A stretch of 64,000 bases of DNA, taken from contig BDDD01001756.1 of NCBI GenBank assembly GCA_001972305.1, forward strand, positions 85,892 to 149,891, read 5' to 3'. The translations under genes and the position numbers were made by a program. Positions 1 through 64,000 of the stretch are shown here, in pieces (position 1 is the stretch's first letter; each line of letters starts with the position of its first letter). The notes under the pieces were generated by a model. It saw only the letters and a list, made by a program, of their open reading frames with translations. It made no database searches and was not told where the DNA came from. Source of the stretch: Cephalotus follicularis (Eukaryota; Streptophyta; Magnoliopsida; Oxalidales; Cephalotaceae).

Positions 1-114
1 GATTGGGTAGACACCGGGTCAGGCTGTTTCGCTTATGATTTTCTGATATGTTTTCTGTTTTCTGCTTTCTGTTTTGTTCCTTGTGATGTTTTATGTTTAA
101 GCACCTTTTCGTAG

Positions 115-1200
115 ATGGCACGTACAAGGAACGCTGCTCGGAGGTCTGCACCCGTCGAGGCTCAGGAAGTCAGAAATGAGCCTACCATGGAGGAGCTCGT
201 ACGTCAGGCAGTCGCTCATGAGATACGGCGCGCATTGAATGAACAGAATCTGAATCAGGACCGTAGGGAGCCTGTTGCTGCTAATGATGCTCCAGCTGAT
301 GTCCAGTTGGGAAGAGATGCTGCTGGGGACAGGACTGTTACGCCCACTTATGTTTGGCTTGAACGGTTCTAGAAGTAGAGACCGTTGTCTTTCAGCTCAG
401 CCGTGACTCCGGTGGAAGCTGAGCACTGGATAGCTAATATGGACAAGATCTTTGATGTGCTTGGTTGCAGTGATGAACAGAAGATTAAGTTAGTTGTATA
501 CAAGCTTGAGGGTGATGGTCAGAAATGGTGGAAAGCTGTGGTTTTGGCTAAGGGTGGCAACTATGCGGAGACTTTGACCTGGTCTGAATTTTGCGAGGTC
601 TTTTATCAGCAGTATTTTCCCACCGCTGATAAGGAGGCTTACGCCAGAGAGTTTATCAATACCAGATAGAAGGATGGAGAGTCGGCGACAGAGTTCTTGA
701 CCCGATTCACTAGGCTTGCTGGTTTTGCTGGGTCCGCTGCAGGAACAGCATTGGAGCAGGCAGAAAAGTTCAAATGGAAGTTGCACTATCAGTCCTGGGG
801 TAAATTTATCAACACCAGGTTTGCTGATGTATCTGAAGTGGCTAATGCGGCAAAGAACATTGAACTGGAAAGGTTAGATTTCCAGGCTGCTCGTCAGGAG
901 TTTGACAGAAAGCGAAACAGAGGTGATTCTCAGGGGCAAGGTTCTGGACAGAATAGGAATAGGAATGGCAAGCGTGGGAAGATAAATGATTACCGGGGAC
1001 AGCAACATCCCAGTAATGACCCAAGGCGGACCCAGGGAGCTGCGGATGTTCAGATTACAAAGTGTGAAGTGTGTGGTAGACAGCATCTGGTGGGAGTATG
1101 CTATAAGGCTATCGGGGCCTGTTTTGTGTGTGGACAGAAAGGGCACTTCGTGAAGGATTGTCCTGACCCTCGTGCAAAGGAAAGGAAGGGGAGTTATGCA
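115..1200 (+). pseudogene. Element A gag remnant
   Basis: Gag (capsid and nucleocapsid) region. The start at 115 is chosen because element B has the same MART-type beginning at 21775. A basic, Arg-rich N-terminus is followed by the retrotransposon gag core (about 385-900; EAEHWIANMDKIFDVLGC and a KWWKAV motif). At 1062-1161 there are two zinc knuckles: CEVCGRQHLVGVC (CX2CX3HX4C) and CFVCGQKGHFVKDC (CX2CX4HX4C). The protein would form the cytoplasmic virus-like particle and bind RNA. It is fossil sequence, not an open gene. Confidence 0.85.
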
Positions 1201-3984
1201 GATCGTGGACAGCGCAAAGTGGGAGGACGTGTCTTTGCTATCACGACTCAGCAGGCAGCTAACGCACCAGGTACTGTTTCGGGCCTTATTTATGTTGGTA
1301 ATTGTAAGGCTTATGTTTTGTATGATACTGGATCGACCCACCTGGTTCTAGCGAGGTCTTTTGTTCGGCATCTTGGGATGTCTTCTCAGTTGCTTGATCC
1401 AGCTTTGGTTCTTTCGACCCCTACGGGTTCATCTGTTGTGATATCTGAGTGCTTTTATGCTTGTCCTCTTGTTTTTGATGATCGGGTTCGTGATGCGCAC
1501 CTTTTGCCTATCGATATGTACGACTTCGATATGATATTGGGAATGAACTGGTTGGATCGTCATCGGGCTACGATCGACTGCTATGCTCGGAGAGTTCTAT
1601 TTGGGGATGTGAATAATCCTGAGTTTGTTTATCAGGGTTCACGGCCAAGGAAAGAAGTGAAAGTGATATCCGCTTTGAAAGCTCGGAAGTTGGTAGCTAA
1701 AGGCGCTGAAGGTTTCTGAGCTGTTGTGAAGGATGTCTCAAAGGTTGAGCCTCGCCTTGAAGACTATCCTGTGGTGCGAGAATTCTCTGATGTGTTTTCG
1801 GAAGAGTTACCGGGTTTGCCACCGCAACGGGAAGTGGAGTTTACCATCGAGCTCATTCCCGGGGCGGCACCTATATCTAAGGCACCTTACAGAATGGCAC
1901 CGTTGGAACTGCAAGAGTTGAAGGAATAGTTGCAAGAGTTGTTGGATCTTGGTTTCATTCGGCCTAGTAATTCACCGTGGGGTGCTCCGGTTCTTTTTGT
2001 GAAGAAGAAAGATGGGTCTATGAGGTTATGCATAGACTACAGAGAGTTGAATCGAATCACTGTTTGGAATAAATACCCGCTACCTAGGATTGATGACTTG
2101 TTTGATCAACTCCAAGGTGCTCGGTATTTCTCGAAGATCGATTTGAGATCGGGATATCATCAGCTTCGGATAAAGGATGAAGATGTGCCTAAAACTTCTT
2201 TCCGTACTCGGTATGGGCATTATGAGTTTTTGGTGATGCCTTTCGGACTCACTAATGCACCGGCAGTTTTCATGGATCTGATGAATAGGGTTTTTCATGA
2301 GTACTTGGATCAGTTTGTTATTGTGTTCATAGATGACATTCTTGTATATTCCAAGACGAGGGAAGAGCATGAAGAATAGCTTCGCATTGTGCTGGGTATT
2401 CTGAGGAAGAATCAGTTATACGCAAAGTTCTCAAAGTGTGAGTTTTGGTTGGAACAGGTGGCGTTTTTTGGGTCATGTGGTTACAGCTGAAGGTATCTGT
2501 GTAGATCCTGCTAAAGTTGAGGCTATTACGAAATGTCTGAGACCTACCACAGTGACGGAAGTTAGGAGTTTCCTAGGTTTGGCTGGATATTATAGGCGGT
2601 TTGTGGAAGGCTTTTCCTCTATAGCCTTACCACTTACTCAGCTTATGAGGAAGGGAGCGAAGTTTGAGTGGAATGAGGAGCGAGAAGCAAGCTTTGAGAA
2701 ATTGAAGAATGGTCTTGTGTCAGCACCAATTCTTCGTTTACCATCTGGGTCGGGTGGATACCAGATATACAGCGATGCTTCTAAGAAGGGTTTGAGTTGT
2801 GTTCTGATGCAGCACGGTCATGTGATAGCTTATGATTCGAGACAGTTGAAGCCTTATGAATTGAACTATCCTACATATGATCTCGAGTTGGCGGCGGTAG
2901 TGTTTGCATTGAAGATTTGGAGGCACCACTTGTATGGATAAACTTGTGACGTCTTTACCGATCATAATAGTCTCAAGTATATCTTTACACAGAAATAGTT
3001 GAATATGCGTCAGAGAAGGTGGTTAGAACTTCTGAAGGACTATGATCTGAACATTCAGTACCATCCTGGTAAAGCAAATGTTGTAGTTGATGCTCTAAGT
3101 CGGAAGAGTTCTGGGAGTGTAGCGGCTTTGCTTACTCAGCCGCAGTTGATAGCTGATATGGAGCAGATGGATTGCATCTGTATGTTCAGGGTTCTGAAGG
3201 TTGTATTGCTGCGATGAATGTTGAGCCTACTCTTCTATCTCGGATTAAGACAGCTCAGAATGATGATGGTGAGCTTTGGGCCTTAGTCCAGAATGTTGAA
3301 AAGGGTAAGCAATCAGAATTCTGTATGGATGAGCATGGTATGATATGGCTGGGTAATCGGTTGTGTGTTCCGTCAGATTCTTCTATCAGAGATGTTGTTT
3401 TGTCAGAGGCACACAGTTCTCCATTTTCTATACATCCGGGTTCTACGAAAATGTATAGGGACTTGAAGAAGAATTTCTGGTGGAATGGAATGAAAAAGGA
3501 TGTTGCGGAGTACGTTGGGAAGTGTTTGATCTGTCAGCAGGTAAAGATTGAACACCAGCGTGCTAGTGGTTTGTTACAGCCCTTGGAAGTTCCGGTTTGG
3601 AAATGGGAAAGTATATCGATGGACTTTGTTACGGGTTTTCCGAGAACTTTCAGAAGGCATGATGCTATTTGGGTAGTAGTGGATCGATTGACGAAATCGT
3701 CTCACTTCTTGGCTATCCGAGAAGACTTTTCTGTGGATCGTTTGGCTTAGGTGTTTCAGCAGGAGATAGTGAGACTGCATGGGACTCCGGTATCCATTGT
3801 TTCGGATAGGGATCCTCGTTTCACTTCACGGTTTTGGAAAGTGTTTCAGAAAGCTTGGGGTACTAGGCTCAGTTACAGTACAGCTTTTCATCCACAAACA
3901 GATGGGCAGACTGAGAGAACCATCCAGACCTTAGAGGATATGTTGAGGTCTTGTGCTTTGGAGTGGACTGGGAGCTGGGGTATG
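1201..3984 (+). pseudogene. Element A pol remnant (PR-RT-RH-INT)
   Basis: Polyprotein region. The aspartic protease shows LYDTGSTHLV near 1318-1347 and [14 protein letters not shown] near 1540-1585. The RT covers about 1880-2500 with [17 protein letters not shown] and the catalytic FIDDILVYS box near 2326-2352. RNase H follows ([17 protein letters not shown]; about 2760-3120). Integrase starts near 3400 with its HHCC zinc finger (H..H then CLICQ) and keeps the core motif [18 protein letters not shown] near 3886-3940. The region is incomplete at its 3' end; the C-terminal tail seen in H, C and B is absent. It is broken at several points. Confidence 0.88.
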
Positions 3985-4684
3985 AATCGATTCTAGTTTA
4001 TGTGATCTGAGGTGAATTCAGATATATGGTCCGAGGTTTGATCGGATATATGTGTGTGAGAATTGACTTGTGTAGTGCCGTACACTTCAATTCTTGTGGG
4101 CATGTGGAATTAGCGCCTCCCTTGCCAAAATTTATGATATGTGATATGTATATGGCTCAGTATGTTTTTAACAATTATGATTTCGATGTTTCGTAATTGT
4201 TTCGAAAAATATATGCAATTGTTATTTGAATATGATTAAACTGTCTTAACTGTTTAAGATTTATGTTACATTATTATTGGAATATAAATGTTTTTAAATT
4301 ACGTTTACTGTTTTATTTCCCTTATCCGTACTGAGGTTTGCTCAGCCGTGTTTTTGTTTTCCGTGCGGCAGGTTTTCAGGAGCAGCGGGGGAAAGTGTGA
4401 TTGAGTGATGACCACCATATGTGTTGGATCCTTAGGAGAGTGATCCTTATGTTATGTTAGTGGTCTGAAATATGGATTTTTATGTTTTATGTTTTTAAAT
4501 GGGAACTGAATTACCTTTTGAGTTTTACGCAACTACTTAATATGTTAAATGTTAAGTTTTAATGTTTTGATAAGACTGCCACGTTTTCGGCTGTTATTGG
4601 CTAATAAAGCAAATTTATGAGTTGTTAAGTTATGATATGTATTATATGACCCTGTGACGACTCCCGCCGTCCGGGGGTGTTACA
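3982..4684 (+). repeat. Element A 3' LTR, partial
   Basis: Matches the 3' part of solo LTR G (from about 57588 to 58310), including the shared GAATTGACTTGTGTAGTGCC stretch, a stem-loop at 4331-4345, AATAAA at 4603-4608 and the end CCGGGGGTGTTACA. It lacks the front part of the LTR. Confidence 0.88.
4331..4345 (+). other. LTR stem-loop (A)
   Basis: Stem CTGAG / CTCAG with a 5-base loop GTTTG, ending 339 bases before the LTR end. A stem-loop at the same relative position occurs in the other Tekay-type LTRs here. The base pairing is seen directly; function is unknown. Confidence 0.6.
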
Positions 4685-5352
4685 CATACTGTACTGTACT
4701 ATTTATTGGTCCTTTACGGACATCACTGTGATTGTTGACGTAGCCCTGGCCGGGTTACTACTGTACTGTTACTGTATACATATATTTCTTATATATGTGA
4801 CACTGATATTTACTGTACTGTTATACGTATATATATTCTCATATATGTATAAACCGGGTCTCCACTGCACTGCATCATCTATGCATTCATATCATGACAT
4901 GCATTATATTGATCCCGATTTACTGTTATGACTTAGCCGAGTGAGGACAACGGCTAACCCCCTACTTTACAGATTGATGCAGTGGACTGTTGGGTCGGCA
5001 TGGACGAAGATCAAGCTGTTATATTCTTGATTTTGTTTATCATCCTGTTTTGTATTAAACCCATGTGGATTATGGTTTCCGGATGTGCCATTGTTATGGT
5101 TCTGTTTCTGAAGGAATTTTATATTGTACTGTAATTCGCGCTCCGTTTTATGGGCGATTAACTATGATGACCTGTATTTGGGTAGCGTGCGGTATGGGAC
5201 GCACGTTACGAGTTTACGGCTTATGTTTTGTTATGCTTCCGCAACTGTTATTCTTGGAAAAGTTTTATTTTTATGGTTTTTACATGAGCTGTATTATATG
5301 TTAATTGCCTTTACCGCTTTAATGTTGCGTTCTCTATGAACGGGGTATGACA
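4685..5352 (+). repeat. Element H 5' LTR, 3' part
   Basis: Aligns to the reverse complement of the C LTRs (for example TTAGCCGAGTGAGGACAA near 4933). It ends in GGGGTATGACA directly before the primer site. The front part lies beyond element A, outside the window. This stretch holds no gene; small open frames at 4677-5339 are LTR shadows. Confidence 0.85.
4933..4957 (+). other. LTR stem-loop (H)
   Basis: Stem TTAGCCG / CGGCTAA (7 pairs) around an 11-base loop, followed by a C run and TTTACAG. It lies 395 bases before the LTR end, matching the place of the stem-loops in A, B, C, E and G. Confidence 0.65.
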
Positions 5353-5356
5353 ACAG

Positions 5357-5368
5357 TGGTATCAGAGC
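5357..5368 (+). other. Primer binding site, initiator-Met tRNA (H)
   Basis: TGGTATCAGAGC, complementary to the 3' end of plant initiator methionine tRNA, starts four bases after the LTR end. Confidence 0.9.
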
Positions 5369-5462
5369 ATATTCCATATATGCTTAGCTAGGATACTTTC
5401 CTTGGCAATTAATGAATTATTTTCCTAAAGTCGTGACTGACCGTCAATCTTCTTATAGGAAA

Positions 5463-6590
5463 ATGGACCGAAGGAGAACACATGCTAGGGCTAGAGCCAT
5501 TGGAGCTGATGCCCCAGAAGAAGCTAATGTTCCGCAAGGGATGAATATTCCCCGGGATGACAGAGATCCGATGACTCGGATCGCAGACTATTTACAGCAG
5601 CAGATGGCCTTTAACAGGGCTAGTGCGGAGGAGATGCGCCAGTACTACACGCAAGCCCGACCGCAGCATAGGGCTCCCGACCACTTCCCGGGAGAGGATA
5701 GTTTTGGGAGAGATGTCGAGAAGTTCATGAGGCTAAATCCACCCAGCTTCAAGGGGGAACTGGATGCTACGATTGCTGATAGATGGCTGCAGGACCTGGA
5801 GAAGATCTATTAGGTGATGGACTGTACTGACGCTCAAAAGTTGAGATTTGCTGTGTACCGCCTATGGGGTGAGGCCACTCATTGGTGGGAAATGGTTAGA
5901 GCGAAGTGGGAATCACAGGGACTGGACAACACTTGGGACCGATTCCAGACAGAGTTCCTGGAGACTTATGTTCCATACATTGACCAAGAGCGACGAGAGA
6001 GTGAGCTCATGGAGTTACGGCAGGGAGAGATGACTGTTGCAGAATATCAAGCAAAGTTCATGGAGTTGGCCAGACATTCACCTTATCTGGTAGCTGATGA
6101 AGCAAAGAAGATACGGAGGTTTTTGAGAGGGTTGCGACCGGATCTTCGGTCGAGGATTAGAGCCATGGAGCTGAGGACTAATGTGGAGGTTGCTCAGAAA
6201 GCTAGAATGTTGGAGACGATATCCAGCGAGGACCGGGCTGAGAGAGCTCGTGCGAAGGAGAGTAAGCAGAGTCCTACAAAGTCCCGACCGGCATCGTCAA
6301 AGTGGCAAGATGGTGGTTCTCCGACGAAGTCGTCGAAGAACAAGTCTCTGCAGACGGCTTCGCAGGGTACTCCCAGCCTAGGGAGTAATGCTAGATCCGG
6401 AGGATGCTTTTACTGTGGTCGTACTGGCCACCAACAGAAGGATTGCTGGAGGTTCAATGGCTGGTGTCTGAGGTGAGGGCACCGGGTCATTCGGTGAAGG
6501 ACTGCCCGAAGAGTTCTGCTACAGTGCCTACTGGGCTGGGGAGCAGTAGTGGTGCGGCTGCGGGACCATCACAGAGGAGGGATACCGGCA
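5463..6590 (+). pseudogene. Element H gag remnant
   Basis: Begins MDRRRTHARARAIGADAP at 5463, the same start as in element C. The gag core (FMRLNPPSFKGELDATIADR, then GEATHWWEM and LRQGEMTVAEYQAKFMELA) spans about 5720-6180. A basic linker leads to a zinc knuckle [14 protein letters not shown] at 6405-6446, with a second knuckle ([11 protein letters not shown]) next to it. Capsid and nucleocapsid role. Broken. Confidence 0.87.
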
Positions 6591-9500
6591 TGGGCATCGC
6601 AAAAGGTAGAATTTTTGTACTTGCTCAGACTGAGGTTCCAGAGTCGACTTCTATTGTTGGAGGTACTCTGTATATATATGGTTATTCTGCTAGAGTACTG
6701 ATGGACTCTGGAGCATCGCATTCATTTATATCTGCACATTTTCCATCTTGCTTAGATGTCACCCCTGACTGCTTGTCTTATACACTTTATGTGAGTACAC
6801 CGACTAGGACTTCTATGCATACTGACTCGGTATATAGGAGTTGTGAGATGTCTAGGGCAGGCATTCCTTTATATGCAGATTTGATTGTACTGCCAATCTG
6901 TGACTTCGATTTGATATTGGGGATGGATTGGCTATCGGTGTACCGTGCTCGTATGGATTGCTACCATAAGACTGTGGATTTTTGTCTGCCCAACAGAACG
7001 ACTTTTCAGTTCAAGAGACAAGGGATTCTCAACACCGATCATATCTTTTATCCAAGCATCGAGATACTTGGAACAGGGATGCGAGGGATATTTGGCTTAT
7101 GTTATAGATCGAAGGAAGGAGAAAGGCTTGAGCTTGGAGGAAATTCCAGTTGTGTGCGAATTTTCAGATGTGTTTCCTGATGACTTGGGATCCTTACCGC
7201 CTAAGAGGAGTATGGAGTTCGTTATTGATCCTGTTCCTGGAACGGCTCCTATCTCTAAATCACCTTATCGGATGGCTCCGGCTGAGTTGCGAGAGCTGAA
7301 GCTACAGTTACAAGACCTGATTGATAAGGGTTTTGTAAGACCCAGTGTTTCTCCATGGGGTGCACCTGTGCTGTTCGTCAAAAAGAAGGATGGGTCGATG
7401 AGGCTCTGTATCGACTATCGGATGTTAAACAAAGCAACTATCAAGAATAAATATCCTTTACCCAATATTGACGATTTATTTGATCAATTGCAAGGATCGA
7501 GGGTGTTTTCTAAGCTCGATTTGAGATCGGGTTACCACCAGTTGCGAGTGAGGGAAGGAGACATTGAGAAGACTGCCTTTCGGACACGGTATGGTCACTA
7601 CGAGTTCTTGTTGATGCCATTCGGTGTTACCAATGCACCGGCAGCTTTTATGTCATTGATGAATGATGTATTTTGACCTTACCTGGACCAGTTTGTTGTG
7701 GTATTTATTGATGATATAGTGGTATATTCGAGGAGTGAGGAGGAGCACACTCGACACCTGAGGATGGTATTGCAGGTTCTTAGAGAGCACCGATTGTACG
7801 CCAAATTTGGCAAATGCGAGTTCTGGCTTGACCATGTGATCTTTCTCGGTCACATCGTATTTGGAGAAGGCTTGACGGTGGATCCGTCAAAGACTGAGGT
7901 AGTTAGAGACTGGCCGCAACCAAAGAATGTGACGGAGGTGTGCAGTTTCCTTGGGTTGGCGGGATATTACCGGAGGTTTATCCAGAATTTTTCACGGATA
8001 GCTGAACCTTTGACCAGACTGACCCAGAAGAAGACTCTTTTTGTCTGGGACGAAGACTGTGAGGCTAGCTTTCGTGAGCTGAAGGTCCGGTTAGTTTCCG
8101 CTCCTATCTTGGCGTTACCTGAGGGTAATGAAGGCTTTGCAGTGTACAGCGATGCATCGGTAGGGGCTTGGGCTGTGTGTTGATGCAGCGAGGCAGAGTG
8201 ATTGCATATGCCTTGAGGAAGCTTAAACCGTATGAAGAAAACTACCCGACTCATGACCTTGAGCTTGCAGCTATCATCTTTGCCCTTCAGAAGTGTAGGC
8301 ACTACCTTTATGGGGCGCAGTTTGAGATCTTTACCGATCATAAAAGCTTGAGGTATCTGTTTTGCCAAGATACACTGAACATGAGGCAGCGTAGATGGGT
8401 AGAATTCTTCAATGATTATGATTACAGAGTTCAGTATCACCCGGGGAAGGCAAATGTGGTCGCTGATGCCTTGAGCCGTAAGGCTATGCTTGCTAGTGCG
8501 ATGGTGTCGCAATGGAAGGTGTTGGAAGACTTCCAAGAATGGTCTCCATTCAATCAGTCACCGGGGATCTTTCGAGCCAACATGCGGGTTGAACCAGTGT
8601 TACTGCATCACATCAAAGATGCACAACCACATGATCCTGAATTGCAGCGGATTCGAGAGAATCTGGATTCGGAGTTTGATTTTAGAGTGCACGAAGATGG
8701 TATTATGAGATATCGGGGACGTGTATGTCTTCTGAATGAGCCTAGAGTGAAAGATGAGCTACTCCGCGGTGCTCAAAAATCCCTGTACAGTATTCATCCG
8801 GGTAGCACGAAGATGTATCAAGACATGAAGAAGTGTTACTGGTGGCCTGGCATGAAGCGGGAGATCGCTGAGTATGTGGCAAGGTGTTTGACTTGCCAGA
8901 CAGTTAAGGCCGAGCACCAGAGATCGGCAGGTTTGCTGCAACCCTTGCCGATTCCAGAGTGGAAGTGGGAACATGTTACGATGGATTTCGTTTCGGGTTT
9001 TCCTTTGACTCGGAACCGTCATAATGTCGTGTGGGTCATCGTGGATAGACTCACCAAATCAGCGCACTTTCTGCCGACACACGTTACTGATTCTGCGAGC
9101 AAGCTGGCTCGACTGTATGTGAAGGAGATAGTGAGACTACACGGGGTTCCAGTCAGCATCGTATGTGATAGAGATGCTATCTTAACTTCCAACTTATGGA
9201 AAAGATTTCAGACAGCATTAAGGACGAAGCTGAACTTAAGTACTGCCTTCCACCCTCAGACCGATGGGCAGTCTGAGCGTACCATCCAGACCTTGGAGGA
9301 TATGCTGCGGGCTTGCGTTATTGATTTTGCAGGTACCTCGGAGGATCACATTCCCCTGATAGAGTTTTCTTACAATAACAGCTATCATTCCAGTATCGGC
9401 ATGGCACCGTTTGAGGCACTGTATGGGAGGAAGTGCAGATCTCCTGTATGTTGGGAAGAGGTCGGGGAGCGACCTTTACTCGGGACTGAACTAGTGGAGG

Positions 9501-10021
9501 AAACTTCGGAGAAGATCATGACGATCAAGAAGAAGCTGCTTGCTGCTCAGAGTCGGCAGAAGAGCTACACTGACAGTGTGAACAGAAGACCTTTGGTCTT
9601 TAACGTGGGTGATCACGTGTTCTTGAAGGTATCACCATGGAAGGGCGTGCAACGGTTTGGGAAGAAAGGCAAATTAGCTCCACGCTACATTGGTCCTTTT
9701 GAGATTTTGGAGAGAGTCGGGGAGGTAGCTTATTAGCTTGCCTTACCTCCTACACTGTCAAACGTGCACGACGGCTTCCACATATCCATGCTGAGGAGAT
9801 ATAACCCGGACCCGTCACATGTCCTGGATTATGATACTGTTCCTGTACAGGATGATCTATCTTGTGAGGAGTTGCCTGTGCGGATTCTCGATCGGAAGAC
9901 GCAGACTTTGAGGAACCGAACCATTTCCATGGTCAAGGTTCAATGGCAGTTTCACCGACCAGATGAAGCAACTTGGGAGCGTGAGGAGGACATCCGAGAA
10001 CGCTACCCGCACTTATTCTAG
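6591..10021 (+). pseudogene. Element H pol remnant (PR-RT-RH-INT-chromodomain tail)
   Basis: The protease has MDSGASHSF near 6701-6727 and LILGMDWLS near 6910. The RT (about 7210-7870) has [17 protein letters not shown] and a catalytic FIDD box near 7704. RNase H lies about 8120-8480 (ending VVADALSRKA). Integrase, about 8770-9560, shows the HHCC finger ([22 protein letters not shown]) and [14 protein letters not shown] near 9248. The tail carries the GDHVFLKVSPWKGVQRFG motif and a chromodomain-like end (VKVQWQFHRPDEATWERE), finishing at 10021. In living relatives the chromodomain steers integration to marked chromatin. The region is in good shape for a fossil but broken in a few places. Confidence 0.9.
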
Positions 10022-10052
10022 ATTGATTTTAATTTCAAGGACGAAATTCCTT

Positions 10053-10066
10053 GAAGGTGGGGTGGA
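10053..10066 (+). other. Polypurine tract (H)
   Basis: GAAGGTGGGGTGGA directly before the 3' LTR, after the Tekay-like CAAGGACGAAATTCCTTG stretch. Confidence 0.85.
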
Positions 10067-10260
10067 TGTAACGCCCGAGATTTTCTTGTATTGTAATTTC
10101 ACGATGTATTTTGTACTTTGTAATTGTGGAATTAATAAAGGATGAATTTTTCGGATATTATGGTGTTTTTCCGAACTCTAATGATGAAGGAATTGGGATC
10201 AAATTGTGAAGGGAATGTTTAATGTGTCTTTTGGTAAAAACGGCAAAGTTTTAAGGTTAA

Positions 10261-10370
10261 AGCGCTGACGCCTACACTTGGAGCGTCGACGCTTAAGCCA
10301 TTAAAACGCGCGTTTAAATACAACACATAAGCGCCGACGCTTGCATGTGACTGTCGACGCTTTGCGACGT
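10261..10370. repeat. TCGA-palindrome cluster 1 (H 3' LTR)
   Basis: Variants of AAGCGTCGACGCTT, spaced about 20-30 bases. It starts about 195 bases from the LTR start, the same place as cluster 1 in the C and I LTRs. Confidence 0.7.
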
Positions 10371-11138
10371 GTTCTGCACATTCTTGACAGCAGATGAACG
10401 TGTCGCAGTGGAGGTTTTTACTGGGCTTTTACCATGTGTTTTGGCAGATCTTTAAGGACGTGGCCTGCATGCAGTTTGTTGACAGATATACCTGCAACAG
10501 CAGGGCATGGGGAAGAGAAAGAATCTCTGTCTGCATGGCCTGTATGGAGGGGGAAAGCAACACCTGTTGTAATGGTCTGCATGAAAGGGAGGAGTTAATT
10601 TTTGGTTGTGTTGACAGAAGAAACAGAGACGTTTTGGCATAAAACACCTACTCCTCTCACCCTCCTTCCTGTTACAAAGGACCAGACACTTGTTAGAGAG
10701 GCTCTGCGAGTGGTAAAAGAGAGCAAGAGAGCTTGGGAGAGGAGACAACCACCATTGTTGAGAAAGGAAGCTTGGAGCTTTCACACCAACTGCTAGGACG
10801 AACCAGGGAGCTTCAAAGCCGTAACTGGGGACTCAAGTGACTTCGTGGAATTCTAAAAGAGGTGGACTTTCGGCTTCTAACTTGAGGCCAGAGGTAGGGG
10901 AAGCCATGATTGTAGTTTCATGATCAATATTTAATGTTGTTCAGTGATGTTCTTGCATGGAATTCATGGTTTAATAATCCGTTTTTGGTCACTGAAATGA
11001 TGCCACCTTATACAGGATGTGTAATATGTTATTGCATGTCATTTTTCTGGGCTTATTACTTGTTGGAATGCATGTATTATGCTTGGAAATGTCACTGGTT
11101 AGCCATGTCGAGAGGTAGAAGACGATAACTGTTTTAAA

Positions 11139-11335
11139 CCGTCGACGCCTAAGTAATGACCGTCGACGCTTTGTTCTGTCAACCGCGTTTTATATACTGA
11201 AATGCGTTTGAACGTCGACTCTTGAAAGTATAGATATCGACGCCCTGGCACTTAAAGCGCTGACGCTAAGGGACTAAACGGCGACGCTTAAGGCATATAA
11301 GCGTCAACGCCTGAGGATTAAACGCCGACGCTTTA
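11139..11335. repeat. TCGA-palindrome cluster 2 (H 3' LTR)
   Basis: About seven to eight copies of CGTCGACGC-like units, such as the pair at 11139-11170 with centres 21 bases apart. Several units have decayed from TCGA. It starts about 1.07 kb from the LTR start. Confidence 0.7.
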
Positions 11336-11801
11336 GAGTACTGTTTGGACAATTCCTACCGTTTTGATACCTAACGATCCCGATTTCGCTTAGGGTGCAT
11401 TAGAGCATTTGTATGCATCGCATATGTACTGTTTTACTGCCTGTTCTTGACTGTTTGAGATTGGTTTATGATTTCTAAGTTATTACTTTAGAAATGCATA
11501 TAAACTTCTATGTTGAGTATGGAAATGTGAAACAAATGTTATTATATATTCGAACATACTGAGGGAGTAATTTCCCACCCACTGGACTGTTTCAAAAGAA
11601 TATTTTCTACTGAAAGTATCTAATTTCAAATGTTGTCACTTTTGGAAACATTTTGGAAAACAACTGCCTGTTGTCGATCTAAACGATCTTTACTGTTCAC
11701 TGTACTGTTACTGTTTGAATTCACTGTTTGCTTTGTGAATTGCTATGTGTTTGTGTTTGCGCTACTAGTTGTATGGAGGAGGCTGCCAGCGCCGACTAGA
11801 G

Positions 11802-13749
11802 CATATAGCCATTAGAGCCAGTGGACCCCTTGTCCACATCTCTTCCTAAACCATCAATAGAAGAGCCTCTGAAACTCGAATTGAAGGAATTGCCTTCCAC
11901 TTTGAAATACTCATTCTTAGGTGAGAACCAGGCTCTTCCTGTTATTCTTTCATCCGATCTTACTCCCCGTCAGGAAGAGGAAGTTATTCACCTACTCAAA
12001 GAAAATAAAGAGGCAATTGGGTGGACTATGGCTGACATCAAGGGAATCAGCCCTTCTATTTGCGAGCATCACATAAATCTTATGGAGGGATCCAAACCCT
12101 CTAGAGAACCGTAGTGAAGGGTGAATCCAGTGATGAAAGAAGCCATACAAAAAGAAATATTGGAGTGGCTGGACAATTGGATCATTTATCCCATCTCGGA
12201 TAGTTAGTGGGTGAGTCTAGTCCACATTGTTCCAAAGAAATCCGGAGTGACGGTCGTGCAATCCTCCACCAATGATGTAATTCTGATGAAAGTCCAAATT
12301 GGATGGAGGGTGTGCATTGACTACCGTAAGTTGAATACAGCCACTTTGAAGGATCATTTTCCCATTCCGTTTATCGATCAATTGTTGGATAAGTTGGCTG
12401 GTCATGAGTAAAACTGTTTTCTTGATGGGTAGTTTGGATACAACCATATTCCCATCGCTCCACAAGATCAGGTGAAAACTACGTTCACGTGCCCTTTTGG
12501 AAAATTTGCTTATCGACACATGTCGTTTGGCCTCTGCAATGCCCCAGCGACTTTCCAAAGATGCATGAAGAGTATTTTCTCTGATATGGTGGAAGATTTC
12601 CTTGAAGTGTTTATGGATGACTTCTCTGTTCATGGTTCCTCATTCTCTGAATGCCTTCATCATCTGAAATTAGTAGTCGAAAGAAGTCGGAAGAAGAATT
12701 TGGTGCTTAATTGAGAGAAGTGCAATTTCATGGTGAAGAAGGGGATTGTTCTTAGACATGAAGTATCCAAAGAAGGAATTCAAGTAGATAAAGTAAAAAT
12801 TGAAGTCATCAAACCTTTGCCTCCACCTTGAAATGTGAAAGACATCCGAGCATTCCTTGGACATACTGGTTTTTATCGTAGATTCATCAAAGATTTTAGC
12901 AAGGTGGCACGACCCTTGACATCACTCCTAGCGAAAGATCAAGGCTTTGTTTTCTCTGACGAGTGCTTCGAAGCTTTGAACCACTTAAAGATGGAGCTCA
13001 CTTCGACTCCTATCATCCAGGCACACATTTTGACTGAGACTTTTGAGATTATGTGTGATGCGTCGGATAATGCAATCGGAGCTGTTCTCGAACAACGAAT
13101 GAATAAATTGCGTCACGTCATTTACTATGCAAGTAGGACCCTTTCCGATGTGAAATTAAATTACACAACCATTGAAAAGGAGTTTTTGGCCCTGGTTTTT
13201 CCATTAGAAAAATTCTAGTCCTATCTGTTAGGATCACACGTTATTGTTTACACTGATCATGTTACGATTCGGTGCCTAGTAGCTAAAAAGGATGCAAAAG
13301 CGCATCTTATCTGTTGGGTTTTCCTGCTTCAAGAGTTAGACGTGGAAATTAGAGATAAGGGACTGAGAGTCTGGTTGCTGACCACCTATCCCGACTTTCA
13401 AATGCTCCAGAGGAAAAGGGTCCAATCATTGAAAACTTTCCAGATCAGCAACTGATGCATGTTGAAAGAGAACCATGGTATGTGGACATAGTTATTTATC
13501 TTGTTACGGGAATCGTACCATTAAAGTGGTCTGCTCAAGATAAGCGTCAATTTCTTTCACAAGCCAAACATTTTTTTTGGGCTGATCCTTACCTGTTTAA
13601 AGCATGTCCCGAGCAGATTATACGACGATGTGTTCCTGATCATGAGTGTCGATCTATACTCTCTTTTTGACATGATCAAGCATGTGGTGGCCATTTTGGC
13701 CAAACAAAGAGGCGGCTAAAGTTTTATAAAGTGGTTTTTATTGGCCGAT
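11802..13749 (+). mobile_element. Element K: Athila-type Ty3/Gypsy pol fragment
   Basis: Degraded pol of a different Gypsy lineage. Near 11815-12110 is the region before RT (SLPKPSIEEPLKLELKELP, then IGWTMADIKGISPSICEHHI), a typical Athila signature. The RT follows with CIDYRKLN near 12313 and FMDDFSVHGSSF near 12610. RNase H has CDASDNAIGAVLEQR near 13055. The integrase zinc-finger start (HACGGHFGQTK) is near 13678. It carries many breaks (roughly eight or more) and is the most decayed plus-strand element. It has no LTR in the window and is cut by copia element D at 13750. The minus-strand block L at the right end is the same lineage. Confidence 0.85.
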
Positions 13750-16251
13750 TGTTAGATAGGGGTGTCCCTACAAGCTAAGAGATGATTGCAGACATGTGTT
13801 CTTAACATATGATACACTCTTAGTCGATACATTCTTAGTTGCATTCATGTTCAGTAGTGCATATTTATGAAAGATTGGCATCTTAGCTATATGACCAATC
13901 CTAAACTGTTGAATCTGATCAATTGATTACCATGTCAACTGAATACACATGTAGGGCCCTGTCGTTCGAGGGGTTGGATCTCATGCCTGAGAGATTATGA
14001 GAATGAGATCCTTACTCCCTTGTGACAAACGTTCCAAGTCATAGGTTCACTTTCTTAGGGAAATTGATGAACCGCAAAGACTTGTCGTATTATGCTTGCT
14101 CCTCATGTTAGGGAGGATGGTCATCTCATTGCCATTTGGGTTTACCCTAAAGCTGATGCGGGGTGCGTGCTAGAGAGCATCACTAAACCGACCCACCATA
14201 GGTTACCTATTTGGAGAGTCAATACCTCTGTCAATAGGACTCCTATTTGTCGCTGTAGTGTGTAGTCAAAGGAAACTAGTGGGTACTTTAAGACTCGCAT
14301 TGTATCCTTAGACCTAAGAAGCTGACATGCATTGTGTAGTAACCTCTTGGCTTTGGTTTTCGCCTTCCCCAACACTAGCCACGTGCTGGAAAAAGGGTTG
14401 TCTCTGGGTCTTGTGGGAGCTACTTTGAGATGTATGGATGAGTGCGCAAGATCGGATCATCACACCTGTGTTGAAGGTTATAGGCTCTATAACATCTGTG
14501 ACCATTGAAGACTTGAAAGTCTTGGCCAAGCACTTGGGAGATGGAAACGAGGTTTCCTGGGATGTCTCCCGATAGTCTCAATGTGTTCATAGAATTATAG
14601 TTATTGCGTTTTACCTAGGGGTGATATTAATCAAAACCCTAGTCGCGGTCGAAGCTGAGATGATGAGGGATATGCGACACATATTCTGATAACAATGACA
14701 AAGTACAGGCTTAACTGGTTAACAAATGATATATTTTGTATAGACAGATACGGGGGTTATTTGTGATCACACTGGGGCTATAGGATAGTTTTGGACTATC
14801 ATGATAGTCGTACAAGAATTCTAGGATTTCTGGGAATATATCATTTGTACCGGGAACCAACCTAGAATTCGGGTCCCGCCTGATTTGTGAACAGGTTGAT
14901 ATGTTGGGTGACATATCATTTAGTGAAAGGATAACATCTAAGGAATATGTTACTTTACTAGTTAGCAATTTACTTGTTGAACATATCGTTTCACTTAAAT
15001 GAGTTCAAGCATCACCATAATGAAATGTTCCGAGCAAAGGGTTGTTTGTTTCCACTAACGAATGCACTTGGGCATTTGTTTGGGGAGAGAGCTTATGGTC
15101 TTATACAATGTTGGGCTAGGGATTCACCATCCCATTTGGGCTGAATTTACGCCTTGATATGGCTTAGTTCATGGCTGACCCAAAGTGATTTCATTTATGG
15201 CATTATTGTCAATATGCTAAGCCCACTTTTGTAGACTTTTCAAAGGTGCAAGTGTAATGTTCCTTTTGGCCGAATTTTTTGAGGTATTTTTATGCCTCCT
15301 TTTGGCTGCCCATGTGGTATCTAAAAGAAAGAGAAAATTTGTTGATCACTTAGCTTGGTGGCTAAGTAAAATTTGCTTAATGGCTAAGTAAAGACTTTAC
15401 TTGGTGCCCAAGTAATTAAAAAGATATGCAAGGAATATATCTTATTAAAAACACACATTTTTCTTTTCTCTCTCTCCAAGAAATGCAGGGGATGCTCTCT
15501 CCTTCTCTCTTCTTTCTCTTTCCATTTTCTTCTGTTGTTTTAGAAGAAAATATGTGAGCTTGGTGCTCGTGAAGAGTGAATAACAAATCAGTCTCCTTTC
15601 ACCCTCCATGATCACAATAGGTAGAGATTGTTTACACCTTGCATCCAATCTTTATCTATGGTGATTTTAGTATAGGATTTAAACATTTGAGCCTACATCC
15701 TTTTTACATGTTTGAGGCAGCATATTCATGGAGCAATATCGAGGAGATGGATGCTTGGATCAAAGTGTAGAGGGAGCACTTGAAGGAAGGAGTGGAAGAC
15801 CATGGGTAATGGTTTCTAATCCTTCTAATTTAGGATTTGTATATATGTGTATTGTGGCATGGGAATTTCGGGTTTGGACTAGGGTTTGTATACCCTATGC
15901 AATCCCTAATATTTCCTTGTAAAAACCCTACAAAACCCTAATGGTTTTTCATGCCTAGGGTTCATATTTTGGAGGTTGTGGTCTAAGGGTCTTGTGTGTT
16001 GCCGCAGCCAATGTGATTGAGCATGTATGATGGGTTAGTGAATTCCCATCCTTCCATGGCCGAAACCTATATGCTTGGAATGTTAGTATGGTTCACTTGA
16101 AAGCTTAATTAGTGATCCAAAGGCTTATTAAGACAATTATGGGTTTACAGTTTTAGAAGGTCTCATTGACTGGAGACTAGTTAGATGTAAATTTTTAAAA
16201 TGCGACCCTAAATTGTTCCAATCACATTCTTCCGCATAAACCATTCCAACA
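13750..16251 (+). repeat. Element D 5' LTR
   Basis: Starts TGTTAGATAGGGG and ends CCATTCCAACA two bases before the primer site, about 2.5 kb. The first 490 bases match the partial 3' LTR at 41947. In the first 180 aligned bases I count about 15 differences by eye. A TATA-like AT-rich stretch (about 15430) precedes a CT-rich leader (about 15455-15530), a plausible promoter zone. No gene is seen; the open frames here are shadows. Confidence 0.85.
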
Positions 16252-18300
16252 AGTGGTATCAGAGCCTCCTAATTAGCTTTATTTAGACCTCAATTTTATG
16301 TCTAGTGGCTTGCTTTGATGTGTTGAACCATTGGCCGAAAAATGCATTCCCACACCCTAGAGTGAACTTGGCAAATTTTGGTCAATTGGAATTTGTGATT
16401 TCTAGTTCATTTTGTTATTTGTTTGAACTAGTGTAAATGACTAATTAATGGATAGTTTGATGATCCAAAGATTAATACATTGTGTGTTGATGGTGCATGG
16501 GAGCATTCCAACATTCGTATGTATGATTTAGGATCTTGAACGAACCTTAAAAAGTCATTGAACTGTTGGTTAAAAGTGTCAGAATTTTAATTCGAAAACT
16601 ACTTACGTACGGGAATTTCTCTTATGTTTTTTTGTACTATTTAGTACAGACTTTCTGGCAGTTACCCTAAGCAGAAAATTAGACTGGTTAGTGACAGTCT
16701 GAGTGCAGGATGGCTCTGCACAGTTTCTGGTATTCTCTGCTAAGAGACTGGCTGTTTTTGCATACTTACTGACAAATTCCAGCATGATTAGTACTAGTTA
16801 CCAGCAGGTTTCCTGCAAGCTTCCGGCAAGCTTTTATTTACAGTTTCTATGCAATGTTCGCACAGTTACTAGCGGGAATATTGTATGGATTGGATGGGTA
16901 CATATCAGGGCGTTTGGATAGGGATTCGATTCACTTATGCACAAAGTTCATTTAAAAAGTGCAATTTATTCAAGAGGAATATTACTATTAGTTGTGGCTA
17001 ATATTTTAATTGCATTATTTTCACTCGAATATATCCGAAGGTAGGATCAATGACTATATGTAGTAGTGAACTACGTAAATAAATTGATGAGCCATTAAAT
17101 ATTAAATTGCCACATGTTTATTGATTAAATATAATGTGTATATTTTTTGAATTTCTTATGCATGCTGGTAGGCTTGGGACTCGACCTAGATATTTTGGTT
17201 TCTTACATGAATGTTATTTAAATTCTTTATCACAATGGTGTTCATCTGGTCTGTAATTATTTTTGAGTTTTTTTCTCTTCTCCCTCGGTAATTGTATTCT
17301 TATTCTTTTATGATACGAGTGATGTAATTTTAAGAAGAGATGCAATGGAGATTGAAGAGAGGATCAACAAGAATACAAGACCAAGTGAAGGCCATGTATG
17401 CATGGTGTGAATGTTGTAATAAAGTAGTTGTTAAATAATAAGCACCTAGGAGACAAAGTGGTCACGTTTGGCTCACGTGATCACTATAATAGCTAAATTC
17501 CTAAGTCAGGTCATATTTTTTTTGGATACATGAGATGGTTGAATTATTTTTTATTTTTCCAAACACATCCAAGCATGTTAAGCAGTTCCAAATGGATGTG
17601 GAAGATAATTAAAATTATCTAAACAGCTATGGTAAAATATAAAATTTGATGAGACCAAATTCCTCCAAAATAAAATAATAAGTCCATAAGCGGTGGGACA
17701 TAGGGTTGTCCTGTCGTTGGCCTTCCATAATTTTCGTTCAAGGGTGTGGACATATTGGGCATAGCACCACTACTACCACAGCAGAGGTCCCCCGTATGAC
17801 CATTATCATTCACCTTCAGTACTAAGGGAGTACTGGAAGGAAGTAGCCATGTTTTGGTACCGATGGTACGCACACGGGTGGGTATCAAAACCGGTCTATT
17901 TCTTTGAGGGTTGTGGGTCTGACTTATACCGAGTCCATACTATTGGCACAACCCACCGTTGTGGATTGTATGGGTCGTGAGGCCGAACTTGTATCGGATC
18001 TTGCATTTCAAGGGCGAGGCCCTAATGCAAATATGATGCTTTATGCCTAACTATTCGCTATTGTGGTTTGTCATGCCACAGCTGAGACCATGATAGGGCA
18101 GGATAGATTCCGATCCCCACTAGGAGGCGGGTGCTTCCCAAATGCCATATGGAGGTATGGGATACGATTAGAATAGTGGGAGGAGCCATAATTACAAACA
18201 GTTGAATGGATTATGGTAATAACATTAATGAAATGATCCGCTAATATTCTTTTTTTTTCTCATATAGGTTGCTAGTTTTCACATACTTATATATTACTCA
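16252..18300 (+). other. Element D long untranslated leader
   Basis: About 2 kb between primer site and gag with no open frame of substance and no recognised domain. It is AT-rich with some GC-richer islands (about 17680-18180). It probably is the transcribed leader of D; an older insert inside it cannot be excluded by reading alone. Confidence 0.5.
16254..16265 (+). other. Primer binding site, initiator-Met tRNA (D)
   Basis: TGGTATCAGAGC two bases after the LTR end. Confidence 0.9.
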
Positions 18301-18301
18301 A

Positions 18302-18850
18302 ATGGCTGACAGCAAAAACAAATTAAACACAATTGAGGCTCCTCAACTACTAGATCCTTATTAGCTTAAATAGCTACGCAAATGGTTCTTACGAGCATGA
18401 GAGTTGCTCATGTTATACCTGAGATACACCCCAAGCTAGTGAATGATGCATTCAACAATCACAAGGCAGGTATGGCTAAGTGGTGAGATGAAGATTATCA
18501 AGCTTGTAACCTAGTAGTTGTTGGCATGTGGCCACAATAATACATGCAGGTTATGCACTCACAGACCTTGTGTGTCATGTTTGCACAACTCAAGGAGTTG
18601 TATGGCACCCAGCCAATAACTGTAAAGGTAGATTTTAACCAGTTGGGATCAATATCAGTTGTGATGCCTCGATTTCGTACTTGAATAATCTCCAGGGAGA
18701 TAGATCAAGTGAATCTAAGCTCCAAGGGTGAAAACCCAAGGAAGAGGCAGCCAGTGCTAAAGGGAATTCCATTCTAGAAAGGATCTAAAAGTTTTTTTTT
18801 ATGAGTTTGCCTACTGCCATTGTGGGAAATCAAGGCATTGGAAGAGATAT
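18302..18850 (+). pseudogene. Element D gag remnant, 5' part
   Basis: Starts MADSKNKLNTIEAPQLL at 18302. Copia gag features follow: a KW..DEDYQACNLVV segment, then MFAQLKELYGTQP near 18570, and the first part of a zinc knuckle (CHCGKSRHWKR near 18815). Element B is inserted within the knuckle region. Broken and partial. Confidence 0.75.
18846..18850. other. Target duplication of B, left (GATAT)
   Basis: GATAT directly before the B 5' LTR, repeated at 39472-39476. Confidence 0.9.
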
Positions 18851-19990
18851 TGTAATACCCTGCTTGTTCGTATATGTGGTTTACGGACTTTTACTTGTTT
18901 GTTTTCGGGCTTTTTAATTTGTGTTGTTATAAAGTCCGTTTGCCCTGTCTTTTGGGCCTATGTGTTTTGGGCTGACTGATACTAGCCCGGACTTTTGGTT
19001 ATGTTAGTATGTGGGAATGTTTATGTATGGTATATCTTTATTCTAATTCTTTTATTCAAAACTTAAATTACATATTAAAACAAAATCTCCTATTTTATTT
19101 CCTTTACTTTCTTCCTATTTTATTTCTCTATCTCTCACCCGAATCTCACTCCCTCCCGTAACTCTCTCTACCTCTCTATCTCTTTACACGTTTTCTATCC
19201 CTTTTCCATTCTTATCTCCTGAAACTTCTGTCTTCTACCCTATCTATCATATTATGTTTCCTCTTTTCTTAATGCTACCCGAAATACATGCTCCTTTTTG
19301 TTTAAGTAAGCTATTAGTCTATTTTGTTTGCCATCGTTCTCTTCTGTTGGTGACTGCCGACCCTGCCATTGTGAAATCAACGTGTTATTTGTGTTTTTGC
19401 TTCATCAATCAGGTTTGTTCTCCGTGGATAAATGTAGGAATCGTTTATTTGATATGAATAGCAATGGCAGACTTTGACTTGTTTGTCTTCTTTATTTTCT
19501 TGTGAACAGCTGTGTGTAAGCCTTGAGAATCCTGTGCTTTTCCTGCAATTGTGTCTTCTTTGCAGGTTGGTACCCTTATGTTACTATTATGGTTTGTTCA
19601 ATCGTACTATGAATCTATTTTTGCATGTCTACATAAGTGTTAGAATTCGGTTTTGGTTCCTACAAACTTTATTTATTTTGTCATTGTGTTTCTGAGTCTG
19701 TTAGCAAGTCTGTAGACACAAAGAAAGAGTTATGCAATCTGGTTTTGAATATCTGTAAATTGTAATGGACAGAAAATTGGACTAATATAAGTTCATATGA
19801 TTAGAGGTCACTCTTGTCTCTTGAAGTTAATCACTGTTTATATACTTCTTCATGTTAATTATGTGTTTTTACACTGTCTAAACATCATATAAAGTCCTAT
19901 GTATATGTTCATAGGTCTCTAGTATAGAGTTATTCATGTTTAGACAAGTTTCTGTATTGTAAATGCTAAGTTTCTGTTGTTCTGTCGTCC

Positions 19991-20114
19991 AGAATAGTCG
20001 GCTGTTTTTATGGACAGTCCGCTATTGTGGGTTGTGTAGTCGACTGGCCCTGTTGCATAGTCGACTGCCAAGCTTCCAACAATCGACTAGTGCTCTGTAA
20101 CAATCAGTTGTTTT
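19991..20114. repeat. TCGA-palindrome array (B 5' LTR)
   Basis: Units of CAGTCGACTG type, partly decayed, spaced about 21 bases. Two intact centres at about 20040 and 20061 are 21 apart. The array is shorter than in the 3' LTR of the same element. Confidence 0.75.
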
Positions 20115-21243
20115 GCCCAGAAAATTCATGTTTTCAACTGTTTTGATCCGTTTGTTCTTCCAATAAATCTGGGTCTGTCCTAAACACTGTAATGAACCTG
20201 TTTTATATCTCTAATGATTCTCAGACCCTTATATGCATGGTATTACGTTTTTTAGATTGTTGTGCATCAAGGGGACTTTGACTTAACAATCTTTTCATAT
20301 GTCTTTTCTATAAGTGCATAAGATACAAATATTCTGCTCTTTGATACTCTCTTCGACTTTATCGAGGCAAAATAAGCTTTGTTTATATCGCTATTGGCCA
20401 TCTGGTTTTATCGAATGAAAATCAGTTTTGCTTTTATGATATGTTCTTCGTGTTACGAACTCGGTTATGTTATGAAATTGATATGTTCTGGAAAATAAGT
20501 CGGTTTTGACAATTTATGAATTTAATATTCCTGACTTTATACGTATGTTACGATATGTTATGAAATGATCATCTCTTTATAGTGTAAAATAAATGAGTTG
20601 ATATTCCGATTATGAAATTTATGTTATGACATCGTTTGTGAATGATTTTTGAATATGTTTGAAAAAAGCATATTTTATGTGTTTCTAAATTGATTTTGAT
20701 AATTCAATATTTTTGAAATACTGAGTATTTGTACCCACCTATGGGGCGTACCATAGGCATGTCGTAGGCATGGCACGGGGACATGACACTTCCGTAGCGG
20801 TGTGATTAGTCTACGACGTCTCTGTATGTTATGAATAAATCCAATGAGGTGGATTTATGGATCTGCTATGTATGATAGAGGCGTATGAATCGATTCTAGT
20901 TTATGGCATATGTGATAAGATATGCAATGTGTGATACGATGTGATATGAGAATTGACTTGTGTAGTGCCGTACATTTCAATTCTACTGGGCATATGGAAT
21001 GAGCTTCTCCCTTGCCATATATGTTTCTGATATGTGATATGTTATGTGGCTCAGTATGAATTATGATATTATGAAATTGTGATTATGAAATGTTTCGTAT
21101 ATATTCCAAAGTTATGAATTGGGTTTTATGAAGTTCAGAAATGAACATTTAAATGATTTACTGCTTAAGATTTTTGTTATGAGTTTTATTGAAGTCTTAC
21201 TACTTTTAAATTATCGTTTATTGTTTTATATTCCTTATCTGTA

Positions 21244-21258
21244 CTGAGGTTTACTCAG
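21244..21258 (+). other. LTR stem-loop (B 5' LTR)
   Basis: CTGAG / CTCAG around a 5-base loop GTTTA, 344 bases before the LTR end. Confidence 0.6.
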
Positions 21259-21607
21259 CCACATTTTTGTTTCCTTGCGGGAGGTTTTTAGGAGCAGCGG
21301 GGGAAAGTGTGAATGAGAGATGACCACCTTTATGTCAAGGATCCTTAGGGGTGTGATCCTGTTATGTTTTCTATTAGAGTTGGTCATGAACAATAAGATA
21401 CTTTTGGTTTATGTTCTTAATAATTGACCCTTGGAACATGTTTTAAGTTTTTTGAATATGTTAAGTTTTCAGTATGTTTTTCAGATATGTTATGACCGCC
21501 ACGTTTTTAGCTAATAAAGTTATGCCTATGTTATGTTCAGTTATGTTATGTTAGATTATGTATTATGACCTATGATGTCTCCCGCCATTTGGGGGTGTTA
21601 CAGATTG

Positions 21608-21618
21608 TGGTATCAGAG
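21608..21618 (+). other. Primer binding site, initiator-Met tRNA (B)
   Basis: TGGTATCAGAG six bases after the LTR end. Confidence 0.88.
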
Positions 21619-21774
21619 ATTCAGGTTTTGTTTCCTTAGAAGCCCTAACTAGGTTTGACTTGTGAGATTGGGTAGACACTGGGTTAGGCTTTTTCGTTAT
21701 GGTTAGTTTGATATGTTTTCTATTTCCGTCTCTGTTTTCTTTTGGTGTTTCATGTTTTGAGTATCTTTTTGTAG

Positions 21775-22830
21775 ATGGCACGAACAAGGAACGCTTCTCG
21801 GAGGACTGCAACCGTTGAGGCTCAGGTAGTCAGAAATGAGCCTTCTATGGAAGAGTTCATACGTCAGGTAGTCGCTCAGGAGGTACGACGTGTCACGGGT
21901 CAGCAGAATCAAGAACAAGGCCGTAGGGAGCCAGTTGCTGAGGACGATGCTTCAGCTGATGTTCAGTTGGGAAGGGAAACTGGGGACAGGACCAATACAC
22001 CTGTTTATATCTTGCTTGAGTAGTTCCAGAAACAGAGGCCACAGTCTTTTAGCTCAGCCGTGACTCCTGTGGAGGCTAAGCATTGGGTTGCGCATATGGA
22101 CAAGATCTTCGATGTGCTTGGTTGTGGTGACGAACAGAAGGTTAGGTTAGCTGCTTACAAGCTTAAGCGTGATGCTTAGAAGTGGTGGAAGACTCTGGGA
22201 GATGCTTTGACTTGGTCGGAGTTTTGTGAAGTCTTCTATCAACAGTATTTTCTCGCTGCTGATAAGAAGGCTTATGCCAGGGAGTTCAGAAATACAAGAT
22301 AGAAGGATGGAGAATCGGTCACAGAGTTTCTAACCTGTTTCACTAGAATTGCTGGTTTTGCTGGGTCCGCGGCGGAGACAGCACTGCAGCAGGCTGAGAA
22401 TTTCAAGTGGAAGCTGCACTATCAGGGGTAAGTTGATTAATACCAGGTTTGCTGATGTTTCTGAAGTGGCTAATGCAACAAAGAATATAGAACTAGAGAG
22501 GCTAGACTTCCAGGTAGCTCGGAAGGAAAATGATAAGAAGAGAAACAAGGAAGATTCTCAGGGGCAAGGTTCTGGACAGCATGGCAAGAATAGAAATGGC
22601 AAACGAGGGAGGAGGAATGATAACCGGGGGCAACGATAGTCTGATAATGATCAAAAGCAGACACAGGGAGATGCAGATGTTCAGATTGCCAAGTGTGATA
22701 CTTGTGGTAGACAGCATCTAGTGGGAGTGTGCTATAAGGCCATCGGGGCCTGTGTTGTATGTGGACAGAAAGTGCACTTTGGAAAGATTGTCCTGATCCT
22801 AGTGCAAAGGATAAGAGGGGAAATAATGCA
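21775..22830 (+). pseudogene. Element B gag remnant
   Basis: Begins MARTRNASRRTATVEAQVV at 21775 and parallels gag of A. It keeps the gag core (VEAKHWVAHMDKIFDVLGC, about 22070-22280), a Lys/Arg/Gly-rich linker (about 22520-22640) and the first zinc knuckle (CDTCGRQHLVGVC near 22692). A second knuckle region follows. Broken. Confidence 0.82.
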
Positions 22831-24358
22831 GAATCTTGACAGCGTAAGGTGGGAGGTTCTGTTTTCGCTATCACGACACAACAGGCTGCTAATGCACCAG
22901 GTACGATTTCAGCGAGGTCTTTTGTTTGGCATCTTAGAATGTCTTCACAGTTACTTGATCCGGCTTTGGTTCTTTCGACCCCTACGAGGACATCTATTGT
23001 GATGTCTGAGTGTTTTTATGCTTGCCCTCTTATTTTCAATGATCAGATACGGATCTTCTTCCTATTGATATGTATGACTTTGATATGATTCTGGGTATGA
23101 ATTGGTTGGTTCGCCATCGAGCTACGATTGACTGTCACACTCAGACAATTCTATTTAGGGATGTGGATAGACCTGATTTTATTTATCAGGGTTCACAGCC
23201 AAGAAAAGAAGTGAAGGTTATTTCTGCTTTGAAGGCTCGGAAGATGGTGGCTAAGGGCGCTGAGGGTTTCCTAGCTATTGTAAAGGATGTCTCTAAGGTT
23301 GAGCGTCGCCTTAAAGACTATCCTGTGGTTCGAGAGTTTGAAGATGTGTTTCCGGAGGAGTTACCGGGTTTCCCACCACAACGGGAAGTGGAGTTTACCA
23401 TCGAGCTCATTCCTAGAGTGGCACCGATATCTAAGGTACCATATAGGATGGCACCACTTGAATTACAGGAGTTAAAGGAACAGTTACAAGAGCTATTGCA
23501 ACGGGGTTTCATTCGGCCTAGTGTTTCACTGTGGGGTGCTCCGGTTCTTTTTGTGAAGAACAAAGATTGGTCTATGAGGCTCTGGATAGACTATAGAGAG
23601 TTGAATCGAATTACTGTTTGGAATAAATACCCTTTGCCTAGGATTGATGACTTGTTTGATCAACTCTAAGGTGCTCGGTATTTCTCTAAAATCTATTTGA
23701 GATCGGGATATCATCAGCTTTGCATAAAGGAAGAAGATGTGCCTAAAACTACTTTCCGTACTCGGTATAGGCATTATGAATTTCTGGTGATGCCCTTCGG
23801 ACTTACTAATGCACCGATAGTTTTCATGGAGCTGATGAATCGGGTGTTTCATGAGTAGTTGGATCAGTTTGTGATTGTGTTCATAGATGACATCCTTGTA
23901 TATTCCACATCGAAGGAAGAACATAAAGAACAACTGCGTATAGTACTGGGTATTATGAGGAAGAATCAGCTATACGCGAAGTTTTCAAAATGTGAGTTCT
24001 GGTTGGAACAGGTAGCGTTTTTGGGTCATGTGGTTACAGTTGAAGGTATCTGTGTGGATCCTGCTAAAGTTGAGGCTATTACTAAATTCCCAAGACCTAC
24101 CACAGTGACGGAGGTTAGGAGCTTCTTGGGTTTGGCTGGATAATATAGGCGGATTGTGGAAGGTTTTTCCTCTATAGCCTTACCACTAACTCAGCTTATG
24201 AGAGAGGGAGCTAAGTTTGAATGGAATGAAGTGCGAGAAGAAAGCTTCGAGAAACTGAAGAATGGTCTTATGTCGGCACCGATTCTTCGTTTACCATCTG
24301 GGTCGGGTGGATACCAGATTTACAGTGATGCTTCTAAGAAGGGTTTGGGGTGTGTCTT
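22831..24358 (+). pseudogene. Element B pol remnant, part before C (PR-RT-start of RH)
   Basis: The protease end ([17 protein letters not shown] near 23083-23135) is followed by a linker ([20 protein letters not shown]). The RT has [12 protein letters not shown] near 23440, [19 protein letters not shown] near 23585, and a catalytic FIDDILVYS box near 23880-23905. RNase H begins [12 protein letters not shown] near 24325 and stops at the insertion of C. Broken in several places. Confidence 0.85.
24354..24358. other. Target duplication of C, left (GTCTT)
   Basis: GTCTT before the C LTR, repeated at 34745-34749. Confidence 0.92.
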
Positions 24359-24770
24359 TGTCACACCCCGTTTATAGAGAAACGACATTTAAGCAGTAAA
24401 GGCAATTAACACATAAAAATACAGCTCATGTAAAACCCATAAAATTTAAACTTTAAACCAGAAGCCAGTTGCGGAACCATTAAATAACCATAAGCTGTAA
24501 AACCCGTAGCGTGCATCCCATACTACACGCTAGCCAAAACAAGTCCAACATAGTTAATCTCCCATAAACGGAGCGTGATCACGGTACAAGTTAAATTCCA
24601 TCATAAATTAAACCCATAAGTACGGTACATTGAAAATTCCTTTAACAACTCAGTTTATTACAAAACAGGAGAATAAGTAAAACTAAGAACAGCATAACAA
24701 CTTCGTTCCTCGCCCATGCCAGCCCAAACGGTCCACCGCATCAATCTGTAAAGTAGGGGGTTAGCCTTTG

Positions 24771-24795
24771 TCCTCACTCGGCTAAGTCATAAAAG
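24771..24795 (-). other. LTR stem-loop (C left LTR)
   Basis: TTAGCC / GGCTAA around a 13-base loop, 412 bases from the LTR 3' end in the C orientation. Equivalent to the H stem-loop. Confidence 0.62.
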
Positions 24796-25620
24796 TAGCT
24801 CGGGGTCAACATTAGATGCATGTCATGATATGAATGCATGAATGATGCAGTGCAGTAGAAATCCCAGTTTATATATATATGAATATATATATATTTAATA
24901 GTACGGTAAATATCAGTGGGTACATATATAAGAAAATATATGTATGCAGAAACAGTACAGTAGTAACCCGGCCAGGGCTACATCAACAAGCACAGTAATG
25001 TCCGAGAAGGACCAACAGGCAGTACAGGATGTCCACATAGGACCACAACAACAGGCAGTATGTGTAACACCGCCAACTCCTGGCCCCACGTTACACTCGC
25101 ACTCCGATCCCTACTTCAGGCAACCGAGCGAGGCAATAGTACAGTGAGTTACCCAGCCATACTCCTGGCCCCTAGGTCAACCCTACCACTAGCCGGCACT
25201 GGCAACCTCCGCCATGCAACTAGTGGCTCAAGCACAAACACATAGCAATTCACAGAGCAAACAGTGAATTCAAGCAGTAACAGTACAGTACAGTAGTGAT
25301 CGTTTAGATCCACAACAAGCAGTTCATTTCAAAATGTTTTGAAAGTGACAACATTTGAAATATTGCATTTTCAGTAGTGGAAATCGCTTTCCAAAGATGT
25401 TTGAAAATACGATATCAATATTCGTCTTGTACTCAAAATAGCAGTTTCAATTCACATATGCATTTCTAAAGCAACAACAAATTAGAAATCATAATTCCAG
25501 TACAAACAGGCAGTAAAACAGTGTATGTGCAATGCATACAAATGCTCAAATGCACTCTAACAGGAATCAAGATCGTTTCGTATCGTTACATAAAGAAATC
25601 TCCAAAGAGTACCCAAAAGA

Positions 25621-25952
25621 CATCGATGTCCATTAAAAGGTGTCGATGTCTTTGTCCATTAACGTCAATGTCCAAGTCTGTAGTGTCAGCGCGTTCTACT
25701 GCAGAAGGCGTCAATGTCCATTTCATACGCGTCGACACTCAAGGTCTGGAACCTTAGAATGACAGCGTATTTGTTCACGGCGTTGACGCGTTAAGGAGGA
25801 AACCTTAGGCGTCGACATGTGATACGTCAAAACCCAACAGATAGCCTAAGGCGTCGATGTCTTTCTATAGACGTCGATCCGTTTCACATCAGTAACCAGG
25901 CAAAACCCAAAAGACGTCAATGTTCATCGAAAGGAGTCGACGTTTATCGAGT
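25621..25952. repeat. TCGA-palindrome cluster 2 (C left LTR)
   Basis: Many GGCGTCGATGTCC- and AGACGTCGA-type units, often in pairs about 20 bases apart, such as 25621-25650. Confidence 0.7.
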
Positions 25953-26168
25953 AACAGTCGTCTTCTTCTTCACGACTTAATAAACAGTAGGCATTATAAA
26001 CCATATTCATGCACAATAACAAGTAATCAAGGCAGGAAACCAACATGTAGATACTCGTTACATATCTAGCATATCATGGCATCGATCCAGTGACAAAATC
26101 AATTCAATAATCATGCATTTCATACACCAAACCATAGACCACGCATGAATATCAATCTCGAGATTTCA

Positions 26169-26340
26169 GTTATGGCTTCCCCTACCTTTTGTTCCACGTT
26201 AGGAACTGGAAAGTCCACCTCTTTGAGTTCCAAACTGGTCACGGCAGCCTCTAAGTTATGGCTTCCCCTACCTTTTGTTCCACGTTAGGAACTGGAAAGT
26301 CCGCCTCTTTGAGTTCCAAACTGGTCACGACAGCCTCTAG
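26169..26340 (-). repeat. 86-base tandem duplication in C left LTR
   Basis: A unit starting TTATGGCTTCCCCTACC occurs at about 26170 and again 86 bases later, with a few differences. The other LTR (33778-33865) has it once, so it arose after insertion or was lost on one side. Confidence 0.88.
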
Positions 26341-26911
26341 GTTCCTCCCGTTGCTGCAAGCCACCAGTTCCAAGCTCCAACCTCCAACCAAGTTCAACAA
26401 TGGTGGTTCGGTTTTCTCTCCTTAACTCTCTGTTTTCTTACCACCGATGTGTTTCTCTCAAGTGTCTGGTTCTTTCTCAATAACTAATAGCCGAAGGTAA
26501 GAGGTGAAGGCTATCTTTTATGCAACTCACCCTTGTTCCTTCTTCCTCTGTGTTTTTTGTTGCAGGTCACATGTGTCTAGGACACCCCCCACCTCTGCAT
26601 GCAGTAGCTGGGTCCGTTTCTCAGTCTCTGTCTCAGCCTTCACGCCAGACAGTGCCACCTTCCTTCTAACCATCCATTGCATGCACACATGTCCCTCCCT
26701 TCTTTGCGCTTGTTGTATGCACATACTCATGCCACACTTGTCCTCACAGTTTCAACCTTGCAGGTTAGGGAGTCATGTGCATGCCCAACACGTCCTAACC
26801 CATGCCTCAAGGCGCCTGCAAAAAGGCCCTAAAAGTTCCCCCTTGCACGTTATTTGTTAGCAGAGTAACATGCCTGGCATTCAAAGTTAACGCATCAACG
26901 TCTTCTCCAAA

Positions 26912-27040
26912 GATGTCGATGTCTTTCCCCTTTTTACACACGAGCGTCGATGTCTTCGCATGCGTCGACGTGCATGTTCATGCAGTTACGTGCGCACCTT
27001 TGCTCCAAGGACGTCGATGTCTTTCTATAGACGTCGACGC
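26912..27040. repeat. TCGA-palindrome cluster 1 (C left LTR)
   Basis: Five centres, including a pair 20 bases apart at the end (GACGTCGATGTC then GACGTCGACGCG). It lies about 180-310 bases from the LTR start in the C orientation. Confidence 0.7.
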
Positions 27041-27222
27041 GTTTCCTTCATAACAGTGTCGTTTTATCCTTTAACATTCATTTAGTATTTTTACTCTAAG
27101 ATTTAATATTATTAGAGTTTAGAAAACATCATCAAAGCCTTGGAAAACAATTCTTTTATTAATTCCACGATAAAACAAATTACATTGAGAAATTATAACA
27201 CTGGGAAATCTCGGGCGTTACA

Positions 27223-27236
27223 TCCACCCCCCCTTC
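27223..27236 (-). other. Polypurine tract (C)
   Basis: On the minus strand GAAGGGGGGGTGGA-like, directly before the 3' LTR. Confidence 0.88.
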
Positions 27237-27267
27237 AAGAAATTTCGTCCTCGAAATTAAAACAAGA

Positions 27268-30200
27268 CTAGAACAAGTGCGGGAAGCGCTCTAGGATATC
27301 TTCCTCACGGTCCTAAGTTGCTTCATCTGGTCGGTGGAACTGCCATTGAACCTTGACCATGGAGATGGCTCGGTTCCTCAAAATCTGTGTCTTCCGATCA
27401 AGAATCCGCACAGGAAACTCTTCGTAAGATAGGTCATCTTGCACAAGAACAACATCGTGATCCAGGACATGTGACGGGTCCGGGATATATCTCCTCAGCA
27501 TAGATACATGGAAGACATCGTGCACGTTTGACAGTGTAGGAGGTAAGGCAAGCTGGTAGGCCACCTCCCCCACTCTCTCCAAAATCTCGAAAGGACCAAT
27601 GTAGGGAGGAGCTAATTTGCCCTTCCTTCCAAACCTTTGCATGCCCTTCCATGGTGAGACCTTTAGGAACACATGATCACCCACACTGAAGGTCAAAGGC
27701 CTCCTCTTGACATTGTCCGTATAGCTCTTCTGCCGGCTCTAGGCAGCAAGCAGCTTCTTCTTGATCGACCTGATCTTCTCTGAAGTTTCCTCCACTAACT
27801 CAGTCCCGAGTAAAGGTCGCTCCCCGACCTCATCCCAACACACATGAGATCTGCACTTCCTCCCATACAGTGCCTCAAACGGTGCCATGCCGATACTGGA
27901 ATGATAGCTGTTATTATAAGAGAACTCTATCAGAGGAATGTGATCCTCCCAAGTACCAGCAAAATCAATAAGACAGGCCCGCATCATATCCTCCAAGGTC
28001 TGGATGGTATGCTCATACTGCCCATCGGTTTGAGGGTGGAAGGTAGTTCTCAGGTTTAGCTTCGTCCCGAAAGCTGTCTGAAATCTCTTCCAGAAGTTGG
28101 AAGTGAAAATGGCATCTCTATCACATACGATGCTGACTGGAACACCGTGTAGTCTCACTATCTCCTGCACGTACAAACGAGCTAACTTGTTTACAGAATC
28201 AGTAACTTGTGTAGGCAGAAAGTGTGCTTATTTGGTGAGTCTGTCCACGACAACCCACACGGCATTATGACGGTTCCGAGTCAGAGGAAAACCCGAAACA
28301 AAATCCATCGTAACATGTTCCCACTTCCACTCTGGAATTGGCAAAGGTTGTAGCAGACATGCCGGTCTCTGGTGTTCGGCCTTAACTGTCTGACAAGTCA
28401 AACACTTTGCCACATACTCAGCGATCTCTCATTTCATGCCAAGCCACCAGTAACACTTCTTTATATCTTGATACATTTTAGTGCTACCAGGATTGTACAG
28501 AGATTTATGAGCCCCGCGAAGTAACTCATCCTTTAGTCTTGGTTCATTCGGAAGACACACACGTCCCCGATATCTCAGGATACCATCAGCATGCACTCGA
28601 AAATCGGATTCTGAGTCCAGGTTCTCTCGAATCTGTTGCAACTCCGGATCATGTGGTTGTGCATCCCTGATGTGATCCAGTAACACAGGCTGTACTCGCA
28701 TGTCAGCTAGAAAGATCCCTGGTGACTGATTAAACGGAGACCATTCTTGGAAGTCTTCTAGCATGTTCCATTGCCACACCATCGCACTGGCAAGCATAGC
28801 CTTGCGGCTCAAGGCCTCAGCGACCACATTCGCTTTCCCTGGGGTGTATTGAACACTGAAATCATAATCATTAAAGAATTTTACCCACCTGCACTGTCTC
28901 ATGTTCAGTGTATCTTGACAAAACAGATACCTCAAGCTTTTATGATCGGTAAAGATCTCAAACTGCGCCCCACAAAGATAGTGCCTCCACTTCTGAAGGG
29001 CGAAGACAATAGCTGCAAGCTCAAGGTCATGAGTCGGGTAGTTTTCTTCATATGGCTTTAGCTTCCTCGAGGCATATGCAATCACTCTGCCTCGCTGCAT
29101 CAATACACAACCCAAACCCTTACCTGATGCATCACTATAGACTGCAAAACCTTCATTACCATCAGGTAATGCCAAGACAGGAACGAAAACCAACCGACCC
29201 TTCAGTTCATGAAAACTAGCCTCACAGTCTTCGTCCCAGACAAAAGGAGTCTTCTTCTGGGTCAGTCTGGTCAAGGGTTCGGCTATCCTTGAAAAATTCT
29301 GGATAAACCTCCTGTAATATCCCTCCAAACCAAGGAAACTGCGCACCTCCGTCACATTCTTCGATTGCGGCCAGTCTAGTACCACTTCAGTCTTTGACGG
29401 ATCCACTGCCAGGCCTTCTCCAGATACTATGTGACCGAGAAAGATCACATGGTCAAGCCAGAACTCACACTTGCCAAACTTGGCGTACAATCGGTGTTCT
29501 CTGAGAACTTGCAGTACTAGCCTTAGATGATGAGCGTGCTCCTCCTCGCTCCTCGAATATTCCAATATGTCGTCGATAAATACCACAACAAACTGGTCCA
29601 GGTATGGTCGAAATACGTCATTCATCAATGACATAAAAGCTTTCGGTGCAGTGGTAACACCAAACGGCATCACCAGGAACTCGTAATGACCATACCATGT
29701 CCGGAAGGCAGTTTTCTCAATGTCTCCTTCCTTTACTCTTAGTTGGTGATAACCTGATCTCAAGTCGAGCTTGGAAAACACCCTTGATCCTTGTAACTGA
29801 TCAAACAACTCCTCAATGTGGGGTAAGGGATACTTGTTCTTGATAGTTGCTTTGTTCAACATCCTGTAGTCGATGCAGAGCCTCATCGACCCATCCTTCT
29901 TCTTGACAAACAGTACAGGTGCTCCCCACGGGGAAACACTTGGTCGAATAAAACCCTTATCGATCAAGTCTTGCAACTGCAATTTCAGTTCCCTCAATTC
30001 TGTAGGAGCCATTCTATATGGTGCTTTAGAAATAGGAGTTGTACCTGGTATAAGATCGATAACGAACTCCATATTTATCCTCGGTGGCAAAGACCCCAAG
30101 TCATCAGGAAATACATCTAGAAATTCACACACAACTGGAATTTCCTCCAAGCTCAAGCCCTTTTCTTTCCTTCGATCAATCACATAGGCCAGATATCCCT

Positions 30201-30760
30201 TGCATCCCTTCTCTAGGTATCTCGATGCCCGGATAAAAGATATGATCGGTGTCGAGAACCCCTTGTCTCCCTTGAACTGAAAATTTGTTCCATCGGGCAG
30301 ACAAAAATCCACAGTCTTATTGTAGCAATCCATGCGAGCATGGTGTGCTGATAGCCAATCCATCCCCAATATGACGTCGAAGTCACAGATAGGCAGCACA
30401 ATCAAATCTGCATACAAGGGGATGCCTGCCATAGACATCTCACAACTCCTATATACCGAGTCAATATACATGGAAGTCCCAGTCGGTGTACTCACATCAA
30501 GTATGTATGACATGCAGTCAGGGGTAACATCTAAGCAAGATGCAAAACGTGCAGATATAAAAGAATGTGATGCTCCAGAATGCATCAGTACTCTAGAAGA
30601 ATAACCATATATATACAGAGTACCTCCAACAACAGAAGTCGACTCTGGAACCTCAGTATGAGCAAGTACAAAAATTCTAACTTTTGCGATGCCCTTGCCT
30701 GTATCCCTCCTCCGTGACGGTCTCGTCGTCGCACCGCTGCTACTCCCCGGTCCAGTAGGT
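27268..30760 (-). pseudogene. Element C pol (PR-RT-RH-INT-chromodomain tail)
   Basis: In coding order, right to left. The protease (about 30690-30280) has [10 protein letters not shown] and VILGMDWLS. The RT (about 30060-29430) has [17 protein letters not shown] and a VVFIDDIL box near 29570-29595. RNase H is about 29200-28800 ([18 protein letters not shown]). Integrase is about 28500-27750 with the zinc-finger CLTCQ and FHPQTDGQ near 28040. The tail has FSVGDHVFLKVSPWKGMQRFG and ends with the chromodomain-like VKVQWQFHRPDEAT near 27310-27350, finishing near 27268. Parts and order are those of a Tekay/Del chromovirus. It looks nearly whole, with a handful of breaks. Confidence 0.92.
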
Positions 30761-31830
30761 GCTGTAGTAGGACTCTTTGGACAGTCCTTCACTGAATGAC
30801 CAGGTGCCCCGCACCTCAGGCACCAACCATTAAAACTCCAGCAATCTTTTTGTTGATGGCCGGTACAACCACAATAATAGCATCCTCCAGATCTAGCATT
30901 ACTCCCTTGGCTAGGAGTACCTTGTGAAGCTGTCTGTTGAGACTTGTTCTTCGACGACTTCATCGGAGAACCCCCATCTTGCCACTTTGACGATGCCAGT
31001 CGGGACTGTGTAGGACTCTGTTTACTCTCCTTTTCTCGAGCTCTCTCAGCCCAGTCCTCGCTGGATATCGTCTCCAACGGTCTTGCTTTCTGAGCAACCT
31101 CCACAAAAGTCCTCAGCTCCATAGCTCTGATCCTTGACCAAAGATCCGGTCGCAGGCCTCTCAGGAATCTCTGAATCTTCTTCTCTTCGTCAGCTACAAG
31201 ATAAGGTGAAAGTTTGGCCATCTCCATAAACCTTGCCTGATACTCGGCCATATTCATCTCTCCCTGTCGCAACTCCAAGAGCTCCGTCTCTCGTCGCTCT
31301 TGCTCAATACGTGGAACATAAGTCTCCAAGAATTATGTCTGGAATCTGTCCCAAGTGCTGTCCAACCTCTGCGACTCCCATTTCTCCTTAACCATTTCCC
31401 ACCAATGAGTGGCCTCACCCCATAGGCGGTACATAGCAAACTTCAGTTTCTGGGCGTTACTACAGTCCATCACCTCAAAGATCTTCTCCTGGTCTTGCAG
31501 CCATCTCTCAGCAATCGTAGCATCTAGTTCTCCCTTGAAGCTAGGTGGATTCAGCCTCATGAAATTCTCAATATCTCTCCCAAAATGGTTACCATCCTCT
31601 CCCGGGCAGTGGTCGGGAGCCCTATGTTGTGGTCGAGCTTGCACGTAATACTGGCGCATCTCCTCCGCATTAGCCCTGTTAAAGGCCATCTGTTGCTGAA
31701 AGTAGTCCACAATTCGAGCCATCGGATCTATGTCATCTTGGGGAATATTCATCCTTTGGGGAACATTTGCTTCCTTCGGGGCATTAGCTTCAGCAGCTCT
31801 AGCCCTAGCTCAGGTTCTCCTTCGGTCCAT
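30761..31830 (-). pseudogene. Element C gag
   Basis: The start is the MDRR codon at 31830 (minus), matching H. The gag core ([55 protein letters not shown]) is about 31580-31190. Two zinc knuckles, [14 protein letters not shown] and [14 protein letters not shown], lie at about 30885-30790. Gag runs on into protease, as in Gypsy polyproteins. Broken only lightly. Confidence 0.9.
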
Positions 31831-31924
31831 TTTCCTATAAGAAGGGTGACGGTCAGTCACGACTTTAGGAACACAATTCATTAATTGCCAAGGAAAGTAT
31901 CCTAGCTAAGCATATATGGAATAT

Positions 31925-31936
31925 GCTCTGATACCA
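31925..31936 (-). other. Primer binding site, initiator-Met tRNA (C)
   Basis: GCTCTGATACCA on the plus strand is TGGTATCAGAGC on the element strand, four bases inside the 5' LTR end. Confidence 0.92.
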
Positions 31937-32342
31937 CTCTTGTCACACCTCGTTTATAGAGAAACGACATTTAAGCAGTAAAGGCAATTAACACATTCAA
32001 ATACAGCTCATGTAAAACCCATAAAATTTAAACTTTAAACCAGAAGCCAGTTGAAGAAGCATTAAAAAACCATAAGGTGTAAAACCTGTAGCGTGCATCC
32101 CATACTACACGCTACCCAAAACAAGTCCAACATAGTTAATCGCCCATAAACGGAGCGTGATCATGGTACAAGTTAAATTCCATCATAAATTAAACCCATA
32201 AGTACGGTACATTAAAAATTCCTTTAACAACTCATTTTATTACAAAACAGGAGAATAAGTAAAACTAAGAAGGGCATAACAACTTCGTTCCTCGCCCATG
32301 CCAGTCCAAACGGTCCACCGCATCAATCTGTAAAGTAGGGGG

Positions 32343-32367
32343 TTAGCCTTTGTCCTCACTCGGCTAA
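32343..32367 (-). other. LTR stem-loop (C right LTR)
   Basis: TTAGCC / GGCTAA around a 13-base loop, 402 bases from the LTR end. Both arms are identical to the left LTR copy. Confidence 0.62.
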
Positions 32368-33228
32368 GTCATAAAAGTAGCTCGGGGTCAACATTAGATG
32401 CATGTCATGATATGAATCCATGAATGATGTAGTGCAGTAGAAACCCCAGTTTATATATATATGAAAAAATATATATTTAATAGTACGGTAAAAATCAGTG
32501 GGTACATATATAAGAAAATATATGTATGCAGAAACAGTACAGTAGTAACCCGGCCAGAGCTACATCAACAAGCACAGTAATGTCCGAGAAGGACCAACAG
32601 GCAGTACAGGATGTCCACATAGGACCACAACAACAGGCAGTATGTGTAACGCCGCCAACTCCTGGCCCCACGCTACACTCCCACTCCGGTCCCTACTTCA
32701 GGCAACCGAGTGAGGCAACAGTATAGTGAGTTACCCAGCCATACTCCTGGCCCCTAGGTCAACCCTACCACTAGCCGGCGCTGGCAACCTCCACCATGCA
32801 ACTAGTGGCTCAAGCACAAACACATAGCAATTCACAAAGCAAACAGTGAATTCAAACAGTAACAGTACAGTACAGTAGTGATCGTTTAGATCCACAATAG
32901 GCAGTTCATTTCAAAATGTTTTGAAAGTGACAACATTTGAAATATTGCATTTTCAGTAGAAAATACTTTTAAACAGTTTCAGTAGTGGAAATCGCTTTCC
33001 AAAGATGTTTGAAATTACGATATCAATATTCGTCTTGTACTCAAAATAGCAGTTTCAATTCACATATGCATTTCTAAAGTAACAACACATTAGAAATCAT
33101 AATTCGAGTACAAACAGGCAGCAAAACAGTGTATGTGCAATGCATACAAATGCTCAAATGCACTCTAACAGGAATCGAGATCGTTTCATATCGTTAGATA
33201 AAGAAATCTCCAAAAAGTACCCAAAAGG

Positions 33229-33558
33229 CGTCGATGTCCATTAAAAGGTGTCGTTGTCTTTGTCCATTACCGTCGACGTCCAAGGTTGTAGTGTCAGCGC
33301 GTTCTACTGCAGAAGGCGTCGATGTCCATTTCTTACGCGTCGACGCTCAAGGTCTGGGACCTTAGAACGACAGCGTATTTGTTCATGGCATCAACGTGTT
33401 AAGGAGGAAACCTTAGGCGTCGACGTGTGATACGTCAAAACCCAACAGACAGCCTAAGGCGTCGATGTATTTCTATAGACGTCGATTCGTTTCACATCAG
33501 TAACTAGGCAAAACCCAAAAGATGTCGATGTTCATCGAAAAGAGTCAATGTTTATCGA
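33229..33558. repeat. TCGA-palindrome cluster 2 (C right LTR)
   Basis: Same layout as 25621-25952. It lies 1.19-1.52 kb from the LTR start in the C orientation. Confidence 0.7.
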
Positions 33559-34413
33559 GTAATAGTCGTCTTCTTCCTCATGACTTAATAAACAGTAGGC
33601 ATTATAAACCATATTCATGCACAATAACAAGTAATCAAGGCAGGAAACCAACATGCAGATACTCATTACATATCTACCATATCATGGCATCGATCCAGTG
33701 ACAAAATCAATTCAATAATCATGCATTTCATACACCAAACCATAGACCATGTATGAATATCAATCTCGAGATTTCAGTCATGCCTTCCCCTACCTTTTGT
33801 TCCATGTTAGGAACTGGAAAGTCCACCTCTTTGCGTTCCAAACTGGTCATGGCAGCCTCTAGGTTCCTCCCGTTGCTGCAAGCCACCAGTTCCAAGCTCC
33901 AAGCTCCAACCAAGTTCAACAATGTGGTTCAGTTTTCTCTCCTTAACTCTCCATTTTCTTACCCCCCGATGTGTTTCTCTCAAGTGTCTGGTTCTTTCTC
34001 AATCAGTAACAGCCGAAGGTAAGAGGTGAAGGCTATCTTTTATGCAACTCACCCTTGTTCCTTCTTCCTCTGTGTTTTTTGTTGCAGGTCACATGTGTCT
34101 AGGACACCCCCCACCTCTGCATGCAGTAGCTGGGTCCGTTTCTCAGTCTCTGTCTCAGCCTTCACGCCAGACAATGCCACTTTCCTTCTAATCATCCATT
34201 GCATGCACACATGTCCCTCCCTTCTTTTCACTTGTTGCATGCACATACTCATGCCACACTTGTCCTCACAGTTTCAACCTTGCAGGTTAGGGAGTCATGT
34301 GCATGCACAACACGTCCTAACCCATACCTCAAGGCGCATGTAAAAAGGCCCTAAAAGTTCCCCCTTGCACGTTATTTTTCAGCAGAGTAACATGCCTGGC
34401 ATTCGAAGTTAAC

Positions 34414-34564
34414 GCATCGACGTCTTCTCCAAACATGTCGATGTCTTTCCCCTTTTTACACACCAGCGTCGATGTCTTCGCATGAGTCGATGTGCATGTT
34501 CATGAAGTTACGTGCGCACCTTTGCTCTAAGGACGTCGATGTCTTTCTATAGACGTCGACGTGT
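34414..34564. repeat. TCGA-palindrome cluster 1 (C right LTR)
   Basis: Same layout as 26912-27040, 180-330 bases from the LTR start. Confidence 0.7.
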
Positions 34565-34744
34565 TTCCTTCAGAACAGTGTCATTTTATCCTTTAACATT
34601 CATTTAGTATTTTTACTCTAAGATTTAATATTATTAGAGTTTGGAAAACATCATCAAAGCCTTGGAAAACAATTCTTTTATTAATTCCACGATAAAACAC
34701 ATTACATTGTGAAATTATAACACAGGGAAATCTCAGGCGTTACA

Positions 34745-34749
34745 GTCTT
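34745..34749. other. Target duplication of C, right (GTCTT)
   Basis: Matches 24354-24358. Confidence 0.92.
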
Positions 34750-36583
34750 AATGCAGCACGGACATGTGATAGCTTATGCTTCAAGACAGTTGAAGCCTTA
34801 TGAAGTGAACTACCCTACACATGATCTCGACTTGGCAGTAGTGGTGTTTGAATTAAATATCTGGAGGCACTACTTGTATGAGGAAACTTGTGACGCCTTT
34901 ATCGATCATAAGAGTCTCAAGTACATCTTTATGCAAAAAGAGTTGAACATGCGTAAGAGAAGGTGGTTGGAGCTTCTGAAGGACTGTGATTTGAATATTC
35001 AATACCATCCTGGTAAAGAAAACGTGGTAGCTGATGCACTTAGTCAGAAGAGTTCTGGGAGTATAGCAGCTTTGCTTACTTAGCCGCAGTTGACAGACGA
35101 TATTGAGCGGTTGGATTTGAATCTGTATGTTCAGGGTTCTGAAGGTTTTGTTGCTAAAAAGAATGTAGAGTTTACTCTTATATCTCGGATTAAGATAGCT
35201 CAAATTGATGATGGTGAGCTTTGGGCCTTAGTCCAGAATGTTGAAAAGGGTAAACAATCAGAGTTTCGTATGGATGAACATGGTGTAATATGGCTGGGTA
35301 ATCGGTTGTGTGTTCCGTCAGATTCTTCTATCAGAGATGCTGTTTTGTCAGAGGCACATAGTTCTCAATTTTCTATACATCTGGGTTCTATGAAAATGTA
35401 TAGAGACTTGAAGAAGAACTTCTGGTGGAATTGAATGAAAAGGGATGTAGCGGAGTATGTTGGGAGGTGTTTAATCTGTCAGTAGGTAAAGATTGAGCAC
35501 CAGCATGCTAGTGGTTTGTTACAGCCCTTGGACGTTCCAGAATGGAAATGGGCAAGAATTTCGATGGACTTTGTTACGGGTTTGCCGAAAGCATTCAGAA
35601 GGAACGATGCTATCTGGGTAGTAGTGGATCGATTGACTAAATCGGCACACTTTTTGGCTATCCGAGAGGTCTTTTCTATGGATCATTTGGCTGAGGTGTT
35701 TCAGTAGGAGATAGTGAGACTCCATGGGACTCCGGTATCCATTGTTTCGGATAGGGATCCCCGTTTCACTTCGTGGTTTTGGAAAGTGTTCCAGAAAGCT
35801 TGGGGTAATAGGCTCAGTTACAATACAGTTTTCCATCCACAGACAGATGGGTAGACTGAGAGGACCATCTAGACCTTAGAGGATATGTTTAGGTCTTATG
35901 CATTGGAGTGGACTGGGAACTGGGACGAGTATTTGAGCCTAGTGGAGTTTGCCTACAATAACAGTTAGAATGCTAGCATCCGTATAGCTCCGTTTCAAGC
36001 TCTTTATGGGAGGAAGTGTCGATCTTTGACATGTTGGGATACGGTTGGAGAGCGAGTTATTGAGGGATCCGAGCTAGTGCAGATCACTATGGAGAGATTG
36101 AAGGCAGCTCAATCTCGACATAAAAGTTATGCGGATAGACATCGGAGGGACTTGGAGTTCAAAGTAGGTGAACATGTGCTCCTAAAAGTTTCACCTTGGA
36201 AAAGAGTCTAACGTTTTCGGCTGAAAGGAAAGTTGAGTCCACGGTATAATGGACCTTTTGAAGTTCTGGAAAAGTTAGGCGCGGTTGCTTATCGGTTTGC
36301 TTTGCCTCCGTAGTTAGGACACGTTCATAACGTGTTCCACGTGTCTTTGGTGAGGGGTTACCAGTATTATCCCTTGCATGTGGTTCACTATCCTTTCGAC
36401 AGCATTCGGGAGGACCCATCTTGTGACGAGGAGGTAGAGGCTATTCTGGATCGACAGGAGCGGGTGACACGTAGCAAGACCTTTCCCTTTGTGAGAGCTC
36501 TGTGGAGTAACCATCCCAAACGTGAGGCCACTTGGGAGTTGGAGGAGCATATTCAGGAGCGTTATCCGCACTTGTTTGCTTGA
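34750..36583 (+). pseudogene. Element B pol remnant, part after C (RH-INT-chromodomain tail)
   Basis: RNase H resumes ([18 protein letters not shown], about 34751-34870, to VVADAL near 35030). Integrase begins near 35340 with its HHCC finger, then MDFVTGLPKAF and VVVDRLTKSAHFL (35560-35660), and continues to a FKVGEHVLLKVSPWK motif near 36160. The chromodomain-like tail (VRALWSNHPKREATWELEEH) ends near 36583. Heavily broken. Confidence 0.85.
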
Positions 36584-36623
36584 GGTATGTGTATGTTTGT
36601 GATTTCGGGATGAAATCCTTTTC

Positions 36624-36635
36624 AAGGGGGGTGGA
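36624..36635 (+). other. Polypurine tract (B)
   Basis: AAGGGGGGTGGA directly before the 3' LTR. Confidence 0.88.
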
Positions 36636-37779
36636 TGTAATACCCTTCTTGTTCGTATATGTGTTTTACGAACTTTTACCTGTTTGTTTTCGGGCTTTTT
36701 AATTTGTGTTGTTATAAAGTCCGTTTACCCTGTGTTTTGGGCCAATGTGTTTTGGGCTGACTGATACCAGCCTGGACTTTTGGTTATGTTAGTATGTGGG
36801 AATGTTTATGTATGGTATATGTTTATTCTAATTCTTTTATTCAAAACTTAAATTATATATTAAAACAAATTTTACTATTTTATTTCCTTTATTTTCTTCC
36901 TCTTTTATTTCTCTATCTCTCACCCTAATCCCTCTCCCTCCCGTAACTCTTTCTACCTCTCTATCTGTTTACACGTTTTGTATCCCTTTTCCATTCTTAT
37001 CTCCTGAAAATCCTCTCTTCTACCCTATCTATCAGATTATGTTTCCTCTTTTCCTAATCCTACCCGAAATACATGCTCCTTTTTGTTTAAGTAAGCTGTT
37101 AGTCTTTTCGGTGTGCCATCGTTCTCTTCTGTTGGTGGCTGACGACCCTGCCATTGTGAAATCATTGTGTTCTCTGTGTTTTTGCTTCATCAATAAGTTT
37201 TGTTTCTCCATGGTTAAATGTAGGTATCGTTTATTTGATATGAAAAGCAATGGCATACTTTGAATTGTTTGTCTTCTTTATTTCCTTGTGAACAGCTGTG
37301 TCTAAGCCTTGAGAATCCTGTGTTTTTCCTGTAATTGTGTCTTCTTTGCAGGTTGGTACCCTTATGTTACTATTATGGTTCATTCAATCGTACTATGAAT
37401 CTATTTGTGCATGTCTACATAAGTGTTAGAATTCGGTTTTGGTTCCTGTAGACTTTATTTATTTTGTCATTGTGTTTCTGAGCCTATTAGCAAGTCTGTA
37501 GACACATAGAAAGAGTTATGCAGTCTGGTTTTTAATATCTGTAAATGGTAATGGACAGAAAATTGGACTAATATATGTGCATATGATTAGAGGTCTCTCT
37601 TGTCTCCTGAAGTTAATCACTGTTTATATACTTCTTCATGTTAATTATGTATTTTTACACTGTCTAAACATCATATAAAGTCTTATGTATATGTTCATAG
37701 GTCTCTGGTATCGAGTTACACATGTTTAGACAAGTTTCTGTATTGTAAATACTAAGTTTCTGCTATTCTGTCGTCAAGA

Positions 37780-37993
37780 ACAGTCAACTATTTTTATGGA
37801 CAGTCGGCTGTTGTGGGTTGTGTAGTCGGCTACCTTATGAAATAGTCTACTACCTTGCTATGCACAGTCGGCTAGACCTCTGTCACAGTAGACTGCCTGC
37901 AGTCTGTTTTGTGTAGTCGACTGGCCCTGTTGCATAGTCGACTGCCAAGCTTCCAACAGTCGACTAGAGCTCTATAACAGTCAGCTGTTTTGC
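37780..37993. repeat. TCGA-palindrome array (B 3' LTR)
   Basis: About ten AGTCGACT-like units, several decayed, most 20-22 bases apart. Includes a block of four to five units missing from the 5' LTR. Confidence 0.78.
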
Positions 37994-39112
37994 CCAGAAA
38001 ATTCCTGTTTTCTACTGTTTTGATCCACTTGTTCTTCGAATCGATCTAGGTCTTTCCTAAACACTGTAATGAACATGTTTTATATCTCTAATGATTCTCA
38101 GGCCCTTATATGCATGGTTTTGTGTTTTTTAGATTGTTGTGCTTCAAGGGGAGTTTGAATTAACAATATTTTCATAATTCTTTTCTGTAAGCGCATAAGG
38201 TACGAATATTCTGCTCTTTGATACTCTCTTGACTTTATCGAGGCAAAATCAGCTTTCTTTCTATCTCTCTTTGGCCATCTGGTTTTATCGAATGAAAATC
38301 AGTTTTGCTTTTATGATATGTTCTTCGTGTTACGAACTCGGTTATGTTATGAAATTGATACGTTCTGGAAAATAAGTCGGCTTTGACATTTTATGAATTT
38401 AATATTCCTGACTTTATACTTATGTTATGATATGTTATGAAATGATCATCTCTTTATAGTGAAAAATAAATGAGTTGATATTCCGATTAAGAAATGTATG
38501 TTATGATATCGTTTGTGAACGATTTTCGAATATGTTTTGAAAAAGCATATTTTATGTGTTTCTAAATTGATTTTGATAAATAAATATTTTCGAAATACTG
38601 AGTATTTGTACCCACCTATGGGGCGTACCATAGGCATGTCGTAGGCCTGGCACGGGGACATGACACTTCCGTAGCGGTGTGATTAGTCTACGGCGTCTCT
38701 ATATGTTATGAATAAATCCCATGAGGTGGATTTATGGATCCGCTATGTATGATGGAGGCGTATGAATGGATTCTAGTTTATGGTATATGTGATAAGATAT
38801 GCAATGTGTGATACGATGTGATATGAGAATTGACTTGTGTAGTGCCGTACACTTCAATTCTAAATGGCATGTGGAATTAGCTCCTCCCTTGCCATATATG
38901 TTTCTGATATGTGATATGTTATGTGGCTCAGTATGAATTATGATATTATGAAATCGTGATTTTGAATGTTTATTTCAAAGTTATGAATTGGGTTTTATGA
39001 AGTTCGAAAATGAACATTTAAATGATTTACTGCTTAAGATTTCTGTTACGAGTTTTATTGAACTCTTACTGCTTTTAAACTACCGTTTACTGTTTTATAT
39101 TCCTTATCTGTA

Positions 39113-39127
39113 CTGATGTTTGCTCAA
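39113..39127 (+). other. LTR stem-loop, weakened (B 3' LTR)
   Basis: Same place as 21244-21258 but with a weaker stem: only the middle pairs remain. It is recorded because it argues against perfect conservation. Confidence 0.4.
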
Positions 39128-39471
39128 CCGCATTTTTGTTTCCTTGCGGCAGGTTATCACGAGCAGCGGGGGAAAGTGTGAATGAGAGATAACCACCTTT
39201 ATGTCAAGGATCGTTAGGAGTGTGATCCTGTTATGTTTTCTGTTAGAGTTGGTCATTGACAATAAGATACTTTTGGTTCATGTTCTTACTAATTGACCCT
39301 TCGAACATGTTTTAAGTTTTCTGAATATGTTAAGTTTTCAGTATGTTTTTCAGATTTGTTATGCCCGCCACGTTTTTAGCTAATAAAGTTATGCCTATGT
39401 TATGTTCAGTTATGTTATGTTAGATTCTGTATTATGACCTATGACCACTCCCGCCATCCGGGGGTGTTGCA

Positions 39472-39476
39472 GATAT
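39472..39476. other. Target duplication of B, right (GATAT)
   Basis: Matches 18846-18850. Confidence 0.9.
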
Positions 39477-41930
39477 AGTTTGTTCCTAAGTCCAAAGTAA
39501 GAAATACCTTGTGTTGGGTATTTCTATATACTTCTCTCTGGATTACAATGTATGTTCAACTTGAGTTATGGGCTCAAGTTGTGAGACTAACATTGGTATC
39601 TCTTTACAGAGGATAGGAGAATCTGGACAGCTAAGAGAGCTGGTAGTGCTATGGACTGACACCACGGTAATACATCGAGAGTGATGTAGTTGTTAATGAA
39701 TTATGTATATGGATATGTATTATTCAAGACACCGATCGAGAGAGATCAATGTCTTATCCAATGTCCATAACAATTCAAGGAACTACTAATAAAAGACTAT
39801 TAGAATGGTTTGGCCCATTGTGTCTTTATACATCTTCAGCTCTCATTCTAGGTAATGCACTGCAGTTGGTAGAACATATCCTAATCCAGATTCCATTGAA
39901 ATCTGTCCACTCCATATCTAGTGAGATAATGAAATGGAGAAAAACCAGCCTAAATCGTTTTGAGGGTTAAGGCTATCTAGCTTATGTAAGAAGGCGGAAA
40001 CCTTCTAAGCTGGAGGCATGATCGTGACGTTGCCAGTTTGTGGAATATTATAAGAAGAGCTTAGGATATTATTTCTACCATCCCGCAAACAAATATGGTT
40101 TTGTTTTGTGTACTGCAAAATTCCTAGAGAAGGAATACCTTGTTGCAAGAAGCAGTGGGAACTAGGTGAAACAAAGAGAGTTTCCACTAGGGAGAAACCT
40201 ATAGGAAGATAAGGAATTAGAGGATAAACCCTCTAAATACATAATTGGGAAAGGATCCCAATCTGAGATAGAATCTCAGTTTGGCACTCCTCAATAGAGG
40301 AGATCAGGTAGGATTTCGACAGTACCTAAGAAATAAGGTTTTCTCAATGAAAGGCACTGACGAACCTAACGTCAGCAAGATGACGAGCCTGTCAGCTATA
40401 AGGAAACAGTGAAGTGCACTGATTCCAGGACATGGTAAGAGATCATGAAATCCGAAAGGACTCCATGTATGCCTACCAAGTGAGGGACTTGGTATACGCA
40501 CCCAGAGGCTTAAAACCCTATCAGATGCTAAGTAAATCTTCATGCGGAAGATTGGCATTAATGGAAAAGGTTGAAAACCTTTAAATCGCAATTGGTCGTG
40601 AAAGGGTATAGACTAAGACAAGAGGTCTGTATATACCAGGAACTTTCTCGCCAGTCGCAAATGCTTAAGTCCATTCGGATACAGCTTACTAATTTCTTCT
40701 CATTGTGTTAATGGGCAATGGCAAATGGATGTCAAGACCGTCCGCAAGAGTGGCTATCTTGAAGAGGACATCTATATGTCCCAATACATCAAAATAGCAT
40801 TAGCACAAGAGGTGTAATCTCTAAAGGTCTACGACCTTAAGCAAGCATCTCGTAGCTGAAATATCCATTTTGATCTTATCAAATAAGTCTAATGTTCACT
40901 TTGTTGATACTGTATGTAGATGACATACTACACATAGAGGATGATGTAGGTATGTTGAAATACAGTTAAGCAAGAACTTCTCCATATAGGATTTGGGAAG
41001 GACCTCCTACGTTTTGAGGGAATGAAGATCTTAAGAGTAGATCACATAGGTTGTTTGAAGTTTCCCAAAGCTAGTACATCAGCAAGTAGCTGACGTGGTA
41101 TAGCATGAGAATTCCATATATTGGCTTACTGCCTATTAGCTAAGGAATTCATATCTCTCCAAGAGAGTCTCAGTGAGAGACAAATGAGGAGAGAATGGAC
41201 ATGAATAGGTAGCCTTAGCCGGAGGCTCCGTCATGTCTTCTATACATAGTACTGAGCCTGATATCGCATAAGCCTAAGGGTCTGGCTAGTCGATTTCAGT
41301 CCTATCCCTGTGAGACGCACTAGGACATAATCAAGATTGTAATACATCTGAGAAGACACTCAGGATATCTTCTTCACATCTAGAGAAGATAGTGAATTGA
41401 AACATAAGAGATAAGTGGACCTAGTTTCATATGTGATATGGATGGTCACAAATCCATTTCAGGATATGTGTTGATCCTGAATGGAAGTGTTGTATGAGTT
41501 GGAGGAGTTTGAGGTAGTAGACGACTGCAGAATCCACTAGAGAATGAAAGTATGTCGCAATCTATGATACCAATGATGGCAGGTGGTTTGGATACAAAAG
41601 TTCATGTTTGAACTTTATAGAGATACCATCCGTCTTTTGTCTAGTTGTAGTGACTTTGACATTGATGGAGGCCTTTGCATAAGCCATGCATCTTGGGTCT
41701 CATTACTGCACCGAATAGTGATGGTATCATATGATCGTGGAGATCATAATGTAAGTAACATCTCAAAAGATATGTTATTGAGGATATACAAGAGACATCA
41801 TATAGTAGATGTCTCATAAAGAGAGTCACGCAGCGGAAGCAAACTTAGCAGACCACTGACCAAAGCCATAAGCAGTACTCAAGAGGCAAGAGAGTACTAT
41901 ATGCTTAGGCTGTAGATCTCTATGGCTTGA
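39477..41930 (+). pseudogene. Element D pol remnant
   Basis: Strongly degraded copia pol. Landmarks include an ELSRQ/FSPVA-type RT entry near 40640 with MLKSIRIQL-like sequence, WQMDVKT near 40726, LEEDIYMSQ near 40760 and the catalytic box LYVDDIL near 40905-40930. RNase H features (GYVLILNG near 41463, TAESTR..KYVA near 41525-41560) precede a WIQKF motif near 41585. The first kilobase (39477-40500) is too decayed to assign to domains. Many breaks. RT and RNase H placed after the integrase region, and just before the 3' LTR, is the Ty1/Copia order. Confidence 0.75.
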
Positions 41931-41946
41931 GGGACAAGTGGGAGAT
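41931..41946 (+). other. Polypurine tract (D)
   Basis: GGGACAAGTGGGAGAT immediately before TGTTAG; the AAGTGGGAGATTGTTA context is typical of plant copia elements. Confidence 0.88.
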
Positions 41947-42434
41947 TGTTAGAAAGGGTTGTCCCTGCAAGCCAAGAGATGATTGCAGACATATGTTCTT
42001 AACATATGATACACTCTTAGTCGATACATTCTTAGTTCCATTCATTTTCAATAGTGCATACTTATGAAAGATTGGCATCTTAGCTGTATGTACAATCCAA
42101 AACGTTTGAATCGGATCAATTGATTACCATGTCAACTGAATACACATATAGTGCCCTATCGTTTGAGGGGTTGGATCTCATGCCTGAGAGGTTATGAGAA
42201 TGAGATCCTTACTCCCTTCTGAAAAAAGTTCCAAGTCATAGGTTCACTTTCTTAGGGCAATTGATGAACCGCAAAGACTTGACGTATTATGCTTGCTCCC
42301 GATGTTGGGGAGAATGGATCATCTCATTGCCATTTGGGTTTACCCTAAATCTGTTGCAGGGTGCATCCTAGAGAGCATCACTGAACTGACCCACCATAGG
42401 TTACCTATTTGGATAGTCAACACCTCTGTCAATA
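41947..42434 (+). repeat. Element D 3' LTR, first part
   Basis: 488 bases matching 13750 onward. It stops at CTGTCAATA, where element E begins. The rest of this LTR is not found further right. Confidence 0.85.
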
Positions 42435-42598
42435 TGTGACGACCTGAATTCCCTTTTGTACAGTTCATGCATACTGTACCGTATTGGACCGTATCGAATT
42501 GTATTGAATTAAGGTATTCCTATGCCTATTGTTATTGTATTGGTTAAATTCATGTATAGTCAGATTTTGGGATGAGTTTCGGAGTTGGCGGAATTGGC

Positions 42599-42605
42599 TA
42601 TATAA
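42599..42605 (+). promoter_or_regulatory. TATA box, E 5' LTR
   Basis: TATATAA in GGCTATATAAGCC, followed within about 30-60 bases by a CT-rich stretch (42625-42690) suited to a plant transcription start. The same site occurs at 49694-49700 in the 3' LTR. Confidence 0.65.
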
Positions 42606-43140
42606 GCCAATTCCTTAGCCATTCCTCTCATTTTACTCATTCTTCTCCCTCTCTTTATCCTTCTGCTTCTCATTCTCTCTCTCAGCCGGCAGCCTACTCC
42701 TCCATAGCAGCGCCGGATTGCATCTCCAACAACAAACAACAATTGAAGTCTCACCTTTCCTTGGTTGGAGAAAGATTGCAGTGGATTCTTCAAGTTTCCC
42801 AACTGATTGATTGATTGGAAGCTCAACTTTTGAAGCTTCGTTAAAGGTAGTACTTCCCTACTTGAATTGCCTATGGCTTAAGCGCATGATTGATTGAATT
42901 GCATGATTAATTGAGTGATTGAATGATTGAAATGAAATGAATTATGAAACTAGGGTTTTCATTGATTTTCCTTGCTCTAATTGATCTAGGAAGATTAAAA
43001 CTGAATTTTGAAGGTTGTAACAAGTTTTACTAACCTTAAATTATTAATTTTAAGCCTTGGTTTTAAAAGAATGGCTTTAAATTGTATTTTGACTTGAAAA
43101 TTGATGGTTTTCTTCACAAAATCGGCCATTCCCAGCAAAG

Positions 43141-43450
43141 ACATCGATCCCCTTGCCCATGGACATCGAGGTCTTTCATTTTGGGATGCAACCTCCTTCA
43201 TTTCGTAGCAAAGACATCGATGTCTTTGAAAGACATCGACGTCTTTGCCATGAGATGTCTTTTCCCAGAAAAGGCATCGACGTGGGACATCGATGTGCAT
43301 TCCCAGGTCATTTTAATTGAAATGCGTCGACGTCTTTGTCCAACGACATCGACGTCTTTGGGAAACTGAGAAAAACATCGATGTCTTTCAAAGACATCGA
43401 CGTCCTTCTACCGTTTTCAAAGGTATGCCCGGATATGTATCGATGTCTTT
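43141..43450. repeat. TCGA-palindrome array (E 5' LTR)
   Basis: Eleven TCGA centres, at 43144, 43166, 43217, 43236, 43277, 43290, 43327, 43349, 43378, 43397 and 43440. The consensus is AAAGACATCGA[T/C]GTCTTT. Spacings are mostly 19-22 or about twice that. Confidence 0.82.
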
Positions 43451-44343
43451 TGCCAAGGACAACAACACCTTTCGGGCTGACTGGAGTTTTTGACTGCTTA
43501 AACCTGGTTTTTGACTTCTTTTCACATTGCCACTTGACTGGAGCCTCACTTGAGGTGTTCAAGTGTTTGAAAACGGTTTTAATAATTGTACTGACCGATT
43601 GATTGCTTGAGTCATGAGTCATGTGAGTCTAAGTCAGTAAGTTGGACGCACATCCCAACCCTCCATTAGATATCGTCACTCATTGACTTTGCTTATTGAC
43701 ATTGAAATGATATTGCACTGATGTGATTGATTGTATTGTATGGATCCTATAGAGCGACCTTATCATTCTTGTCGGCATGTTAGGTTGTTGACTCTGTCCA
43801 CCTATTTCGTCGATCGTTTCATTTACTGCATTGTATTGACCCGCTAACGAGAGGTACCGATTGTTTGTTGATTGATTCTCCCTTGAGGCTGTAGCTCCCT
43901 AATGGTATCAGTAGCTCCCTCAGTTGTATCTCATCGAGACTAGATTGACCCAGCCATAGGCTGGAAGATCTATGAGTCCCAGACCTGATCAATCTGGGAA
44001 CCGTAGATAGATCTCTCACCTTTTTTGAAGGACTACCTTCCGTGGGATTGATCACTGCTAACTGATTGACATTGTACTTACCCAAGGTTGCATGCTTTAT
44101 AGGATATGGTTGCTTGATTGGGTGTTTGATACACCACCATTGAGTGTCTGTCATTGATTGATTGTTATAGATCCTATCCGTTTGCTCTGTTATGGGCCAT
44201 TGTCATACGGGTAGTCTGATCGCCAACTGTACATATGCATTTGCCATATCACGCGTTGATATTGTACACCACACATTGTTATTGCATAGATTATCACCGA
44301 TATTGCACATTGTGCAAGCATACATGCTGCATGAGGTTTCTGC

Positions 44344-44360
44344 TTAGCCAGTGTGGCTAA
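44344..44360 (+). other. LTR stem-loop (E 5' LTR)
   Basis: TTAGCC / GGCTAA around loop AGTGT, 358 bases before the LTR end. A second weaker hairpin follows at 44361-44380. Confidence 0.68.
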
Positions 44361-44721
44361 CACCATCGTTCGGGGTGGGGCTGTGTTGTACCTTTGTGTA
44401 CGACATAGGCAGGGCAATGAGTAGTCGCGGATGAAGGATTGAAGACTCTATCGACCGAGGGGATCGTCTGGATCTGACAGAGCTCTTTGTAATACTGTAT
44501 TGAAGAGTTAGTAAGTGCATTGTAAAAGATTTGTATTGTAAAGGATTGTATTGTATTGTATTGTCAGGATGGATTGTTGTATTGTATCTTCCGCTTAATG
44601 ATATGTATTGCAAAGTTTTAAGTTTTTCCGTATTTTTATACTGCTAGTCCCGACCATTGTATTGTTATTGGATTGAGAGTAATGCCACGTGTCTGCCCTG
44701 CGGGAGCGAGGTGTTACAGAA

Positions 44722-44732
44722 TGGTATCAGAG
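44722..44732 (+). other. Primer binding site, initiator-Met tRNA (E)
   Basis: TGGTATCAGAG three bases after the LTR end. Confidence 0.9.
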
Positions 44733-44861
44733 ACATTGGTTGGCTTGCTAGTTAAGTATATTAATGCGTTGATTAAGATTGACTGAATGGATTTGCATAG
44801 AGATTGATATTGAAATTGAAAGAGATTGTATCTGATCATCCCATTGTTGCCTCTTATAGCA

Positions 44862-46130
44862 ATGAACAATAGGGGAAGGCGTGGTCGTCGAGGTGGAAGG
44901 AATTCTCCTGCCCCTGCTCCTGTTGTTAATGAACCTGTTCAGGGAAATGAATTTCAATAGTATGATCCCAATGATCCACCAGCTGGGGCTAACCCCGAGG
45001 TTTGGACACAGTTGTGTGCCGCTATGGAATAGATGCATACTCTGATGGGAAGCCAGCAGGCTAGAGTTGAACGTAGGCCAAGAAGGGAAGATGTGTTGAG
45101 CCACTTCCTAAAGTTGCAACCCCCAGCATTTATAGGACTTCCTGATCATACCCTTGCTGAGTCTTGGCTAACCCATATGGAGAAGATCTTTGAGGTCATG
45201 GGATGTGATGATGAACATAAATTGCTTTTGGCAGTGTATATGCTCCAAGGAGAAGCTGAGCACTGGTGGGCTGTGGTTAACACAGATTGGACAAGGAATG
45301 GTACAGTCCGCTCTTGGGATGCCTTCAAAAGGGAATTCAATGCAAGGTACTACCCTCAGGTGGAGACCGACAGAAGAGAGATTGAATTTGCTAACCTGGT
45401 ACAGGGAAGCATGACAGTTGCTGAGTATGAGGCGAGATTCATGCAGTTAGCCCGATCTGCCCCATACTTAGTGGAAGGCCAATAGCGTAGAGAAAAGAAG
45501 TTCCTTAGGGGACTGAGTTTGGATTTGAGGAGGCACCTGACACCCTTGGGTCTAACCTTCATATTGGATATTTCTTCCCGGGCTATGCAACTTGAGGACA
45601 TTGCAGCTGAGGCTAAACTGATGAGAGAGATAACCTGTACCAGGCCTGCTCCCCCCGCTTGGCAGAGTGGTAGTGATAGTGGCAGTGTGAAATCATAGAA
45701 GACTGATAGTAGTCCCTCTCCTGGTTCTCAGGGTAGTAATCATGATAGTGGGAACCTGTCCCGTTCTTAGAGGAGAAACTGATCAAGGAACGCGCGCCGT
45801 GGAGGCCGATCTGCAGGCACCTAGTCAGAGTATGCCTTCCAGATTTTCTGGGACTGGTAATCAAAGTTCTTTGGTTCCTTGTGTGCATTGTCAGAAGACC
45901 AACCACGCTTCTTATAACTATAGACGGTTTTGGGGCCTTTACTTGGTTTGTGGTGGTTTCGACGACATTGCTAGAGATTGTCCTTGGAGTTCTCATCCTA
46001 GAGGATTTGATCAGACACAGTGGTCACCGCCTCTACCAGGACCGACAACCAGTGTACCGTCTTCTTCCCGTGGCACTTCGCAGTCCAGAGGAAAGCAGCC
46101 TATGAGTTCTGCTCTGACAGTTTAGGCTAG
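44862..46130 (+). pseudogene. Element E gag remnant
   Basis: The start at 44862 gives MNNRGRRGRRGGRNSPAPAP, a basic N-terminus. The gag core (FLKLQPPAFIGLPDHTLAES, GEAEHWWAVV, LVQGSMTVAEYEARFMQLA) is about 45105-45480. A Ser/Gln-rich linker leads to a diverged zinc-knuckle zone (CVHCQKTNHASYN, then CGGFDDIARDCPW; about 45880-45995). Broken. Confidence 0.83.
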
Positions 46131-49100
46131 ACTGTTTGCTATGGAACCGAGTGCTGCAGCATGGTCTGATGTTGTGATTGGAGGTACCATTCGACTCTTT
46201 CAACTTCCAGCATGGGTTCTTATTGATTTGGGTTCATCCCATTCATTCATTGCATGGAATTTTGTCTCCCATGATGGTTTGAGACCCGAGTAGCTTCCTT
46301 TCTTGATGGAGGTATCCACACCTCTCAATGAGTCAGCAACCACCGATCGAGTGTGTCGAGATTGTATTGTAGAGAATGATGATCATTGCTTATTAGCCGA
46401 TCTTATTGTTTTACCAATGGATGGCCTAGATGTGATTCTTGGCATGGATTGGTTGTCTGCTAGCTTTCCTCAGGTGGATTGTCATCGAAAAGTAATGGTT
46501 TTTAGTCCTCAAGGACGACCACCGTTTCGGTTTCTTGGCACCTTAGAGCCATTATTTGTTTCGATGGTTTCGGCTTTGCATGCGGACAGATTGTTACGAT
46601 ATGGATGCCAGGGGTTTCTGGCACATGTGCTCGATACTGATAGATGGCGGCCGGCACTGGAAGATATTCCAGTGGTTTGTGAGTTCGGAGATGTTTTTCC
46701 TCAGGATTTGACTTCTTTACCGCCTGACAGAGAGATAGAGTTCGTGATTGATTTGATAGCAGGGACTGCACCGATTTCTCGAGCACTGTACCGAATGGCA
46801 CCGATAGAATGAAAAGATTTGAAGATATAGTTACAGAATCTTCTGGACAAAGGTTTTATAAGACCTAGTGCTTCACCATGGGGAGCACGTGTTCTTTTTG
46901 TCAAGAAGAAAGATGGGTAGCTCCGTATGTGTATTGACTACCGATAGCTCATTAAAGTTACAGTGAAGAATAAGTACCCTCTACCGCACATTGATGAGTT
47001 GTTCGACCAGCTCAGAGGAGTGACAGTGTTTTCTAATCTCGATTTGAGATCGGGCTACAACAAGTTGAAAGTCAGACCGGAGGATGTTCGGAAGACGGCT
47101 TTCAGATCGGGATATGGCCATTATGAGTTATTGGTGATGCCTTTCGGTGTGACTAATGCTCCCGCAACTTTCATGGACCTGATGAACTGAGTGTTTAGAT
47201 AGTATCTGGATCAGTTCATTGTAGTGTTCATTGACGACCTCTTGGTCTATTCCAGGACCGATGAGGAGCCTGCCCGGCACCTCCAAATTGTATTTTAGAC
47301 ATCGAGGGATCATCGATTGTATGCCAAATTTGACAAGTGCAAGTTTTGGTTATTGGAGGTTGCTTTTCTTGGGCATATTGTTTCTATTGACGGTTTATCA
47401 GTTGATCCATCGAAAGTAGAGGCAATGAAAGATTGGAAACGACCGACGAATGCTTCCGAAGTTCGCAGGTTATTGGGTTTAGCAGGGTATTATCGTCGAT
47501 TTGTTAAGTGATTTTCCCGTATTGCTACACCATTGACCAGATTGACACAGAAGAACGCTGCATTTGTATGGGATAGTGATTGTGAAAGAATTTTTCTAGA
47601 GTTGAAAGACAGATTTATTTTCGCTCCTGTCCTAGCCTTGCCAGACGGGAACGAAGACTTTGTTGTATAAACCGATGCTTCTGGGAAGGGGCTTGGTTGC
47701 GTTCTTATGCAATACGGCAAAGTGATTGCATATGCATCGAGGCAGATCAAACCACACGAAGAAAGCTACCCAGTGAATGACTTGGAGTTGGCGGCCATTG
47801 TCTTTGCTCTTGGAAAATGGCGCCACTACCTTTATGGAACCAAGTTCACAGTTTTCATTGATCATAAGAGTTTGAGATATCTCTTTTCACAGAAGGAATT
47901 GAACATGAGACAGAGAAGGTGGTTTGTGCTTCTTAATGATTATGATCGCGATATTGAATATCATCCGGGAAAAGTGAATGTTGTTGCAGATGCATTGAGT
48001 CACAAGTTGTCTTGTACGACTCTTTCCCATATACATGTGCAACCTGCATTGCTTGACCAGATTAGAGATGCTCAGATAGTGGGTATTGAATTGCAAAAAG
48101 TGGCTACTGCTATTGATGAAGGTTTGAAACCCGATTTCTCCCTATCTACAGATGGATTATTGAGATGAAGGAGCAGAATTTGCGTTCCGGCCAATAGCGA
48201 GTTCAAGGAAGAACTTCTTTCTGAAGCCCATAAATCTTGTTTCTCTGTTCATCCAGGGAGTACGAAGATGTACCACGACTTGAAACTTAGCTATTGGTGG
48301 ATTGGCATGAAGAGAGACATCGCGGAGTTTGTATCGAGATGCCTTACTTGTCAGCAAGTAAAGGCAGAGCACCAGAGACCGGCAGGCTTGCTTCAGCCTT
48401 TGCTCATTCCTGAGTGGAAATGGGAGGACATTACCATGGATATCGTGTCCGAGTTACCTCTGACTCGTGACAGACACGATGGTATATGGGTTATTGTCGA
48501 CCAGCTCACGAAGTTGGCCCACTTTCTACCGTTACGGATGACTTACTCTACAGAAAAGTTGTCCAGATTGTTCTTGAAAGAGATTGTTAAAGCACATGGA
48601 GCTCCTGTTAGCATCGTTTTGGATCGAGGCTCTCGCTTCACTTCCAGTTTTTGGAGGAGGCTACAGGTAGCTATGGGTACCGATTTGAGTTTCAGTGCCA
48701 CTTTTCATCCCCAAACAGATGGTTTGTCTGAAAGGACCATTCAGACTTTAGAGGACAGGCTTCGTGCATGCGTTCTGGACTTTGGAGGTAATTGGGATGA
48801 CTATTTGCATTTGATTGAGTTCTCATACAACAATAGTTATCACGAGAGCATACAGATGGCTCCTTATGAAGACCTATATTGTAGTAAGTGCCGATCGCCA
48901 GTTTGTTGGGATCAAGTCGGTGAAAAGAGCATTCTGGGGGCAGAGATTGTACAGATTACCGCAGAGAAAGTGAAATTGATGAAATACCGATTGATTGTTG
49001 GACAGAGTAGACAAAAAAGCTATGCTGATGTTCATCGCAGAGGCTTGGAGTTTGGTGTTGGTGACCATGTTTTCCTCAAAGTGTCACCCACTAAAGGAGT

Positions 49101-49475
49101 CATGAGATTGGGAAGAAAGGGAAGCTTTCTCCTCGTTTTATTGGACCTTTTGAGGTATTGGATCGGATTGGAAGACGTGCTTACAGGCTTGCCTTGCCTC
49201 CAGCATTGTCGGGAGTTCATGATGTGTTCCATGTTTCTTAGTTGAGGAGATATGTTCAAGATCCTTCACACATCATTGAGTACAGTCAGATTCAGCTGGA
49301 ACCTGACTTATCGTTTATTGAGACTCCTATACAGATTATTGACAGACAGATCAGAGTTTTGAGGAACAGGACCATTCCTCTGGTCAGTGTACTATGGTGG
49401 TATCATGGTTCTATGGAGCGCACCTAGAAGCGCGAGGACGATATGGGAGAGACATATCCCTTCCTATTTGAATGA
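46131..49475 (+). pseudogene. Element E pol remnant (PR-RT-RH-INT-chromodomain-like tail)
   Basis: The protease (LIDLGSSHSF near 46210-46245, VILGMDWLS near 46432) leads to a linker (EDIPVVCEFGDVFPQDL). The RT spans about 46750-47420, with a FIDDLLVYS box near 47227. RNase H is about 47670-48005 ([17 protein letters not shown]). Integrase starts near 48240 with HPGSTKMYHDLKLSYWW and CLTCQQVKAEHQRP, with FHPQTDGLSERTIQ near 48705. The tail has [16 protein letters not shown] and a chromodomain-like end (IPLVSVLWWYHG..ERT, ending PFLFE near 49470). Broken in many places. Confidence 0.87.
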
Positions 49476-49514
49476 TTTATCGATTGACTGGTAATCTGGG
49501 GACCCTATTCTTTT

Positions 49515-49527
49515 AAGGAGGGGAGAG
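49515..49527 (+). other. Polypurine tract (E)
   Basis: AAGGAGGGGAGAG before TGTGACTACC. Confidence 0.88.
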
Positions 49528-49693
49528 TGTGACTACCCGAATTCCCTTTTGTACTGTTCATGCATACTGTACCGTATTGGACCGTATCGAATTGTATTGA
49601 ATTGAGGTATTCATATACCAACTGTTATTGTATTGGTTGAATTCATGTATAGTTAAGATTTGGGCTGTGTTTCGGAGAGTTGGTGGAATCGGC

Positions 49694-49700
49694 TATATAA
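49694..49700 (+). promoter_or_regulatory. TATA box, E 3' LTR
   Basis: TATATAA, counterpart of 42599-42605. Confidence 0.6.
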
Positions 49701-50244
49701 GCCAATTCCTTAGCCATTCCTTTCATTTTACTCATTCTTCTCCCTCTCTTTATCCTTCTCCTTCTCTCTCTCTCTCTCTCTCTCCCAACCAGCAGCCTCC
49801 TCCTCCATAGCAGCTCCGGATTGCATCTCCAACAACAAACAACAATTGAAGTCTCACCTTTCCTTGGTTGAAGCAAGATTGCAGTGGATTCTTCAAGTTT
49901 CCCAACCGATTGATTGATTGGAATCTCAACTTTTGAAGCTTTGTTAAAGGTTGGACATCCCTACTTGAATTGCCTATTGCTTAAGTGCATGATTGATTGA
50001 ATTGCATGATTGATTGAGTGATTGAATGATTGAATTGAAATGAATTGTGAAACTAGGGTTTTCATTGATTTTTCTTGCTCTAATTCATGTAGCAAGATTG
50101 AAACTGAATTTTGAAGGTTGTAACAAGTTTTACTAACCTTAAATGATTGATTTTAAACCTTGGTTTTCATAGAATGGCTTGAAATTGTATTTTGACTTGA
50201 AAATTGCTGGTTTTCTGCACAAAATCGGCCATTCCCAGCAAAGA

Positions 50245-50512
50245 CATTGATCCCCTTGCGCATGGACATCGATGTCTTTTGCTTTGAGATGCAACCTCCT
50301 TGATTTCGCAGCAAAGGCATCGATGTCTTTGAAAGACATCAACGTCTTTGCCTTGAGTAGTCTTTTCCCAGAGAAGGCATCGACGCGGGACATTGATACG
50401 CATTCCCAGGTCATTTTTATTGAAACGCGTCGACCTCTTTGTCCAAGGACATCGACGTCTTCGGCCAACTGAGAAAGACATCGATGTCTTTCAAAGACAT
50501 CGACGTCCTTCT
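50245..50512. repeat. TCGA-palindrome array (E 3' LTR)
   Basis: Counterpart of 43141-43450 with the same consensus. Some centres have changed, such as the first. A few further units follow after F (about 60262-60300). Confidence 0.78.
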
Positions 50513-50526
50513 ACCATTTTCAAAGG

Positions 50527-50531
50527 CATGC
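50527..50531. other. Target duplication of F, left (CATGC)
   Basis: CATGC, repeated at 60252-60256. Confidence 0.9.
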
Positions 50532-51217
50532 TGTAACGCCCTGTAGCAGTTTTGGAACTTTTTCTATGGAGTGTACTTTTTTTTTATGGGATTTGGACTT
50601 AATTTGAGCAAGAGAATAAGGTTAAGTGTTGTTTGTGTTATAAGCCCATGGGCAAAGCATGATTAGTGATAGTTAAAGGACTTAAGTGCAAAGCTTGTTG
50701 AGGAAGCTTCCATATCCCAAGACAAAAGACGGCTTAAGTTGGGATTAGTGTGAAGACTTTTTGGAGTTGTAGCCATCCTTTCTTGTAGCTTCAGCAGAGA
50801 GTTTAGAGAGTTTTAGACAGAGACAGTTCTAGTTTTCTTTTTTTCTTTCCATTCTTAGCGCCTGAACCAGAGGGAGCTTGTAGCGTCCGACCCCAGTAAG
50901 AAGAACAAGTGGATGAGGAAAGACGTAGTCAGCCAGAGGAAGAGCGTATCAGAAAGAAGGGACGCTAACATCCAAGGAAGTAACAAAAACTGTGAGTCGG
51001 ACATCCTTTCTATGTTTCCAGTTGTTTTATGATGTTCTTGATAACTCTTTCGATTTCTAATCCCTAGTACAGTGAGAGCTTTCTAACAGGAATTTATTTC
51101 CCTAGCGTCTTTGTATGTTTCCCATGACAGAAAGAGAGAGAGAGAGTTTCTCAATCACTAGAGCTCAAGTTCTTCAAATGAATTAGTCACTTTCCAGTAA
51201 GGTAACGCGTATGTGCT

Positions 51218-51482
51218 CAACCCAACTCCTCGGCCTACTATGGTCTATGATGGGAAGTCGAGCGAGTCTGCCCCAGGGTTCCATACCTGGATCTCCTTTA
51301 CACTATTGTCTATGATGGTGTTTAGGGTATGAGTGTAGCCGAGCACTATGTACATAGCTCCAACCTCCTCGGTCTAATATTATCTCTGATAGGAAGCCAG
51401 GCGAGTCCGTCCCCAGGTCCTACCTGGATGTCCTTTACGCTATTGACTATGATGGTGTATAGGGTTTGAGTACAGCAGAGCT
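51218..51482 (+). repeat. Diverged tandem duplication in F LTR
   Basis: Units 51218-51360 and 51361-51482 share CTCGGCCTA, TCTATGAT, GGCGAGTC and CTATTG...ATGATGGTGT..AGGGT blocks. The 3' LTR has both units too, with G inserted in the first, so the duplication is older than F's insertion. Confidence 0.75.
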
Positions 51483-52009
51483 AAGTTGTTAAAAGTAGAG
51501 ATTAGGGCCTTTCAGTAAGTCTTCTAGAGGAGGACTTTGTCCTCGGCAGTTATGCCATCAGCCTAGTTAAATAAGAAAAACAAAGAATTTCAAGCACAGA
51601 AGGGAACCATGGGTTCTCGGCAGTTACTGCCAAGCAGGCTTCGGCCTAGATCAGCTCAGCGCCACTATAAGTTGGTAACTATATTATGTAACAAGCCGGT
51701 TTTGGCCTAGATCAGCATAGAAAAGGAAAGCCAGTTCCTAGCTTAGTTGTTCTCCTCAGGTGTTTAGCCGAGAAAGACCCAAGTTCTTTATCAGATACCT
51801 TTGTTTTAATGAGTTGTACTCTTAAATTTATTTCAGCTTATAAGAATGTTCTAGAACCAGCTCAGCAGTGAAAGAGTAAGTTTTTCTAGTACTTTGAGCG
51901 TTTCTTTATTGTATGCCATGACATATGCTTGTTTTCATGTTCATGGTAAGCTTTCTTTCACCAGATTCATTTATAAGAATGTACCAGAGGATGTTTCGTT
52001 CTCATTCAC

Positions 52010-52026
52010 TTAGTCAGTTGGACTAA
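52010..52026 (+). other. LTR stem-loop (F 5' LTR)
   Basis: TTAGTC / GACTAA around loop AGTTG. Compared with E (TTAGCC / GGCTAA), one C-G pair has become T-A with pairing kept. It lies about 1.16 kb before the LTR end, farther than in other families. Confidence 0.68.
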
Positions 52027-53271
52027 TCCCCTCAGAGACTGTTTTGCAGACCAGCCAGCAAGAGGAGACCCTCCAGCTCAGCAGTAGATAGATTAGCAAG
52101 GTAGTTTTTGAGCTCAGCACCGTGGAACGTCAGCTCGGGTGTTTAGCACTTGCATCGTATGGGGCATACTTTGGGTTCTGTTACCCTTTGTTCGTAGTAG
52201 ATTAGCTTTTCTTTGTAAGCTTGATGTTCTTTTACCTGCCGAGGGAGCCAATGTTTGTATACCAGAGGACATATATGTAATTATTTTATGCTTTCAACAT
52301 ATGTTATGGATGTTTTAAGTTAACATATGTGCTTATCATGTGTTTTTATGAACTTTTTATGTTTTCAATTTTGTGATCCCAGGCCTGGCAGGGGAGCTAG
52401 AGTGTCCCCGGGCTAGTATAGCAGAGACGTGCTTAGCGGGGGAGAATAGTTTTTGGCTAAGGTTTTTGCCTTAAGTTTTTGGAGTGTTACCTGTGGAGGC
52501 AAGGTGTCTCCGGTTAAGGTTGCCTTTGGAGTACACCACGAGAAGGAGTCCTCGGGTAAATACCAGGGAAGGCTGGTTAGAAGAAGGCCCAGGACGGGCA
52601 CATGTTTGATGGTTAGCGTTTAAGTTATGCTGTACGTTTTGATGTTAGTTGGGTTGCTGAGTTAAGCAGGGGTGCCAGGGGAGTTCAAGTGAGCACGTGA
52701 GGCGTGCGTGGGTTTCTCCCCAGACGCTTATGTTGTTTTCTCCCCAGGGCGTTAGTTATGCGCAACGTTTTGGACTTGGGCTAAGGGTGTTTTAGCCTAA
52801 GAAGGAGAAAGACCTGAGGACAAGTAGTGTCCCCGGGAATTTTGGTTAAGTGTTCTCGTGAGTTGCACGTTTGTGCTCTCCCTGGGCATGCTTTGCGCGT
52901 TGTGTTAAGTCCATGTGAGGAGCACGTGGGGGTTAAGTAAGGTGGGGCATTTTGGTGCCTTGGTTAAGTAAAGCCTTGGGAGTTAGTGTTACGGCGGGTT
53001 TCGAGTTTTGGTTTTAAGTTGTACGCGGGGCATGAGCAGGGGAGGAGTTAGCTCCTCTGCCCCGTCTGCCCAGTTTGCTGTGCGCCCAGCCCAGCCCAGG
53101 CTTTCTCCTCGGGCAGTTGTAGTTTAAGAGGGTTGTTGGCAATAGGAGCGCCATCCCCGGTCAGGGCACGTCTCTCATAGAGTTAGCGGGGTATCTTGTT
53201 GGGTTGCGTTCATGCATTGCATATAGGTGGTAACCTTTTCGTGATACGTTAGCATGTTGTTGTAGAAGACG

Positions 53272-54480
53272 ATGCCACCTAAGACACGTAGTGGAGGTCG
53301 TGCAGATCACGGCAGAGGTCATGGCAGAGGCAGAGGAAGAGTGATTCCTTGCAAGACAGTGGAGCAGGAGGTTCCTATGGATGCGCCAGAGGAACAAGAG
53401 CATGTGGGAGTTGAAGAGCAGGTAGCGCAGCAGGTACCGAAGGAGCTTGTTCCAGCAGCGCAGTCAGTTGCGTGTACGCCTCCTCCGGCACCTACCAGTG
53501 GACCTACAGAGATGATGCGGGAGATGACGATGTGGGCACAAACTATGGGTTTGGCCAGACCGCAACCTCTTCCAGTGGAACGCATGCAATGGTTGGGAGC
53601 AACATCCTTCGAGGGAACATGAGACCCCATGGATGCAGATGCATGGTTGAACCACCTAGAAGAGATCTTCATTCAGTTGGAGATAGCTGAGGACACGAGG
53701 GCAAGGAATGTGTCTTTCTTCCTTGCAAAAGGTTCACCAAGATGGTGGGATGCTCTTGTAGCTCGGGACGAGAGCCTGGCAGAGATCACGTGGGAGAAGT
53801 TCAAGAAGGGAGTTTAGACAATACTTCTTCCCACCCACGTTCGTTAAAGAGAAGAGGAAGGAGTTTTTGTATCTGCGGAAAGGTAATGGGACCGTATCTC
53901 AGTATGAGTATCGTTTTATGGACTTGTCCCATTTTGCTCCAGCCCTGGTAGCAGATCAAGAGGAGCGATGTCAGAAGTTTCTTGAGGGCCTTAGACCCAA
54001 GATCAGAAATATGGTGTCCGTCACCCCGTGGTTGGTGTTGGCGATCTGGTGGAAGCTGCCAAGAGAGTATAGTCAAGCCTAGTAGACCAGAGGATGCATC
54101 AAGAGGAAGGACGAAAGAGATCCTCATCTCAGTTCGAGCAGGCAGAGAACCCTTCCAAGGCTCAGAAGCAGTGGGGACCTCAGTCCTCAGGCAACGTCAG
54201 AGGAGGAACTTCTTAGCAGACACAGACGGCTCCAGTTGCTAGCAGTGTTCAAGGGAGTTCTTATCAGAGCAACAGGGCACCTCAGTGTGAAGTTTGTGGC
54301 AAGCTGCATTTTGGAGAATGCAAGAAGGGAAGTTTTGCATGTTACAGGTGTGGCGAGGAAGGAAACATGAAGAGAGATTGCCCTCAGCAAACTCTTAGTG
54401 AAGCGATGACGCCTGTGACAGCACCAGTGAGGAAGCAGACCTTCGCCAGTGGTACGACCCAGTCATCTCAGCCTTCAGGC
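53272..54480 (+). pseudogene. Element F gag remnant
   Basis: Starts MPPKTRSGGRADHGRGHGRG at 53272, with a long Arg/Gly-rich basic N-terminus. The gag core follows (DADAWLNHLEEIFIQLEIAE near 53629, GSPRWWDALVARDESLAEIT near 53730). The C-terminal part keeps a double knuckle at about 54286-54376: [12 protein letters not shown], then a diverged second ([14 protein letters not shown]). Broken. No pol follows. Confidence 0.8.
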
Positions 54481-54755
54481 GCGTAGAGAACAAGTTGTAC
54501 AGCACCCCACCCCAGTATAGCCAGAGCTGGTAGTAACAGACCATGAGCTACAGCAAGAGTTTGCTCTCTTCACAGAGGGACAGATATGACAACACCAGAT
54601 ATGCCACCAGGTGAGATCTTGCCTTCTATGCTTCTCCTTTAGTAGGATAAGTTAAGTTATAGCATCTGTTAGTTGAGCATAGTTGCAGAGAAGCCAGAGA
54701 TGATAGAATAGTTTTCCTAAGGTGTGACTTGAGGAATTTTGAGGACAAAATTTCT
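54481..54755 (+). other. Element F post-gag stretch, no pol
   Basis: About 275 bases between gag and the purine tract. I see no protease, RT or integrase motif in any frame. Confidence 0.6.
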
Positions 54756-54769
54756 GAAGGTGGGGAGGT
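54756..54769 (+). other. Polypurine tract (F)
   Basis: GAAGGTGGGGAGGT before TGTGACGCCCC. Confidence 0.88.
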
Positions 54770-55556
54770 TGTGACGCCCCGTAGCAGTTTTGGAACTTTT
54801 TCTATGGAGTATAATTTTTTTTATGGGCTTTGGACTTAATTTGAGAGAGAGAAGAAGGTTAAGTGTTTTTTGTGTTATAAGCCCAAGTGTAAATCTTGAT
54901 TAGTGATAGTTAAAGGACTTAAGTGCAAAGCTTGTTGAGGAAGCTTCCATATCCCAAGACAAAAGACGGCTTAAGTTGGGATTAGTGTGAAGACTTTTTG
55001 GAGTTGTAGCCATCCTTTCTTCTAGCTTCAGGTGAGAGTTTAGAGAGTTTTAGAGAGAGAGAGTTCTAGTTTTCTTCTTCTTCTTTCCGTTCTTAGCGCC
55101 TGAACAAGAGGGAACTTGTAACGTCCGACCCCAGCAAGAAGAACAAGCGGACGAGGAAAGAAGCAGTCAGCCAGAGAAAGAGCGTAGCAGAAAGAAGGGA
55201 CGCTAACGTCCAAGGAAGTAACAAGAACTGTGAGTCGGACATCCTTTCTATGTTTCTAGTTGTTTCATGATGTTCTTGATAACTCTTTCAGTTTCTAATC
55301 CCCGGTCCAGTGATAGCTTTCTAATGGGAATTTTTTTCCCTAGCGTCTTTATATGTTTCCCTTGACAGAAAGAGAGAGAAAGAGAGTTTCTCGAGCACTA
55401 GAGATCAAGTTCTTCAAGTGAATTAGTCATTTTCCAGTAAGGTAACGCATACGTGCTCAACCCAACTCCTTGGCCTACTATTGTCTATGATGGAAAGTCG
55501 AGCGAGTCTGCCCCCGGGTTCCATACTTGAATCTCCTTTACACTATTGTCTATGAT
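54770..55556 (+). repeat. Element F 3' LTR, part before G
   Basis: Aligns with 50532 onward up to CTATTGTCTATGAT, where G is inserted. Confidence 0.92.
55552..55556. other. Target duplication of G, left (ATGAT)
   Basis: ATGAT, repeated at 58311-58315. Confidence 0.9.
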
Positions 55557-56703
55557 TGTAATACCCTGTTCGTTCGTAAATATATTTTACAGATTTTATA
55601 TGTGTTTTCGGGCTTTTAATTTTGTTTAATTTTAAAAGTCCGGTTGCCCTACAATTTGGTTTATGTGAATTGTGCTGACTGATACCAGTCCGGAATTTGG
55701 GTATGTTATGCTATGTTGAATTTGGGTTTTATTTATTTTATTTTAATCCAAAATTATTTTAATTAAAAACAAATTATTTACCTTTTTATTTTAAAATCCC
55801 TTAATTCTTTTTATTATTAATTCTTTAATATTCTTTTTCCTATTGTACCATTTTCTTCTACTTTCCTCCCACGTTCTTCCTTCTTTCCAGCAAATCTTTC
55901 TTCCCACCATCAATTCACATGCTAAAGTCCTTCCTTTTCCCATTTCAAAATCCAGAAAAGTTCCCTTTCTTCCCCCTGTTGTCAAATCATGTCTCCTCCT
56001 TTCTCCTTTCTTTGAGTGCCTTTGCTATTTTATATGATACCTCATCATTATTGCAAGCCACTGCCGAAATTGCCTTGTTAGTGTATAACAATCTGCTGTG
56101 TAATTTATTCTTCAAAGTCAGAAGAGGTAAATTCAATCCTTTAGTTGTTTCCTTGGATTAAATTCTCTTAGTTTGCTATGTATGTCTAAGTATGTCATGG
56201 TTTTGTATCCTTCTTTCTTTGTTTTTGTTCACAGCCCAATTGTGGGTGTGTGCTAGTGTTTCTTCTACTGTTTTTGTGTTCTGGGAATCACTACAGGTCA
56301 GTAAATTCGTCCGCTTTAATTATAGTTTTGTTTCAATGGCATACTTTGAGTTTTTATGCTCTTGGTGTCCTTGGGTCATTGATTCTTGCCTAAATGTGTT
56401 GTCATTGTGTTAGTGATATTGTAAACGCGTTTTATACTCATATATATGTCACAAACTGAGTTTATAACATCTGTAATCAATTAGGAACAGAATCTGGACA
56501 TGTACATCCATTGTCTTCTTACTTCCTTTTTCAAGTTAAATAATTGACAGGTCGTTTCCTTGTCAAATTTGTGTTTTTATGTCACCTACAAGTCATATAT
56601 AATCATATGTTTATGTCCATATGTCTCTACTTTAATGTAGAAACCATTTGAACCATTTTCAGTAGCAAATCGTCGAATTTCCAACTGTTCTGTCACCCAG
56701 AAC

Positions 56704-56910
56704 AGTCGGCTGTCTCTGTGGACAGTCGGCTGGAATGGTCAGGTAGCCGACTGCCACATGAATGCAGTCGACTGCCTAGGTTGTGTAGTCGACTGGATGG
56801 ATGAACACAGTCAACTGCCTGCCCTTTTAATTGAGTAGTCGACTGGACCTTTTGTATAGTCGACTGCCAAGCTTCCCCAGTCGACTGGAGCCCTGTTTTA
56901 GTCGACTGTT
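56704..56910. repeat. TCGA-palindrome array (solo LTR G)
   Basis: Ten AGTCGACTG-like sites begin at 56704, 56724, 56745, 56766, 56787, 56809, 56837, 56858, 56879 and 56900. The steps are 20, 21, 21, 21, 22, 28, 21, 21 and 21. Spacer sequences differ from one another. Confidence 0.88.
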
Positions 56911-57945
56911 TTGCCCTGGAATGTAATGTTTTCAACTGTTTTGATTCGTTTAATCCCCGAATCGATCCGAATCTTTTCCAAACACTGCTAAGAGTCTGTT
57001 TAATGCTTCTGATGTGTTTTAGACTCTTATACACATGATTTTGAATGTCTTTATAGATTGTTGTGCTTCAAGTGGATTCCGTTTAAATTGTCTATTCGTA
57101 AGTACTTTGTGAGCGCATAAGGTACGGATTTTCTGTTCCTTGGCTATCTGACATTCAAACTGAAACTGTTTTGATAAACATCTTCGTTTATGAAATCAAT
57201 GATGTTTCATGATTTTGATACGTTTTGAATTTAAAGTTGGTTTGACATTTTAATTGATTCCGACTTTATCTATACGATATGTTATGGTACGATATGTTAG
57301 GATACGATATGTTATGATATGATATGTTATAATACTGTTGTGAGCAGTTTTTGAATATGTTGTGTGAAAACATATTTATGCGATTTAAGATGATTTTGAT
57401 AAATCAATTATTTTGAAATTATATACTGAGTATTGTACCCACCTATGGGGCGTATCCATAGGCACGTCGTGCGCCTGGCACGGGGACGTGACACTCCTGT
57501 AGCAGTGTGATTAGACTACGACGTCTCTGAGTGTATGAACGAATCCCATGAGGTGGATTTGTGGATCCGCTATGTGATAGAGGCGTATGAATCGATTCTA
57601 GTTTATGTGATATGAGCTGAATTCAGATATATGATCTGAGGTGTGATTGGATATGTGTATATGAGAATTGACTTGTGTAGTGCCGTACACTTCAATTCTA
57701 GTGGGCATGTGGAATTAGCGCCTCCCTTGCCAAAATTTATGATATGTGATATGAATATGGCTCAGTATGTTTTACGAACTACGATTTATAGCGTTTTGAA
57801 TTGTTTCGTAATTGTTTCAAAAGATATGCAATTGTCATTTGTATATGATTAAACTGTTGTAGCTGTTTAAGATTTCTGTTATGAAGTTTATTGAAATATT
57901 ACTGTTTTTAAGTTATCGTTTATTGTTTTATTTCCCTTATCCGTA

Positions 57946-57960
57946 CTGAGGTTTGCTCAG
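57946..57960 (+). other. LTR stem-loop (G)
   Basis: CTGAG / CTCAG around loop GTTTG, 350 bases before the LTR end; identical to A. Confidence 0.6.
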
Positions 57961-58310
57961 CCGCGCTTTTTTTTTTCCATGCGGCAGGTTTTCAGGAGCA
58001 GCGGGGGAAAGTGTGATTGAGTGATGACTACCCTATGTGTTGGATCCTTAGGAGAGTGATCCTTATGTTATGTTTAGTGGTCTGATACATGGATTTTCAT
58101 GTTTTATGTTTTATGTTTTAAATTGGTACTGGTGTATGTTTTGAATTTTCCGCAACCACTTAATATGTTAAATGGTTAAGTTTTAATGTTTTGATAAGAC
58201 TGCCACGTTTTCTGGCTGTTATTGGCTAATAAAGAACACTTATGATTTGTTAAGTTGAGTTATGTTATGATATGACCCTGTGATGACTCCCGCCATCCGG
58301 GGGTGTTACA

Positions 58311-60251
58311 ATGATGGTGTTTAGGGTATGAGTGCAGCCGAGCACTATGTATATAGGTCCAACCTCCTTGGTCTACTATTGTCTATGATAGGAAGTCGGG
58401 CGAGACTGTCCCCAGGTCCTACCTGGATCTCCTTTACGCTATTGTTTATGATGGTGTATAGGGTTTGAGTACAGCAGAGCTAAGTTGCTAAAAGTAGAGA
58501 TTAGAGACTTTCAGTAAGTTTTCTAGAGGAGAACTTTGTCCTCGGCACTTATGCCACCAGCCCAGTTAAATAACAAAAGCAAAGAATAGCAAGCACAGAA
58601 GGGAACCATGGGTTCTCGGCAGTTACTGCCAAGCAGGCTTCGGCCTAGATCAGCTCAGCGCCACTATAAGTTGGCAACTATATTATGTAACAAGCAGGCA
58701 TCAGCCTAGATCAGCAAAGCAAAGAAAAGCCAGTTCCTAGCTTAGTTGTTCTCCTCGGGTGTTTACCCGGGATGGGACCCAATTCTTTATCAGATACCTT
58801 TCTTTTAATGAGTTGTACTCTTTAGTTTATTTCAGCTTATATGAACGTTCTAGAACCAGCTAAGCAGTGAAAGAGTAAGTTTTTCAAGTACTTTGCACGT
58901 TTCTTTATTGTATGCTATGACATATGCTTGTTTACAGTCTTTTCCCCAGTTGGGATAGTTTTTCATGTTCATGGCAAGCTTTCTTTTAGCACATTCATTT
59001 ATAAGAATGTACCGAAGGATGTTTCATTCTCATTCACTTAGTCAGTTGGACTAATCCCCTCACAGACTGTTTTGCAGACCAGCCAGAAGAAGGAGACCCT
59101 CCAGCTCAGTAGTAGATAGTTTAGCAAGGTAGTTTTTGAGCTCAGCACCGTGGAACGTTAGCTCGGGCATTTAGCACTTGCATAGCATGGGGCATAGTTT
59201 GGGTTCTGTTACCCTTTGTTTGTAGTAGAGTAGCTTTCCTTTGTAAGCTTGATGTTCTTTTACCTGCCGGGGGAGGCAGTGTTTGTATACCAGAGGACAT
59301 ATATGTAATGGTTTTAGGCTTTCGAGATATGTTATGGATGTTTTCAGTTGACAGATGTGCTTATCATGTGTTTTTATGAACTGTTTATGTTTTGAGTTTT
59401 GTGATCCCAGGCCTGGCAGGGGAGCTAGAGAGTCCCCGAGCTAGTATAGCGGAGACGAGCTTGGAGGGGGAGAATAGTTTTTGGCTAAGGTTGTTGCCTT
59501 AAGTTTTTGGAGTGTTACCCGTGGAGGCAGAATGTCCCCGGGTAAGGTTGCCTTTGGAGTACACCCCGAGAAGGAGTCCTCGGGTAGATGCCAGGGAAGG
59601 CTGGTTAGAATGAGTCCTGGGATGGGCACATGTTTGATGGTCAGCGTTTAAGTTATGCTGTGTGTTTTGAAGTTTCTTGTGTTGTTGAGTTGAACAGGGG
59701 TGCCAGGGGACAAGGCATGGTCGCAGGGGAGTTTAAGTGAGCACGTGAGGCGTGCGTAGGTTTTTCCCCCGGCGCTTATGTTGTTTTCTCCCCAGGGCAA
59801 TAGTTAGGCTCAGCGTTTTGGACCTGGAATAAGGGTGTTTTAGCCTAAGAAGGAGAAAGACCCGAGGAAAAGGATTGTTCCCGGACATGTTGGTTATGTG
59901 TGCTCGTGAGTTACACGTGTGTGCTCTCCCCCGGCATGCTTTGAGCGTTATGTGAACTCCACGAGAGGAGCGCGTGGGGCTTAAGTAATGTGGTGCGTTT
60001 TTGAGCCTTGATTAAGTAAAGCCTTGGGCGTTAGTGTTACGGCGCGTTTTGAGTTTTGGTTTTAAGTTGTGCGCGGGGCATGAGCAGGAGAGGAGTTAGC
60101 TCCTCTGCCTCGGCTGCCCAGTTAACTGCACGCCCAGCCCAGCCCAGGCTTTCTCCTTGGGCAGTTGTAGTTTAAGAGGGTTGTTGGCAGAGGAGTGCCA
60201 TTCCCGGTCTGGGCACGTGTCCCATTGTGTTAGCGGGAATGGGTCGTGACA
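58311..60251 (+). repeat. Element F 3' LTR, part after G
   Basis: Begins with the second copy of ATGAT and continues the F LTR (GGTGTTTAGGGTATGAG) to GTCGTGACA at 60251. Contains the palindrome GGCAGTTACTGCC (58618-58630) and a stem-loop (59038-59054). Confidence 0.92.
59038..59054 (+). other. LTR stem-loop (F 3' LTR)
   Basis: TTAGTC / GACTAA around AGTTG, identical to the 5' LTR copy, about 1.2 kb before the LTR end. Confidence 0.66.
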
Positions 60252-61171
60252 CATGCCCTGATACGCATCAATGTCTTTTCCCAATTACATCGACGCCTTT
60301 TGGGCTAAGTGGAATTTTTGACTGTTTAAAGCTAGTTTTCAACTTCTTTTCACATTGCCACTTGTCTGGAGCATCACTTGGGGTGTTCAAGTGTTTGAAA
60401 ATGGTTTTAATGATTGTACTGACCGATTGATTGCTTGAGTCATGAGTGATGTGAGTCTAAGTCGATAAGTTGGACGCACATTCCCAACCCTCCATTAGAT
60501 ACCGTCACTCATTGACTTTGCTTATTGACATTGAAATGATATTGCATTGACGTGATTGATGGTATTGTATGGATCCTATAGAGCGACCTTATGATTCGTG
60601 TCGGCATGTTAGGTTGTTGACTCTGTCCACCTATTTCATCGATCGTTTCATTACTGCATTGTGTTGACCTGCTGATGAGTGATACCAATTGATTGTCGAT
60701 TGATGCTCCCTTGAGGCTGTAGCTCCCTAACGGTGTCAGTAGCTCCCTCGATTGTAGCTCATCGAGACTGTATTGACCCAGCCATAGGCTGGAAGATCTA
60801 TAAGTCGCAGACCTGATCAATTTGGGAACCGTATATAGATCTCCCACCTTTTTTGAAGGACTACCTTCCGTGGGATTGATCACTGCTAACTGATTGACAT
60901 TGTACTGACCCGAGGTCGCATACTCTGTAGGGTATGGTTGCTTGATTGGGTGTTTGATACACCACCAATGAGTGTCTGTCATTGATTGATTGTTATAGAT
61001 CCTATTCGTATGCTCTGTTATGGGTCATTGTTATACCGGTAGTCTGATCGCCAGCTGTACATATGCATTTGCGATGTCACGCATTGATATTGTACACCGC
61101 ACATTTTTATTTCATAGATTGTCATCGATATTGCACATTGTACATGTATACATGCTGCATGAGGTTTCTGC

Positions 61172-61188
61172 TTAGCCAGTGTGGCTAA
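61172..61188 (+). other. LTR stem-loop (E 3' LTR)
   Basis: TTAGCC / GGCTAA around AGTGT, identical to the 5' LTR copy. Confidence 0.66.
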
Positions 61189-61208
61189 CCCCATCCTTCG
61201 GGGTGGGG
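61189..61208 (+). other. GC-rich hairpin with TTCG loop (E 3' LTR)
   Basis: Arms CCCCATCC and GGGTGGGG pair over eight positions (one T-G) around TTCG, giving a C(UUCG)G-type tetraloop if transcribed. The 5' LTR copy (44361-44380) pairs less well. Confidence 0.5.
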
Positions 61209-61591
61209 TTGTGTTGTACCTTTGGGTGTGACATAGGTAGGGCAGCGAGTAGCAGCAGACCGAAGGATACATTTTGATTGTGTAACCAATTCTTTAAAAC
61301 ATTTCTGCGTCCTTGGAAAATACTTTCCCCAGTCATTTTGAAAAATATATATATTCATATGTTGACAAATATACATTTTCGTACAATAATGATTATAATA
61401 ATCATATAAGCTTTTCAAAATGGTTAACATCTTTTAGCAATCAACCTTAAAGAAATTTATAATTCAGTAATAATGCAAACATATGCTCAGAATGCATCTA
61501 GGGCCGTTTCTAGAGTATTTTCGGGTCTAACGGGTCCCATCCGAGTGAGATTTTTCCAAACAGGAGGATAAGCGTTGATGCATATTCCTAG

Positions 61592-61692
61592 GGCGTCGAC
61601 GTCTTTTGCGCTAAGGCGCCAACATCTTGTACAATTATTCCCAGGCATTTTTGGACCAAAGACGTCGATGCTTTTCCAAAGGCATCGATGTC
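61592..61692. repeat. TCGA palindromes, cluster 2a (I)
   Basis: Includes a pair 21 bases apart (GACGTCGATGC at 61661 and GGCATCGATGTC at 61681). Confidence 0.65.
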
Positions 61693-61914
61693 TTTATGAT
61701 ACCAGGAGGTATCCGTTCGTGAAACTTGATTCTAGGGGGAAGAATCCGGCCCTTAAACCCTCATATAAGCAAAACTCACCCTCTCAAGGCGTAAGGCATG
61801 CTACTGTTTATCAGGATATGTAACCAGAACATCAATTCGTAAATAAACACGTAACCACGAGTAGCCAATTCCCCATCTGCAGTAAACACAACTGTTCTAT
61901 GAATACCCAGAAAA

Positions 61915-62000
61915 GGCGTCGATGCTTTCACTCAAACATCGATGTCTTTCACAGTCACACACGAAGACATCGACGTCTTTAGGTAGACATCGATGTCTAT
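61915..62000. repeat. TCGA palindromes, cluster 2b (I)
   Basis: Four centres in two pairs, each about 20 bases apart. Confidence 0.68.
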
Positions 62001-62748
62001 TCAGTCCAGAACGTCATTTCCATAGTTTTAACACACCAGGTTATTACCCAAATCATCCATTACACAAACCAGTTCGAATATTCATGTAATTTGCACATGC
62101 ATGTTCACTCCGTACATCACAGTAGTCATCACAACAAGTCCAGAGATTATAATTCATCCATTAACATGCAATTCACCAATGACATTCATTATCCTAAAAC
62201 TCAAAATGCATGTATAAGAATCATCACTTTCCCCTACCTTGTTGTTCCAAGTTAGGAACTAGAAAGTCCACCTCTTTGTGTTCCAAGGGTTGCTCACAGC
62301 AGCTCCCAACTCACCCAGGTTGCAATCCCAGGAGCTCCAAGCTCCAAGTGCTCAACAATGGTGGTTCTATCTTCTCTCACTCTTTCTCTGTTCTGTCTCT
62401 TTTCTCACTGTGTTTGGCTGAGAAAGAGGGGAAGAAAGAGGTGTTTTATGCTAGCAGAAACCCTCCCCTTCTCTCTTGCTTCACAGGTATCCACACACAC
62501 CTGTGCTCACGCCTCTCACCCTCTGGTTTTTGGCTCTCATTCCATCTCTCTTCTGCAGGTTGCAGATGAAGATGGCATATCCTCTTGCATGCACCAGGTG
62601 AAGAACACGTTTTGGACCATGCCTGGAAACACACCAGCATGGTCAACACGTCGCATTGTGCATGTCGAGCTGCCTGGATGATGCCTCAAAAGTTGCCCCA
62701 TTGCATGTTATTCTTTCAGTGTATAACGTGACAGATGTTCTTTTCAAA

Positions 62749-62896
62749 GGCGTCGACGTCTTTCCTTAGACGTCGATGTCTTTTCTTCTTTCATAAGAAG
62801 CTGTCGATGTCTTCATCTATATCGACCTGCATGTACATGCATTCACGTGCATCTTGATTCCCGTAGGCGTCGACGTCTTTCCAAAGACATCGACGC
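62749..62896. repeat. TCGA palindromes, cluster 1 (I)
   Basis: Includes pairs 20 bases apart at 62753/62773 and at the end of the cluster. It lies 170-320 bases from the LTR start, as in C and H. Confidence 0.7.
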
Positions 62897-63068
62897 GTTT
62901 ACCTCAAAACTGCGCCGTTTTAGTTTAACACACACATTTCTTTCCCCAAAACAATTTTTAAGGTTTGGAAACATCTTTGAGGAAAAAATCTCAACATTTT
63001 CATTAATTCAAGCATAAGATTACATCTTAAAACGAAATATTACAATAAAGAAAATACCGGGTGTTGCA

Positions 63069-64000
63069 TATTTCTATGTATATCAACATTTATTCCTACT
63101 TTCAAAATTAAAATGAACACAAAAATAATCAAAAAATGCAAATAAATAAAAGAACAATGGGGTAGGATTTACCGGATATTATCATAGAGCTCGAAATATT
63201 CTATCGATGCAGCTGAATTTTTTTGAAGATTATCAATCCGCACTTAAATTACCTACAAAAACAATGAAAAACAAAAACAAAAACGTAAAAAAAAAGAGAT
63301 ACATAAATAAAACAAAAACAGTGGGTTGCCTCCCACTCAGCGCTTTGCTTTAACATCTTTGGCTGGACATTGCTGGTGTGGATATCAAAGAGGAGTGTAG
63401 ATAGTATCAATCAAGTCAACAGACTCAATGATCTATCCATCATTAATTCCATCCACATATGGTTTCAAATACGGCCCATGGACGTTAAATGTGTCTTTCA
63501 TACCTGTCCAAGCAAACTAAAAAATACAAGTGAAAGCACAGTTTAAACAATATAAATGACATCCCAAAAATATTTCCACCAGTAAAATCCATCAACAGAA
63601 CCATAACATTTAAGTGCATCAACACAATGAGAGAAAATAACTTTTACAATAAAAGAACCATCCCAACAAGAATTCCACCAGTAAAAACTGTTAAGAACGC
63701 AATCTACCAAATTACTAGTCTCCCAATCCCAAAGAACATTCACAATTTCAAACGAGGTGGAACAATGGCCCATGAATGAATTACAAGGAAATTCTTTTAA
63801 TTCAAATTTCGGAGACTTTTCTATGAATGGTTTGGGCCAAGATGTGGACAATGGACCCTCTGATTCTAATGGTTGTGGACCTAACACTTCAAAGAAATCT
63901 CCTTTTTCAATCTCCTCAAATTCCCTCATACACTCACTGATGATTTCATCCAATTCACGTTCCCTATCCGAGATAGATTCATTAACCCCATTATCTAGAC
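63069..64000 (-). mobile_element. Element L: inverted Athila-type fragment
   Basis: On the minus strand, the start of the window-end piece (63953 to about 63775) encodes ESEGPLSTSWPKPFIEKSPK, matching K near 11815-11880. Lower down, about 63520-63430, sequence like the end of Athila integrase appears (DTFNVHGPYLKPYVDG). It is followed at about 63325-63350 by GTGGGAGGCAACCCAC, a motif typical just after Athila pol. The element is partial and broken, and runs off the window. Bases 63069-63300 are AT-rich with no gene. Confidence 0.7.

Follow-up and report, generated by a model that had tools for sequence, protein, structure and literature searches.

Arrays of TCGA-centred palindromes, with neighbouring sites mostly about two helical turns apart, in several LTR families of one 64-kb plant window

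The array of palindromes described here lies in a solo LTR, LTR G, of a 64-kb window (the window being the whole stretch of DNA that was analysed), and all arrays, counts and comparisons come from this one window, in which the other copies of the array are that of LTR B and, in part, that of LTR A (Table 1). LTR G is flanked by a 5 bp target duplication, ATGAT, at 55552-55556 and 58311-58315 and was inserted within another repeat, a related copy of which was found by self-BLAST at 50532-53190. LTRs A and B are about 92% alike by self-BLAST, and as GATAT precedes A and also follows B the two bound one element, which is interrupted by a further nested element. The feature expected of a chromovirus, a chromodomain ending pol, is present in the A-B element; G is a solo LTR only, and LTR homology relates it to LTRs of a chromodomain Ty3/gypsy element. 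The Pfam families that the window's pol and gag ORFs match include RVP_2, SH3_Tf2-1 and Ty3_capsid. G and B mismatch at 134/400 bases in the flanks close to the array and at 415/1,513 along a longer stretch.

The element nested inside the internal part of the A-B element is on the minus strand and has a 2.8-kb LTR pair (24358-27222 and 31940-34744) and a pol ORF, 28429-31332, that is open over 967 codons. Shortly downstream of LTR A, positions 21608-21618 read TGGTATCAGAG, which we take to be the usual plant primer binding site for initiator-Met tRNA. Ahead of the array, 55791-56561 of G and 36885-37639 of B do not align with each other whilst both sides do, as if this segment had been exchanged between the two LTRs and the array retained. 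The stretch 3977-4684 is the 3' part of an LTR of the same family (family 1), 88% identical to G; at about 3979 it directly abuts internal sequence, as though its array had been lost by deletion.

Table 1. LTRs, chromodomain and palindrome arrays in the 64-kb window
Feature	Position	Strand	Description	Steps (bp) or basis
Family 2 array 1	10261-10361		four AAGCGTCGACGCTT-type sites	21,48,20
Family 2 array 2	11138-11332		eight sites	21,52,22,23,21,23,21
LTR A	18851-21602			
Array A	19995-20110		same array as G and B minus 91 bp between sites 3 and 7	
Family 3a array 2	25619-25944		GACATCGACGCC type; element on minus strand	
Family 3a array 1	26891-27041			
Family 3b array 2	33227-33552		eleven sites	20,22,46,21,51,29,42,20,43,20
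Family 3b array 1	34413-34563		five sites and a sixth (34485) added by eye	
Chromodomain, 3' end of A-B element pol	36314-36580	+	PF00385	E 4.2e-06, above its cut-off
LTR B	36636-39471			
Array B	37781-37987		ten aligned sites, several decayed	20,22,20,22,21,28,21,22,21
Family 4 copy X1	43140-43447		GACATCGATGTC-type sites, partly 19-bp doublets	
Family 4 copy X2 of X1 array	50243-50507			
Solo LTR G	55557-58310	+	2,754 bp, starts TGTAATACC, ends TGTTACA	self-BLAST and boundary letters
Array G	56703-56908		ten YAGTCGACTR-type sites	20,21,21,21,22,28,21,21,21
Family 3c	61571-62897		three clusters, 61571-61692, 61915-61997 and 62749-62897	doublets at 20-21

The ten sites of G and the steps between them are exactly those given in a preliminary description of this DNA. 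Their 8-mers start at 56704, 56724, 56745, 56766, 56787, 56809, 56837, 56858, 56879 and 56900, and between 55555 and 58310 the 8-mers within one mismatch of AGTCGACT are these ten and no others. AGTCGACT itself accounts for six of them, the remainder being AGTCGGCT (twice), AGCCGACT and AGTCAACT (once each), every one a single transition off. The same description called the sites TCGA-centred palindromes, which applies to all ten if one mismatch is allowed but not letter for letter, as the exact TCGA centre is present in six and absent from four. The central CG is intact in 9/10 and the full 10-bp palindrome CAGTCGACTG is found in just two, whereas each of the six letters of AG-C--CTG is present in all ten and the base to the left of the site is always C or T; the family 1 consensus word is cAGTCGACTG. 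The spacers have a mean pairwise identity of 0.293 versus 0.247 (p 0.024) when aligned from the left and 0.252 versus 0.247 (p 0.39) from the right, a similarity that scarcely reaches past two bases on the right-hand side of each site; these two tend to alternate between CC and GA. Tandem Repeats Finder reported no array with a score of at least 40 at 56703-56908, and in array G the spacers are less alike than the sites, unlike those of a simple tandem repeat.

Ten aligned sites and an identical step of 28 are common to G and B, and in B the ends of the stretch that is absent from A share 11 bp (TTGTGTAGTCG). In element orientation the consensus is taA.CGtCGACGCtT. for family 2, aagACaTCGACGccTt for family 3b and AAGACATCGA.GTCtT for family 4, with CGtCGACG and GACATCGA.GTC as core consensus of these other families, and CG is central in most sites of all four families. 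Families 2 and 3 have half the motif in common and are alignable outside their arrays; a complete replacement of the motif between them was considered and dropped, TCGACGC on one side being common to both. Family 1 has different flanks around the same TCGA. For families 2, 3c and 4 the limits were drawn by eye from self-BLAST, and LTR pairs are to be read as non-independent copies.

The word GTCGAC occurs 33 times in the window versus 6.5 +/- 2.7 (maximum 15) in 100 shuffles. Distances of 19-23 bp between TCGA and TCGA occur 34 times versus 2.7 +/- 1.7 (maximum 8) in 200 block shuffles of the whole window, and distances of 24-28 bp not at all versus 2.4. Some longer distances are also in excess (45-50 bp, 18 versus 3.2; 60-66 bp, 15 versus 3.7) because the sites cluster. 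Thirty of the 34 doublets at 19-23 bp fall in LTR blocks (24.8 kb, with the ends of A and B placed one and two bases too far right for this count), three in internal blocks (23.8 kb) and one in 3977-4684. Among the 53 steps between neighbours in five non-redundant arrays, counted without two overlapping family 4 hits and without the site at 34485, 33 measure 19-23 bp, 19 exceed this range and one, of 13 bp, falls below it. The proposed check for a step near 21 in other copies was thus borne out, such a step being preferred in B and in the other families. Neither this step being missing nor spacers as conserved as sites, the two outcomes named beforehand as speaking against the preliminary description, was found in B or in the part of the array that A retains.

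Twenty-one base pairs are two turns of DNA, from which it had been proposed that all sites face the same side of the helix. This does not hold, since the step of 28 is 2.67 turns and puts sites 1-6 and 7-10 of G in two groups about 240 degrees apart, with the same offset in B, and since longer steps elsewhere are unphased: the 19 steps above 23 bp in the five non-redundant arrays have no 10.5-bp phase (R 0.28, p 0.26), which rules out an array on one helix face throughout. Pairs and short runs of sites could still lie on one face. The significance of the phase over all 53 steps is carried by the 33 short ones and 10.5 is the best period in none of the five single arrays, therefore the phase test itself is no proof of helical phasing. 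Between G and B the spacer indels are of single bases and alternate in sign (+1,-1,+1,-1,+1), an alternation with a chance of about 1 in 16, so that the lattice has drifted by at most one base.

The opposite rates at which sites change within one insertion and between lineages are the main evidence that the sites may be under selection. Within one insertion, 3a and 3b differ in array 2 at 20/132 site positions, 8/194 spacer positions and 16/373 positions of the flanks, and none of 1,061 other positions of the mask gives as high a change. The figures are 5/72 for sites and 3/79 for spacers in array 1 of the same pair, and 3/40 and 2/34 in the right part of A and B, where sites decay no faster. 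Pooled, the within-insertion comparisons give 28/244 for sites versus 13/307 for spacers (p 0.0017), with array 2 as the source of the effect, and in the family 3 insertion sites change at about three times the spacer rate because they are dense in CG. Transitions make up 17/20 of the changes in sites, 6/8 in spacers and 12/16 in flanks of 3a/3b array 2; being equally common outside the sites, they indicate that the site excess reflects CG density and not a special type of change, and an argument for methylation from the type of change was dropped for this reason.

Between lineages the order is reversed. G and B differ at 18/100 site positions versus 37/105 spacer positions (p 0.004) in a three-row alignment (spacers 36/104 in a second alignment), which agrees with the earlier remark that palindromes, and not spacers, are conserved. 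In array 1, 3b and 3c differ at 14/71 versus 37/78 (p 0.0003), the site at 34485 being included here and in the shifted-mask test, in which none of 126 other mask positions is as low. The pool of the two is 32/171 versus 73/182 (p 1.4e-5), and sites thus change at about half the spacer rate. When the mask is shifted along a longer G/B stretch, conservation equals or exceeds that of the sites at 293 of 1,551 other positions; the conservation of sites is therefore local and not unique in the LTR. Family 4 copies X1 and X2, perhaps the two LTRs of a single element, show no difference (11/120 in sites, 16/145 in spacers). When the CGs present in either copy are counted, those kept in both are 29/45 in sites versus 23/43 outside (p 0.39) within one insertion, and 15/25 versus 21/76 (p 0.007) between lineages, or 5/22 outside (p 0.017) with a short G/B stretch. 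CGs therefore decay alike when idle, and those of the sites are retained between lineages. Homogenisation among the repeats could mimic part of this conservation.

Starting from what is observed, namely the sites, their preference for 19-23 bp, their recurrence in several LTR families and the opposite substitution rates, we consider it somewhat probable that the array is a selected cis-regulatory cluster of homodimer sites, read by their TCGA-centred palindrome and probably arranged in two-site, two-turn units. A homodimeric DNA-binding protein would recognise the palindrome, the working unit would probably be two neighbouring sites two helical turns apart with two dimers side by side on one helix face, and such units would be repeated at looser spacing. 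In an active element selection would maintain both the sites and the spacing of neighbours; after insertion the CG-dense sites would decay faster than their surroundings, as CGs do elsewhere in the LTR, with CG methylation as the presumed cause. The array may affect transcription or silencing. It lies about 1.15 kb from the LTR start, which suits the position in the leader suggested in the preliminary description, and TATA-like words on both sides of it, as well as splice-like words, were noted by eye as leads only.

A binder encoded by the element was sought by a Pfam scan of all 20 ORFs of at least 150 aa and three shorter stretches. Sixteen of these 23 stretches have matches, every one to gag-pol or chromodomain families; at the E-value used there was no match for 874-1347, 7967-8557, 22470-23015, 27739-28227, 31333-31809 and 60509-61024 (minus) or for 35969-36208 (plus). 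As no extra element gene that might be a candidate binder was recognised among the 23 scanned stretches, a host factor is the more likely binder.

It is unlikely that the palindromes act instead in RNA, where in a transcribed leader they would form hairpins or pair between genomes and so serve packaging or dimerisation, or would lead to small-RNA production. Array G does fold strongly as RNA (-104.7 kcal/mol versus -67.1 +/- 4.4 in shuffles, z -8.5), as does array B (z -4.9), but a row of palindromes would give that in any case, and when the sites are fixed and the spacers shuffled the plus-strand z falls to -0.95 and -1.19 for G and -0.37 and -0.34 for B, hence little RNA structure is left beyond the sites of G and B. 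This control is exceeded by family 4 on either strand (z -3.6 to -4.8) and by the minus strand of 3b (z -2.3, -2.6), in a test that is not clean there since their palindromes are longer than the 12-bp mask. Maize Sirevirus palindromes have been proposed to feed small-RNA production, and the available text reports a small-RNA excess where Sirevirus palindromes are clustered (PMC10760457). Hairpins, however, need inverted partners and not self-palindromic sites, and the fixed step would be left unexplained.

Distinctly unlikely, in our view, is a tandem repeat with a unit of about 21 or 42 bp, drifted in its spacers, in which the sites persist through homogenisation and have no present role. A 42-bp unit may have left its trace in the alternation of CC and GA right of the sites, the deletion in A lies between sites 3 and 7 and implies that sites do recombine, and families 2 to 4 are partly tandem-like, as they hold arrays listed by Tandem Repeats Finder (in family 2, at 11252-11331, one of 21 bp x 3.7 copies with 67% matches; in families 3 and 4, six with two copies of 19-20 bp). 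Such a repeat is harder to reconcile with G spacers that have no clear similarity past two bases right of the sites, and with sites that are conserved between lineages though they change faster within the family 3 insertion. Very unlikely is a signal made of CG alone, in which CG palindromes at even spacing would retain or prevent DNA methylation, or would place nucleosomes, with no sequence-specific dimer involved; the central CG of most sites in each of the four families and the fast decay of CG-dense sites within the family 3 insertion would fit it, yet the conserved word of array G, with its six invariant letters, reaches past the CG. The reading that we favour is one of homodimer sites working two by two.

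Repeated and sometimes palindromic sites are found, as here, in other retrotransposon cis-regulatory arrays such as Tnt1 box I, and Tto1 is another retrotransposon with repeated or palindromic cis-regulatory sites. Box I of Tnt1 is named in the study of Bousios et al. (2010, PMC2829016), whose subject, the palindromic repeated motifs (RM) of Sireviruses, is the closest known precedent. In its available text RM boxes are described as at least eight palindromes per element, most with CG, clustered in the LTRs (3 to 14 in the 3' LTR) upstream of a conserved TATA box and with diverged flanks; the motif varies by family, the grape version being CGGTCGACCG and that of Tnd-1 ACAATCGATTGT, and a CGG-CCG signature is present in 12 of the 13 in the table, Tnd-1 excepted. 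The present arrays resemble them in having at least eight palindromes clustered in an LTR (ten in G and ten in B), and the grape motif has the same GTCGAC core. Unlike the RM boxes, which belong to Ty1/copia elements, they lie in Ty3/gypsy elements, with a chromodomain in the A-B element, and the CGG-CCG signature is absent, thus they are not members of the Sirevirus RM although by analogy they may work in a similar way. The authors call RM Sirevirus-specific, as judged against other Ty1/copia elements, and the same available text contains nothing on helical or periodic spacing of the boxes.

For maize, Ty3 elements are described as lacking, in general, a clear peak of such structure, and the cis-regulatory regions that transposable elements carry as often being arrays of repeats, sometimes palindromic, of which several examples are cited (available text of PMC10760457). 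The VANC target motif YAGTATTAY of the VANDAL DNA transposons (Hosaka et al. 2017, PMC5735166, available text) is likewise a repeated short word in non-coding parts of transposable elements that differs between related families, but it is not palindromic and its binder is encoded by the element, whereas none was recognised here. Among the literature matches listed, with most subscription journals outside coverage, there was none for TCGA-palindrome arrays in Ty3/gypsy LTRs, and the available part of PMC10794571 has nothing on such arrays.

It is a tentative and rather doubtful extension that plant chromovirus LTRs as a class carry doublet arrays of TCGA palindromes two turns apart, with flanking letters that track diversifying dimeric binders of host or element, and so form a Ty3/gypsy counterpart of the Sirevirus RM boxes with a spacing rule. 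If this were true across genomes, palindrome arrays would be recurrent in both LTR superfamilies and not a Sirevirus speciality, and the spacing rule would point to a cooperating dimeric factor, for which the motif is specific enough to be used in fishing out the binder. Fast decay within an insertion set against slow change between lineages would furthermore allow functional sites in old repeats to be tested for from sequence alone.

Outside the window, an RNase H-region query against viral_contigs confirmed no further copies. A two-site pattern matched 12 stretches in viral_contigs and at least 119 in genome_contigs, where 80 titles among the matches listed were all bacterial or archaeal; motif clusters at the outside loci that were examined were commonly spaced evenly, with a step of about 18 to 23 bp, and these matches were set aside as chance or coding repeats.

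Finally, the LTRs hold short repeats of other kinds. Downstream of the palindromes in LTR G there is a ATACGATATGTTATG array of about 4.3 copies of 15 bp (57272-57335), and TATGT-like repeats are also found at 21527, 38421 and 39396. The LTR of family 3a contains an 86-bp unit twice in tandem with 96% matches (26168-26343), of which family 3b has apparently a single copy at the matching place.
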